This document shows positions 1 through 64,000 of a DNA stretch of 64,000 nucleotides, piece by piece (position 1 is the stretch's first letter; each line of letters starts with the position of its first letter). A program made the translations under genes and the position numbers. The DNA lies in contig NC_091156.1 of the NCBI RefSeq assembly GCF_040958095.1, positions 20,834,175 through 20,898,174 on the forward strand, in the 5' to 3' direction. The DNA comes from Procambarus clarkii (taxonomy: Eukaryota; Arthropoda; Malacostraca; Decapoda; Cambaridae). Under the pieces are notes generated by a model. It made no database searches, was not told the DNA's origin, and saw only the letters and a program-made list of their open reading frames with translations.

Positions 1-2080
1 AGCTGAAGCGGCTCCGCCTGCGCCGCACGAAAAGAGGCGACAGTATGTGGCAAGACGACTGCCCCCAACCCCCACTAGAAAACCAAGCCGAGAGTAAACC
101 AAGCTAACAAGAGGAACCACCTAAGAAGGGACAGGAAAAGGAAGGACCGCCAAAATACCCCATACTGCCGCCAAGAGAAGCACGCAGGTGGGACACCTAC
201 CACGAAGCCACCCGACCACCAACCGGAGGCAAGACCACGAGGTAGAACATAAGCAGCCCCGACAAGTCCCTCCCGAGCCCAGGAAAAAGGCGGAGCCGCG
301 AGAAGATCTCGGGCGCGACCACCGAGACCCAGGCGGCACAAGGAGATGGAACGTCTGCCGAACAGAAAAACTCCCCGAAGCATGCAAGCCCGCCAGGAGT
401 TTAGAAACGACGGGTCCGACGCGAGACATCGCAAGAACCCCCCCCAAAAAAAAAAAAACAACAACAACCGGCAGGGCAAGCTAGGAAAACCAAAGAAGGC
501 GGAAGGGTCGCCGCCAGAACAGGACCCGAACCAAGGGGCACGAACAACTGCAACAGACCGAGACAAGCACATCACAGGACACAGGCTGACCAACGCCTAA
601 GAACACACGCAGAACATCCCTGCTGCAGAGGAGGCAGGAAGAAAGAGCAGAAGCACAAAAAAAAAAAAAAAACAGGAGAACAACCAAGGGTGGACAATCA
701 GGCAGGGACAAAAACCCCACGCAATCTCCAGGCACAAAACGGCAGCAAAGTGCCACTCCACAACCGGACACAGGAACAAGGACACGCCACCGTGAAACAC
801 GGTACCAATGCACACGTGCAGCAGCAGCAACAGGCACCACTGCAACATGCAACATGTAAATAGCAACTCCCCTCTGCAAAGGCAGAGAACGGAGCAGGCA
901 GACCCCAGACAGGGCCAACGGAGACACGACAAAACCCTGCAGGTCCAGAAACCTGCACCAGGCGACCGACGGCGGAGAAACCCCGCTCGATACCTGCTGG
1001 ATGAGGTACTGGGAGCTCTTTTACACCTCAAGCCCGGCCCAAGGTCAGGCCAGACCGGCCAGAGGATGGCCCACCAGGCAGCTGCTAGGAGCAGGCCACC
1101 GGCCCACATACCCCCACAACCAGGACGGGCCGGAACTGCCATACGAAAACAGGCCAGTGCGCCCTGGAAGCCCACGGACGAACCAGCAAGAAGGCTTATG
1201 CTCGCAAGTAGGTTGTGTAACAAGCACAGACCACTGATGGTAATACAGTGTTCCCCAAAAGTGCCAATAGCACCACTGCACTCCACTGGTACTATCCCGC
1301 AAGTTCTACCAGATAGGCGAGACCCAAGAGCCAGAGCTCAAATCCTGCAAGCACAGCCAGGAGCCTCACCAGGTGAGTACAGAACCAACCCTACAACCCC
1401 CACACCTCACAACATTAAAAAAGGAGGGTCCCCTGAATGACTCCAGCATGGGTTGGACATGCACATGAGGGGGACAGGGAGGGTTGAAAAAGGGACAGTC
1501 ACTGGTGTGCGAACGGTCTCAGTCGTACAAAAATATACCTAAATAAAGACAGGTATATAAACACCGCCGCATCCAGCGCCCGGCCAAAAGACGCCAGACC
1601 GCAGAAACTCACCTGGCGAATGGTGGCTCGAACTTGACACAACTCAACCGTGCCCAGAAGAACTTGGGAGCACCGCCAGGTGAAGACGCCAGAGCTGGAC
1701 CCTGCCGGACCCGCAGGAGAATAGGGAGAGGCGAAGGAGGCGGTCCACACCCATGACACAGGGAAAACCGCGGTGTCCTCCCCACAACTGGGAACCAGGA
1801 TACCCCCGGCGCGAAGGGGCACATACCGCAGCCAGGGAGAAGAACGAGAGGCGAAGCACTGTAGCAAAAAGGGCGCAAAACCCCAGCACTGAAACACCGC
1901 CCAGACCAAAACAAACTCCACGGCGCACGCGCATAACACGCTGGCCGAACCGCACACCCTCCCTGCGGGAAGGCGCCAGCCAGGACTATTGCACGAGAAA
2001 AGGAGCCAAAAGAGGAAGCAGGAACAATAAAACCGGCCAAAGAAGCAAAGAGCCCAAAAAAAAAAAAAAAAAGGAACCCA

Positions 2081-2454
2081 ACCGGGCGACAAGTAGCCCA
2101 ACCGGGCGACAAGTAGCCCAACCGGGCGGCAAGTAGCCCAACCGGGCGACAAGTAGCCCAACCGGGCGACAAGTAGCCCAACCGGGCGACAAGTAGCCCA
2201 ACCGGGCGACAAGTAGCCCAACAGGGCGACAAGTAGCCCAACAGGGCGACAAGTAGCCCAACAGGGCGACAAGTAGCCCAACAGGGCGACAAGTAGCCCA
2301 ACAGGGCGACAAGTAGCCCAACAGGGCGACAAGTAGCCCAACAGGGCGACAAGTAGCCCAACAGGGCGACAAGTAGCCCAACAGGGCGACAAGTAGCCCA
2401 ACAGGGCGACAAGTAGCCCAACAGGGCGACAAGTAGCCCAACAGGGCGACAAGT
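2081..2454. repeat. 20-bp minisatellite, about 19 units
   Basis: Head-to-tail 20-bp unit (accgggcgacaagtagccca) inside DIRS element A, directly after a 17-nt A run. The first seven units carry ACCGGG (the third has GGCGGC instead of GGCGAC); the twelve units from 2221 onward all carry ACAGGG. The last unit is truncated. Because 20 is not a multiple of 3, all three minus-strand frames stay open through it, which creates spurious ORFs of 150-319 residues. There are no unique spacers. Confidence 0.97.
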
Positions 2455-4124
2455 ACTAGGAGCCGACAGACGTTCCAATAATGCGGGAAGTAGCGAAAAA
2501 CCTTCCCGTACCCTCAAGAACACAGAAGCCAACACTAGTCCCGAAGGCACACGAAGGCGCAGGCGCACCCGAGATCAGAAGTCACGCAGAACCCCATCGA
2601 ACGGGGAAACATGACAAAAACACCGTCCCAAAAAGCGGGGGAGGAAACATCCACCCCCAGGACGGAACCAACCGACTCAAAGGCCAAGGAACCGAGCCCG
2701 GGGAGGGGCCGACGTCCAACAGCACGTACGGCGAGTGGGGAGGAAAGACCCCACTCCGCGTAACCACAAGCCCCGCCTAGAGGGGGATAAAAACCCCCAC
2801 GGGGTCTAACGGGGCCAAGGCCCCCCCAAGTCAGCCCCTCCCCAGCCCCGGGAACCTACACGACAGGCCCCGGGGCCGAGCCGTTCCCCCAAAGCCCCGG
2901 CCGTACCAGAAAACCGGGGCAGCCGTGAAAACACTAAGGAAGGAAGCCCACTGGCAGACTCATACAACACGGCTGGAGGAACAGGCCCAAATGCCCCCGT
3001 CACCACCCCGGAAGGGGAATTCCCCGAGACTGCCCGAGTCTCAACACCACCAAACACCCCGCCCTGAACCTACAGACGGTAAGGAACCGGATGCAGGCAG
3101 GAAGGGTGAACCAGGGGAAAGACAAGGGGGCGTGGATGGAACCGAAGCAACCAACACCCCCAAGTCCCAAAACGAACTACAACGGGGCAGCCCCGGGGCT
3201 CCCGGGGAGGAAACCACGAGAACGTTGCCACCACCAAGGCTCAAGTGCAACGCCCCTGCTGCCCGCACCTGCTTTGTTAGCACAACTGGGTAACCGAGCC
3301 ACAACGAGCAACCAAACTCGCAGGACACCGGGTCGAAGGGGTCACTGACCCCACAGGCAGCAGATGGAGGCAAAACAGAGAGTCACCCAGAGACAAAAGG
3401 TGAGAGCAACCCTCAAACTCGCTGGAAGCGAGGGGGGGGGCTCTGGGGTCACATCCATCGGACCCGCGCGCCCCCAGGGGTTTCCCAGGGTCCCGAGCGT
3501 TTACTTTAAGAGGACTCGCGCTCAGGTAATCCCAGGCAGGGTACTGCTAACCGGCACCCAAGCTACCAAACAACTTTCTAAGAGCTGAACCCCCGGGACG
3601 TGTACACTCACGGGGACCTAGCAGGGGGTACCACCAGAAATACTCAGAACACAAGGGACACCAGGGGCAAGAACGAAGGCAGACCCCCCCCCACCAGGTA
3701 TATAAACAAAAGAAAAAGAAAACCCCGCAAGAGGACAGCGTACCCAAGCGGAACAGAGCCGGCCGCTATGATTGGTAAAGACAAGCTGCACAGTACCCCG
3801 CGCCCCACCAGTGCAAACACTGCCCCTTACTCTAAGGTGAACAAGGGAGACAGAACACCCGAGCACACAAAGAGCGGCCGAAAACCAAGCAGTAAACGGC
3901 CAAGCAGGGGCAGGACTCAAGGAACTTGTGGAAGGTGGCCCCAAGCCCCAAGGGCAGTACTTACAGGGCACCTAGGGAAGGGAACCCTAGGCGCATGCAG
4001 CCCGAGTACTGAAGAATCACTCCCGGCTCACGCACCACCTAGAAAACAGACACCACACTCTAGGTACAGTGCTGAAACAACCACTGGAGCCGGAGCACAT
4101 AACCATTGCCTATAGCATCAGCCG

Positions 4125-4547
4125 AAGAACTGATGGGTGGATAGCCGGCGTGGGAGGTCTGGGGCTCCCCCTTCCCCCTCCCGGGGAGGGGGGAGCTGCG
4201 CAGACAGCGGCGCGGTGACGTATGACGTCATACTAGTTTCCTTGTTTTCTGTTGAAGAGTTCTATTCACTAGTTCGGCTTAGGTAGCAATTTTCACCAGA
4301 ATAGGGGTTTGTTTTGGAATGCTTACCTTTCTGGATGCTTGACCCGGTCGATGGCAGACATAGAATGCTTCCAACCACACGGGGGTTTCTATAGGCCATT
4401 GCTCCCCTTGCCTCTCTGAGGGGGCCAGGTTCTGGCTCGTGGTCCCCGGTAGGCCCTAGAACTCCATACACATGACTGATGCCAAAGTCTGACATTAGCA
4501 TATCAGCCGGTAAAGCTCCGGGGAGCCGACGGGGCTCCCCCCAGAAA
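4125..4547. repeat. ITR of DIRS element A (plus-strand right end)
   Basis: Matches the right ITR of element B and the reverse complement of the left ITRs throughout: shared blocks include the GGTCGATGGCAGA stretch, a CCAGGTTCTGG stretch and the closing AGCTCC...GGGGCTCC...CAGAAA terminus. It is diverged from B but close in layout to the right end of C. Confidence 0.8.
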
Positions 4548-4552
4548 GAGGC

Positions 4553-4860
4553 GATATAATCACTACGTACAAAATAGTAACAGGAATTGATAAAATCGAT
4601 AGGGAAGATTTCCCGAGACCTGGAACTTCAAGAACAAGAGGTCATAGATTTAAACTATCTAAACACAGATGCTGAAGAAATAAGAAAATTCACTTTCGCA
4701 AACAGAGTGGTAGACGGTTGCAACAGGTTAGGTGAGAAGATGGTGGAGGCCAAGACTGTCAGTAGTTTCAAAGCGTTATATGACAAAGAGTGCTGGGAAG
4801 ACGGGACACCACAAGCGTAGCTCTCATTCTGTAACTACACTTAGGTAATTACACACAAAG
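4553..4860 (+). mobile_element. CR1-like LINE 3' fragment between DIRS A and B
   Basis: The frame from 4587 to 4820 encodes the C-terminal tail typical of CR1-like LINE ORF2: an FANRVVDGCNRLG segment (compare FSVRVVNGWNALG in the intact LINE at 48721) and a SSFKALYDKE ending (compare SFKCRYDRAQ). It then runs into a short 3' UTR ending in a CACTTAGGTAATTACAC tail. A second copy of this 3' end is at 7745-7835. Severely 5'-truncated; its family differs from the LINE at 48.6 kb. Confidence 0.75.
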
Positions 4861-5013
4861 TGGCCAGAAAGAATGAAGCATTAGGAGAAATGGTTAAAGA
4901 AGCATTAATCAGACAAGTAGACATCAGACAAGAAATTAGAAAGGAACCGACATCCATATCTGAACTGGTACAAAACACAGTTGATAGAAGCTCCTGATAA
5001 TTTTGCTTGCAAA
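4861..5013. other. AT-richer spacer between DIRS A and B
   Basis: Lower-GC sequence that looks like the pre-insertion target of element B. If B is removed at the AGAAAA shared by its two flanks, one frame stays open from about 4960 across to about 11325. No family recognised. Confidence 0.5.
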
Positions 5014-5470
5014 GAAAACCAGCGTTGAATGTAATGAAACGCCATTTTCTGGGTGAGCCCCGGAGGCTCCCTGGAGCTTATCGGGCTAATGTGTGTTATG
5101 TTAGACCGGGACATTAGCTAAGGAGTTCAGACCTACCAGGGACCAGCGCCAGAACCTGGCCCCTTCAGAGAGGTTTCAGGGAGCAATGGCCCTGGAAAAC
5201 CCCATATGGTTGGGGGTTTTCCTTATCTGCCATCGACCGGGGTTAGGCACCCAGAAAGGTAGGCGTAACAAAACAAACCCCACATGGTAAGACACTACAA
5301 CAAAAACCGAACAGAGAGGTAGAAAACTCCCTACAATCCCAAGGAAACAAGCAAACAAGCAAACATCACACTTTATTGCCGCGCCGATCGTCCGCGCAGC
5401 CCTCCCCACCCCGGGAGGGGGAGGGGGGAGCCCCGGACCTACCGCGCCGGCTGCCAAGCTCCAGTTCGGA
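5014..5470. repeat. Left ITR of DIRS B
   Basis: Reverse complement of 10797-11216 with only a few differences: a length change in a C/G run near 5410 and a rare substitution. The outermost ~60 bases differ from the other ITR's tip and are instead copied, inverted, in the ICR at 5523-5580. An apparent 91-93-residue ORF in both ITR copies is not kept in elements A or C and is not treated as a gene. Confidence 0.9.
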
Positions 5471-5522
5471 AGCTAAGCCTCAACCAACGCGAAAAAACCG
5501 CCGACCGGTGGGAGGGAGGGTT

Positions 5523-5614
5523 TCCAGGGAGCCTCCGGGGCTCACCCAGAAAATGGCGTTTCATTACATTCAACGCTGGTTTTCTGTGGGGAGCCCCTAC
5601 GGCTCCCTGGAGCT
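5523..5614. repeat. Internal complementary region (ICR) of DIRS B
   Basis: The first part is the exact reverse complement of the left terminus 5014-5076. It continues without a gap into the exact reverse complement of the right terminus (5579-5614 against about 11183-11218). The junction reads as the two element ends fused over AGAAAA, that is, a circle junction. This is the hallmark ICR of DIRS1-type elements, which is thought to template completion of the circular intermediate. Confidence 0.9.
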
Positions 5615-5639
5615 TCATACCCAAAGAGAAGGAAAAGAA

Positions 5640-6230
5640 AGGGCTAACCCGGGAGGCGGCCGCCACAAACTCTGCAACGCAAAGCCAAGACAACCGGTCG
5701 CAAACCTGCGACCCAAGGCAACAAGAACGCCCAAGAACAGACATACACATGGATGGGCGGCCAAAAACCTGTGCGACCCACAATTCCCTGCACCCGAAAT
5801 GAGCCCGAGACGTCACCAACACAGCAGCAATTGCTGTAAACGTCTGAACAGCACGGGCGCAAAGACAGACCGCAGTAAGAAGGAAAACACTGCGGACGAC
5901 CCGGGAGACCCGAGCCCTGAAAACAGGGAACGAAGGAACCGGATCAACCCCAGCGCATCCCCAGGCACGGTACGCCGGCAACAGCAAAAAGCACAACTGG
6001 ACAACACAGGACGCACCCCCCGGCCAAACCAAACAAGTACCAATACCCCAAGAACCCCTCCGGAAAGCAGCCGTCTCGACCGTCGCCAGGACAGAGAAAG
6101 GCTGCACACCAATAAAGCTACCACCAGTACCAAAGAGGAGGAAACTGAAACCGAAGGGGCTACCACAAACTGAGGGGAAGAGAAGAAGGCACCCTGAACA
6201 AGGACCAGGATGGCTCAGGCGACTCATGAG
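5640..6230 (-). pseudogene. Decayed tyrosine recombinase region of DIRS B
   Basis: The position next to the ICR and the nucleotide similarity to 11985-12430 (where recombinase motifs can be read) identify this as the tyrosine recombinase that would integrate the circular DNA. In B the reading frame is broken: the HxxR and terminal Tyr boxes cannot be followed in one frame, and the longest minus frame (5439-6227) crosses into ICR and ITR sequence. Considered non-functional. Confidence 0.55.
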
Positions 6231-7590
6231 CAGGCCGGAGGGGAAACAAAACGCGAGAAGACGTAATAAACGTCATACAGTCTCCAAGACGAAGCTCGCA
6301 GGTGGGACACCGGCAACAAAGCCACCTGAACACCATAGAGATGGCGATACCTGCGTCAAAATACCAGACGCGAAGAGCCAAAGAGAAGGCCGAACCAGTC
6401 ACGGACAGGACCGATTCGGCCTGCCGAAAGAGGCGAAGCCTCAGGAAAAACGCCCCGGGTACGGACACCTATCAAGCAGCGTCTGAAAAGAAGGCCGGGC
6501 CGGCCACAGTGGAACCATAAGGACTGTTCTCGTGGGAATGGGCTGCAACTGAGCCAGAACCCGAAGCAACAGCTGGACCGGGAGAAGAGGTACAGGTACC
6601 CCCCACCTCGACCAGGCCTGCCGAAAGCCTCCACCGTGAAGTCCTCGCAGGTGGGAAGGGCGCCACAAAACGGGCGACGCCTAGACCACGCCGACCCGAA
6701 GACGTCCATGGCCAGGAGTCCAGAAGCCCAACAGAGCCAACAAAACGAATCGGCGACGACTGGCCAACCCACGAAGAGGAATGAACCGAGACAGCTGTCC
6801 ACCAGGACGCAGGACACACCCCGGACACGAGCCACACGGTTAACCAAACCCCCTGTGGTTCCGGCAAGAACCACCAGAGAACAGTCGAAACAGAGCTGAA
6901 CGGTAGAGTACCTAGTGACCCAAACCCTCCGAAGCGCAAACCAGACAGCCATGAACACCTGAACCGGGCTGTGAGCCCGACGGACAGACAGACTCCATCA
7001 ACCTCGGCCGACCTGGTGAGCACAGGTCACAAAGCCCCAGCCGAGAGACGACCCGTCCGTGAACACATCGAGCGAAGGCTCGGGGAGCCGCCAAGGCACG
7101 GAACCCCGAAAACCCCAAAGAGGAAGCTGGTGACGCAGCACCAACACCAGATCCCCAGAGGAACCCAAGGAATGCAAGAGGCGGAAGTGGAGTCTCCGTA
7201 GGAACCAACCGACGCCGGAGCCAAACCCGACTCCGCGGGTAGACAAGCACGCCGAAGTGCAAACTCCCGCACAACCGCCCAAGCAACCGCTGAGCAACCC
7301 GGGACCCCCTCCTGAACAGCCAAAGGCGGGACCACAGCCACAGTAACACTTCTGGAGGGAAGATAATGAGGGGCCCAAGAGCCTGAAACAAGGCCCAGGT
7401 CCGAACCCGGGACGGAACAGAAGGTAAAACCTCCAGATCACCAGGAAACCAAACCCAGCGATCTGGAAAGAACCATCCCCTGGCGAGCAGACAAGCGGAC
7501 TGACTGGGAGCCCACTCCAGCCAGTCGTCGAGGTAGGCCAGACACCGAATCTCAGACGCAGACAGGGCACTAAGATCCGGTAAAGATGCA
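6230..7590 (-). pseudogene. RNase H and C-terminal RT half of DIRS B
   Basis: On the minus strand 7524-7535 encodes YLDD followed by WLEWAPSQSA, the RT catalytic motif C of DIRS elements with both aspartates present. 7031-7077 encodes SLDVFTDGSSLGWGF, the first RNase H motif with its Asp. Further downstream about 6700-6960 carries degraded DCSLVV and SRRR-like blocks that align with the cleaner copy in element C. Several frame changes separate these motifs, so no single product can be made. In a live element this enzyme would copy element RNA into circular DNA. Confidence 0.7.
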
Positions 7591-7838
7591 AAGAGTATAC
7601 AAAGTGCCCTTCACAAAATAGGGAATGCAATAAAAACAGCAAACCTGAAGCCCCACCACCAAAGCATTGTATGACAATCATATGAAGACATATTATGACA
7701 TATGACAATCATTATACGACAATATGACAATTATAATCAAAGCATGATATGACAGTGCTGGGAAGACGGGACACCACGAGAGTAGCTCTCATCCTGTAAC
7801 TACACTTAGGTAAGTACACATAGGTAATTACCAACCGT
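7590..7838 (+). mobile_element. LINE 3' end inserted in the RT of DIRS B
   Basis: 7745-7835 repeats the 3' end seen at 4790-4855 (a GGGAAGACGGGACACCAC block, then a CACTTAGGTAA tail). Upstream, 7640-7745 is AT-rich with a repeated ATGACAAT-type motif. The insertion separates RT motif A (7845-7905) from motif C (7524-7535), so it postdates element B. Confidence 0.65.
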
Positions 7839-7839
7839 G

Positions 7840-8280
7840 CTAGCCCCAGAAAAACTGGAGAGGAATGTGCCAAGAAGTGACCTGGAGGTCCAGGTCCACC
7901 ATCCATGCACCCGGCCCTAACAGAATCCGAACAGGAGACAACAGTCCTCCGAGCAGGGCAGAGGATCCAGGGCGCAGACGGAAGTAGTCCAGAAGAACTG
8001 CAGACTGGAAAAGCTCATGACTGCAAAGAGCAGACGGGAAGCCCAGAAGGATGGGGCGGAACGACCACGCCCCACGCACCCACGAAGAGGAAATGAAGCG
8101 CAGGGAAGAAGCCCACCCCGCCAGCTCTGAACCCCCCCCAAGGGGGAGAAGCCGTCCTCCGACGCCAGCAGAGGCCGGAAGACAACCCAAAGCGCCCACC
8201 AACAGCGGGACCAAGCGAGAGGCAACAGAGCAAGCTGCTCCCCCAGCGCCCAGTCAACAGAGAAGGGAACAGAACCCCTT
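7840..8280 (-). pseudogene. N-terminal RT half of DIRS B
   Basis: The minus frame 7840-8214 ends in a WMVDLDLQVTSWHIPL segment, recognisable as RT motif A (the DIRS form is close to SLDLKDAYWHVPI, as read in the plus copy near 19770). The leading part is GC-rich and not recognisable by eye. It is cut off from motif C by the LINE at 7590-7838. Confidence 0.6.
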
Positions 8281-8289
8281 CAGAAAGAA

Positions 8290-8497
8290 AAAGTACACAA
8301 CCGAAGTCATGAGGAGAGACTACGGGAATGAAACCACACTTCGCTGGAAGAGGAAGTGAGGGGAGACCTGATCACCACATACAAGATACCCAAGGGAATT
8401 GACAGGGTTGAGAAGGACAGGATATGTAACACAAGGGGCACACGCACTAGGGGACACAGGTGGAAACTGAGTACCCAAAAGAGCCACAGATAGAATT

Positions 8498-8544
<47 letters not shown>

Positions 8545-8750
8545 AGTGTCAGAATGGGAACGGGAAAGCACCAAGAAGTAATGTGGCGACTCCTCACACA
8601 AGTAACGAGGCTGACCCCCATACAATGTCACATGTAGACATGACAGAGCCCAACAGGCACAGGAACCGATACACCTGTTGACGGACGGTTGAGAGGCAGG
8701 ACCAAGGAGCCAGAGCTCAACCCCCACAAGCACAACTAGGTGAGGACATA
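8290..8750 (+). mobile_element. CR1-like LINE 3' fragment with a 44-T tract, inside DIRS B
   Basis: Matches the 3' part of the LINE at 48.6-51.5 kb: TGGAAACTGAGTACCC, the MSHVDMT-like region and the GAGGC...CAACCCCC...CACAACTAGGTGAG tail can all be followed. Where sister copies read a short T run before AGTGTCAGA (compare 56393-56410), this copy has 44 consecutive T (8500-8543). Strongly 5'-truncated. Confidence 0.85.
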
Positions 8751-8774
8751 TATTGTAAAAGCACAAGCCGCCGA

Positions 8775-10790
8775 CTAGTGGCAAAGAGCACTACGCCGGC
8801 CAGGCAAAGAAGGCACAAAACTGCATCAAAAGGCCCACCTCGACAGCAAAACCACAAAGTCCCAGCACAACCACAACATGTGCCAAGACCCAAAAAGCTC
8901 AGCCTGCAAGCCAGGAAGACCCCGGAACCCCAAAAGGCCGAACCGGGTCACACGAGGAAACAAAGTCCCCTGAACCCACAAAAGGGGGCCCAAGAGGAAG
9001 AAACCTCCAGAACGAAACCAAGGAACCCAAAGGAACCCAGAATCGAACCAGGGGGAGCCCAAACCACCACATATGCCGGCGGAAAACACCACTAAAAGGC
9101 AAAGCACAGACCCCAGCAGAACGCCCTGGGAAAACGGTCCCAACAGACCGAAAACCGAGGGGCAAGGTGTGGGAGCAAGCATACCAGCCAGGGGCACTGA
9201 GCCTAAACCCAGAGGCTCAGACCCCAAATCAACACCCAAACGTTCCCAGAGGAACAGGCAACGGCAAGAAAACACCAGAAAAACAAAGAAACGACAACAG
9301 GAGAACAAAAACCCTGCAAATTTTTTGAAAACTCACCAGAGACGCTCGCTCGCACACCCAGACGCATGTAAACAAACCGCAACGCCGCCCTGGTGGCCAC
9401 GCCGGGAAACCGGCAGACGAAAATGGCCGCCAGCAGGGGCTGTGACTGACGCTTAATACACAAAAACACGCCAGCAAATGTGGGAAGCTAGCAGACTGGA
9501 AGGGCGAAAAACGACGCCCAACAGCAGAAAAACCCCTGAAGGGGCAAAACCGCCCCAGAACTGCTAGTAGGCAACCCCCACAGCCCCGGGAACCAACAAC
9601 AGAGGCCCCGGGGCAGAGCCGTCCTCCAAGCCCTCCGCCCTGAAAGAAAAGCAAGAGCCCACGGGAAAGGCAACAAGAAAGGGCCGCTGGTAAGACCCAG
9701 AAGCCTTGGCAGGAGGCACAGGCTCAAACCTCCGTCCCCAACCCGAACGGGGCATCCCCCGAAAACCGCCCGAGTCTCTGCCGCAACTGAACCCCGCCCC
9801 GACCCAGAAACACGCAGACGGTCCGGAGCCGGGAACATGGAGAGAAAGGGGCGAGCAGCACCTAACCAAACGGGGCGGCCACGGGGCATTCGAGTGGGAA
9901 ACCAACCTAGCATGTTGCAGCAACCTAACCTAGCTTGCAACACGGATGCCGCCTGTACTCTGAACAGTAATAACATCAGGAGAGTACTGGAGAACAAGCA
10001 GAGAATCACTCGCAAGACTCCGGGTCAAGGTGTCAGTGACCCAACAGGCAGCATGACGGAGGTAAAAATGACGACTGTCACCCGGAGACAAGGGAACAGC
10101 AACCAACGATCCCGTACAAGACGGGTTGGAACCCGGAAGACACATGCAATGGTCCCCCGAGCCCAGACAGGGGTTTCCAGGGCCCGTAGGGTAACAACTA
10201 CGGGAAGCCCGGGCAAGGTGTTGCTAACCGGTTAAGAAACCCAAACATAACAAGAGGGTAGATTATAGCACTGAAAACCCCCGAGACGTGTACAAGCACG
10301 GGGGCCTAGCAGAGGGCCGCCAAACACTACCAGTGGAACTATAACCACCTTAGGCAGACCCCCACCAGGCAAGAAAAAGAAAAACAAAAGAAAAACCCCG
10401 CAAAAGTACACCGTCTCCAGAGGCAACAGAAACCGGCCGCCGCTGAGGTGGCAGGCTGCGCAACACCTTGACGCCCTAACCAGCACAATACCAATCCCTA
10501 CCCAGGGCCAAACAAGGGCCCCAAGCCCCAGCTGGCCCCAAGGGCGAGGCAAATGCCGAGCAGCAAGAACCTCTACGGGAATGGTTCCCGAACGCCCCAG
10601 GGAAGATAACCCTGTAACGCAAGGGCAGTACTCACAGGGCGCTTAGGGAAGTCAGCCACTAAGCACATGCAGCCCCGGCACTGATGAAGTACTCCTGGCC
10701 ACCGCACACCACAACACACGGCAGTGAACGCCACACAAGGCAAACACCGCCTAGGAAACTGAGGCCAGAGAAGCGTCAATCCCGGTTGAC
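8775..10790 (-). pseudogene. Gag-like 5' region of DIRS B (decayed)
   Basis: This GC-rich tract resembles 2460-4120 of element A block by block (for example the CCCCGGGAACC...GGCCCCGGGGC block at ~9590 and ~2850, and the ACGTGTACA...CGGGG...CCTAGCAG block at ~10285 and ~3598). In DIRS order it is the 5' third, where Gag is encoded. Minus-strand frames reach only 100-175 residues, and no zinc knuckle or other motif was recognised, so the Gag label is positional. Confidence 0.45.
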
Positions 10791-10796
10791 ATTAGC

Positions 10797-11216
10797 GAAC
10801 GAACTGGAGCTTGGCAGCCGGCGCGGTAGGTCCGGGGCTCCCCCCTCCCGGGGTGGGGAGGGCTGCGCGGACGATCGGCGCGGCAGTAAAGTGTGATGTT
10901 TGCTTGTTTGCTTGTTTCCTTGGGATTGTAGGGAGTTTTCTACCTCTCTGTTCGGTTTTTGTTGTAGTGTCTTACCATGTGGGGTTTGTTTTGTTACGCC
11001 TACCTTTCTGGGTGCCTAACCCCGGTCGATGGCAGATAAGGAAAACCCCCAACCATATGGGGTTTTCCAGGGCCATTGCTCCCTGAAACCTCTCTGAAGG
11101 GGCCAGGTTCTGGCGCTGGTCCCTGGTAGGTCTGAACTCCTTAGCTAATGTCCCGGTCTAACATAACACACATTAGCCCGATAAGCTCCAGGGAGCCGTA
11201 GGGGCTCCCCACAGAA
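10797..11216. repeat. Right ITR of DIRS B
   Basis: Inverted partner of 5014-5470 and almost identical to it. Its tip (from about 11183) is specific to this end and reappears inverted in the ICR at 5579-5614. Confidence 0.9.
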
Positions 11217-11330
11217 AAGGAAATAACAGCAGAAGTAAACATTATAGATACAATTGTTGGGTTAGTAAAAGGCCTTATAGCAAAAGACAATGACTGTGAT
11301 TACAGAAGAATTGGAAGGTACAAATATTTT
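11217..11330. other. Spacer between DIRS B and C
   Basis: About 115 AT-rich bases, the right-hand flank of B and left-hand flank of C. Its first codons continue the open frame from 4960-5013 if B is excised. Family unknown. Confidence 0.45.
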
Positions 11331-11780
11331 AAAAACCAGCATCGAATGTAATGAAACGCCATCAAACGCCCCGGAACTATCCAGGCCGATATTGCTAATA
11401 TTAGACCTTAGACCTTGGCCTCAGTCAGTGTGAATGGAGTTCTTAGGCCTACCAGGGATCACGAGCCAGAACCTGGCCCCCTCAGAGAGGCATGGGGAGC
11501 AATGGCCTATAGAAGCCCCCATGTGGTTGGAAACATTCTATGTCTACCATCGACCGGGTTAGGCACCCAGAAAGACAAGCATCCCAAAACAAACCACTAT
11601 TCTGGTTAAGAAATTGCTACCGAGAGCCAAAGTAGTGGACAAAACTTCCCAAACAAAAGCGAGCAAACAAGCCTGATGTCACCACATCGCAGTCTGCACA
11701 ATTTCCCCCAACCCGGGAGGGGGTAGGGGGAGCCTCAGACCCCTCGTGCCGGCTACCCAAGACCCTAGTTCTGAGGCTGG
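11331..11780. repeat. Left ITR of DIRS C
   Basis: Homologous to 5014-5470 and, inverted, to 15448-15895. It lacks a few dozen bases near the tip: the GCCATTTTCTGGGTGAG stretch of B is replaced by a shorter GCCATCAAACG stretch. Confidence 0.75.
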
Positions 11781-11836
11781 ATATCAAAAACACACGAAAA
11801 ACTGCTGACCGGAGGGAGGAAGGGTTGTCGTGGAGC

Positions 11837-11930
11837 CTCCGGGTCTCACCCAGAAAATGGCGTTTCATTACATTCAACACTGGTTTTCTGGGGGAAGCCC
11901 CTTCAGCTTCCCGGAGCTATTGCCAAAAGA
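11837..11930. repeat. ICR of DIRS C
   Basis: Same fused-ends arrangement as in B: an inverted left-terminus part (...AATGGCGTTTCATTACATT...) joined through CTGGTTTTCTGG to an inverted right-terminus part. It keeps left-tip bases that are missing from C's own left ITR, so the ICR preserves the older terminus. Confidence 0.75.
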
Positions 11931-11984
11931 CGAAAACAAGAGGGACTTACCCGGGAGGAAGTCATTGCTCGCTCCTCAACGTGA

Positions 11985-12430
11985 AGCCAAGACAACTACC
12001 TGCAACTGCCAATCCAAATCGACACAGGTCCGACGAGGCCCCAGGAACATTAACTAAGTAACATGCAGCCAGGACCCTGCCCAACCGCCAAAAACCCCAC
12101 ATCTGAATGTCAGCCCAAGACATGTTGCCGAAGACGGCAGTAAGAGCCGCCAACTTACAAACGTAGTGGGCATGGGGATAGACCACAGGCTGGCTGGACC
12201 GAATAACCGTGAGGACGACCTGAGAGATCTGCACTCTGGAACAGGGACGAAGGAAAACCGAATCAATCCAAAGCGCGTCTCCGGACATGGAAGTCATGGG
12301 GTGTAAATAATGGCAGAGAACCGCAACCGGACAACATGTGATGCACCCCTGGCCTGACCACGCATGAATCAAAAACCCAAGGACCCCTCCGGAAAGCAGT
12401 CGTCTCATTCTTCACGAGAAAAAGAGGAGA
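11985..12430 (-). pseudogene. Tyrosine recombinase C-terminal domain, DIRS C
   Basis: The minus frame 11962-12408 reads as the DIRS-type recombinase: an HAHYVCKLAALTAVFGN block matching the HxxR box (the expected Arg is Cys here), then MSWADI, then GFWR, then LAACYLVNVPG with the candidate nucleophile Tyr encoded at 12058-12060. In the family this enzyme cuts and rejoins the circular intermediate into a short target. The Arg-to-Cys change in the box and the lack of an N-terminal half in frame argue that it is inactive. It is still the best preserved recombinase in the window. Confidence 0.7.
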
Positions 12431-14170
12431 CGGCTGCAAGCGAATAAACCTATCACGAGGACCAAGAGAGCAGAAACCCCTGCGCCGGAAGCGAGCATGA
12501 AGCTCCCCCGACCTGACCCCGAGAAGCCAATGCCAAGAAGAAAAGAGCCTTGGAAAAGCAGTCCTGAACCAAAGGGGCTACAACAAACCGAGGAGAAGAG
12601 AGAAAAGAAAGCACCCAATCCAAGGACAGAAACAGCTCAAGCGGAGCATGAGCAGGCCGTTGGTGAAACAATGCACGAAATAGCTTGCGAAATGGTACAG
12701 AAGTAACATCAGTACTGAAAGCAAGAAGTAGCGGCTCTGCCAACACCGCACAATACGAGGTGACAGTATTTGGCATAAGATGATGGTCCTGAAACAACCA
12801 CGAGAGAAAGGACAAGACAACCTTAACTGAGAGCAAAGAACACCTACGAAGAGAAAGAAACGAAAGGACCACCAGGAAACTTCATATTGCCGCCGAGACG
12901 AAGCCCGCAGGTAGGACACCATCAAGGACGCCACCTGAGCACCATACAGATGGTGCTAGACTCGAGTCAAAAAGACCAAACACGAAGGCTCGAGAAGAAG
13001 ATCGAACCAGCCACGTGACAAATTGGACCGATCTGCTGAAAGAGGCGGAGCTACGGGAAAACCTCCGGGTTCGGAAACTGACCAAGCAGCACCTGAAACC
13101 AAGGCTGGGCCGGCCACCATGGGACCAAGAAGACTACTCTTCCCTGGTAAGTCTCCAAGCGAGCCAGGACCAACAGCTGAACTGGGGGGAAGAAGTACAG
13201 GAACCCTAACCTCAATCAGTCTTGCCGAAAAACATCGACCCCGACGGCGTCACTGTCGAGGAAGGGCGCCACATACGCCCTTCCCATACATTACATAGGT
13301 GACGCCTCGACCCTGCTGACATGAAGAAGTCCACATCCAGGCGTCCGAAAGTCTGGCAGAGCCAACTGAAGGAGTCAGCGTCGACCAACCATTCCATGGA
13401 CATGGGAATGAACCGAGACAGGCCATTCGCCAGAACGTTGGACACCCAACACATGTGAACCGCCAGGAGAGCCAAACCATGAGAACTCAGCAGACAAATC
13501 ACCCGAAGCAACCAGCCCCAAAGAGCCAAGGACCGCAGAGAACCCCCACGGTTCAGACAATAAACCACCAGGGAGCAGTCTGAATGGAACCAGATTGTCG
13601 ATCCGCGGGGAACCCGAATCCTCCAAAGAGAATACCACACCACCGCAAACTTCTGAACTGTGCTACGGGCTCGACAGAAGGACGGACCCCACTGCTCCTG
13701 GCCGACCTGTTGAGCACTGGTCACAAAGCCCCAGCCCAGAGACAACGTATCTGTGAACACATCGAGTGAGGGCTCGGATAGGCCCCAAGGTATTGAACCC
13801 TGAAAAACCTGAAGAGGAAGCCGGTGATGCAGCAACCGACGCAAGGCCCCCGGCGGCTGAACCAAGCAATCGCGAGAGAGGCAAAAGGGACGTCCCCAAA
13901 GAAACCAGAACAGCCGACGAAGCCAAACCCGACCTGGCAGGTAGACCATCACGGCAAAGTTCAGGCTCCCATACAAAACCTTGAGCAACCGCCGAGTGAC
14001 CCGGGAGCCCCCAGAAACTGGCAAAGGCAGGACCGCAGCCGAAGGAAAAACTCTGGAGGGAGAGACAAGGAAGCGGTCCAAGATTCCCAAATAAGACCCA
14101 GCCAAATCCGAACCTGGGAGGGGACCAAATGGGACTTCCTCCAGTTCACCAAGAACTCGAACCCGGCGAA
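12430..14170 (-). pseudogene. RNase H and RT remnant, DIRS C
   Basis: The minus frame that ends at 13212 keeps a nearly full RNase H: LDVFTDTLSLGWGF (~13730-13775), FHSDCSLVVYCLNRGG, AVHMCWVSNVLANGLSR and VDFFMSAGSRR, in that order. This SDCS...NRGGS...LADGLSR pattern is typical of DIRS RNase H. Upstream, an AE/FLVNWRKS block (about 14150) is the sequence that follows the YLDD motif in RT, where element C stops. The long ORF 13212-14408 is a chimera whose first ~75 residues are LINE sequence. 12430-13210 is broken. Confidence 0.7.
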
Positions 14171-14174
14171 CTTG

Positions 14175-14945
14175 GAAAGAACCAAGAACTCCCTCTATTT
14201 CTGCAATCTCTCCTGCTCTGAAGGGGAAAGTGAGTACTGAGCAGTACTCAAGACGGGACAGCACCAGTGATTTGAAGAGTACAACCATTGTGATAGGATC
14301 CCTGGATTTGGAAGTTCTTGTAATCCATCCTATCACTTTTCCGGCTGTCGCAATATTTTCTTGGTTACGCTCCCTAAATGTTAGGTCGTCAGACATCATT
14401 ATTCCCAAAATCCTTTACACGTTGCTTTCCTACTATGGGAAAATTTGATTGCGTTTTGTACCCTGCATTATGTTTAAGGTTCTCATTTTTACTGTATCCG
14501 AGTACCTGGAATTTATCACTGTTAAACATAATGTTATTTTCTGCTGCCCAGTCAAAAACTTGATTAATATTTGTTTGTAGTTTTTCAATGTCTTCAGCAG
14601 AGGTAATTTTCATGCTGATTTTTGTGTCATCTGTAAAGGATGATTCAAAGCTGTGCCTTGTATTTGAGTCTATATCTGATATGAGAATAAGGAAAAGCAA
14701 TGGTGCAAGGACTGTACCCCGAGGTACAGAGCTTTTAACTGTGCTTGGACTATTTCATATGGCTGACTGTTACTCTTTGTGTTCTGTTCGACTAAAAACT
14801 GTGTATCCAACATACTACTTTACCAGTTTTTCCCATTGTCCTCATTTTGTGTGCTATCGCTCCATGGTCACATTCATCAAATGCCTTTGCGAAATCTGTG
14901 TATACCACATCTGCGTTCTACTTTCCTTCTAATGCCTCAGTACCA
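14175..14945 (-). mobile_element. CR1-like LINE RT fragment inserted in DIRS C
   Basis: AT-rich insert in GC-rich surroundings. The minus strand encodes YTDFAKAFDECDHGA (RT motif A, ~14860-14905), FLILISDID (motif B tail), SFTDDTKIS (motif C, FADD degraded to FTDD), NNIMFNSDKFQVL, and finally LFKSLVLSRLEYCSVL and GEIAEIEGV. Frames break several times. 5' and 3' ends are missing. A different LINE lineage from the one at 48.7 kb. Confidence 0.8.
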
Positions 14946-15447
14946 CCAGGACAGAGAATTGTATGCTATTTACACCAGGGGGGGGGCAAAAACCAAAGGC
15001 AGAATCCCCCTACCAGGCAGGAAAACAAAAAGAAAAAGAAAAAGAAAACCCCGCAAGAGGACAGCGTACCCAGGTGGATCAGAGCTGGCTGCTATGATAG
15101 GTGATAACTAGCTGCGCAGTAATTGCGCAAAGTACTGTTGCTAACTGCCTCTTACTCTAAGGTGAACAAAGATGCCAGAACACTGCAGCACACAAAGGGC
15201 GGCCGAAAGCCGAGCAGCAAACAACCAAGCAGAGGCAGAAACCAAGAACTTGTGGAAGGAGGCCCCAAGCCCCAAGAGCAGTACTTACTGGGCACCTAGG
15301 GAAGGTAACCCTAGACGCATGCAGCCCAAGTACTGAAGAATTACTCTGGCTCATGCATCCCTAAGAAGACAGCCACCACACCACACAGACACAGAGCTGA
15401 GAACCAATTCATGAGCCAGAGCACACGACTTTTGCCTAGTGCATCAG

Positions 15448-15895
15448 CCTCAGAACTGGGGGTTTTGGGTAGCCGGCGCGAGTTCTTGGGCTCCCCCTTC
15501 CTTTTCCTGGCTAGGGGGAAGCTGCGCAGATGGCGGTGCGGCGACGTGGTGACATGCTCATTTGCTCGTATTTGTTTGTGGAGTTCTGTCCACTAGTTTG
15601 ACTCTCGGTAGCAATTTCTTAACCTGAATAGGGGTTTGTTTTGGGATCCTTACCTTTCTGGGTGTCTGACCCAGTTGATGGCAGACAGAGTGCTTCCAAT
15701 CACACGGGGGTTTCTATAGTCCATTGCTTCTCGTGCCTCTCTGCGGGGGCCAGGTTCTGGCTCGTGGTCCCCGGTAGGCCTAAGCCATTCACACTGACTA
15801 ATGCCAAAGTCTAATATTAGCAATATCAGCCTAGATAGCTCCAGGGAGCCCAAGGGGCTCCCCTGGAGCTGGAGCTGGGGGGAGCCCAGAAAAAA
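15448..15895. repeat. Right ITR of DIRS C
   Basis: Closest to the right ITR of element A (AATAGGGGTTTGTTTTGG, CACACGGGGGTTTCTATAG). The tip contains extra CTGGAGCTGGAGCTGG-like bases and ends in CAGAAAAAAA. Confidence 0.75.
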
Positions 15896-15899
15896 ACTG

Positions 15900-17720
15900 C
15901 TGAATATACTGTTTTGAAGTGCCCCTTTCTGGTAAGGCTTCAGTGGCTCCCTGAAACTAGCTTACAGACAATGTTCTTCTGAAATGAGTCACATCAACCC
16001 TAGAAGTCCTGTATAGCTTGCTGGGGACCAGAGCCAGAACCTGGCCAACTTACAAAGTCACAGTAAGCAGGGAACTGTAACCAAGAAAACATCCAGAAAA
16101 TAAGTGAAGCAATACAGACAACTGCAAGGTTCACAGAAAAGAAATCACAAACAGCCAAACATTTCTGCAAAGGATTCACTCCAAAACTAGGTCAAACTCG
16201 TTTTAGTTATGGCTGGCCACCAACATTATTATTATTAACATCTTTATTGACAAAATTAATTACAATTTTGCCTAATCTGAGAATTTAAATTAAGTCTTAT
16301 TAAAGTGAGGATAATGCTGGTATTCACTGTCACAGAGGACCGAGGGTCATACACAAGACAATAAGTCTAAACTGTAGGCCGAAGCACAGTATATATCATG
16401 GGATACAATCAATATTTTAATGTATGAATATGTGAAAACAACTTTCTATTGTGCACTGCCACACAAGGGCAGGGACAGGTTCATAAGCTTAGAAGTAATA
16501 TACATAAAAATTGTTCTTCATTCTTTAAAATGGACAAGCAAATTTTGGATAAATTGTTAGGATGTCGTCCAGAACACCTGAATCAATGAAATAGTTACAC
16601 AGTTAGTGGTACAAGAGGCCAGGAGGTCTAAAGCCTTTTACGGTTTCACATTCAACAATATAGTGTTCCAGTGAATGCATTAAAGATTATATGGAATGTA
16701 ATTTTTGCCAATGATGATAATAACTATTGTATAAAATTTGTGTGGATCCCATCCCATGTTAGAGTTGGAAAACATGACTTTGTAGATCGATTGGCCAATG
16801 AGGCTTGCAGGAAAGAAAACATTGATTATGACTTTGGACTATCTAATGCAATTATTAGAAACATACAAATTAAAGAAATTAATTCAGATTTAGAAGAACT
16901 AAGAAATGTCCAGAGACCTGAAAGCTGCAGTATTAAAAGCTATAACAACTTTTGTAATATCAGGTATTTGTATGGTCAGCACAGTAACCAGATCAGGCAA
17001 TGTGATACAGTCATTGGCCACCAACAGGTGGCAGCAGCACCACTTGGAGCTCCTGACTTCCACCTCATCATATTCTCTGTCTGGAGCTCAAAGACCATGA
17101 ATTAATGCCCATGTTAAGGGAGAGGGGAGAAAACATGGAGCCACCAAGGCCCTATCAGAAAGAAAGGTTTCATTACATTCAACCCTGGTTTTCTGATGGA
17201 GTTGAACAGTGGCTCCTTGCATCTAACAGAGGAAAAAACGGAACATATCAAGAAGGAGGATAGCAAAAACAACACTTAGGAAGATAAAATGTTAGGACAG
17301 GAATCTTGACCCAGGGCAGCACAAGCCTGATGAGGACCAAGAACATCGACCAGGTATCATGTTGCTACAACCCTTTTAGACCTCCAAAATCCCTGAGCCT
17401 GAATAGCAGCCCATGACATTGGCTGCCATTTGGACAAAGCTGCATACAGTATTTGTGAACATCGCAGACCTGAAAGTAGACTGCAGGCTGGCTAAACTAA
17501 ATGACACTGCAGACAACCAGGGATCAATGAACCTTGGAACAGAGAACCAAAAAAATTGGGTCAACAAACAGTGCATTCACTGAAGCAGAATGGGAGATGC
17601 ACAAATAGCGACAAACCATCGCAACCTGACAACAAACGATACACCCCTGGCCAGATAAACCTTCCATCAACGATCAAGAGATACCTCTGGAAGCAAACCC
17701 TATCATTCTTCATAAGACTA
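15900..17720 (-). mobile_element. DIRS1-like remnant D (left end, ICR and recombinase traces)
   Basis: 15915-16130 resembles the ITR (CTGGGGACCAGAGCCAGAACCTGG, then GGGAACTGT). 17160-17215 resembles the ICR (AGGTTTCATTACATTCAACCCTGGTTTTCTGA). 17290-17720 aligns with the recombinase region of C at 12050-12400. The ITR and ICR are pushed apart by a LINE piece at about 16218-17120. No open frame. Confidence 0.65.
16218..17120 (+). mobile_element. LINE fragment with RNase H tail, inside DIRS D
   Basis: The plus frame 16671-17105 encodes KFVWIPSHVRVGKHDFVDRLA, the C-terminal RNase H motif of I-like LINEs (W-I-P-SH-VG...DRLA), then a coiled acidic stretch. The first 450 bases are AT-rich with a TTATTATTATTAACATCTTTATTG start that looks like an inverted LINE 3' end, so two pieces may be abutted. 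Coding potential ends within about 145 codons. Confidence 0.65.
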
Positions 17721-17919
17721 CAAAACCCTTAAAAGTTTCAGTACCAGAAGCAAGGCATGGGAAGGGTGAATAAGACATCCGTACAATGAAAGCAGACAGA
17801 CAATATGAGCAGCAGCAAAAAGCGCACCAGCAGAAACACCAGCTGCTCTAATTCCCATAACCACAATAATGAGATGGGCCAACTTAGTGACAACCACACT
17901 AACACCAAACCTTAACACA

Positions 17920-18760
17920 AAAAACCAACGTTAAGTGTAGTGAAATGCCAATTTCTGGGTGAGCCCTAGTAGCTCTTTGAGGATTTGATAGTGTGTCATA
18001 CTACTAGGTCCCCTTAGTCATGGAGTTCTATTAGCCTACTAGGGACCAGAGCCAGAACCTGGGCCCCCTTACAGAGGCACAGAGAATGGTGGCATTTATG
18101 CATCCACAGGGAAAGGCACCCAGAAAGTCAGCAAGACAAAAACCACTGTTGGCATGAAACATGACTACAGCCTCAAGAATCACCTAAAGAACTCCCCAAA
18201 CTATGAAAGCAATAACAAATTAATTAAACTAGCACCAACTTGTTCACCCCTCTTCCCCCATTCGTTTGGGGAGACAAGAGAGGCAATCTAAGGTCAGCTG
18301 GCTATTCCACCCTCAGTTCTATGATGATGCAAACCTCCCAATGACCAGGAGTATATTGCTGCTTCCTGAAACCAACTACCCACAGAGAAGGCACAAAAGG
18401 GCACTTACCAGGGAGGAGGAAGCACCACAGGTGTCAAGACTAAGTGAAGACTCTTGGCCGCAATACACAACCCAAAGCCACATGAGGGCACTGGGGTCCA
18501 AGAGACTGACAAGATTTTGGGCCGCCAGAACCCTGTTTAACCACCAAAACCCTCACCCCTTAATATCAGCCCAGGAAATATTCATGAAGACAATCAAAAG
18601 AGCAGCATATTTCCAAACAACATGGGCACAAGGATAGATGGCATGCTAACTAGACTTAATGACACTGTGAACAACCGAAGGCAAGCCTTAGAACAGGGAA
18701 CCAAGGCAACAGGATCAACCCACAAAGAATCCACCGAGGAAGCAACCTGTCCTCTTAAAA
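17920..18760 (-). mobile_element. DIRS1-like remnant E (left ITR plus recombinase trace)
   Basis: Starts AAAAAACCAACGTTAAGTG, the left-tip sequence of B with substitutions, followed by the ITR blocks (GGGTGAGCCC, CCAGAGCCAGAACCTGGG, GGCACCCAGAAAG). From about 18420 it resembles the recombinase region of C and D. Highly decayed and truncated at both the RT side and the far ITR. Confidence 0.6.
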
Positions 18761-18764
18761 AGAA

Positions 18765-19360
18765 CGTAGTTTTTGGCCGTTTGCCCGTATGGCCTAATAT
18801 GGGTGTAATTTGAAAATGAACAAAAAAAAAAAATGAAAATAAATTTGGGATTTTTTTCAACGACAGTAAGTTAAGGGTCCTCTGATAGGTTAGGTGGCAG
18901 GAAATTCTCATAAAGTTTCAAAACGGTATGAAAAACGTTAATTGAAAGTTTCCTCTTCTAAGCTTGCCGAGTAAGCCGGACGACTCAAACAGAAAACGGA
19001 ACAGTACATCACTTTTGTGAGTCGATTTCATTTCAAATTACGTCCAAATTTGGCCATAGCGTGCATACGAGCCAAAAGTGACGTTATTTTTAAGAGGACG
19101 GGTTGGAGGAAGAACCAGTGGCACAAAGAGCTGCCAGTGGATACAACACATGTCCAGTGGCAGCTAGACATGTGTTGTGTCCAGCTTAAAGTGCCTTATT
19201 CTTGATGTACCATCAATCACTTGTTGGGGTTCTGCCTCCCTTGGAAGCAGTCGGGTAAGATGGAGATGTTGCCTACTGTTGGTTGGGGGTAGGTACTTGG
19301 ACAAGTCTGATTCTAGGGCTAATACGTTCCTGATGCAAGTTCCTTTCCTGCTTCACATCG
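18765..19360. other. Unassigned repeat-like block
   Basis: Between two DIRS remnants. Contains an 11-12 nt A run with flanking purine bias and a segment (about 18960-19060) that has the look of a dispersed repeat, but no ORF, terminal repeat or second copy could be found in the window. Function unknown. Confidence 0.3.
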
Positions 19361-19369
19361 CAACTACAG

Positions 19370-20540
19370 TATGAATAGCAAAAGGATGTTTCTGCTCAGG
19401 GTTTGCTCCTTTACCACCACAATGAGGGAGCAAACAATGACTCGTTTTGCTGGCATCTGGTCCCACAATGTGTGTGCTTTCTGGGTTGTTTCCTGTGGCC
19501 TGCAGTGGAGCTGGTTGGTTCCTCTCCCATTTTCGAGGTCGGGCCTTGTTGGTCAGTACTACTCCCCAGCACTGTCAGATTATTCCATGTTGGTTGGGCT
19601 CTGGTTTGGTAAATGTCACCATGTTCCTTTGATGGGTCAAGGTTGTTATAAGCCCCGAGTAAGACTAAGCAAATCTACATTACTTCCTTCAGGGGTGAAC
19701 AGCTTTACCCCCTGTCCAACTTTCCTCATGACCCGTTGGCCCAAATTTGTTTGCTAATACAGGCTGGAGATTGGATGGTGTCCCTGGACTTCAAGGATGC
19801 TTATTGTCATGTCCCTATACATCACTAATTCAGGACTGACTAGGTTTTGTTGTGGGGTATCAGGCTTATCACTTCAGTGTTCTACTCTTTTCTTTGACTC
19901 TGGTGCCCCTGTGAGTTTACCCAGTTAACAAAGGTCATTGTGGCCCAAGCTTCATCTCTTAGGGGTTAATGTGTTGACATATCTCAATGACTGGTTGGTG
20001 TAAGCTCCCAGACAGTCCACGTATCACCTGGCTAGGGATCTGGTTCTTTCTCAGCTCACCATGTTCAAGATCCTGGTGAACTGGAGATAGTCCCAGTTAT
20101 TTCTGTCCCAGATTTGGATTTAGCTAGGCTTCATTTAGGACTTCCTGTCAGTTTCTCTATCTCTGCCCCAAGTGGCTTCGCTCTGCCTGCATCTTCATTG
20201 CATGCTGGTGTTGAACTAGCTTCAGATGGACTCACCAGTTGGTCAAGCAGTTGTGAGGGAGCCTGAAGTTTACCTGTGTTGTCTTCCTGGGCAGGGTTCA
20301 GCTCCAGGCATTGTATCTGTTTCTCCAGTTCCACCCATTTTATTGCTCTTGGGACAGGTGGGTTTGGGCCCTGCCCTCCTTTCATCACCTCTTACTTCAC
20401 CGGCTTCCCATTCAGGCTTTTCAAGGTTCAGTCCTGTGGTCCCAACTTTCCCCATTGCTTGATGTGTTCATGGACGCCTCATCTCTGGGTTGGGGTTTTA
20501 TGACCATCACTCGCCAGGCCACCCAGGGTAAATAGTTGAG
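19370..20540 (+). mobile_element. DIRS1-like remnant F on the plus strand (RT and RNase H)
   Basis: About 19765-19830 encodes WMVSLDFKDAYCHVPIH, RT motif A with its Asp and the DAY box. 19975-20000 encodes TYLNDWLV, the motif C of B with D changed to N and a stop soon after. 20459-20500 encodes LDVFMDASSLGWGF, the first RNase H motif. Several stops and frameshifts lie between them. It has no recognisable ITRs. It is the only DIRS copy in the window that codes on the plus strand apart from ITR pieces in SSR4 introns. Confidence 0.75.
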
Positions 20541-21119
20541 ACCCATTCCTTTGGGCGTACAGCATGTTGCACGAGTTTGTAGTAGTGTGTTCTCATCAGA
20601 ACTGCTCAGTGGTTCAACCACTGCATAAAGATGTAGATAGTTATATATAACTTGTGTATAGAGTGAGTAATAAAAGCAAAAACTGTATTTCAGGTTATCC
20701 AAAGAATATAATATTATGCATATATTAGTGACAACGATATTTTTGTGTATGTCAATGTTCTGTAAAATTTATTTAAATTATTTCTCAAATAAAAACACTA
20801 TTGCATAACTGAAACAGTAGTTATATTAAAAAAAAAAAACAGAATCACAAAGAAGTGAGTTGCACAACAATTTCCTTTAAGCAGTGCCAGGAACAGATTA
20901 ACATGCAACAGATATACTTTACAGTATACTGTACAGGTTTGTATATTGTACTTAAACCCTGTTTTTGTCAATTATGTGTACATAAATCCAGTTATTCAGC
21001 ACAAACACTGCTTTGTGTAAACCAGTAAGTGGACCAACGAACATAAAAACATTCAAGGTGAATAAGAGTCCTTGATTATCTTGAGTCTTAACATGATTTC
21101 GGGGTCTTATGAGTCTCGA
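20541..21119. other. AT-rich stretch, nothing recognised
   Basis: No ORF of note, no splice-bounded exon similarity and no internal repeat beyond A and T runs. If VPS50 continues to the left it would be intronic. Confidence 0.4.
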
Positions 21120-21270
21120 GTCTTATGATGATTTACTGCTAGGTGAACAGGGGCATCTGGGTGACAAACTATTTGTTTCCGCCTCCGCCGGGGATCAAAC
21201 CCGGAACCTCAGAACTATTAATCCCAAGCACTGTCCAATCAGCCGTCAGGCCCTCTGATCCTGTTCTCCT
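21120..21270 (-). repeat. tRNA-derived SINE (family 1), inverted copy
   Basis: Read on the minus strand: a tRNA-like head with B box (GGTTTGATCCCCGGCGG), then GAAACAAATAG, then CCCCTGTTCACCTAGCAGTAAAT. The same body follows the tRNA-like head at 56611. Diverged and truncated at the 3' side. Confidence 0.7.
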
Positions 21271-22045
21271 GCAACACTCATCACACTCCTGTTGTGTCAA
21301 TGACCCGGCTTCCTCTAAGCTCATGAAGCCAGAAGTCGCAGATACTGTACTGGTATTTGTTCTGAATTTTTTTTTCATGTAAAGTATCATTCAATAAGAA
21401 CATTTTTCTTTTTTAATAATTAATATGGGCTGAGTGAATTTTTATGATAGTCATATCAAGAGGGTTAGTAATAAACTGGTGTTGTGCATATAAAATTTAT
21501 AATCAATGGAAGTAGTAATAGCTTTATTTTTTGGAATTTGCTTGGTTTAGGTCCCACAAGGTAGGTGATGAGGGATTATAAAATATTCTGGCTACAGCTT
21601 CTCAGCTAAATCACATAAACCATCACCGATGTTCCCAACTGGCCCCCTCGAGCTGGTCATTTTGACAAAGTATTATTGCTGTACAGAATGGTACATAAAT
21701 ATTAAATATATATTTAAAGGTGTATTCAAACAACTGGGGAAGGTGGGAAGGTTAGTCATTAGCCAAGGGGGTCCTCAATAGAAATAACAGGCTCACCCAA
21801 AAAAGCCAAAAGCTGAGAAATACAAGACATGCAATTTTTTGAATCTGCTAGATGGAAACTGAAATTTGTATCAAAATTTTGGTTACTGTATAGCTTTCTA
21901 GATACTAGTGAAAAGTACATTCCAAGTTCCTGTGTTAATTTTTAATGAAAATGTTGATAAAATATAGTACTGTACGTAATTACTAACGAATATTAATTAT
22001 ATTCTTTTTAACGCACTCAGGCTAGTTGACACACGGTAGCCACTC
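21271..22045. other. AT-rich flank of VPS50, nothing recognised
   Basis: No coding similarity or repeat recognised. The sequence beyond the donor at 22047 is expected to be VPS50 intron, if the gene continues. Confidence 0.4.
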
Positions 22046-22055
22046 ACCTGATTTT

Positions 22056-23631
22056 TTACTTGGATGAGGAGCTTGGGGTAGAAATTCGTGTAAAATTCAT
22101 ATCCTTTCCTTTGAGGAATCTGTACTCCATTAACTGGTATATGGAAAATGCAGATTTTACAGGGCATGCTTCCCACCCTTCATTTTCCAAAAACATATGG
22201 AGCTCCTCCATTCTTGCTCTATGATGATTGCGAAAGTAATTAATGGATTGTTTCTTGATAGGACTCACGAAGTGTTTCAGATTTGCTACCACAGAAAGAT
22301 TCACCAACATCAATCAGTTTGTTAATGACATCTAATATTCTCAGAAAGTCATCAAATTTGAAATGAGACAGATCCGATGCTAAAATAAAAGTCCGCACTT
22401 TAGCTTGAACGTCTTGCCATATTCTGTACAGTCCGTGCTCTAATTTCTGCTTGGCATATTTCCTAGATGTAGCTACCTCAGCATCTGCCTCAGCTTCACT
22501 TGAGATGTCATCTTTGGCCACTTTCACATTGTTCTCGTGCCACTTTATGATACTTCTATAGCTTTTTAAAACATTCCACATGCACTTACTTAAATCTAAA
22601 AGACACGGAAGAAAACTCTCCTCATTTACGTACTTGCATAGATCAGAGTACTGCAGTTTGGAAAAAGATGACCCTGACCCAGTGTTACTGCCTCCACCGC
22701 TGTTGTATAGCTCCACATATCCAAGGACAATGGTAAAAGCAGAGTTATGAATGTGTGAGGTCAAATGCATATGTAACTGGTCCATTAGGGTCTGCGTCTT
22801 CCCCAGGAGACCATAGGCAATTTGAAGCTTCTCGTAATTTGCTTCATTAAAATTAGCTGCAACTCTTGCTAAAGCAACATCGAGTTGTTCCTCGGCACCT
22901 TCCAAGGTGTCCTGCAGTTTTGTGCTCAACTCTGATATACAGGTAAAGTGCTTGAATGTTGCGGCAGCTTTCTGACACTCCAGCAACAATTGTATTGCTC
23001 CTGGATAGTCCTCTGCTTTTAGCAAGCTCTGGAGTTGCACATCAGTCATCTGTAAAGTTCTTATCATTCGTAGAGATCTGATAACACTTGCAATTTTCTG
23101 TCGTTTGCTATAATTGGCAAGAATACCTAAGCTTGCAGAAGTGAACTGACTTCTACCTAGGGCTAGCTTTTTGCGGCCCTCGACACACAAGCCTACTCCT
23201 TTAATTACTTCCGTCTGTAACTCAGTCACTCTTTCCATTTCTTTACTACACTGCCCCTGCTTCTGCATGATGAGGTCAGACACCCGCCGCGACACAATCG
23301 CATGCTGCTTGCGTAGGCGTGACCTCATCCCATTAATAATATGAACATCAGCAATATCCGGAAATTTTTGCAGCTCGTGCTCACCCACATCTACATTGTC
23401 ACTCTCAAAATACAACGCTTCAATACTGTCAATGACAGCCTGCTCAGCCTCTCGGGTGAGAATGTGATCATTGAGGAGACAGGCTTTTCTCTGGAGCTGA
23501 GCTGTCACCGCCGTCCGTCCCTCAAACTCGTCTGACGTTACAAATTCTGCCGCCTGCACGGGTAACGACGGCACCTTAAGTGATATCTTTTGCTTATCAA
23601 TGAAAGACATAAGCTTTTCTTTGATATCCAT
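22056..23631 (-). CDS. VPS50: VPS50/syndetin, N-terminal ~55%, with a 1-nt frameshift
   Basis: VPS50 (syndetin, CCDC132) is the EARP-specific subunit that joins VPS51, VPS52 and VPS53 to tether vesicles in endosomal recycling. Start chosen at [14 protein letters not shown] (ATG 23629-23631, A at -3, G at +4), which fits the vertebrate N-terminus; an upstream in-frame ATG adds 27 unlikely residues. Recognised in order: [14 protein letters not shown]-like helix, [71 protein letters not shown], then in another frame [20 protein letters not shown] and CPVKSAFSI. The frame changes at 22260, where one extra A (plus strand) separates the two parts. The second frame stops at 22056-22058, eight bases before a strong CAG|GTGAGT donor (22048/22047). 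About 1.58 kb without an intron. The C-terminal ~400 residues are not in the window. Either a real gene with a local base error or a decaying copy. Confidence 0.85.
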
Positions 23632-24294
23632 TGTGATTTGACATGAAAAGGGTCGAACTGGGAAATATTGTGACACATCCAACGTGATCAGCTGTTTGAC
23701 GTAAACAAACAATATTACTGACTTTGACTAATGCCAATAATATACATGCATTTCATCATTTATATTATATAATTTAAAATATTATATTATTTATATGGTA
23801 ATTTGCATGTGAAAATGTGTATATAGAAATATATACATATTAAAATAACTTATCTTAAATGTTCTTAATAACTAAAATAATGCTTATTTTATTCAACATT
23901 TATACGTAAGAATAAGTATTGTATAATTATTTCGTAGGCATCACTCAGTAGCAATATTATTGATAAAGAACCAACGTCCAGGAGCCCGCTGGAGGCAGCT
24001 GCTCCAAACTCCACCAATGGGGAGACACGTGGACCACCTCCACGTTCCAACAATATATCTCCGTCGTTGGAATATTAACATGAAAATGCAATACTCCTAA
24101 CAATAATATACAATTTAATAAACTAACAATATTGCGCTCAATTTATAAGTAGATGAGAGTTTAAGTTCGGTGTTTTTAATACGTTAATATTCGTTTTCGT
24201 TGACTATGCGCACCCGTCGGGAAGTTAAGGGTGAGCTGTCAGTCGGTGTTGGAGCTGTGAGAGAGGAAGGTCGTTGTTGTGGTCACTCGTCGCT
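23632..24294. promoter_or_regulatory. Shared head-to-head promoter region of VPS50 and SSR4
   Basis: 663 bases separate the two divergent start codons. The segment next to VPS50 is AT-rich; the part next to SSR4 (from about 24190) is GC-richer. No canonical TATA box is placed convincingly for either gene. The arrangement suggests a bidirectional promoter with 5' UTRs at each end. About 23985-24060 has a CTGCTCC...GGGGAGAC segment of unknown nature. Confidence 0.55.
24239..24243 (+). promoter_or_regulatory. Candidate initiator (TCAGT) for SSR4
   Basis: TCAGT is the arthropod initiator consensus. It lies about 54 bases before the SSR4 ATG, a plausible 5' UTR length for a short housekeeping transcript. 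No matching downstream element was found at +28 to +32. Confidence 0.3.
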
Positions 24295-24647
24295 ATGAAG
24301 GCTTTCCTCGCTCTATTGGCTCTTATGGTGGCAGCCGCTGCTGGTGAGTCTATTGAATGGCGGATTTAAGGAAAACGTTACAAATTGTATGGTATAATTT
24401 AAGTTCATTAAGTTATTTATAACAGCCCTGGAGACCAAATATTTATTTCTAGCCGGGGAGACATACCATGGTAGGTTGTGATATTAATTTGTCATGTAGT
24501 GAGGCCCCATGAACCTTGATCCCTATGTCTCGACGCCGCGTGTGCTCGAGGCCCACCTCGCTGGCACCTGCCCGAGGCTCACCTCGCTGGCACCTGCCCG
24601 AGGCCCACTTCGCTGGCACCTGCCCGAGGCCCACTTCGCTGGCACCT

Positions 24648-24721
<74 letters not shown>

Positions 24722-27700
24722 TATACATATATATACATATATATACATATATATACATATATATACATATATATACATATATATACATATATACATATAT
24801 ATACATACATATATACATACATATACATACATATACATATATACATACATATACATACATATACATACATATACATACATATACATATATATACATATAT
24901 ATACATATATGCACTCTTGCAAAATGCCGTAGTTTCTAAATGTCACTTTAAAATTGCTAATAATTTTCTAAATCTCTTTAATAATTCAAATTATATTATT
25001 CATAAATGTTAACTTCTCATTAAGTTTTAAGTATTACCCCATTAAACTTGTAAATATTTCTCCTAATTATGTATGTTATGCCTGAAACAGTGTGTATTAG
25101 TGGCTTTATGTAACCATTTCTTGCCTCTGAATTCTCTACTATATCGTGTATCAAATGTATGTACTTGATATAAAATAAAATATTATTATAGACTGATCAT
25201 GTATCCCCCTTGACTCCTGTCTCGAGAGAATTTAAGTTTAGTTATACTGTAATTTGTTTCCTGGGGGACAGGCAGCCTGTGTATGTTTATACGTTAGGCT
25301 AGGGTATCGAGGTATCCTCCCGCTTCTCCAGGTCGAACTACTTGCCTTCCTCGAGATGCAACTTCACAATAGTTGACTAATTCCCAAGTACCCAATTTCT
25401 GCTAGGTGAAAGGAAACATGCCTAACCATTTCTGACCTGCTCAGGATTTGAGCCCGGGATTCTTAATTGTAAGTTTAAAACCAAACCAAGTGTACTAGCG
25501 AGACTTTGTAGTTCACCTACCCTGTCTTAACTTATCATACATTGAATGCTTTTGAGAGGATTTGTCCATTCTCTAATATAGTGACCAAAATTTAACAGCT
25601 GAGTGAGGCTTTACCAGAGCAAAATTTTATTGAAGGATAATGTTTGTTTCTATTGCCAATGCTTCTTTATATAATTCAGAAGTATCCTATTTGCTATATT
25701 TTGTCCATACATACTCAATTAGTTAGGTTTTAAATGATTCAGATGAATGTGGGTGGATGTATTATTATACAGTATCTAGGTTTTTATATTAAACATAATC
25801 AGTATGGCTTTGGTTCCCAAAATTACAGTACAGTATTAAATATTACCTCGACTGCAAATTTTTCAGGCGAAACCTGCACAGGAGCGCAGGTAGAAGCAGT
25901 GGGCTTTACTTCCCAGGATGCCACCATTGTAACAAAGATTGCATACATTGCTGATTTCACCCTCTCATGTTCTAATGGTGCAAAAGTGAGTTTCATCGTT
26001 GATGTCTTAGTGTGTGGGGAGGAGGGAAAGGAAGTTGTGATGTATTGGTTTCCCTAAAAATATAATTGATAGGTGCATTAAATTAATGGTAGATTGCATT
26101 TGTGTGGGTCAGATGCCAGTCTATTCGTACTCAAAATTACTACCTAGAGTAATCGCATATTTGTCATGTACGTATATATTATTGTCCAAGGAGTACAGTA
26201 CTTGTAAAGACAACAGACAAAAGCATACTTTTTCTTCAGAAATATAACAAAATTGCTGCATGCACAAATTTTGTGCATCTTTAATGTATTGGGGTACTGT
26301 AACTTTTTAGTCACTGATATTATATTTTAAGGCTAAAACCTTTGCCATTTTGACCCATGAAGTGTATGCTCATTTGAAAGCAATTCTTGGATAATATATT
26401 TTGTACCGGATTGTGCAATGGCAGTATGATACTGTGTAATGTGTGTTATTTAGCTGAAGATGGAACAATTTTTGATTTGTTTGCAGAACCTTAAGGAATG
26501 AAAACGCTTTCTTTAGTACCTTAGTATTTATACCATTGATAATTCCCTCCCTCAATTCACTAATCATCAATCATCCCGCCTCCCTCTTGCTTGCTTGTCC
26601 GGATTCCTTCTTAGTTCAGTTGTATTGTTCACAATTGATTTTATTTTTGGCAACGGGGGGGGGGGGTGAGGTGGTCATCCACCTCCTTACCAAATAGTAT
26701 GGTTCTAAAAGGAAGTTAATTGAAAGTAAATTATTTAATGTTTAAATTTGAGTTGCATTGGTGATATAATGAGTACATTTTGTCATCTGTAATGATTATT
26801 AAAAAAAATTATTCCATATTTAAATTTCTCGAGAGATAATTTAATTGTCTTTAATAAGCAAATTGTGTTCCTTTTTAGGATATTGCTATAATTAAAAAGT
26901 ATATTGTTAAACAAAGTACTGTACTGTATTTCAGTTTTAAGTAAGAATATTTGTCTTCCAGGACATTTCTCTGTATGCTGAAACTGTTGATGGCATCGTT
27001 GGAGTTGCTCGCTCAGTTGATGGTGTCAAGTACCAAGTAAGAAGTGCTGCTTTTACTGTACTAGTACAATTCACTAAAGCCATTTTTTCAATTTGCCATT
27101 TTAGACCTCATCGTCCTTTAGTGGGATTTTTACCAGAGAATTACTACTTGTATTTACAAACATTTTGCCTATTTTTGGCCATTTATCACAAAAGGATTGT
27201 GAGTTTACTTGATAAATTACAGAACATATCTTGATTTTGGAGGTTCCATTGTATATGCAGTACTGTATATATATATAAAATATTTTTAATATTTGTTTAA
27301 AAATATAAATTGTTCAATATTTAAACTTTTGACAATATGGATTATGCTAAATAGAAGTATGCATGTAGTCTCAGTTCAGTTAAACATGGGTGATAAGTCT
27401 GCCATTATTTTTGTTTATACAGTGGCACACAGGATTTTACCTCTGGTTTTTAAAAAGAAAAATCCGGATTCCATGGAAAACTTAATAAAATTAGGATCGT
27501 TGGTTCATCATGTAAAATAATTTTCATCAAATTGTATTTTTTTCTGTGAGGAGCCCCATCGGCTCCCTAAAGCTATCCAAACTGATATGTGCTATATTAG
27601 TTTGGGGTCATCAGTCACAAGTTATGTCTACCAGGAACCACGAACTAGAACTTGGTCCCCTCAGAGAGGCGCAGGGAGCAATAGCCTATGAGCACTTTAT

Positions 27701-30700
27701 ATTTAAAGTAAGTCATAATTGCCATCAATTGGGAAAGGACCTAGAAAGGTAGGTAGGCAAATCAAAACAGACCAGGTTTCCCTGTGCCAATCTGTGTCTG
27801 GTTACCCTGTGCAATCTACATCCCAAAAGATCAAAATAACTTCCCTAGAAAGAAACCAAACAAGCAACCCCATATGCGACTAGCATTTCCGCTCGTTAGC
27901 ATTATATGTAGGAGGGCGAGTGGTAACCGGCAACCCACCGTACCAGTTTTTGAACGATGTAAAACTGCCAGGCCGGAGGGAGGGAGAGGGGGAAGTGTCG
28001 GGAAGCCTCTGGGGGCTCAACTGACGCCCTCCAAGTAAATAAATGGAAAATCTGGACTAGGACCAAAACTATATAATCTGAATTTTTCCCCTGTACTATA
28101 CTATAGTTTGTCATTTTAAGGTTAGAAATTAATCATTTTTGTTTTATTTTTAGTTCTTTCTCTGTGAAACTTGAATTCTTGATTTAAGAAAGTATTATCA
28201 CTTGCACAGTCCGGCGTGCGCACCCCAGCCCACCCTATGGTCGGCCTGGTGTTTCCCATGAGCGTGCCCCCTCACTAAAATGTGTGTACTCTTTCAGTTT
28301 TATCACCTCAATTTTCGTGCTACGTCATTCATTTTGATATCAAATTGTTTACAATAGAATTCTCTAAAGAGGGATATGCATATACGTTAAAAAAAAAAAC
28401 AGGCGCGCTACCCATGGCAAACCAGAAAATCTGCCGAGCATTACCCCGTGAGTGAGCACCCATGCACTCACCTACAACACCTGTACCAAAATGTGTATAC
28501 TCTTTTTGCAGTTTTCACACCTCGATTTTCATGCTTCGTTGTTCATATTGGTATTATCAAATTGTTCGCAATAGAATTCTCTAAAGGGGTATGTGCATAG
28601 GTCAAAAAGCCCAGCGTGCCACCTACAACAAACCCGAAAATCGTTCGAGCGTTAACCGTGAACGTGCAACTGCACCAAAATGTGTATACTCTTTTCAGTT
28701 TTCTCACCTCAATTTTCATGCTACTTCATTCATTTTTGTATCAAATTGTTCATAATCTAAAGGTGTGCATTTTAAAACTAATCCTGTAATGGTCAGGGAA
28801 AAAATGGAATTTTAACAAATATTTACATTTTGGACGCAACATGCGTCCCCGCCAGACTTCTGTAGAGTTATTTATGGACGCAATATCCATCCCTGCCCAC
28901 CAAAAGTATTAAATAGATAAATATGAAAGGCAAGTTTTACCAAATGCATCAAAATGATAATTTCACCATCCTGCAATGTTGATTAAGACATCTGGCCCTC
29001 GGGACAGGAGCTAAGGGTTTGCCGTTTGGCAGCTGTAGAGGAAAACTACATCTGAGCATCCTGTTCAAGAATTGTCTAAAATTATGAATCGTAATGATTG
29101 ATAGTAAATTTTTAGAGATGTGAATAGAAAATAAATAGAAAACCACTCTTTAAAATATAATAGCTGGGAAAAGTTGGGTAGATTTCATTTAACATTAAAA
29201 AACACAATATACAGTATTGCAATGTTCATTTTGTGTATTTGATATTTAGTGGAAATATATTTAGCCTGGTATGCAGTTTTGGGGGCATATTTTCTCTTGT
29301 AAATTTTTGTAAATACTGGAGACGTAAATATATTTTTACTTAATGACGCCACTAGAAAAAGCAGGTCATGTTCCTACTGAAGATGTACCAAAAATATGTA
29401 CAGCAGCAAAAGGGTTCAATTTTATTTTTATTAAATTTTATGGCCATTATAACTTATAATGATCAACAAGATGTCTTTAGTTTTAATTCAACTTGTGTTA
29501 ATTGAGGATATAACTTTTTAGGTAAGCTGGGTTGAGGATGCAGCCACTGCAGCATCTGGTGAGCGCCCCATCAAGCTCTATGATGAGCAAGGTTATGCTG
29601 CTCTCAGGAAGGTAAACTAACTTATGCGGTCACATCAAAGATTTCTTCTAACTTGTCTATTAAAAGAAGCATAATTGGTTTTCAAGAAGTGTGAATATTT
29701 GTGCACAAAATTAATAAACCATTGTGTATCATCATCAAACCATCATAAATTGTGTAGTTAAAAAATAGAAGCAACAAGTGTGTTACAATGTGGTATAATT
29801 AATTTATTTAAGTAGCTGATAGGAAAGCTTTAAGGAAAGTGTACAGATTAATCTATTTTTGGCTAGTTAAAATAATCATCATAGACCTGGCACAGTGCAG
29901 TATTTAGTGGAAAGGCATCAAGAAAATAGAGGCATAATATATTTGACTTGCACTGTGTGCCCGCCAAACACACACCCAAACTACGACGTTGGTACAACGT
30001 TCAAACAAGTTTTAACACTTCCTAACCAGTTATAACAACCAATATAGCAAGTTGTAACAACGTTCTAATACGTCATAAATGCGTTATGCCAAGATGTAAC
30101 AACTTTATTACAAGTTGTAACAAGCGGAAAATGGAGACAGTTTCGGTTTGTGTTTCCCGGGTGTTCCTCGCTGAAATCCTCTGTGAATCTGGATGATATG
30201 TAGGAACCTTTGAATAGTTCTATAACAGATAGTGCTGCATAGCTATCCTGACTTGGCACTCTTTAGATAATAATTTGCATTAAAGTAGGTGAATGGTGAA
30301 ATTATATTTTTCTAGCAGTCTGTATAGTAAAACTGACAGCACTGAGTGTGTCATGAGTGGTCACTGGGATATAAATGGGTATTTTTGTTATAAAATACCT
30401 CAGAATTACCTCTAAATTACTCAAGAAATGTGGTGAAGATCAGTGTAACAGGGAAGAAACTTCCAAATAATTGTCTACGGTGTGATGCACCCTCACTATG
30501 TCCACGGGATAAAAATACACATTGGTAAAAATCTTACTTACTAACAAAACCCCCTACAATCATAACAATGATCTTGCCTCTTGACATTTACTTTAAGATC
30601 CAATACTCCCATTTTGATAGAAGCAAGGATTTACACCCACAATATGCTAGGCAAGAATTAACACTGGATGAAAGAAACTACAGTAAGCAAACAAACATTA

Positions 30701-32473
30701 AACTGCATGTACACCAGTACACCATCCTCTTGCAGTTCACTATCTAAATATGGAAATACAATTATTGAACTGTAAATTGCATCTAATATTTATAAAGTAA
30801 ACATAGAAACACGGTGGCAGATACAACAAAAAAAATAGAGGAAAATCATACAGGCAGAATTGATGAATCCTCACTCACAGGCAGTGAAGACCCAATAGAA
30901 TGTGCTCGTCTCTCCAGGCAGTGTTCTGTAAAAAGCTCATACTATAACCGCCAGTGTTTTCTAATGTATTATGCCCAAACACTTGAGAAAACATTCTATA
31001 AAATAACTAACCTTCTAGCTGCTTACTACTTAGTCAAGCACCAAGTTCAAATTCATAAATACAACCAGTAGTTTACATATTAAATACTTTATCATACTAC
31101 CAGCAGCTCTACACCAGTAGCACTCGACTGCCAACCTCTGTACTTTTTTTTTTTTTTGTAATTTCGTTGTTCTTATAAACAGACCCCCCTAGTTATTAGT
31201 GTAAAAAAGCAGTCGCAAATATACCTTTATATTCGATAAATTCTTTATAGTGTCTTGCTCGTGTACATATCTTTCAAAATTCTGTATACCTTTTTTAGGC
31301 TCAACGAGGGAACGAGGACACATCAACTGTACAAGCAATTGCTACCATCAATCTTTATCATCCAGTAAGTACAAGTGGTTGTAACCAGCTTTTGTATGAA
31401 GCATTTTCTGGGGAAGGGGGGCAAGTGGCTTCCTGAAGCTATATACAGTCCTGAGATGGTTCCCATCTACCTGGTCACATAACTGGGATGTGCCTACCAG
31501 ACCCCCTCACAGATGCGCAGGGAACTGTGACATTTTGCTACTTCATCGGGGAAGGCACCCAGAAAGTCGGCAGTCAGAACTAACCTTTGCTTGGTTTAAA
31601 AAGAGGCCAAAGCCTCAATATCTGCCTAATGCATCCCCCCCCCCCCATTAGGCAGATTTTGAGGATTTTTCAAGATATGATTGAATCTCTTGAAACTAGT
31701 TTGAACTTATTCACCCCGCCGCCTCCAATCATTTTTGGGGAAGGGGCTTGCCACATCCCAGGGTCTTGAGCTGTCAGTGTTTATGCTGATGAAGTTAGGG
31801 CCACCTAACTGCTGTAGTGGTTTCTGGGTCACCTCCCTTTCATGCAGGCTCCACTAAAGTCGCATGAACCTGGCTTGTAGATTGATTGGAGCTGCTTGTG
31901 CTTAGGGTTACCTTCCCATTAAGTTTCTTAGTGCTGCCCTTCCATTTCCAGGGTTATCTTCTCTGAAGTGTTAGAAGTTGGTCCCTTACAGGTCCTCCTC
32001 ACTTGTGGTGGTCCTTGCCCAGGGTGAGCCATGGGTTTTGCGACTTCTGTCCTAACCCAGGTCAGGTGCGACTTTGGCTGCCAGGGTGTATTGGTGGTAC
32101 GTGGGCTTCCTTCATCGCACTGAGGTCAGCTTTCACAGCACTGTAACCCAGGCTGTGTCAGTTTTTAGGTCCAGAAAGCATCTCTGGTGTCTAGTTGTTT
32201 TGCTTGATCCTTGCAGCTATACACCGAGATGGGAACGATCTTGGTGTATAGCTGCAAGGAGCCACTGGGGCTCTCTCAAAAATTGACATTTCATTACATT
32301 CAATGCTTTTTTTTTTTTTTTGCCTTTGTACCGGTACAGATTTTTCATACATACTCTTTCTATTTCAGGGTGCTTACCGAGGCCCTTGGGTCCAATCAGA
32401 GACCATGGCTATTGTTGCTGCTATCTTCATATACTATTATGCTCTCACACAAAAGACTAGGCTAATGGCTTAG
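24295..32473 (+). CDS. SSR4: SSR4, translocon-associated protein subunit delta (six exons, complete)
   Basis: TRAP-delta is a single-pass ER membrane subunit of the TRAP complex beside Sec61 that assists translocation of secretory proteins. Exons: 24295-24343, 25867-25985, 26962-27036, 29522-29611, 31299-31364, 32369-32473; all introns have GT...AG ends and the joined frame is open, 167 residues (human 173). Residues 1-16 form a signal peptide ([16 protein letters not shown]). The luminal domain carries two Cys (ETCTG and LSCSNG) that match the conserved disulfide pair. SLYAET, KYQVSW, GYAALRKAQRGNED and [11 protein letters not shown] match the family. Residues ~143-158 ([14 protein letters not shown]) form the C-terminal membrane helix, followed by a short basic tail. 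Introns are loaded with transposon remnants but the splice sites are clean. Divergent neighbour of VPS50. Confidence 0.96.
24652..24910. repeat. (AT)n and ATATATACAT microsatellite in SSR4 intron 1
   Basis: A pure AT run (about 24652-24714) grades into 10-bp ATATATACAT units and then ATACATAC variants. It is preceded by four copies of a ~26-bp GCTGGCACCTGCCCGAGGC unit (about 24560-24650). All long Tyr/Ile ORFs here are artefacts of the repeat. Confidence 0.97.
25300..25510 (-). repeat. SINE family 1 relative, inverted, SSR4 intron 1
   Basis: CCCAAGTACCCAATTTCTGCTAGGTGAAAGG and GGATTTGAGCCCGGGATT are the reverse of the SINE body and B box seen at 56640-56750. Similar in layout to the copy at 33605-33815. 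Confidence 0.6.
25545..25730 (-). mobile_element. Short LINE fragment, SSR4 intron 1
   Basis: The ATAGTGACCAAAATTTAACAGC...ACCAGAGCAAAATTTTATTG stretch resembles 33405-33465 of the LINE tail downstream of SSR4. About 180 bases, no frame. Confidence 0.4.
27545..28035. mobile_element. DIRS ITR-derived fragment, SSR4 intron 3
   Basis: Begins TTTTTTCTGTGAGGAGCCCC...GGCTCCCTAAAGCT (a DIRS terminus), continues through ITR blocks (ACCAGGAACCACGA, CCCCTCAGAGAGGCGCAGGGAGCAAT, GGAAAGGACCTAGAAAGG) and ends GGAAGCCTCTGGGGGCTCAAC, which resembles the start of an ICR. No coding part is left: a solo ITR or an internally deleted copy. Confidence 0.7.
28278..28775. repeat. ~200-bp tandem repeat, 2.5 units, SSR4 intron 3
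   Basis: Units start near 28278, 28490 and 28672 with ACCAAAATGTGTATACTCTTTT, then TCACCTCAATTTTCATGCT, then ATCAAATTGTTC and AGAATTCTCTAAAG. The last unit is partial. Unit length varies (about 212 and 182). Not found elsewhere in the window. Confidence 0.85.
28776..29521. other. Rest of SSR4 intron 3, nothing recognised
   Basis: AT-rich, no repeat family recognised. A short pair of related TGGACGCAACATGCGTCC-like and TGGACGCAATATCCATCC-like motifs lies at 28833-28895. Confidence 0.4.
29612..31298. other. SSR4 intron 4: mostly unassigned, one short repeat cluster
   Basis: 29985-30130 contains several variants of GTTRTAACAA and AACGTT spaced about 15-30 bases apart, a degenerate repeat cluster. 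The rest has short ORFs only (longest 85 codons) and a 15-nt T run at 31145. No gene or transposon recognised. Confidence 0.4.
31395..32320. mobile_element. DIRS remnant, SSR4 intron 5
   Basis: 31400-31600 is ITR-like (TTTTCTGGGG, GGCTTCCTGAAGCTATA, GGAAGGCACCCAGAAAGTCGGC). 32255-32315 is the opposite terminus type (GGAGCCACTGGGGCTCTC...GACATTTCATTACATTCAATGC). About 0.65 kb of non-coding sequence remains between them, so this is an internally deleted element. It ends 50 bases before the final exon of SSR4. Confidence 0.65.
32209..32259. other. 22-bp-stem hairpin in SSR4 intron 5
   Basis: CCTTGCAGCTATACACCGAG...CTTGGTGTATAGCTGCAAGG: arms of 22 bases with one mismatch (G:T if folded as RNA) and a 7-base loop, at the edge of the DIRS remnant. 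It includes the AGCTATA block that precedes DIRS termini, so it probably derives from an inverted terminus. Confidence 0.85.
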
Positions 32474-32618
32474 GTTGTAAAAAAAATGTTATATAAATGA
32501 TGTGAATAATCTTTATTTCTAGATCATGTTCTAGTAAGGATGTGTGTGAATGGGATGTATGATTTAAAGATATTTTGTACGTAAATATAAACATTGTTGT
32601 GAGATATGTTGAGATGGT

Positions 32619-32624
32619 AATAAA
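32619..32624 (+). terminator. AATAAA poly(A) signal for SSR4
   Basis: Canonical hexamer about 146 bases after the SSR4 stop, the first one in the 3' UTR. Confidence 0.6.
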
Positions 32625-33029
32625 TTCTCATATTAAACACTAAAGTTTTCTTTTGATGTTCCCAAGTACTGCACAAATGTGAGTGAAGCTGGTTGACACT
32701 AGGCATTTCAATTGAGGTACAGACTGGTGAGGGCAAGCTGGGAAATGTCATACTGAAGGATCTTTTGTTACCTATATCTTGCATGAATAGTGGAAATCTT
32801 CTTGATTTTGAGAGCATGCTACACTTTCCAATTTCAGAAAAGTGTAACATAGGTTCCTCGCACTTCTTTGTGGTCCTAAGGTGACAGTTTTCCATCTAGA
32901 ACAGCCCCTAAATCTCTCTCTCTCTCTGAATGTTTTGAAAGTTTTCTCACATAATTTCTAGATTGTGTATGTGGCCTGTTTTCTCCTATTCCTCATAACC
33001 AGTATGTGACATTTATTTACATTTAAGGT

Positions 33030-33460
33030 GATGAGGCCGCTCCTATTTATATCCACCCAATCTCATTCATATATATATGTCTAACCTACGAATTAAACAA
33101 TCGAGGGATCCTTCTTCTATTATGTTATGCGGTAATTGGTTCCACAAATCAACAGCCCTATTACCGAACAAGTATTTACCCAGGTCTTTCCTAGATCTAA
33201 ACTTATCCAATTTATACTCATTGTTTCATGTTCTGTCTTGTGTTAATACTTTTAATACCCTATTAATATTCCCTTTATGTCCATTCATCCACTTGCTCAT
33301 CTCTATCATGTCATTCATAAATCTTCGCCTTTTTAGAGAATGTAATTTAGCTTTTGTCAATCTTTCTTTCTTCGAGGCGTTCTAGTGAATTTATATCCAT
33401 TCTATAGTATGCTGACCAAAACTGTACAGCATAATCTAAATTGAGTCTAACCAGAGCAAG
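33030..33460 (-). mobile_element. CR1-like LINE C-terminal fragment downstream of SSR4
   Basis: The minus strand encodes YLFGNRAVDLWNQLPHNI and GSLDCLIRRLDIYMNEIGW before a stop, the characteristic ending of a CR1-like ORF2, then a 3' UTR starting TAGGAGCGGCCTCATCACC. Upstream, VRLNLDYA and FWSAYYRMD also fit, with one or more frame changes. Strongly 5'-truncated. Confidence 0.8.
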
Positions 33461-33490
33461 ATACAGCTAAACACTATATATATACAGCTA

Positions 33491-33493
33491 TAC

Positions 33494-33574
<81 letters not shown>
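33491..33574. repeat. (AT)n microsatellite
   Basis: Long uninterrupted TA dinucleotide run followed by ACACACAC and GCACGCACGCGCG. Confidence 0.97.
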
Positions 33575-33578
<4 letters not shown>

Positions 33579-33599
33579 ACACACACATGCACGCACGCG

Positions 33600-33815
33600 C
33601 GTTAGGCTTATATCCAGGCAACCCCATGGTCGAGCTACTGACCCTCCCCAGGATGCAACTCCACAACAAGCAGATCAACTCCTGGGTACTTATTTACTGC
33701 TAGGTGAACAGGATTATTAGGTAATAAATGCACGCAACCATTTCAGTCCCGCCCATAGTTCGAACTTGGAATTCCCGAGTGTAAGTCGGAAACAAACCCA
33801 ACTGGGGTTTAGCGG
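33600..33815 (-). repeat. SINE family 1 relative, inverted
   Basis: CTGGGTACTTATTTACTGCTAGGTGAACAGG, CAACCATTTCAGTCCCGCCC and GAACTTGGAATTCCCGAGTGTAAGTC match the inverted SINE body and tRNA-like head seen at 25370-25510. Confidence 0.65.
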
Positions 33816-34317
33816 CTGCTCTTTTTGCGGTGTCTTGTGCTGGGTTTTCCTTGGCGGGACCTCATAAATAAACTTGTGGAACTTTATTCATTATCAGTGC
33901 TACATATCCTTCCCGGCTTTGTGCCTTTTTTTGATAATTACTTCAACCCGTCCTCACACTAGGCTGTTTATTGCAGTGGCCGTTCTACCCAGACACACTC
34001 ATCCGATTTTAAATTAAAACATTTTCACGCATCCGAGCAGACCGTCGTTGTCACCAATATTATTAATCACACCGCACCCGTGCCCCTCTCGGGAGTCACG
34101 AGAAAAAATATTTGTATAAAATCCATTTATTATCCGATCAACTTGGGAATAGTTTACAAATGTTTGCCATGAAATTTACGTTTTCTCTTATAGCCGAACA
34201 GCTTATTAAAGAGAACGTCGTGGCAGTGAATCATCGTGGTAAAACAATTGTATTATTGACACGACGAGTATAATCGACGTAGTTTTTATATATGTTGCCG
34301 GTCGAACGCATCCTTAT
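33816..34317. other. Unassigned segment
   Basis: No ORF, no copy elsewhere in the window recognised. Includes a CCTCACACTAGGCTG segment near 33952 that reappears inverted near 37580 (CAGCCTAGTGTGAGG), so its first part belongs to the dispersed repeat family at 34960-37590. Confidence 0.4.
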
Positions 34318-34830
34318 GTGACCTTTAATACTTATGTTCTTATAGAACATTCTATTGCGAGCACATTGGTACAAAAATAAAATACATCGACAAAGTCAGG
34401 ACAGTGAATTGAATATACACTTTTCAAAGCGAGGTTCGCCGATATGCCGCCGCGGGTAACACTTCGGCCACTTCCCACACTGTTTTGGGTGGGCTACGAC
34501 ATTGAATCTATATTTATATGCATATGTCCGTGTAGAGAATTTTATTGCGATTCCAATGATACCACAGTTAGCGATGTAGGACAACTGTAGGCTTCGCAAC
34601 CATTAAGAGAGTGGAAACATTTTGTTGCTGTTTGGCGCTCTCGGCGAGTGATCTGAATAGTTTTTTATTTGGTGCTGATAGTCCTTATGCTTTGGCGGCA
34701 TTTTATAGGTATGTTCTTATAGACAATTTTATTGCGAACACAGTGATACCAAATTTAAATACGTGCGACTTCAATTATTGTCAGGACAGTCAAAAGAGTG
34801 TACACTTTTTCGGTCTTACCGCGTAGGCGC
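34318..34830. repeat. Diverged repeat, about three copies
   Basis: Each copy carries TTTTATTGCGA-type sequence (34340, 34535, 34725) followed by a TGATACCA or TGGTACAAA block, and two carry GTCAGGACAGT. Spacing is about 190 bases. No coding role seen. Confidence 0.6.
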
Positions 34831-34959
34831 GCGAACCGCCGAAAGCGCTTAGGGCAAAGCGCATTTTTTTTTTGAACGCCGAGAGCGCGAAAGTGTTAAA
34901 AATTGGTTTGTTGTATATAAATAAATAAAATTTTTATGTATAATATTTATGTATAGTTA

Positions 34960-35138
34960 GGTGTATGTTAGATTAGATGTTTAGGTTCTGTTGGCGATTA
35001 TTTGTGTTTGAAGTACTGTACGTGGGTGAAGTATTTGTAGCAATCCATCCTCAGAGCGAGTCCATTCCATCCAGCAGTCGATCCCACAGACACATCAATT
35101 TTAACATACTGCTCATTCAAAACTACTTTTCTCAATTA

Positions 35139-35187
<49 letters not shown>

Positions 35188-35467
35188 TAGCATATTGTGC
35201 ACATTTAGGCACTGGTTAGGTTAGATGCTTATGTTCTGTTGCCGATTACTTGTATTTATAGCATGGGTGAAGTATTTCAACCTGTCCTTGAACCAAGTCT
35301 GTTCTATCCAGAGGTCGACCCCCAAAGATGCATTCATCAATTTTAGCATTGTTCATTCAAAATGGAACTTTGCCGAAATATAAATGAATATTGTTTATGT
35401 TAGCAGATTGTGCATATTTAGGCATTGGTTAGGTTAGGTGTTTTAGTTCTGTTGGCGATTATTTGTA
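34960..35467 (+). repeat. ~235-bp dispersed repeat, two tandem copies, with (TTA)n
   Basis: Copies near 34970 and 35215 share GGTTAGGTTAGATG..., TCTGTTGGCGATTA and CATCAATTTTA; the first contains an ATT trinucleotide run (35138-35183). The same family occurs inverted at 37330-37590 and 62160-62390. Confidence 0.8.
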
Positions 35468-36465
35468 CAGGGGTACCTCGGTTTACGAATATAATCCCAT
35501 TCCTGGAGGCGGTTCGTAAACCGAAGCGAATTTCCCCATAAGAAATCATGGGAAATGAATTAATCCGTTCCTGACTCCCAAAAAATTAACTTTAAAGTAA
35601 ATTTTATACTTAATTCACCCAAATTTTCTCTACAAAAGTATGTACAAGTTATTACTTTCCTTTACTGGTGACTCCTGTTGGCGTATGGAAGACGGTGAGG
35701 AGGAGAGGCGTTACTGTTTGGAAGGGGAGTTCACTTCCATTATAACATCAGGCAGTGAGGACTTCTCTGGGGTGCATTCTCTGGCACGTTTTGCCTGCAT
35801 ATCACTAGGACCTGCTTCTGGCTCACTGCATGATTTTCTCATTAGAAATCATTCAATTGAAGATTGTTTTCCCTTTGCAACACTTTTCTGTAGTGAGACG
35901 TCACATTGTCATTAATAAGATCAATGCAACGGCCTGCTACAGCTTTATCTGGGTGATTCTTTTCAGCAAAACTTTACAGTTCTTCCCATACTGCACACAT
36001 TTTCTTAATGAGGAAGGGACATCCTCTACTGCCTCCTCCTCCCTTGAAGATATGTTGTACTACCTACCTAGTTCAACAACATGTATACCATTTTCATGTT
36101 CATGAATGATCTCTTGTTTTTCCTCTATGGTCATTCTCACTTGTGTTTTCTTGCCTTGAACCTTACCACTGGCTTTCTTGAGACCCATGGCGAGATATAT
36201 AAAAACTTTTATGTTCAAATAGCCAAAAATCTGAAAAAAATGTAAATCTTTGCAAAGAATTCAGGAGGGATAGTCACTTGGCAGGAGGCACTGGTAAACT
36301 GAGGCGCGATCACCATATGCTACCTCGTGCTAGGTCGGCCATACGCATATCAACAAACTCATATCCCGAGGTAAAGTTTGTAACCAGATTCAAATTTATC
36401 AAAGAAATCGGGCTCGTAACCCAAAAAATTCATAAAGCTGGGCATTCGTAAACCGAATACCACTG
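35468..36465 (-). mobile_element. Tigger/pogo-type DNA transposon, internally deleted
   Basis: Terminal inverted repeats CAGGGGTACCTCGGTTTACG (left) and, inverted, CAGTGGTATTCGGTTTACG (right), flanked by TA on both sides (35466-35467 and 36466-36467), as expected for the Tc1/mariner superfamily. The minus strand has a transposase start (36060-36188) and then, from about 36030 down to 35640, fragments matching the C-terminal tail of Tigger transposases in shifting frames. The DDE catalytic core is missing, so it is non-autonomous. Confidence 0.85.
36060..36188 (-). pseudogene. Tigger transposase N-terminus (broken)
   Basis: Reads MGLKKASGKVQGKKTQVRM, then TIEEKQEII, then HVVELGR, and then a stop codon. 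This is the start of the CENP-B-type helix-turn-helix that binds the transposon ends in pogo/Tigger transposases. After 42 codons a TAG interrupts the domain, and the following sequence jumps to C-terminal material. Non-functional. Confidence 0.85.
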
Positions 36466-37590
36466 TATTTGTAGTACGTGGGAGAAGCATTTACAGCACT
36501 AGTTCGAATAAAAGTTGTCAGCGAAGCACTTGTTCTGGAAGTGTTCAGACGTCATCACTTTAGTCGTGTGTAAACCGTTTTTCATTCATGAACATGGGGT
36601 TTGGCGGATGCATGGAATAAACTTTGGGTCTTTGTTTGGAGGACCGGCTGAGCATTTACATCGTTATGGTTCAAACAAGTCGTCAGCGAAGCACTTGCTC
36701 TGAAAGTGTTCGGACGTTATGAGTTGTGAAACGTGTGTAAACCGCTTTTCATTCATAAATGGGGTTTGGGGGCTGGATTAACAAGCTTGGATCTTTGTAT
36801 GCAAGGATGGGGTGATTTATTCATTATTGTTTCAGTGATTCAAACACTATGGGGATAAAAGTTTCAGTCCGTGCTCGCATACAAATATCCAATCTCGTTT
36901 ATCCAGCCGCCAAACCCCCTGTTTATGAATAAAAAGTTGTTTACACAAGACTCGCAACTGATGACGTCGAACACGTCCAGAACAAGTGCTTCGCTCACGT
37001 CCTCTTCGAACTACCTACCCGCCCTCCAAACAAGACCCAAAAGTGATTCCATGCACCCACCAAACCCCTGTTTATGAATGAAAAATGGTTTACACACGAC
37101 TCAAACCTGATTTCGTTCGAGAACTTCTGGAACAAATGCTTCACTGACGAATTTTGTTCAAACCACAACGCTGTAAATGCAGCCCGTCCTCCAAACAAGG
37201 ATCCAAAAGTGATTCCATGCACCCGCCAAACCCCCTGTTTATGAATGAAAAGCAGTTTACACACGACTCACAACTGCTGACGTTCGAACATATCCGGAAC
37301 AAGTGCTTCACTGACGAATTTTGTTCGAATCACAACGCTATAAATGCTTCACCCACGTACTACAAATACAAATAATCGCCAACAGAACCTAAACACCTAA
37401 CCTAACCTATCCTATGCCTATATATACACAATATGTTAATATATTATAATATTAATTTATACCTGAGAAAATTCTCATTTTGAATGAACAGCATGTTAAA
37501 ATTTATGAATGCGTCTGTGGGGTTGACCTGAATGTAATGGACTTGAGTCGAGGACGGGCGGACAGCCACTGCTTTAGGCAGCCTAGTGTG
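36466..37590. repeat. Large imperfect inverted repeat of a dispersed family
   Basis: Plus-oriented units at about 36510-36675 and 36680-36850 (GTCAGCGAAGCACTTG, AAACCGTTTTTCATTCATGAA, GGGGTTTGGCGG) are followed by inverted units from about 36880 to 37350 (GCCAAACCCC...TTTATGAAT, AAGTGCTTC). 37340-37590 is the inverted copy of the 34960-35460 repeat. Short ORFs here arise from the repeat. Confidence 0.8.
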
Positions 37591-37649
37591 AGGACGGGTT
37601 GAAAAGTTTATTAATAAATTAAATTATATATTATATACGTTTGAATGTA

Positions 37650-37905
37650 TAATAAGGGTAATTAACAAAGGTGAAAGTTTTACCCTGGGTAAAATAACTT
37701 GATAACATTAACGTTATACATTAATAACAATGCACTGTAACTTCTTGAATTAAAAACTTGAAGTTAACATTGTGAGATTAACCTTGCATATTAAAGTTGG
37801 TAAGTGTAACAAGGGTAAATTTAATGTATAACTTTCAGAGAGTAAGTAACAATGGGGAATTACGTTGGTGAAAGTGTTACCTTGGTTAAAATAACTGTGT
37901 AATAC
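37650..37905. repeat. Two-copy tandem repeat, ~197-bp spacing
   Basis: GGTGAAAGTTTTACCCTGGGTAAAATAACT at 37668 recurs as GGTGAAAGTGTTACCTTGGTTAAAATAACT at 37865. AT-rich, non-coding. Confidence 0.7.
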
Positions 37906-37989
37906 AGTAACATAGTATGATGTTACTGTCGGGTGGGGTGTGCGGCGGAGCCCCCCCAAACGCCAGGCCACAGAAGGCGAGGCCGGCTT

Positions 37990-38255
37990 GTGCAACAACC
38001 TGTCCTGATATTCAATTTCTTTCTTTATTATGCACCCAATACCCAGCCCGTGGGAGATGGTGTAAAGGCCTGATAGAGCGTCGCATTTTGACGCGTACTT
38101 TACCCAAGGCCAAATTAAAATTGTCGTATTAGAAGATGGTAGCAATTCAATTTGTCTTTATTATGCACCCCATACCCATCCCGTGAGCTGTGGTAGAAAG
38201 GGTTACAGAGGTATATAATTGGTCGGGCACTGATTTACAACTTGTTAAAAGGGAG
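37990..38255 (-). mobile_element. Two short LINE 3'-end pieces
   Basis: TTTATTATGCACCC.ATACCCA.CCCGTG appears at about 38020 and 38155. The same 3' end occurs at 40210 and 57740 in longer copies, and as a scrap at 58690. Confidence 0.65.
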
Positions 38256-38336
38256 TATAGGCGCCGTACGCTACGTCCCGGCGCCTATAGTCCGTGGACC
38301 GGGGTAATGTTACTCTCCCAAGGGAAGTAACATTAC
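38256..38336. other. Two adjacent hairpins
   Basis: 38256-38289: TATAGGCGCC...GGCGCCTATA, 10-bp perfect stem and 14-nt loop. 38304-38336: GTAATGTTACT...AGTAACATTAC, 11-bp perfect stem and 11-nt loop. No coding role or known element recognised. Confidence 0.8.
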
Positions 38337-38479
38337 ATGTGAGATGTAATGTAGCATGTGAGAGCTATACCTGCTGCATCTGCGACGCGCGCCGCCCCTG
38401 GCCTGTCCTGTCAGTGTCCTGTGAGGGAGGCTGCTCGTTGGGAAGACGGACTCCCAAACATTTGCGGTAGGATAGATCT

Positions 38480-38690
38480 TCTCGAATCAGCAGGACGATC
38501 TCGTTATTGTTGTTGTTATAGATTCAGCTACATGGAACAAGTTCCAAGTAGCACGGGCTATGGTGAGCCCGTAATAGACTTACCTGGCACAAGAGCGGGG
38601 CAAGTAGCACGGGCTATAGTGCGCCCGAAGTGGGCTTACCTGGCACAGAAGCGGTGCTGAATCTGGTGAGAGAATTCAACTAGATCTTCT
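38480..38690 (-). mobile_element. I-like LINE 3' end with (AAC)n tail
   Basis: On the minus strand it reads CACTATAGCCCGTGCTACTTG twice (at ~38610 and ~38550 in plus coordinates) and ends in ATAACAACAACAATAACG. The same TATAGCCCGTGCTACAT...AAC tail closes the LINE at 47070-47136. Confidence 0.65.
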
Positions 38691-38739
38691 CGAATCGTCC
38701 CCATGTTTATCTGATTTTAATGCCGTAGCACAGTAATCT

Positions 38740-38935
38740 GCGTGGTCGGCTAACAACCGACTTGAGCACGTTTCCTTTCACCTGGTGCCTCCATCTGTTT
38801 ACCTACTAGTGAGCAGGTACACTCATACCTCATAGTCAATCCTTCCCGGCCAGGATACGAACCCCGGCCAAATCGCTCGCGAAGCGCGGGGACCGTGTCT
38901 TAATACCACCACCCCACGAAGACTGCATAACGTAT
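38740..38935 (-). repeat. tRNA-derived SINE (family 2 relative), inverted
   Basis: CCGGCCAGGATACGAACCCC (inverted B box), CGAAGCGCGGGGACCGTGTCTTA and CACCCCACGAAGAC mirror the head of the SINE at 45485-45725. The body differs. Confidence 0.65.
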
Positions 38936-39344
38936 ATATAACAGTTTGGATTGATATACCCTGTAACCTCTGATATACGTACACACTAGGATGGCAGCAC
39001 AATGTTTTGTAGGTAAGAGTGTTAAATTAACAGTCAAATGAAGGTGAATCCGGGACTGTGGTCTCTCCTACAAGGTCGACACGAGTCACCTGGCAAGTTG
39101 CCAGTAAAACCCACTTGAGCTGCTCCTCGCCCAGAGGCTAATATATCATTTCATAACAAATACATATCTTAACAAAATGGTTAATATACGATCGGGAAAT
39201 GCATGATACCTCTCGGTATAATTGTTAACGTGGTGGAAAATCGGAGTGCGCCATTGGGTAATTGGCGGTGACTGGCAGGAGGGTGTGAGAATGACAGGGG
39301 GCGGCCAGGCCAGTCTGTGCTCACCACCAACACTCCCACACCGC

Positions 39345-39474
39345 GCTCCTGCTGTTATCTGAGTGACGCTCCTGCTGTTACCTGAGTGACGCTCTTGGTG
39401 TTACCTGAGTGACGCTCTTGGTGTTACCTGAGTGACGCGCTTGGTGTTACCTAAGTGACGCTTCTGGTGTTACC
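39345..39474. repeat. 23-bp tandem repeat, ~5.7 units
   Basis: Unit GCTCTTGGTGTTACCTGAGTGAC with substitutions drifting along the array (CTGCTGTTATC at the start, CTTCTGGTGTTACC at the end). Confidence 0.95.
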
Positions 39475-39624
39475 ACCACCACCCGTCCCGCCAATCACTA
39501 TTCATTAAGGCTTCAACGACCGATCAAGTCTGTGAAAGTAAGTACAGAAATACCAAAAACTAAGCACTCACGATCTATAGAAAATAATAATAATAGTCAT
39601 ATTTTATTTACGAGAAGTTACAAC

Positions 39625-39885
39625 GGGGAGCCGGTCGGGCGAGCGGACAGCACGCTGGACTTGTGATCCTGTGGTCCTGGGTTCGATCCCAGGCGCCGGT
39701 GAGAAACAATAGGCAGAGTTTCTTTTATCCTATGCCCCTGTTACCTAGCAGTAAAATAGGTACCTGGGTGTTATATAGTCAGCTGTCACGGGCTGCTTCC
39801 TGGGGGTGGAGGCCTGGTCGAGGACCGGGCCGCGGGACACTTAAAAGTCCCGAAATCATCTCAAGATAACCTCAAAATATGGGTT
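39625..39885 (+). repeat. tRNA-derived SINE (family 1), nearly full length
   Basis: Head GGAGCCGGTCGGGCGAGCGG (A-box region), anticodon-arm-like CTGGACTTGTGATCCTG, B box GGTTCGATCCCAGG, then AAACAATAGGCAGAGTTTC, CCCCTGTTACCTAGCAGTAAA, GTCACGGGCTGCTTCCTGGG, GGTCGAGGACCGGGCC and a 3' end CAAGATAACCTCAA. Pol III type; not a tRNA gene because the acceptor arm is imperfect. Confidence 0.85.
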
Positions 39886-40198
39886 GGTGAGGTTACATTA
39901 GTGATATTATTCTTGCCAAGCCACTAACACGCATAGCGTTTCGGGCAAGTCCTTAATATAGTCCAAGCAAGTCCAATCTAATAAGATGAAAAGGTACATT
40001 GTAACAAGGTTTTACATCAACAATATAAATTGACAGAGGTGATTACACTGGTAGAGATTAAGTACTTAATTATTCTTAAATACTAATATTGGGGAAGTGG
40101 GTAGTACAAGATACAGTCTTGAGTTTGAAGCACACGGTAGGAAACTATGAGGATGAAATTAGGTACTTTTTTGGTTTAATTTTTGAAAAGGGGATGGT
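39886..40198. other. Unassigned segment
   Basis: Contains a scrap CACTAACACGCATAGCGTTTCGGGCAAGTCC (39921-39950) shared with SINE family 2 at 45512. Nothing else recognised. Confidence 0.4.
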
Positions 40199-41390
40199 TA
40201 GTTAGTTTAGTTCATTTATTATGCACCCCATACCCATCTTGTGGGCGGTAGTGGAAAGGGTTACAGAGGCACATAATGGGCTCAGGGTCTGAACCCCACA
40301 ATTCATTTAGCTAAGCAAGTTACAATCTTGATGAGCTAGTTACAAAATTCAATACACATCGTCACATCCACAATGATCTCGAGACCGACCACAAGTACAG
40401 TTTCTAAATTAAGCAACTGACATATGTGGAGAGCTAGTGTCACAATTTATATGTTTGTCCTGCACACCGCCCCCCCCATCCAGTGGGCATTTACAATCAC
40501 TTAGCCTACTATTATCAAACGAAACTATTTGGCTAAGGTTTCTGGTAGCAGATAATTTTGAATGAAATATTTACACATCTCTGGAATATTTGTTATAGAA
40601 TTGTTTCTGAATTCACGTATCTATGAATTGAATTTATAGTGACGGAGTGTGCGAATAATTTTGTTGACACAGTTTACATTAGGTCAGGTCTGCATCATCA
40701 GATAATGACAATTCCCAGAGATACTTTCAACCGAGTCTAAGCCGAGCAGTAGTAACATCTAGAAGTCTGCTGATTTTATTGGATGAACCATAGCTGTGTG
40801 GCTCCTCTTGCATGATAGTATGATGATAGATGGAATTACTGGTGTCAATTTCACTTTGCCTCAGATCTACAAGATCTTGTTGAAGTTCTTGGTGTACTAT
40901 TCCTCTCAGACTGCTTATTGACAATCCAAGGTTATACTCAATTTCTCCTTTAAAGGCAGATTCTTTGGCTAACTCATCAGCTCTATAGTTTCATTTATAG
41001 ACCAACATGAAATGGCGTCCACATGAAATGGACTCTGTTACCATCATTAATTTTATTGCATTTGTGTCTAGCTTTAGACACGAGCATGTTACAGTTATGT
41101 CTTAAAGAGTTGAGAGCCATTAATGATGATAACGAGTCACTTACAATTAATAATGTATCAAGTTTGGAGACTTGTACACATTGCAGGGCAAGAATCAAGG
41201 CAAATAGTTCGGTCTGAAGGGTAGAGGCCCAGTTGCTCATACGGACTCCCCACTCAAAATATAAGCCATCGCCCATTGTCAGGACAACTGCACTTCCAGC
41301 TGCACCCGTGGTGCGGTGTAGGGAACCATCAGTGTATATGATTTGAGAGAAAATGTTCTGTGGACAGAGCATCAATCTACACAGTCTGCA
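40199..41390 (-). mobile_element. I-like LINE 3' half: RNase H and 3' UTR
   Basis: The minus strand carries IIYTDGSLHRTTGAAGSAVV (RNase H first Asp), ASTLQTELFALILALQ (Glu), LLIVSDSLSSLMAL (second Asp) and HFMWTPFHVGL, then after a frame change ADELAKES and a helical tail to 40727. The 3' UTR (40199-40575) is shared with 57725-58095. The RT part is missing on the 5' side. RNase H catalytic residues are present but the frame is broken. Confidence 0.8.
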
Positions 41391-41975
41391 CATCCTCCCA
41401 CCGACGCTGCCTACTCTGCAATGGCCCGCACACTGCACTTTCACCTGACTGTCTCCACCGGCAGGAGGAAATAAAAAAGATGATGACAACACCTAACCAA
41501 CGTCCGCCTTCCCGACCTTGCCCGAGAACTCACCTGGGGAAGCTACTGCTGCCTCACCACCACTTGGTCCATCACCTCCGCAGCCCTCACTACCACCAAC
41601 CAAGCCTGTAGTTACCACCAATAACACCCTCCTACCGGTACTTCTACTCCTCGCCGACAAATTGGAGGGTAAAAACGCCAACTTATACGTTCACACCATT
41701 AACCGGGTGATCACTGGAAATGAACTACCGACGGTGCCGGTACTAGGTGACCTTCCAGCTCCTCCAACTGCGGTCGGCCCGGCGTCCGACCCCTCAACAG
41801 GCCCCATAACCACGTCCGATAACAGGGACGCCACCCACACTGGCTGCCTGTGCCAACGAAGACATCACATCCGAAGACGGACCACCAAAAACTCCCACAA
41901 CAAACACCAGGAAGCTCTCCAGAGCCACCACCAACGTCGAAGACGAGAACGAAGAGGACGATGATCTCATCAACA
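41385..41975 (+). pseudogene. I-like LINE ORF1 (Gag-like) fragment, copy 1
   Basis: CTSSHRRCLLCNGPHTALSP followed by DC and HRQEEIKK is a zinc-knuckle-like segment (C-x2-C-x3-H-x6-C) typical of LINE ORF1 nucleic-acid-binding proteins. Proline- and histidine-rich frames follow. A near-duplicate is at 53820-54400 and a shorter one, inverted, at 48364-48532. It runs directly into RT sequence at 41976 with no ORF2 endonuclease between, so an internal deletion has occurred. Confidence 0.7.
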
Positions 41976-41983
41976 GATTATGG

Positions 41984-42661
41984 GTGACAAGAACTCGACC
42001 ATTCTCTTGGAATAGTGCAATTATAGTTCTCATTCCAAAACCCAAAGACCCAGGAAATCCAAGACCCATTTCATTAACAAACTGTCTGGCCAAAACTGCA
42101 GAAAGAATGGCTCTTAATCGAATTAACTGGAAAGCCAATCCACTGCATCAAAATATGTTGGCATACAGAAAAGGTGTTGAAACCACAGAATGCCTTACCT
42201 CCCTCCTGGATCAAATAATTGACAAACCTGGAATCCTTATTTTTCTAGACGTAGAAAAAGCCTTCGAACTAACCAGTGTTCCAGCTACACTGTGGTGCCT
42301 GGTAGATAAGGGAATCAGAGGGCACGCTCTTGCCTTTTCCAAAGGAAGCCTGCTTAACCGAGAAGCTACAGTCAAATTCCAAGGAAAAACATCCTTCTCA
42401 AAGAGGCTGGAAAATGGGACTCCGCAGGGAGGAATACTAAGCCCCTTCCTCTTCAACTATCTCATGGAACAATTCATGAAGCTCAAATTACCAAAAATCA
42501 AACTGATTAACTTTGCAGACGACTTTGTGGTCATCATCAATGGCAAAGGCGCCAGGAACCATGCACACAAATGCCTAGATATCAGCAGGGAAGCGGAACG
42601 CATAGTAGTGAAAATAAACAGCAATAAAACCAAAGCAATGGCCGTTAAAATGAGAACTTAA
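41984..42661 (+). pseudogene. Reverse transcriptase of the split I-like LINE
   Basis: An open 225-codon frame. Recognised: ALNRINWKANPLHQ, AYRKGVETTECL (motif 2a-like), ILIFLDVEKAFE (motif A, catalytic Asp present), NGTPQGGILSPFLFNYL (motif B), LINFADDFVVII (motif C, FADD intact) and VKINSNKTKAMA (motif D/E). The frame stops at 42661, but the following sequence (EWVTSFQYLGLIID) continues the family pattern, so TAA at 42659-42661 is a nonsense change. No upstream endonuclease. Would copy LINE RNA at a nicked target if intact. Confidence 0.85.
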
Positions 42662-43184
42662 GACATCAGACTCACAATACAAGGACACGAAATTGAGTGG
42701 GTTACCTCCTTTCAATACCTTGGACTTATAATAGACAGCCAGTTGAAATTCATTCAAGAAATTGAATATCTTCGGCAACGTTGTAAAGCCAGAAACTCAG
42801 CTTTGCGCTCCCTGACAAGTCTTAGAGAGGGTGCTCTCTACCAGTATTCAAAATGTACTACGTTCAAGCAGTTAGGTCACTCATTGACTATGGTGCTCCT
42901 GCTCTTACATCCCTCAGTGATAACCAATGGGAGAAACTAGAAGTGTCTCAAAATGATGCCCTCAGAACAATGCTGGGAGCACCTATATGGACGCGTTGAG
43001 AGAATCTAAGAATGGAAACCAACTTACCAACATTAAAAAACAGGATCAAACAAAGAATAGCCACCATAACAGCAAAACTTGTTAGAAGCACCGCCAGACT
43101 GTCAATCAAAGATAGCATACATAGATCGCTTCACAGAAACCTTCAATATAAAACAAGTGCATGGACGGAGTAAAGCAGTATTTT

Positions 43185-43530
43185 AGCAGTAAAATAGGTA
43201 CCTGGGTGTTAGTCAGCTGTCACGGGCTGCTTCCTGGGGGTGGAGGCCTGGTCGAGGACCGGGCCGCGGGGAGGGTTTCTTAAGGTTTCTTGAGATGATT
43301 TCGGGGCTTTAGTGTCCCCGCGGCCCGGTCCTCGACCAGGCCTCCATCCCCAGGAAGCAGCCCGTGACAGCTGACTAACACCCAGGTACCTATTTACTGC
43401 TAGGTAACAGGGGCATAGGGTGAAAGAAACTCTGCCCATTGTTTCTCGCCGGCGCCCGGGATCGAACCCGGGACCACAGGATCACAAGTCCAGTGTGCTG
43501 TCCGCTCGGCCGACCGGCTCCCTCCGAACG
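43185..43530. repeat. SINE palindrome (two family 1 copies, head-to-head at their 3' halves)
   Basis: 43185-43272 (plus) and 43315-43401 (inverted) are arms of about 87 bases that match almost perfectly across a 42-base loop. 43402-43530 completes the inverted SINE through its B box (GGGATCGAACCCGGG) and head (GCCGACCGGCTCC). It interrupts the I-like LINE. Confidence 0.9.
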
Positions 43531-43757
43531 ACACAAAAGCCCCAAAATCACCTCAAAATACCTCAAGATAACGGATAATCTGGTCAAGATTCTAGAGAAA
43601 GTGGACTTGAAATGGACCATTAAAAACAAAAGAGGAAGACTACATCAACACTTTCGGCAGCCTCCTCCATGGAAAGAATCGTGACTAAAGATAATCATTG
43701 AAGCATTTAAAAATCAGCATGTGACTCGCAGAGGCTCAGAGCAGTCATATATAACAA

Positions 43758-44106
43758 ATGGAAACCATCTCAAGACTTACAACCACTCACATCTTCACAG
43801 ATGGATCAGTTAATCAAGAAAGAGGTTCTGCTGGGGCAGCAGTTTGCACTAACAACTATAATGCTTACTGGAGCATGAACAGTGGGTGCTCAACATTGCA
43901 AACAGAATTATATGCACTGAAGGAGGCCATAAATTATACAGTTAAGAAAAATTTACATGATGTCATCATTCATACCGACTCCAAATCTTCGCTCCAGCCA
44001 TTGTTATCCATCCAGCACAGAGATAATATAAAACTCATCACAGAAATCCAACATATAGGAAAAGAAGCTCACAATCTAGGGCTGTCAATCACCCAAAATT
44101 GGATAC
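43758..44106 (+). pseudogene. RNase H N-terminal part of the split LINE
   Basis: HIFTDGSVNQERGSAGAAV (first Asp), CSTLQTELYALKEAINY (Glu) and DVIIHTDSKSSLQPLL (second Asp) show all three early catalytic positions. The frame is cut at NWI, where the 44107 insertion begins. The partner half resumes at 46377 with a HIGINGNEKADSLAK segment in which the last catalytic Asp is present. Confidence 0.85.
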
Positions 44107-46372
44107 TGTTATGATCCCAGGTAGCCGAAAAACGAGTCTCCCCTTTGAGAATTATTCTATCAAGCCTGACCTGACTAGGAGGTCGGAAATACAGACATGA
44201 AGATTCATATGTAAAAATAATTGGGTAAATTTTACACGGAGTTTAAGATTATGGGCAGTGAATAAGAAAACAGATAAATGACTGGTTAGGAGATGTGGAT
44301 AATTTGCTGGAGGCGTGAGGCTCGCTTCTGGAGGGCTTTGACCTCACTTGACCGCCAAACATCGCAGGGGGAAGCCGCGCTCCGTTCGAGCTCCCGTCAG
44401 CAAGGAACCCCTAGTGATATATCTCCGAGAAGAGAAGTGTGCAGACGTGCCAGCTGTGGAACTGAGCTGGGAACGCTGTGGTCTAAAGTCCTGGACGGCG
44501 AGGAGTGTTTATTAAGCGCCCAAAGACATTATCGTGGGCCGTTGGAGTGCCCTGACCAGGCTCTGTCAGAGGGAGGTGCGCCCTCGACCAGACAATCTGT
44601 GGTAAGCATGATTTAAGCCAGTTCATAGTGATTACTTGTAGTTGGTCGTGTGCCCAGCGACCGTAGCAATGTTTATTGATAAGTTAAACATGTTTTGATA
44701 AGGCAGAAGGCCTAAAATAAGAGAGTGGAGAGGAAGGAACATGGAGCGACGTCCGTCCCCTCTAAGCGCTGGCAGGTGACTGAGAGCTCCCGACGGCGGA
44801 GGGCCCTCCCAGAGTGAGTGAGAACCACCGGCAAGGCGGAGCATGGACCAACCCAAAAACGGGGGAGTCCACTCTCACAGTATGTAGAGAGCAGATAGAT
44901 GTTGGAGGCAAACATATTGTGTGATTATTTTTGTTTATGTGTTTAAGGGGAAACATTTTTATTGGAGTGTCGATGGGTTGCAGGTTTGTCTTTGGGAAGA
45001 AGTTGCTGAGAACTTCGAAGCCAGCACAGAGGGAGTAGTTGATGAGACTCCAAGGTAGTGGAGGAGAGAACCTCGAGCTATGAGGAGAAGCAGTGAAGAG
45101 GAGTGTCACGTGTTTCTGTAGAGGTGGTGAAGCACCATAGTTGCCTAAGGAAAACTTCATGGTAGCAGCCTGGAGGAGCTGCAGAGGATCCTGGTAGTTA
45201 AGCCCGGAAGAACCTGAAGATATCAGGGTAGTGAACTTCCAGATGTGGAAGGGAAGTTCTAAATGATCACTTGTAGGGAGTTGATAGAGTGTTTGTCTTT
45301 AGCGTGTAAGACGCAGTGAGAGGTGAGTGATTGTTTGCCGTTCTTGTGCCGAGGAGTGTTTATACTGAAGCATAGAGTTACAGTCATAGGCTGGATTACC
45401 TACAGATGTATGTGTTCTAGGACTGATAGGGTGATCGATTGATCATTGTTGTGTATCAAGGAACATTTATACTTTTTATATACAAGAGTTGTTACATTCT
45501 TGTACAGCCACTAGTACGCGTAGCGTTTCGGGCAGGTCCCTGGAATACGATCCCCGCCGCGAAGAATCGTTTTTTCATCCAAGTACACATTTTACTGTTG
45601 AGTTAAACAGAGGCTACAGTTAAGGAATTGCGCCCAGTAAATCCTCCCCGGCCAGGATACGAACCCATGACATAGCGCTAGCGGAACGCCAGGCGAGTGT
45701 CTTACCACTACACCACGGAGACTGATATATATATGTTATTGCATTCATATGCTGATTTTCCTTGTACATGTTTATAGATATATATATATTCTCTTGCTGA
45801 TAGTACAACATTGTATTATAAGACTTGATCTACTTGAGGAGGTTGGTAATATTAGGTGGTGAATCAGGAGATAGGATACCACTTGATAAGCTGATGATAG
45901 AGTTCTGATGGTGTTGGAGAGCAACCTGACTGAAATAGCATAGACTGTAGGATTCAATATTATTATATGTGTGTATGTATTGTGTATGTGCTTTGTCCAG
46001 TAAATGTATTCAAATTTGCTGGTGTTTGCCCTTGTCCTAGTGAGGCTTCCCAGGAAATAGTAAAGAGAGAGAGAGAGAGAAAGAACCAAGAACCACCGCT
46101 GTGGACAGGGTAGGACGGAAAACTAGTAAGTCAAAGGGGATTGAGGAGATCATATCCCATAAGGAGAGAGTGGGGAGTCACAGCAGCTCGAGTGGGTGTG
46201 TGTACGTGACAACGAGGCTGAGTGTTGCATCCCCTAAACGTGTGACGTTGAGCCCCTCTCCAAGAGCCAGAAGCGTCTAGTATGATCTCCTAGTGAAGTA
46301 TAAGCACTCTACCGAGTTGTGGGTTGGGTTGTCCGTAAAGGAGGAACAACACCACCAATCCACACTACAATA
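44107..46372. mobile_element. Probable solo LTR or non-autonomous LTR insertion (~2.27 kb)
   Basis: It splits the RNase H at an ATAC that is present on both sides (44103-44106 and 46373-46376), a 4-bp target duplication. It begins TGTTATGATCCCAGG, as Gypsy-type LTRs often do; the far end reads CACTACAATA, not a perfect CA. No gag or pol frame inside. Contains a nested SINE at 45485-45725 and an AG run at 46062-46080. Strand cannot be assigned. Confidence 0.55.
45485..45725 (-). repeat. tRNA-derived SINE (family 2), inverted
   Basis: On the minus strand: head CTCCGTGGTGTAGTGGTAAG (A box), B box GGGTTCGTATCCTGG, body GGGGAGGATTTACTGGGCG, CTCTGTTTAACTCAACAGTAAA, CCCGAAACGCTACGCG and a 3' end AACAACTCTTGTATATAA. 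A second copy is at 60055-60335. Nested in the LTR-like insertion. Confidence 0.85.
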
Positions 46373-46915
46373 ATACCAATTTTCACATTGGTATAAATGG
46401 TAATGAAAAGGCAGACTCACTAGCAAAAACTGCCACTACTCTACCTGTTGTACAGGTTAAAATACCACCAAGTTTGTCACAGATTAAGGAGCAAATCAAG
46501 AAGAAAATACTCACAACTATCAAAAGTCGCCACAGAGCCAAAGTATCGGGAGGAAGATTCACTGCAATGTGGTACGAACAAGCCTCTGGGTAATACTCTT
46601 TCAAGCCTGGCAAAAAGATATCTAGAGACATTGCAGTAGCCATACACAGTCTCAGACTTGGTTACAAGTGCTGCTGGGAGGTAATGAACCCAATAGTTAA
46701 AGAGTGTCATATCTATGCAGCAGAAGCAGAGTCGTAACTATCGCACTACTTACTGGAATGTGAAGCAACTGAAGCCCTGTGCATCAAACTCAACATTAAT
46801 CCAATGAGAGCAGCTGCATTAGATGCAAATTCCGCAACGACTACAATGATTAGAAAAGCTGTTGAAGAATGGGGCACACTGGTAAACATTCTGCATCTAC
46901 ATCCGCCACCAAGAT
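46373..46915 (+). pseudogene. RNase H C-terminal part and tail of the split LINE
   Basis: HIGINGNEKADSLAKTAT continues the RNase H broken at 44106, then a helical, basic tail (IKEQIKKKILTTIKSRHRAK) and a C-terminal CCHC-like region in which HYLLECEATEAL is readable. At least two stops or frame changes. It ends before the (AAC)n tail. Confidence 0.75.
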
Positions 46916-47279
46916 AATGTTATTAAAACAAGACTAAAACCAGTGCACTAAAACAGAAGGAAAAAAGAAACAGAGGAAAAGGAGGAAACCCCACCTCCAT
47001 TTAAAACTGACCCAAATATCACATTAACAAGTTTTATCGCGAATAACCGAACTCAATTACGAGCTCACTATAGCCCGTGCTACATGAACATTTCGTTCTA
47101 AGTAGTTAAATCTAAAACAACAACAACAACAACAACAGATAATCATCTTATGGGCTATTCATTCCCTTGTCACCTTTAGAGTGGGTTAATCGTTATCAAT
47201 CAATTAATCAATAATCATCGGGCGGTAGTGGCCAGGACCAGCACCAACTCCAACAACACCTGCAGACCAACACTGGTCT

Positions 47280-47445
47280 GGGGGTCCAGTAGCTGAGCGG
47301 ACAGAGTGCAGGACTCGTAATTCTGTGGCCTGGGTTCGATTCCAGGACCAGGCAGAAACAAATGGGCAAAGTTTCTTTCACCCTGATGCCCCTGTTACCT
47401 AGCAGTAAATAACTACCTGGGATTTAGATAGCTGTTACGGACCAG
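47280..47445 (+). repeat. tRNA-derived SINE (family 1)
   Basis: Head GTCCAGTAGCTGAGCGGACA, CAGGACTCGTAATTCTGTGG, B box GGGTTCGATTCCAGG, then GAAACAAATGGGCAAAGTTTC and CCCCTGTTACCTAGCAGTAAA. Close to the copy at 56611 in the anticodon arm. Confidence 0.85.
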
Positions 47446-47454
47446 TACAACTAG

Positions 47455-48360
47455 GTGTACTCACCTAGTTGTGCTTGCGGGGGTTGAGCTCTGGCTCTTT
47501 GGTCCCGCCTCTCAACCGTCAATCAACAGGTGTACAGGTTCCTGAGCCTACTGGGCTCTATCATATCTACACTTGAAACTGTGTATGGAGTCAGCCTCCA
47601 CCACATCACTTCCTAATGCATTCCATTTGTCAACCACTCTGACACTAAAAAAGTTCTTTCTAATATCTCTGTGGCTCATTTGGGCACTCAGTTTCCACCT
47701 GTGTCCCCTTGTGCGTGTGCCCCTTGTGTTAAATAGCCTGTCTTTATCTACCCTGTCAATTCCCTTCAGAATCTTGAATGTGGTGATCATGTCCCCCCCT
47801 AACTCTTCTGTCTTCCAGCGAAGTGAGGTTTAATTCCCGTAGTCTCTCCTCGTAGCTCATACCTCTCAGCTCGGGTACTAGTCTGGTGGCAAACCTTTAA
47901 ACCTTTTCCAGTTTAGTCTTATCCTTGACTAGGTATGGACACCATGCTGGGGTTGCATACTCCATGATTGGCCTGACATATGTGGTATACAAAGTTCTGA
48001 ATGATTCTTTACACAAGTTTCTGAATGCCGTTCGTATGTTGGCCAGCCTGGCATATGCCGCTGATGTTATCCTTTTGATATGTGCTGCAGGAGACAGGTC
48101 TGGCGTGATATCAACCCCCAAGTCTTTTTCTTTCTCTGACGCCTGAAGAATTTCCTCTCCCAGATGATGCCTTGTATCTGGCCTCCTGCTCCCCTACACC
48201 TATCTTCATTACATTACATTTGGTTGGGTTAAACTCTAACAACCATTTGTTCGACTATTCCTTCAGTTTGTCTAGGTCTTCCTGAAGCCTCAAACAGTCC
48301 TCTTCTGTTTTAATCCTTCTCATAATTTTGGCATCGTCCGCAAACATTGAGAGAAATGAA
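47455..48360 (-). mobile_element. CR1-like LINE, 5'-truncated copy
   Basis: Same family and strand as the LINE at 48619-53033. Minus frames 48255-48464 (FADDAKIMRRIKTEEDCLRL), 47897-48121 (GVDITPDLSPAAHIKRITSA) and 47548-47790 (SVRVVDKWNALGSDVV...YDRAQ) follow its ORF2 in order with two or more frame breaks. The 3' end at 47455 is CAACCCCCGCAAGCACAACTAGGTGAGTAC (minus strand). 5' truncation is at the FADD region. Confidence 0.9.
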
Positions 48361-48363
48361 TCG

Positions 48364-48529
48364 ATACCCTCCGATTCGGAGGATATCGATATCGGACGTG
48401 GTTGTGGGGTCTGTTGCGGGGTCGGACGCCGGGCCGACCGCAGGTGGAGGAGCTGGAAGGTCACCTAGTACCGGCACCGTCGGTAGTTCATTTGCAGTGA
48501 TCAGCCGGTTAATTGTGTGAACGTACAGG

Positions 48530-48532
<3 letters not shown>
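48364..48532 (-). pseudogene. I-like LINE ORF1 fragment, copy 3
   Basis: Encodes NLYVHTINRLITANELPTVP and DLPAPPPAVGPASDP, matching 41680-41800 (NLYVHTINRVITGNELPTVP). Wedged between a truncated CR1-like LINE and a CA microsatellite. Confidence 0.8.

Positions 48533-48618
<86 letters not shown>
48532..48618. repeat. (CA)n microsatellite at the LINE 3' end
   Basis: 87 bases of CA, directly abutting the 3' terminus of the minus-strand LINE that starts at 48619. Confidence 0.98.
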
Positions 48619-48620
<2 letters not shown>

Positions 48621-48720
48621 ACTCACCTATTTGTCACCTATTTGTGCTTGCGGGGGTTGAGCTTTGGCTCTTTGGTCCCGCCTCTCAACTGTCAATCAAC
48701 TGGTGTACAGATTCCTGAGC

Positions 48721-51540
48721 CTACTGGGCTCTATCATATCTACATTTAAAACTGTGTATGGAGTCAGCCTCCACCACATCACTGCCTAATGCATTCCATC
48801 CGTTAACTACTCTGACACTGAAAAAGTTCCTTCTAACGTCTCTGTGGCTCATGTGGGTACTCAGTTTCCACCTGTGTCCCCTTGTTCGCGTCCCACCAGT
48901 GTTGAATAGTTTATCCTTGTTTACCCGGTCGATTCCTCTGAGGATTTTGTAGGTTGTGATTATGTCTCCCCTTACTCTTCTGTCTTCCAGTGTCGTAAGG
49001 TGCATTTCCCGCAGCCTTTCCTCGTAACTCATGCCTCTTAGTTCTGGGACTAGTCTAGTGGCATACCTTTGGACTTTTTCCAGCTTCGTCTTGTGCTTGA
49101 CAAGGTACGGGCTCCATGCTGGGGCCGCATAATCCAGGATTGGTCTTACATATGTGGTGTACAAGATTCTGAATGATTCCTTACACAGGTTCCTGAACGC
49201 TGTTCTGATGTTAGCCAGCCTCGCATATGCCGCAGACGTTATTCTTTTTATGTGGGCTTCAGGAGACAGGTTTGGTGTGATATCAACTCCTAGATCTTTC
49301 TCTCTGTTCGTTTCATTAAGTACTTCATCTCCTATTCTGTATCCTGTGTTTGGCCTCCTATTTCCACCGCCTAGTTTCATTACTTTGCATTTACTCGGGT
49401 TGAACTTCAACAGCCATTTGTTGGACCATTCACTCAGTCTGTCTAGGTCATCTTGTAGCCTCCTACTATCGTCCTCAGTTTCAATCCTCCTCATAATTTT
49501 TGCATCATCGGCAAACATTGAGAGAAACGATTCTATACCCTCTGGAAGATCATTTACATATATCAGAAACAGTATAGGTCCAAGGACTGACCCCTGCGGT
49601 ACTCCACTCGTAACGTCTCGCCAATCTGAGACCTCACCCCTCACACTGACTCGTTGTCTCCTGTTACTTAGGAGTATCCAACGGAGTACCTTCCCTTTCA
49701 CTCCAGCCTGCATCTCCAGTTTTTTCACTAGCCTCTTGTGTGGCACTGTGTCAAAGGCTTTCTGACAATCCAAAAAGATGCAGTCTGCCCATCCTTCTCT
49801 TTCTTGCCTTATTTTTGTTGCCTGGTCGTAGAATTCAAGTAACCCTGTGAGGCAGGACCTGCCATCCCTGAATCCATGTTGATGCTGTGTTACAAAGTTC
49901 TTTCGCTCCAGGTGCTCCACTAGCTTTCTTCGCACAATCTTCTCCATCATCTTGCATGGTATGCAGGTTAGGGACACTGGTCTGTAATTCAGTGCCTCCT
50001 GTCTATCCCCTTTCTTGTATATCGGGACTACGTTAGCTGCTTTCCAAATTTCTGGCAGTTCCCCTGTTGCCAGTGATTTGTTATACACCATGGAGAGCGG
50101 GAGGCACAGTTCTTCTGCTCCTTCCTTTAGTATCCAAGGGGAGATTCCGTCTGGGCCTATAGCCTTTGTCACATCCAATTCTAGTAAACACTTCCTTACT
50201 TCCCCGCTGGTAATCTCAAACTCTTCCTGTGGTTCCTGGTTAGCTATTTCCTCTCTTATCTCTGGGATTTCTCCTTGCTCTAAGGTGAAGACCTCTTGGA
50301 ATTTCTTATTCAGTTCCTCACACACTTCCTTGTCGTTTGTAGTGAATCCTTCTGCCCCTAACCTTAATTTCATAACCTGTTCCTTTACTGTTGTTTTTCT
50401 CCTGATGTGGCTATTCAGCAATTTAGGCTGAGTCTTTGCCTTGCTTGCGATGTCATTTTCGTATTGTCTTTCTGCCTCTCTTCTCATCCTAACATATTCA
50501 TTCCTGGCATTCTGGTATCTTTCTCTGCTCTCTAGTGTCCTGTTATTCCTATAGTTTCTCCATGCCCTTTTACTTTGCTGCTTAGCTAGCCTACACCTCT
50601 GATTAAACCATGGGTTTCTCATCTTCATTTCACTGTTTTCCTTTTGGACTGGGACAAACTTGTTTGCTGCATCCTTGCATTTTTGCGTGATGTATTCCAT
50701 CATATCTTGGGCCGTCTTTTCCCTGAGCTCTGTTTCCCATGCTATATCTGCTAGGCATTTTCTTATCTCCTCATAGTTTCCCTTTCGGTATGCTAACCTT
50801 TTGGTTTCGGTATCCCTCCTCGAGTTCAATAACCCTTCTTCAATCAGGTACTCAAACACCAATACACTGTGGTCGCTCATTCCTACTGGGTCCTCAAAAC
50901 TGATTTCTCTTATGTCAGAGTCGTTCAGGGTGAAAACCAGGTAGAGTCTCGCTGGTTCGTCATTTCCTCTCATCCTTGTGGGTTCACTGACATGCTGGGT
51001 TAAGAAGTTTCTAGTCGCCACCTCCAGTAGTTTGGCTCTCCACGTATTCTCGCCTCCATGCGGTTCCTTGTTCTCCCAATCAATCCTGCCGTGATTGAAG
51101 TCCCCCATGATGAGCAAGTGGGATCTATTTCTACAGGCAAAAGAGGCTGCCCTCTCAATTATAGTGTTAACTGACATGTTGTTGCTTTCGTACTCTTGAC
51201 TGGGTCTTCTGTCATTTGGTAGAGGATTATATATTACTGCTACTACTATCCTTGGTCCTCCCATTGTCATGGTGCCTGCTATGTAGTCTCTGAAACCCTC
51301 ACAGCCCAGGATAGCCATCTCCTTAAAACTCCATTCCTTCCTCATGAGTAGGGCCACTCCTCCTCCTCCCCTACCTTCCCTCTCTTTCCTTATTATTGTG
51401 TACTCCTGGGGAAACACGGCATTCGTTATGATTCCAGAGAGTTTTGTTTCAGTGAGTCCAATTACATCTGGGTTCACTTCTTGTGCTCTTTCCCTTAGTT
51501 CACTTGCCTTGCTTGTGATCCCATCTATGTTCGAGTACAT
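48721..51540 (-). CDS. LINE ORF2: AP endonuclease and reverse transcriptase, intact
   Basis: 939 residues, uninterrupted. The N-terminal ~230 residues are an AP-like endonuclease that nicks the target: YSNIDGITSK (Asn), VIGLTETKLS (Glu), IMGDFNHGRIDW (Asp and Asn) and MSDHSVLVFE (~220-224, Asp-His) are present. A basic linker follows. RT spans about 460-760: NYRPVSLTCIPCKMMEKIV, FLDCQKAFDTVPHKRL (~588, motif A Asp), SGVPQGSVLGPILFLIYVND (motif B), FADDAKI (~676, motif C, both Asp) and EKDLGVDITPNLSPEAH. The C-terminus has YVRPILDYAAPAWSPY, RRNFFSVRVVNGWNALG and a SFKCRYDRAQ end. All catalytic residues that can be read are intact. It starts at MYSNIDG; upstream codons in frame lack a better ATG. 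It would nick genomic DNA and reverse transcribe LINE RNA in place. Confidence 0.95.
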   Translation of the reverse strand: MYSNIDGITSKASELRERAQEVNPDVIGLTETKLSGIITNAVFPQEYTIIRKEREGRGGGGVALLMRKEWSFKEMAILGCEGFRDYIAGTMTMGGPRIVVAVIYNPLPNDRRPSQEYESNNMSVNTIIERAASFACRNRSHLLIMGDFNHGRIDWENKEPHGGENTWRAKLLEVATRNFLTQHVSEPTRMRGNDEPARLYLVFTLNDSDIREISFEDPVGMSDHSVLVFEYLIEEGLLNSRRDTETKRLAYRKGNYEEIRKCLADIAWETELREKTAQDMMEYITQKCKDAANKFVPVQKENSEMKMRNPWFNQRCRLAKQQSKRAWRNYRNNRTLESRERYQNARNEYVRMRREAERQYENDIASKAKTQPKLLNSHIRRKTTVKEQVMKLRLGAEGFTTNDKEVCEELNKKFQEVFTLEQGEIPEIREEIANQEPQEEFEITSGEVRKCLLELDVTKAIGPDGISPWILKEGAEELCLPLSMVYNKSLATGELPEIWKAANVVPIYKKGDRQEALNYRPVSLTCIPCKMMEKIVRRKLVEHLERKNFVTQHQHGFRDGRSCLTGLLEFYDQATKIRQEREGWADCIFLDCQKAFDTVPHKRLVKKLEMQAGVKGKVLRWILLSNRRQRVSVRGEVSDWRDVTSGVPQGSVLGPILFLIYVNDLPEGIESFLSMFADDAKIMRRIETEDDSRRLQDDLDRLSEWSNKWLLKFNPSKCKVMKLGGGNRRPNTGYRIGDEVLNETNREKDLGVDITPNLSPEAHIKRITSAAYARLANIRTAFRNLCKESFRILYTTYVRPILDYAAPAWSPYLVKHKTKLEKVQRYATRLVPELRGMSYEERLREMHLTTLEDRRVRGDIITTYKILRGIDRVNKDKLFNTGGTRTRGHRWKLSTHMSHRDVRRNFFSVRVVNGWNALGSDVVEADSIHSFKCRYDRAQ

Positions 51541-51599
51541 TGCCCTGAAACTAACTCTCTTCTGCTTCTCCTCTGGGGAGGACCTGTGGGGTCTGGGGT

Positions 51600-52110
51600 G
51601 AGCGGGAGCTGGGAGGATCTGGTATGGGGAGACTGGTGGAGGAGGAAGGGCTTGGGGGGGTAGGGGGGAGGGGGAGGGTAGGGGGAGTGGGTGAGGGGGG
51701 GGAGGGTAGAGGGAGTGGGTGAGGGGGGGAGGGTTGGGGGGGTGGGTGAGAGGGGGAGGGTTGGGGGGGTGAGGGGAAGGGGGAGAAAGGGGGGTTTGGG
51801 GGGCAATAAAGTGGGGAGGGCTTGGGGGGCGTGGGGGGAAAGGGAAGGCTGAGGTGGTTGAGGAAGAGGGGAGGGTTTTGGGGAGTGGTGGAGAGGGGAA
51901 GGCTTAGGTGGGGTGGGGGAGAGTGGGGAGCTTAGGGGGGTGGGGGAGAATGGAGGGCTTGTGGGTGGGAGGGACGGAAGGGCATGTGGGAGAAGGGAGG
52001 GCTTGGGGGATGGGGGAGAAGGGAGGTCCTGGGGGAGGGGGGAGTGGGAGGAGGGGGGGGAGTGGGAGGAGAGGGGTGGGGGGGGAAAGGGTGCCTTAGG
52101 TGGGTACTTA
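51600..52110. other. G-rich spacer between LINE ORF1 and ORF2
   Basis: About 500 bases on the plus strand with very many runs of three or more G (GGGGGAGGG, GTGGGTGAGGGGGG) and almost no C. On the element's sense strand it is CCC/CTCC-rich. A proline-rich frame of 217 codons spans it (52178-51525) in a frame different from both ORFs. It overlaps the end of ORF1 and the start of ORF2. Whether translated or merely expanded low-complexity DNA cannot be decided. A strong candidate for G-quadruplex formation. Confidence 0.85.
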
Positions 52111-53022
52111 GTGGGGGGCTGACAGGGGTTGGGGCAGGTAGGGTGTCTGTTGGGTGGAATGAGGGGGTGGTGCCGCACTCCCTGTGGCTAATGCACTGTT
52201 TGAGGAGGGTTCCCCATTCCCCTCTGGGATTGTAGGGATCGGGGGTGTGGCTCCCTGATTCCTTTCTCTCTCCCTGCGCTCCTTCCTCGCGTCTGCTGCT
52301 TGCATTCTCTCTTCCCTTGTCATATCCCTCTGCAAGAATACTCTTTTGAACTTCTCTACACCTACTAGACAGCACTTCCTTTCTAATAGTTCCTCTTTCG
52401 CGATTTCGCTCATGAAAACCACCTTTATCATTCGGTCTCTGTCCTTGTTGTACTTTCCAAGCCTGAAAACCTTTTCAACATTTCGCTCAGCTCCCTCCAT
52501 CCTTACCTCTTTAAGGATCTCTTTAATCATGTTTTTGTCCTTGTCTCTCCGCTCCTTTGGTCTGGTCCCTGTTTGCTCCTTAATGCCTGCTACTACTACT
52601 GCTCTATTTCTCTCTATCAGCCGGCTAGTACATCTAGCCGCTTCCTGAGAGGAAGCCACTTCCATGGCAACTTCCTTAACTGCAGATCTAGCTTTAGGGC
52701 TCGTTTTAAGTATTTTAGCAAATGAGAGCTGAGGTGTGGAGGTCCCCTCCACAGTAGCATTCCTGTCTCCCTGAGGCACGGTTTGTGTCTGGTATTGTGG
52801 AGAAGTCTCCTTCAGGCTTCTTATCTCCTCCTTTGCTGCCCTTAGTTCAACCTGCAGGTTGGCAACTGTCTCCCTCATTACCCTCAGTTCTTCACTGAAT
52901 TCCTCCCACATTTGCTGGAATACTCCCTTCATCCAGGCTTCCTGTTCCACCCCTTCCTCTGAATTTGTTCCAGCCGCGATTGACATCCTGCGTGTGTAAG
53001 CCCGAGTTCGTGTCCCTTCCAT
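52108..53022 (-). CDS. LINE ORF1 protein (coiled coil, probable RNA-binding)
   Basis: 304 residues from MEGTRTRAYTRRM; an inner Met (MSIAAGTNSEEG, ATG at 52984-52986) is the alternative start. The apparent 110-residue Ser/Leu extension is the translated GA microsatellite and is excluded. A heptad-like helix (EEFSEELRVMRETVANLQVE, then LRAAKEEIRSLKE) suggests a coiled coil at ~25-70. A middle segment (RAVVVAGIKEQ; RNVEKVFRLGKYN; DRMIKVVFMS; VFLQRDMTREERM) resembles the RRM-like and trailing domain of LINE ORF1 proteins. The C-terminus is Pro/Ser/Thr-rich. The likely role is RNA binding in the LINE ribonucleoprotein; this is inferred from position and helix pattern, not from a named domain. Confidence 0.75.
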   Translation of the reverse strand: MEGTRTRAYTRRMSIAAGTNSEEGVEQEAWMKGVFQQMWEEFSEELRVMRETVANLQVELRAAKEEIRSLKETSPQYQTQTVPQGDRNATVEGTSTPQLSFAKILKTSPKARSAVKEVAMEVASSQEAARCTSRLIERNRAVVVAGIKEQTGTRPKERRDKDKNMIKEILKEVRMEGAERNVEKVFRLGKYNKDRDRMIKVVFMSEIAKEELLERKCCLVGVEKFKRVFLQRDMTREERMQAADARKERRERERNQGATPPIPTIPEGNGEPSSNSALATGSAAPPPHSTQQTPYLPQPLSAPH

Positions 53023-53033
53023 GTTTTGCCCGA

Positions 53034-53039
53034 GAGAGG

Positions 53040-53073
<34 letters not shown>

Positions 53074-53229
53074 GGGAGAGAGAGGGAGAGGGAGAGAGAG
53101 GGAGAGGGAGAGAGAGGGAGAGAGAGGGAGAGGGAGAGAGAGGGAGAGGGAGAGAGAGGGAGAGGGAGAGAGAGGGAGAGGGAGAGAGAGGGAGAGAGAG
53201 GGAGAGGGAGGGAGAGGGAGAGAGAGGGA

Positions 53230-53318
<89 letters not shown>

Positions 53319-53320
53319 GA
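53034..53320. repeat. (GA)n with GGGAGA variants
   Basis: From 53034 GAGAGAGGGAGAG-type units, turning into a pure GA run from about 53238. It abuts the 5' end of LINE ORF1 and may be part of its 5' UTR. Confidence 0.97.
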
Positions 53321-53337
53321 GAGAGAGGAGAGAGCCG

Positions 53338-53558
<221 letters not shown>

Positions 53559-53589
53559 AAAGAACAAGGTAAACAAAGCAGCAAGAACA

Positions 53590-54570
53590 ACTAGGTGAAT
53601 ACTGAAGGTGACCTTCAGCACGCTCATCGCAGCGACCCACGCAACGGAACACGGACTTAAGTGCGCTGGAATTACGATTCCACCTGTCCCAAGTGATCAA
53701 GGAACGCATATACGGAGCTCCGCCAGTAGCTTCAAGTGCTACCTGATACTCCTACTACACCAGGAAGTGCACCGAAGCAAGTGCAGAAATGCAGTATCTG
53801 CGTCCAGGAGCACCACTTACACAGTCTGCACATCCTCCCACCGACGCTGCCTACTCTGCAATAGGCCAGCACACTGCAGTTTCACCTGACTGTTTCCACC
53901 GGCAGGAGGAAATAAAAAAAGATAACGGAAAATACTACCTCACCTCAGCTAAGCCAACGTCCGCTTTCCCGGACCTTGCCCGAGAACTCACCTGGGGAAG
54001 CTACTGCTGCCTCACCACCACTTGGTCCATCACCTCCGCAGCCCTCACTACCACCAACCAAGCCTGTAGTTACCTCCTACCGGTATTTCTACACCTCGCC
54101 TGAAAATTGGAGGGCAACGACGTCAGCCTATACGTTCACACTATTAACCGGCTGCTCACCGCACCGTCACCGACGTTGACGGTACTAGGTGACCTCTTTC
54201 CAGCTCCTCCACCTGCGGTCGGCCCGGCGTCCTGACCCCTCAACAGGACCCCATAACCACGTCCGATAACAGGGACGCCACCCACACTGGCTGCCCTGTG
54301 CCAACGAAGACATCGCATCCGAAGACGACGACGGACCACCAGAAACTCCCACAACCAACACCAGGAAGCTCTCCAGAGCCACCACCAACGTCGAAGAGAA
54401 TGGCCTTGCGACCGACGACGAAGACAAAAGTACTTGCCATGTGCTCTTCATTCCACACAGCGAATTCAGTGGCAACGAACACACCAGACGAAATTTTGGC
54501 CTCAAATGTAATAATCAGCCAGAATAAATACCCGCACCGTGACCCAGAATTCCACCGCAAATGTCCCAGG
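53590..54570 (+). pseudogene. I-like LINE ORF1 fragment, copy 2
   Basis: Near-duplicate of 41385-41975 in the same orientation, with extra sequence on both sides. CTSSHRRCLLCN, the ELTWGSYCCLTTTWS frame and the DNRDATHTGCP-like frame can be followed with indels. Frames shift at least three times. The downstream part (54400-54570) is unique and has no recognised domain. Confidence 0.7.
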
Positions 54571-55420
54571 ACGGACTAATGTAATTCCTCTAAAAGGACG
54601 ACGAATCCTAACCTCCAAACTACTGAGGTTATTCTGTTCAGATATAAAGTGTTGCTTTGCACATTAAACTGCAACCTGGCTAACAGGCGTCCTGCAGGCC
54701 ATAAACTGCGAGCGACCATGAAGATCCCATCCATCCACGGATCTCCAGTATCACCTATTGGTACTGGTAATGGCTCCAAAGAGCCTCCACTTACGGGCTA
54801 TTCATGCCCGTGCCATCTTTTGGGTGGGTTAATCTTTATCAATTAAAAATTCTCGGTATAATTTCCATAGTGGTTCACTTAACTTCAGTACAGACGCTTG
54901 AGTTACCACACACCTTCAACCTCAAGAATGTTGCACTCTGCTTGTCCAGTTCCTACCGACCCCAAGACGCTTCAATTTCGACACAGATCAGACATCAGAC
55001 TCCGATGCGGACTCCGACCGCATCCAGCTTTCACACTCTCGTTCCCAACTGCGCTCCCACGCTTTCGGCCTTATCAAGTTTCCATGCTTCCCATCAAGCA
55101 GCCACACTCTCGTCCGGCATCGAGCTCCGCGACTTTGGCCGCACTCGGCTCTCTGCTCTGCTCCAAGCTCCGTCTCGACGTCTACGACACTGCCAACAAC
55201 CGACTACTGTAACCAAGACTACTAAGTAAATATGAAACCCCACTAACACTGTGTATCTAATCTACCCAACAACGTAATATAATCGTACGTTATTGAATTA
55301 TTATTATTATTTTATGTGAATTATTTTCTCCCTTATGATTCTTTCCATGAGCTTGCAGATGTGTAATGTCAAGTTGTATGTACTTTACCCAAATAAACAT
55401 TTGATTTGATTTTGATTTTA
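54571..55420 (+). mobile_element. Probable LINE 3' region ending in a simple TTTGATTT tail
   Basis: 54787-54845 (GGGCTATTCATGCCCGTGCC...GGGTGGGTTAATC.TTATCAAT) recurs at 47153-47205. The block closes with AATAAACATTTGATTTGATTTTGATTTT (about 55392-55420), a typical LINE tail of short repeats. No RT motif is left. Confidence 0.5.
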
Positions 55421-55524
55421 TTTGAAGTTGATCGGATCGAAGTTTTCTGTTGAGCTTTTTTGAAAATACGGGTGAGTATTCAATATGGTCTCCTTCAGCG
55501 TCCTCGGCAGCCAGCACATCTGCT

Positions 55525-56285
55525 CGAGTAAAGTTATGGAAATGGGATTAGATGACAGGAGACCTAAGGGTCAGTACACAATGAAGGGAAACTGTCTCCC
55601 TGTGACGATTCGAGAAAGGGACTTGGGAGTGGACGTAACACCAAATCTAACTCCTGAGGCACATAAAAATCAGATAATGACAGCAATATATTATACGCAA
55701 GCAAAAGTTAGAACATCATTCAGAAGCCTAAGTAAGGAGGCATTCAGAGCACTTTACACTGCATATGTGAGATCAGCTCTTATGCCCCATCATGGAGCCC
55801 CCACCTAAAGAAGCATATTGGGAAACTGGGAAAGCTTAAAAAAAATGCGACGAGGCTAGTCGTGGAGTTGCATGGGATGGGATACGAAGAGCAGCTGAAG
55901 GAACTGGAACGCTGACGACGTCAGAAACGCTGACGACGTTAGAAAAAGGGAGGAAGCGGGGAGATACGATAGCAGCTTACAAACTACTTGATTGGGGGAT
56001 TGACAGAGTGGAAAAGACGAAATGTTCACTCGGAATACCAACAGAACGAGGGGACATGGGTGGAAGCTGGAAATTCGGATGAGTCACACAGATGTTAAAA
56101 AGTTTTCTTTAGCGTGAGAGTAGTGGGGAAAATGAAATGAACTAAAGGAAGCAACATCGTGGAAGCAAACACTATTCATAGCTTTAAAAGTAGGTATGAT
56201 AGAGAAGGAGGACAGGAGCTGGAATCATTGCTTTAAATAACCGAAGGCTAGAAAGGCGGGATCCAAGCAAGCACAAATAGGTGAG
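55525..56285 (+). mobile_element. CR1-like LINE, 5'-truncated and degraded
   Basis: ERDLGVDVTPNLTPEAHKNQ, TSFRSLSKEAFRALYTAYVR and RRGDTIAAYKLL-like frames follow ORF2 of the LINE at 48.7 kb (DLGVDITPNLSPEAH, FRNLCKESFRILYTTYVR). At least three frame changes. The 3' end CAAGCACAAATAGGTGAGTATAC abuts an AC microsatellite. Confidence 0.85.

Positions 56286-56381
<96 letters not shown>
56286..56381. repeat. (AC)n microsatellite
   Basis: Pure AC run joining two LINE 3' ends in tandem. Confidence 0.98.
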
Positions 56382-56384
<3 letters not shown>

Positions 56385-56610
56385 GTTAGAAAGAATTTTT
56401 TCAGTGTCAGAGTAGTTAATAAATGGAATGCTCTAGGAAGTGATGTGGTGGAGGCTGACTCCATACACAGTTTCAAATGTAGATATGATAGAGCCCAGTA
56501 GGCTCAGGAACCTGTACACCAGTTGATTGACAGTTGAGAGGCGGGACCAAAGAGACAAAGCTCAACCCCCGCAAGCACAATTAGGTGAGTACATACACAC
56601 ACACACACAC
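56382..56610 (+). mobile_element. CR1-like LINE 3' end with (AC)n tail
   Basis: Encodes FFSVRVVNKWNALGSDVV and SFKCRYDRAQ before TAG, identical in pattern to the LINE at 48.7 kb. Then comes the 3' UTR (AACCCCCGCAAGCACAATTAGGTGAGTACAT) and ACACAC. Only about 70 codons remain. Confidence 0.92.
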
Positions 56611-56787
56611 GGGGGCCTCGTAGCCTGGTGGATAGCGCGCAGGACTCGTAATTCTGTGGCGCGGGTTCGATTCCCGCACGAGGCAGAAACAAATGGGCAA
56701 AGTTTCTTTCACCCTAAGTGCCCCTGCTACCTAGCAGTAAATAGGTACCTGGGAGTTAGTCAGCTGTCACGGGCTGCTTCCTGGGGT
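56611..56787 (+). repeat. tRNA-derived SINE (family 1) with intact tRNA-like head
   Basis: Head folds as a tRNA (separate entry); body GAAACAAATGGGCAAAGTTTC, CCCCTGCTACCTAGCAGTAAA, GTACCTGGGAGTTAGTCAGC and TGTCACGGGCTGCTTCCTGG, ending in a GT run. Inserted right after the (AC)n tail of a LINE. Confidence 0.9.
56615..56685 (+). tRNA. tRNA-Thr-like (CGT) SINE head
   Basis: Acceptor stem GCCTCGT/ACGAGGC pairs in all 7 positions. T arm GCGGG-TTCGATT-CCCGC is perfect. Anticodon arm CAGGA-CTCGTAA-TTCTG pairs with one G:T and shows anticodon CGT. Variable loop short. It lies at the front of a SINE body, so it is a SINE promoter and probably not a functional tRNA gene, although it is the best preserved head in the window. 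Confidence 0.6.
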
Positions 56788-56824
56788 GTGTGTGTGTGTG
56801 GGGTGGGGACAAAAAAAAAAAGTA

Positions 56825-56920
56825 GTTAGTAAACAGTTGATTGACAGTTGAGAGGCGGGCCGAAAGAGCAAAGCTCAACCCCCCCGCAAAAACACAACTA
56901 GTAAACACACACACACAGGA
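56825..56920 (+). repeat. LINE/SINE 3'-end scrap with (AC)n
   Basis: GTAGTTAGTAAACAGTTGATTGACAG, GAGGCGGGCCGAAAGAGCAAAG, CAACCCCCCCGCAAAAACACAAC then ACACAC. Same segment as the arms of the palindrome at 53338. Confidence 0.7.
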
Positions 56921-56934
56921 TGTATCCCGCAGCA

Positions 56935-57090
56935 GCTGGGTAGCTCCCATAGGTACTTATTTGCTGCTAGGTGAACAGGTGCATCAGGTGAAAGAAACTG
57001 CCCATTTCTTATTGCCTTGACCAGGAATCAATCAAACCGGATCCTTTGAACTACGACCCCACAGTGATGTGCGCTCTGCCGCGAGGATAA
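56935..57090 (-). repeat. SINE family 1, inverted
   Basis: GGTACTTATTTGCTGCTAGGTGAACAGG, TGAAAGAAACTGCCCATTTC and CCTTTGAACTACGACCCCACAG mirror the SINE body and head. Diverged. Confidence 0.65.
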
Positions 57091-57239
57091 AGGTGGTGGG
57101 GGGGGGGAGGAGGGGTGGAGGGAACCACGTGACTGACCACCTATCATGGATCAGTTACATGAGTACCTGTTTCATGGTCTTAAGTTCGAATCTGTTACTG
57201 TTCAGACACACGGGAGCTTTATCTGAGTGAGGAAGAAGT

Positions 57240-57388
57240 GCTCTCATGTAATTGCCCGAAACGCTACGCATACTAGTGCCTTTAGGTATTGTATGTACTA
57301 GCTTTTTCTTTCAATCCAACATTATGTTTGTAACTCATCTGAAATGTATGAACCTGTCCTAAATAAAGAATCTGAATCTGGTTGTAAG
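57240..57388 (+). repeat. Repeat tail with AATAAA before the SDR exon
   Basis: CCCGAAACGCTACGCATACTAG is shared with SINE family 2 (45512, 60110). It ends CCTAAATAAAGAATCTGAATCTG, a typical retroposon tail, directly upstream of the coding exon. Confidence 0.55.
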
Positions 57389-59701
57389 ATGTCATGCTTT
57401 GCAGTGGCTGGGACCACGTGTCACTATGGAGAGGGCCGGGTAGCGCTGGTGACCGGGGCTGCTCGACGAGTGGGGCGAGTCATCGCTGCAGCTCTCCATA
57501 AACACGGCTTCAACGTTGTTATACACTGCAACGCCTCGAAGGAGCTCGCCCTCCAGTTTGCTTCCGAGCTGAACAGGTAAGCGGTACATGCATGCTTTCA
57601 GGATGGGAACACCTGCTTTATGCGTCAGCTTCGAGGATCCTCACCGAGGAAGAATTTATATATTAAATATTTTACATTATTTAATAAGGTGTGTAACAAA
57701 GAGTGAGTATAATTGTATGTGAGTTTTAGTTTAGTTCATTTATTATGCGCCCCATACCCATCTTGTGGGCGGTGGTGGAAAGGGTTACAGAGGCACATAA
57801 TGGGCTCAGGGACTGAACCCCACAATTCATTTAGCTAAGCAAGTTACAATCTTGATGAGCTACTTACAAAATTCAGTATAAGTCGTCACATCAACAATGG
57901 GTTCGAGATCGACCACAAGTACAGGTTCTAAATTAAGCAACTGACATATGTGGAGAGCTAGTGTCACAATTGATATGTTTGTCCTGCACACCGCCCCCCA
58001 TCCAGTGGGCAGCGGTGGATAGGTTACAATCACTTAGTTACTACCTACAGTTAGCAAACTGGGGATATTTGGCTAAAGTTTCTGGTAGCAGATCATTTTG
58101 TATGTGAGGAACACGATTCTACGGTGCTAGTGTAAATGTGTTTTACCACACAGTACCCGGAAGGACAGCGCTCACGTCATAACGGGCGACCTTTCCAAGG
58201 ATGTTGTGGCCACCTCACAGCGAATGGTGATGGAGGCGGTGGAGAAGTGGGGCCGGCTCGACCTCCTCGTCAACTCCGCCGGCGACTTCTTTAATACTAA
58301 CCTAGACGGCGCCTCTGAGCAAGACTGGGATAAGTTGATGAACATAAATGCGAAGGCACCGTACTTCCTCATCCAGGTATTGACCAAGCCAGTGTGTCCT
58401 CACTCTTACATGTGTTCTCACAAGTCATCAGCAGTTGTATATCCTCCTCCAGTCGTGAGCTGTGTGATGTTTGATTGGGTAATATATTCATGCAGTAATC
58501 CTTAGTTATGCTTACGTTATGTAATGTCTACCAGAGACACGTACGAGGCTACTGGATGTATGCATGACTTTCATCACTTGAGGCTTTACTATAGAAATGT
58601 ATGAGAATCAGGTTTCCAGATAAATCCAAATAATTACCAAGATTTGACATATTTTATATTCATATTATCTAATAATTAAATTTAATTTCTTTCTTTATTA
58701 TGCACCCCATACCCATCCCGTGGGCACACAGCCCTTCTGTTTAAGTCCCCAATCATGCCAAACATGCACTTACTCCACACATTCTCTTGTGCTATCTACA
58801 TGTATTAAACTTTTTTCCTAAATGCTAATCTTGATCTGAAACTTTTCCTTGATAGGTGTAATGAGCACCACACCAGAAATATATATATCTTTGATATCCC
58901 CAGAGTTAAACTAAATCTGTGTAAACACTCCATGTAATAAAAGGACTTAGTCTATGGAACTCACTCCCTGAAGAATTAAAAAAAATTCAACCTCTGCCTT
59001 ATTCAAAAGTAAAACCAAAACTACTTAATTTCATCCTCATAGCTCATGCTTCAAACTCAAACTGTAGCTTGTACTACTCACTTTCCCAATATTAGCACTT
59101 AAGATATATATCTTCAAAGGTGTAGTCACCTCTCACAATTTATTTTGTAGTTATTTGTTATAAAACCTTGCTACAATGTACCTTTTCATCTTACCGGATA
59201 GGTTAAGGACCTGGCGGAAACGCTATACGTGTTAGTGGCTTCGCAAGAATGTAAAAATATCACTCTAGTGTAATCTCACCAACCCATTATACTGTCTCGT
59301 GAATAAATGATGATTATTATTGAATGTGTAGTCTCTGACACACCCACACTCCATATAGGTAACGTGTAGCCCCTGACACACACCATGTAGGTAATGTGTA
59401 GCCCCCGACACATACACCATGTAGGTAACGTGTAGCCCTTGACACACCATGTAGGCAACGCATAACTTGCGATATTGTCAGCTATAGCAGCAAGTGTTGT
59501 GTGTGTTGAGGAGGTAAGACTGTTGACGGAGTGTTGGTCCCACAGGCAGCGGCGCCTCACCTGAGGAAGGTCCAGGGCAGCGTGGTGAATGTGGCCGACA
59601 TCCTTGGTGAGCGGCCCAGCGGTCCCCTCAACATCTACTGCGTCACCAAGGCCGCTCTTATTATGATCACCAAGAGTCTGGCGATAGAACTCGGGCCGGA
59701 G
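57389..59701 (+). CDS. Pteridine-reductase-like SDR, three exons (3' end missing)
   Basis: Short-chain dehydrogenase/reductase that probably uses NADPH to reduce pteridines. Exons: 57389 (ATG; or 57405 if a TTTGCAG acceptor is used)-57576, 58154-58376 and 59546-59701, all with GT donors; the joined frame is open for ~190 codons. Residues: VALVTGAARRVGRVI (cofactor loop TGxxxRxG, the Arg form used by PTR1), HCNAS, GDLSKDVV, LDLLVNSAGDFFNT (classical NNAG is NSAG), MNINAKAPYFLIQ, SVVNVADILGE (Asp where classical SDRs have the catalytic Ser, as in PTR1 and FolM) and IYCVTKAAL (Tyr-x3-Lys). The usual C-terminal 80-100 residues (substrate loop) should follow a donor at 59702, but no exon was found up to 64000. 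Intron 1 holds a LINE 3' UTR (57725-58095). Start uncertain. Confidence 0.85.
57725..58095 (-). mobile_element. LINE 3' UTR in SDR intron 1
   Basis: Near-identical to 40199-40575 (TTTAGTTCATTTATTATGC, GGCACATAATGGGCTCAGGG, TGTTTGTCCTGCACACCGCC). Only the 3' UTR is present, so heavily 5'-truncated. Confidence 0.88.
58377..59545. other. SDR intron 2: mostly unassigned
   Basis: 58687-58735 is a scrap of the same LINE 3' end (TTTATTATGCACCCCATACCC). 58860-59060 has AT-rich LINE-like debris. 59344-59465 has about 3.5 copies of a 31-36-bp unit (CCATGTAGGTAACGTGTAGCC). Nothing coding. Confidence 0.55.
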
Positions 59702-60054
59702 GTAAGGTGATCCCCTGCTTTAAACTTCTTGTGATAACGAATTTGCTTGTATGATGAGTAGATGAAGCAAATTCTGAAGGAACATGAACACACACACACA
59801 CACACAACAAAAACTGCTCCACAGTCACATGAGGAGGAAAACAACAATGAAAGAACAGGTGATGAAACTGAGAATGGGCGAGAACAGGTGCAGAGAACGA
59901 CAAAGAGGTGTGTGAAGAACTCAGAGATTCCAGGAGGTCTTTACAAAAGAACGAGGAAAAGTCTCTGAACTAGGAGAGATTGCAAAAAAAAAAAAAAAAC
60001 AGGCAGCCTTGGAATGGTTAGAAATTACCAGAGATGAGGTTAAAAGGTATCTAT
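59702..60054. other. Start of SDR intron 3, nothing recognised
   Basis: A short (CA)n at 59790-59808 and a 16-nt A run at 59983. A 68-codon frame at 59762-59968 is charged and low in complexity and is not supported as a gene. Confidence 0.4.
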
Positions 60055-60335
60055 TTTATTTATTTGTATTTATTTATACATACAAGAGTTCTTACATTCT
60101 TGTACAGCTAGCACGCATAGCATTTCGGGCAAATCCTCAATCTTATGTTCCTTGGAATACGACCCTGCCAAATTGTTTAACAACCATGTACCTATTTCAC
60201 TGTTAGGTAAACAGAGGTTACAGTTAAGGATTGACGCCCAGTAAATCCTCCCCGGCCAGGATATGAACCCAGGACAAAGCGCTTGAGAAACACTAGGCGA
60301 GTATCTTAATTAATTACCACTACACCACGGAGAAC
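60055..60335 (-). repeat. SINE family 2, inverted
   Basis: Matches 45485-45725 throughout (CTTACATTCTTGTACAGC, CACGCATAGCATTTCGGGC, CCTCCCCGGCCAGGATATG, CACTACACCACGGAGA), with an 8-base ATTAATTA-type insertion near the head. Confidence 0.85.
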
Positions 60336-60339
60336 CGTG

Positions 60340-61385
60340 CCTGTTGGATTGGGACGTGAAAAAGCCTGTTGGACCAAACGAAATCTCACCATGGGTACTG
60401 AAAGAGTGTGCAGAAGCACTTTGCTTGCCACTCTCCATTGTGTATAGTAATTAAGTCACTGGAGATAGGAGACCTACCAGAAATATGGAAGACCGCTAAA
60501 GTAGTCCCAATATTCAAAAAAGGGCGACAGGCAAGAGGCACTGAACTACAGGTCAGTGTCCCAAACTTGTACACCATGCAAGGTGATGGAGAAGATCGTG
60601 AAAAAAAGCCTAGTAGCACATCTGGAGAAGGGACTTCGTGGTACACCACCATTATGAGTTCAGGGATGTCAAATCTTGTCTCACAGGTTTATTCTATGAC
60701 CAGGTGACAAAGATTAAGCAACAAAGACATGGGTGGCAGATTGCTTTTTCTTGGACTGCCAGAAAGCCTTTGACACAGGACCCCAAAAGAGGCTAGTGCA
60801 TAAGTTGGAGAAACAGGCAAGAGTAACTGTTAGGGTGTTCCAGTAGATAAGGGAGTATTTAAGCAATAGGAAGCAGAGTTATTGTGAGGGGTGAGACCTC
60901 AGAATGGTGTGATGTCACTAGCGGAGTCCCACAGGGTTCTTTCTGAACACGGTCCTGTCTGTTTCTGTTTCTGATATACGTAAATGATCTTCCAGAGGGT
61001 ATGGACTCATTCCTCTCACTGTTTGTTTATGATACCAAAAATATAAGGATTAAGGCAGAGGACAGCATGAGGCTTCAAGATGACGTGGACAAACTCATCG
61101 AATGGTCCAACAAATGGCTGTTAAAGTTTTAACACGAACAAATATAAAGTGATGAAAATGGATGTAGAGAGCAGAAGACCAGACAAAAGGTACCATTTGG
61201 GAGATGAAATTCTTCAAGAATCAGGGGTGAGAAAGATCTAGGGGTTGATATCATGCCAGACCTGTTCCCTGAAGCCCATATCAATAATTCAATGATATCA
61301 TCAGTGGCATATGCTAGGTTGACCAACATAAGAATGGTCTTTAGAAACTTGAGTAAGGAATCATTCAGAACCTTGTATTTACCTG
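60340..61385 (+). mobile_element. CR1-like LINE, heavily decayed RT region
   Basis: Fragments in order: KPVGPNEISPWVLKECAEAL (compare KAIGPDGISPWILKEGAEEL of the intact LINE), LPEIWKTAKVVPIFKKG, a FLDCQKAFDT frame, VTSGVPQGS, IYVNDLPEGMDSFLSLF, DKLIEWSNKWLLKF and AYARLTNIRMVFRNLSKESF. Many stops and frameshifts. Same family as 48.7 kb, but much older. Confidence 0.82.
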
Positions 61386-61487
61386 AGAGATTTCCTGAGA
61401 GCCACTAACACCAGTTGCCTCGACGAGGACAGGAAGCCGGCGGCTTGTAGAAGATCCCCTCCATTTGAGTTGATAATCTTTTCCAGC

Positions 61488-62085
61488 TATACTTTAAAAG
61501 TTAAAGTTAAAAGTGGCATTGACGGAATCGGCGGGTAGGTGGTTCCATGGGTTAATAATCCTATGGGTGAAAAAGCATCTCCTGTTCTCAGTCCTACATT
61601 GTGCTTGTTGAGTTTGAAACCGTTGCTCCTTGTTTGTGTTACATCTGACCTTTTGAAGAAAATTTCCGGATCAACATCCTCCAAATTGTTCAGTATTTAT
61701 AATTTCAATAAGATCCGCTCTGTCATGCCGGGGTTTGCAGTCTTGTTAGCCCTGTGATCCTCAACCGTTCATGATACGTGAGTTGACTTAGCTCTAGAAT
61801 GATTTTTGTTGCCCGGTGTTGCACTTTCTCCAGGGCAGCTATATCCTTCTGAAGATGAGGTCTCCATGCTTGGATACAGTAATCCAAATGCAGTCCCAGA
61901 GATTTATAGTATTGAATCACAACCTTCTTTTCGTTGATGTCGAAGGTACGCTTGATTATTCCAAGTGTTTGGTAAGCTTTTTTAACTGCTGCTCCTGCCT
62001 GCTGTGCAACTTTCAGTGAGTGGTGGATTTTGACTCTAAGGTTCTTTTCTTCATAAATCTGCTGTAATGTTATGTTATTAATTTA
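61488..62085 (-). mobile_element. LINE C-terminal fragment, another CR1-like lineage
   Basis: Minus frames 61723-61920 (LGLHLDYCIQAWRPHLQKDI, ALEKVQHRATKII, YHERLRITGLTRL) and 61487-61684 (GFKLNKHNVGLRTGD) show the CR1-like post-RT region with one frame break. The lineage differs from the LINE at 48.7 kb. Confidence 0.75.
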
Positions 62086-62089
62086 GTTT

Positions 62090-62390
62090 GTGGCGTGGGT
62101 TGTTATGCCGCCAATGCAAGACCTTGTATTTGGGGGCATAACAACCCACAACTTTTGTTAGAACCTCAACGCTGTAAATGCTTCACCCACGTACTACAAA
62201 TAATCGCCAACAGAACCTAAACACCTAACATAACCAGTGCCTAAATATGCACAATATACTAATATATAACATTATTAATTTATATTTGAGAAAATTCCTA
62301 TTTTGAATGGAAAACTATGATAATATTGATGAATGCATCTATGGGGTCGATTGCTGGATGGAATGGACTTGGTCTGGGGACGGGTTGCAC
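62090..62390 (-). repeat. Dispersed repeat copy next to the minisatellite
   Basis: CTTCACCCACGTACTACAAATAATCGCC, AACAGAACCTAAACACCTAAC and GAGAAAATTC.TATTTTGAATGG match 37340-37500 in the same orientation, and 34960-35130 inverted. Confidence 0.8.
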
Positions 62391-64000
62391 CCCCGACCCA
62401 GTCATGCCTCTGGCCGTCTCCACCACCGATCCAGTCATGCCCCTGGCCGTCCCCCACCACCGACCCAGTCATGCCCCTGGCCGTCCCCCACCACCGACCC
62501 AGTCATGCCCCTGGCCGTCCCCACCACCACTGACCCAGTCATGCCCCTGGCCGTCCCCACCACCGACACAGTCATGCCCCTGGTCTTCTCCACCACCGTC
62601 CCAGTCATGCCCCTGTCCGTCCCCCACCACCGACACAGTCATGCCACTGGCCGTCTCCACCACCGACACAGTCATGCCCCTGGCCGTCCCCCACCACCGA
62701 CACAGTCATGCCCCTGGCCGTCTCCACCACCGACACAGTCATGCCCCTGGCCGTCCCCCACCACCGACACAGTCATGCCCCTGGCCGTCCCCACCACCAC
62801 TGACCCAGTCATGCCACTGGCCGTCTCCACCACCGACCCAGTCATGCCCCTGGCCGTCTCCATCACCGACCCAGTCATGCCCCTGGCCGTCCCCACCACC
62901 GACCCAGTCATGCCCCTGGCCGTCCCCCACCACCGACCCAGTCATGCCCCTGGCCGTCCCCACCACCAACCCAGTCATGCCCCTGGCCGTCCCCCACCAC
63001 CGACCCAGTCATGCCCCTGGCCGTCTCCATCACCAACCCAGTCATGCCCCTGGCCGTCCCCCACCACCGACCCAGTCATGCCCCTGGCCGTCCCCCACCA
63101 CCGACACAGTCATGCCCCTGGCCGTCCCCCACCACCGACACAGTCATGCCCCTGGCCGTCCCCCACCACCGACCCAGTCATGCCCCTGGCCGTCTCCACC
63201 ACCGACCCAGTCATGCCCCTGGCCGTCTCCACCACCACTGACCCAGTCATGCCCCTAGCCGTCCCCACCACCGACCCAGTCATGCCCCTGGCCGTCTCCA
63301 TCACCGACCCAGTCATGCCCCTGGCCGTCCCCACCACCACTGACCCAGTCATGCCCCTGGCCGTCCCCATCACCACTGACCCAGTCATGTCCCTGGCCGT
63401 CCACCGACACAGTCATGCCCCTGGCCGTCCCCCACCACCGACCCAGTCATGCCCCTGGCCGTCCCCCACCACCGACACAGTCATGCCCCTGGCCGTCCCC
63501 CACCACCGACACAGTCATGCCCCTGGCCGTCCCCCACCACCGACCCAGTCATGCCCCTGGCCGTCCCCCACCACCGACACAGTCATGCCCCTGGCCGTCC
63601 CCCACCACCGACCCAGTCATGCCCCTGGCCGTCCCCCACCACCGACCCAGTCATGCCCCTGGCCGTCCCCACCACCGACCCAGTCATGCCCCTGGCCGTC
63701 CCCACCACCGACCCAGTCATGCCCCTGGCCGTCTCCACCACCGACACAGTCATGCCCCTGGCCGTCCCCCACCACCGACCCAGTTATGCCCCTGGCCGTC
63801 CCCACCACCGACACAGTCATGCCCCTGGTCGTCCCCCACCACCGACACAGTCATGCCCCTGGCCGTCCTCCACCACCGACCCAGTCATGCCCCTGGCCGT
63901 CCCCACCACCGACACAGTCATGCCCCTGGTCGTCCCCCACCACCGACACAGTCATGCCCCTGGCCGTCCTCCACCACCGACCCAGTCATGCCCCTGGCCG
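62391..64000. repeat. 32-35-bp minisatellite, about 49 units, open at the window edge
   Basis: Unit CCAGTCATGCCCCTGGCCGT followed by CCCCCACCACCGA, with recurrent variants: CACAGTC or CCCAGTC at the start, GTCTCC or GTCCCC or GTCCCCC in the middle, and an ACCACCACTGA extension. It starts in unique sequence at about 62391 and continues past 64000. It keeps long frames open on both strands (313 codons on plus); these are not genes. Confidence 0.97.

Follow-up and report, generated by a model that had tools for sequence, protein, structure and literature searches.

A DIRS1-like element and its internal complementary region

The window (the whole 64-kb stretch of DNA analyzed) holds a DIRS1-like element, here called B, which extends from position 5015 to 11217, with its sense strand on the minus strand and with AAA, the 3-bp junction core, at both ends. 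These limits count the AAA on either side and replace the 5014 to 11216 of the initial annotation; the adjoining bases, 5013-5014 and 11218, were most likely contributed by the target. The terminal repeats of B (left, 5045-5476, plus strand; right, 10792-11217, minus strand) match in inverted orientation over 370 nt at 99% identity, or over 433 columns at 96.5% with the tips included; because these long repeats are inverted, PAT-like elements, with their split direct repeats, were ruled out. Only the left end carries an extension (5018-5044, plus strand), which corresponds in sense orientation to the published rE and occurs elsewhere solely in the internal complementary region (ICR). It is followed by ~20 nt (approximately 5045-5064) that diverge between the two ends, which, as had been annotated, do differ outside their common repeat. 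From 5065 on, the repeats are near-identical, agreeing to the inner edge save for one substitution and a 6-nt indel. The left junction hexamer, AGAAAA (5013-5018, plus strand), is composed, as judged from the 40-copy table described below, of two bases most likely derived from the target (5013-5014), the shared AAA (5015-5017), and one element base (5018), and the right hexamer, also AGAAAA (11213-11218, plus strand), of the AG of the element, the shared AAA, and a most likely target-derived base at 11218. An inner, inverted copy of the core, TTTTCT (5045-5050, plus strand), sits where the inverted repeat begins.

The ICR (5523-5615, minus strand) consists of the two element tips fused to each other, as originally proposed: positions 5523-5583 are the reverse complement of 5015-5075 and positions 5581-5615 that of 11183-11217, with AAA as the overlap. 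With the flanking bases included, its reverse complement is identical to the left end over 63 nt (ICR 5523-5585 against 5013-5075) and to the right end over 36 nt (ICR 5580-5615 against 11183-11218), and the two halves of B then share the entire AGAAAA (5580-5585). In 200 mononucleotide shuffles of the ICR, the longest exact match to the plus strand of the 64-kb window averaged 10.8 nt and never exceeded 13 nt. Among the earlier coordinates, the right tip (11183-11218) was borne out, whereas the ICR now ends at 5615 rather than 5614 and the left tip spans 5013-5075 rather than 5014-5076.

DIRS1-like elements are described as possessing inverted repeats, two ICR halves whose overlap is a 3-bp circular junction, and an extension that most often occupies a single end; the 28 elements tabulated in the same source include one crustacean row, DpuDIRS3 (PMC3266345). 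As described there, B likewise has divergent and conserved repeat parts, a one-sided extension, a two-half ICR near one terminus, a YLDD motif, and no long target duplication; its start, end, and junction in sense orientation (TTT, TTT, and AAA) are the same as those listed for XtDIRS3. The near-identical repeat of B, at ~410 nt, is longer than the 31-304 nt of that table, whereas its other measures (ICR halves of 35 and 61 nt, an extension of about 27-32 nt, and a divergent part of ~20 nt) are in range. The assignment of B to the DIRS1 type is supported, and the fused-end ICR is the rule among the DIRS1-like elements of that source rather than a peculiarity of this copy; it is standard anatomy and not new in itself.

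Two older relatives on the minus strand follow in the window. Copy C (11332-15893) has a truncated left tip (11332-11362) cut to ~31 matching bases, an ICR (11827-11918), an altered right tip that ends near 15893, and, inside, a piece of an unrelated retroelement recognized by eye. Copy D (15888-17916) retains a degenerate left tip, an ICR (17134-17224), and a YR-like motif interrupted by a stop (17351-17392); the opposite end of the copy was not located.

Copies across the genome

The 4.03-Gb assembly was searched with the left end of B, and the best 40 of 1298 candidates, B included, were analyzed; all counts out of 40 or 34 below refer to these best 40 of 1298. Identity of these copies to the query is 100% after rounding. 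The right ends of the 39 other copies were sought in 2.4-kb stretches with a query lacking the extension and, B counted, were located in 34 of the 40; those of L011, L017, L019, L021, L024, and L039 are absent, altered, or outside the 2.4-kb stretch. All 40 copies contain an ICR. Being the 40 best-scored of 1298 candidates, the sample leans toward young and B-like copies, and these may not all be independent, given that L014 and L035 have similar flanks on both sides and that L004 and L036 share their left flank. Since this one genome holds no fewer than 40 nearly identical copies, the junction chemistry becomes readable from the sequence, namely, the origin of each base (element, ICR, or target), the position of the crossover, and the rate at which ends are reused as targets, and the copy table corrects a natural over-reading of the single copy B. 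Flipping of the one-sided extension was considered because the core sits inverted on both of its sides (5013-5018 and 5045-5050); the extension is found at 40/40 left ends and 0/34 right ends, which is weak evidence against flipping, because the copies were chosen by their left end and the right-end query lacked the extension.

The refutation test proposed in the initial annotation, whether each ICR matches the termini of its own copy, had a mixed outcome, with the match holding for most of the sample. The left half of the ICR is identical to the tip of the same copy over 57 nt in 35/40 copies and over 58 nt in 28/40, with 7 of the 12 copies that miss the longer identity differing at the last base only, and the right half equals the copy's own right end over 30 nt in 29/34. 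A real exception is L006, in which the ICR and the right tip differ at five positions; this tip is a hybrid of both ends and looks like the product of an exchange between the repeats. In older copies, the ICR of C matches the tip of B at 56/58 positions and its own tip at 41/62, and the ICR of D matches the tip of B at 47/62 and its own at 42/69 (global alignment). In a hand-aligned 25-nt piece of D, the tip and the ICR share five columns unlike B and disagree at five others, and in the neighbor of L005 they share one of six variant columns. The match between the ICR and the copy's own ends is present in most young copies and is faded or not demonstrable in old ones.

Junction bases and the probable crossover point

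According to the published model, parts of the ends are missing from the RNA and are restored by copying from the ICR, after which the cDNA is closed into a circle. The core within the ICR, which would correspond to the junction of such a circle, reads AGAAAA in 39/40 copies and ACAAAA in one. The left genomic core (n = 40) is AAAAAA in 36 copies, AGAAAA in two (B and L015), CAAAAA in one (L010), and ATAAAA in one (L025), whereas the right genomic core (n = 34) is AGAAAA in 30 copies, AGAAAT in two, and AGAAAC in two, such that only B and L015 have AGAAAA at both genomic ends. The absence of any mismatch between ICR and ends, noted in the initial annotation, applies to B and does not extend to the family, with its 36/40 AAAAAA left ends against 39/40 AGAAAA ICRs.

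Because the first two positions of the left core and the sixth position of the right core vary while the ICR is near-constant, the target is the most likely source of the outer two left bases and of the last right base, and the crossover most likely falls within the AAA, a 3-bp junction as published. Across the 40 left and 34 right ends, the 3-bp junction is shared with the target and no longer target duplication is seen. The positions assigned to the target carry A in 39/40, 37/40, and 30/34 copies, respectively, with the circle having G at the second; A at this position was not favored by selection of the copies, because the search query began with that very G (window position 5014). The insertion targets are A-tracts, a preference reaching beyond the 3-bp core that is not discussed in section 10 of PMC3266345. 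In the simplest reading, recombination takes place between a circle junction CACAG-AAA-ACCAG and a target NN-AAA-N, so that the two outer bases of the target would remain at the left end and its last base at the right end. The perfect 6-nt overlap of B is then partly luck, its target having happened to supply AG. The A-rich core that had been suggested as the recombination site is supported by this genome-wide tabulation of termini; the full AGAAAA, which had been taken for the target of the recombinase, is not, the operative core in the 40-copy table being AAA.

Probable insertion into older copies

In 6 of the 34 copies with located right ends, the right flank is another DIRS copy that was entered exactly at a core. 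Five of these (L002, L026, L028, L032, and L036) lie head-to-tail at an outer core, whereas L010 entered its DIRS neighbor at the core that lies inverted on the inner side. Within the window, the left tip of D abuts the right end of C on AGAAAA, and C and D appear, from their sequence, to be joined head-to-tail in the same manner, with both tips altered. The window contains 60 A6/T6 runs, which, extrapolated from this one window, corresponds to ~3.8 million genome-wide; by the same one-window estimate, more than half a million of these runs would have to be DIRS ends for 5/34 insertions to fall on outer cores by chance.

The head-to-tail neighbors could instead have arisen from dimer circles or unequal exchange rather than by insertion into an older end, and joints of either origin would look alike. 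However, the tips of the five outer-core neighbors differ from B and from each other, as those of older, independent copies would; the different sequence variants in each make the neighbors look older and independent, and we consider an origin by dimer circles or unequal exchange unlikely. Under insertion into older ends, the recombinase would prefer the ends of older copies and insert at the AAA of their left junction, producing head-to-tail arrays that recreate the circle junction. As the circle would enter exactly at this AAA, the A-tract ends left by each insertion would offer further places to land, and in this way a family whose reading frames are split could spread through the proteins of another element. 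We see about even chances that this account, taken as a whole, is correct. Dictyostelium DIRS-1 similarly prefers to insert into its own copies, although this self-insertion is described as showing no apparent sequence preference (PMC5633606), whereas here 6/34 insertions lie exactly at a core. Exact core-to-core self-insertion was not encountered in the portions covered of six papers (PMC3266345, PMC2685390, PMC5633606, PMC6387122, PMC8498967, and PMC8969392), a scope too narrow to claim absence in print.

Target sites and the extent of the core

The flanks of 33 copies were joined by the target rule, and nine joint-spanning matches were selected for closer comparison, a choice that passed over most of those to DIRS ends and to the locus of the copy itself. 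For L034 (84.8%) and L037 (82.4%), the joined flanks match uninterrupted relatives with no gap at the core, and these relatives also carry the unusual C found at position 6 of the right ends of the two copies. The joined flanks of L029 and L038 are likewise gapless at the core and only 73-74% alike to their relatives, those of L006 are gapless with a right side hardly alike to the relative, those of L008 and L033 align only when a 1-nt gap is opened at the core, and the alignments of L005 and L009 contain too many gaps for a judgment. These empty sites are paralogous relatives of the targets rather than alleles, and of the nine, two are good and seven weaker or unclear. The joined flanks of L033 and, more loosely, those of L005 and L037 also match DIRS interiors. 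At the B target, one frame of the joined flanks runs open through the joint for ~70 codons; in L004, the joined flanks form an open frame over 55 codons that reads IYLDLKKAFDRVPH and resembles a non-LTR reverse transcriptase.

These joins bear on the alternative that AAAAAA is the element's own left end, in which case the outer AA, present at positions 1-2 in 36/40 copies, would not derive from the target. The exceptions, with AG in B and L015, CA in L010, and AT in L025, and the AG of the ICR speak against it, as do the gapless joins of L034 and L037 and, more weakly, those of L029 and L038; the 1-nt gap required by L008 and L033 tempers this empty-site argument. The frames that stay open across the joints of L004 and B under the target rule, with one join length tried, point the same way, and we regard an element-borne AAAAAA as very improbable. 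Still harder to sustain is the view that the whole AGAAAA hexamer is the operative core, matched between circle and target: B and L015, with AGAAAA at both ends, conform to it, but the disparity between left ends and ICRs across the 40 copies and the T or C at position 6 of 4/34 right ends do not, and the 40-copy junction table rules it out as the full recombination core.

The ICR as a probable stored circle junction

We consider it very probable that B belongs to a DIRS1-like family and was inserted recently, and that its ICR is a stored circle junction, within the proposed account of circle and recombinase as a whole. Under this account, the extrachromosomal junction would have the core CACAGAAAACCAG, and a tyrosine recombinase would exchange the circle junction with the AAA of an A-tract in the genome, an insertion that would create no longer target duplication. 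B-type copies, with their pol motifs split, would be moved by the proteins of another element. The identity between the ICR and the ends, the junction bases of up to 40 copies, the two good and several weak paralogous empty sites, and the near-zero divergence of the repeats are observed directly; the recombinase, the circle, and the RNA step, together with this movement, we infer. The ICR of Dictyostelium DIRS-1 is likewise complementary to both ends and linked to a circular intermediate (PMC5633606, which cites Cappello 1984 and 1985), and the replication model of DIRS elements is described in the same source as not fully proven. The least probable reading of all denies the ICR a template role in replication and sees in it a leftover of a tandem junction, or a gene-conversion tract from one: head-to-tail joints in 5/34 copies do recreate much the same sequence, but the ICR is present in 40/40 copies and in the older C and D, and the same layout recurs in the elements tabulated in PMC3266345.

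Coding motifs, age, and autonomy

The minus strand of B carries, in this order, a reverse transcriptase motif, YLDDW (7521-7535), an RNase H-like motif, TDGSSLGWG (7034-7060), in a different frame, and a DLFAS-like motif following RNase H, MDVFGSA (6689-6709), of the DxFxS type. In C, we identified NWRKSHLVPSQ, TDTLSLGWG, NVLANGLSR, VDFFMSA, MSWADI, and GFWRLGRVLAACYL. The pattern GFWR..YL, a putative tyrosine recombinase (YR) signature, was found in the window only in C and, with a stop inside it, in D; in B itself, this YR-like pattern was not found. The chance rate is a mean of 0 to 0.02 matches per 64 kb for each motif (100 first-order Markov sequences). Pfam assigned no family to 24 DIRS pieces (10 + 9 + 5), which represent part of the open stretches, and the reverse transcriptase and RNase H identities accordingly rest on short motifs. 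Nor did an exact-pattern scan and a search for relatives in viral contigs return anything for the DIRS elements.

Interiors were read for five of the 39 copies other than B; over the aligned stretch, their identity to B is 97.6-99.1%, and among the eight longest stop-free stretches listed for each piece, none exceeds 278 codons. L080, L081, and L083 share with B an arrangement in which YLDD and TDGSSLGWG occupy two frames, of 232 and 236 codons, that overlap; in L082 and L084, a 194-codon stretch contains YLDD and a different one, of 213 codons, DVFGS, with the RNase H motif absent from the eight longest stop-free stretches listed. The pol motifs are thus divided among distinct open stretches in B and in each of the five other interiors, which sets these copies apart from the DIRS1-like elements described in PMC3266345. 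The terminal repeats within each copy are almost free of divergence, with 7 substitutions in 11,518 nt across 34 copies, as measured by local alignment of a 339-nt repeat part, which can hide edge differences. Frames damaged in such young copies would have been copied in that state, and hence supplied in trans, and the B-type family looks, from its sequence, young, non-autonomous, and moved in trans, although frameshifting or splicing may render the split frames usable. No non-autonomous DIRS1-like family was met within the same parts of the six papers named above, again too narrow a scope to claim absence. The decapod families Alvi and Ymur belong to the same superfamily and have similar pol motifs (YLDD, LTTDAS/ASKSGWG, and DLFAS); the sequences described in PMC2685390 are PCR fragments of pol, and the likeness to B concerns these motifs.

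The sense strand is A-poor. RNA hyperediting was ruled out as the cause, A/G and C/T mismatches between copies being similar in number. The only Pfam matches, to Vps54_N and, weakly, to a second family, fall in a separate open frame at 22243-23727.

Arrangement and composition of the DIRS copies

Within positions 1-18700 of the window, the DIRS copies A through E follow one another in the same orientation, and the older copies C (11332-15893) and D (15888-17916) apparently share a junction. At 27541-32317, a right tip at 27541 and a left tip at approximately 32313, located beside A-tracts, mark what appears to be an old, oppositely oriented copy. The sense strand of the DIRS interiors (1-4100, 5700-10780, and 12000-14184) is A-poor and T-rich, with A accounting for only 9-12% and T for 33-34%, whereas each of the two bases makes up ~30% of the comparison region 20001-48000. 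Across five examined pieces, codon position makes little difference to the A/T skew of the interiors. The mismatch types gave no sign of hyperediting.

Repeat within element B and other features

The DIRS1-like element B (5015-11217, sense strand minus) contains a repeat at 8305-8757 that includes a 44-bp T run. Alignments that pass through the repeat in other copies of the B type suggest that it was already present before these copies spread. Its relatives lie at 47446-47851, 48634-49029, and 56451-56595, two of the three being close to predicted tRNA-Thr genes. In L006 (one of the 40 best-scored copies of the left end of B) and L045, the right tip is a hybrid of left-end and right-end sequence that is not matched by the element's own internal complementary region, the copy of its two fused ends. 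Elsewhere in the window, an open frame on the minus strand (22243-23727) matches Vps54_N (E 8.7e-86), and a tandem array of ~48 copies of a 34-bp unit (62388-64000) extends to the window end.
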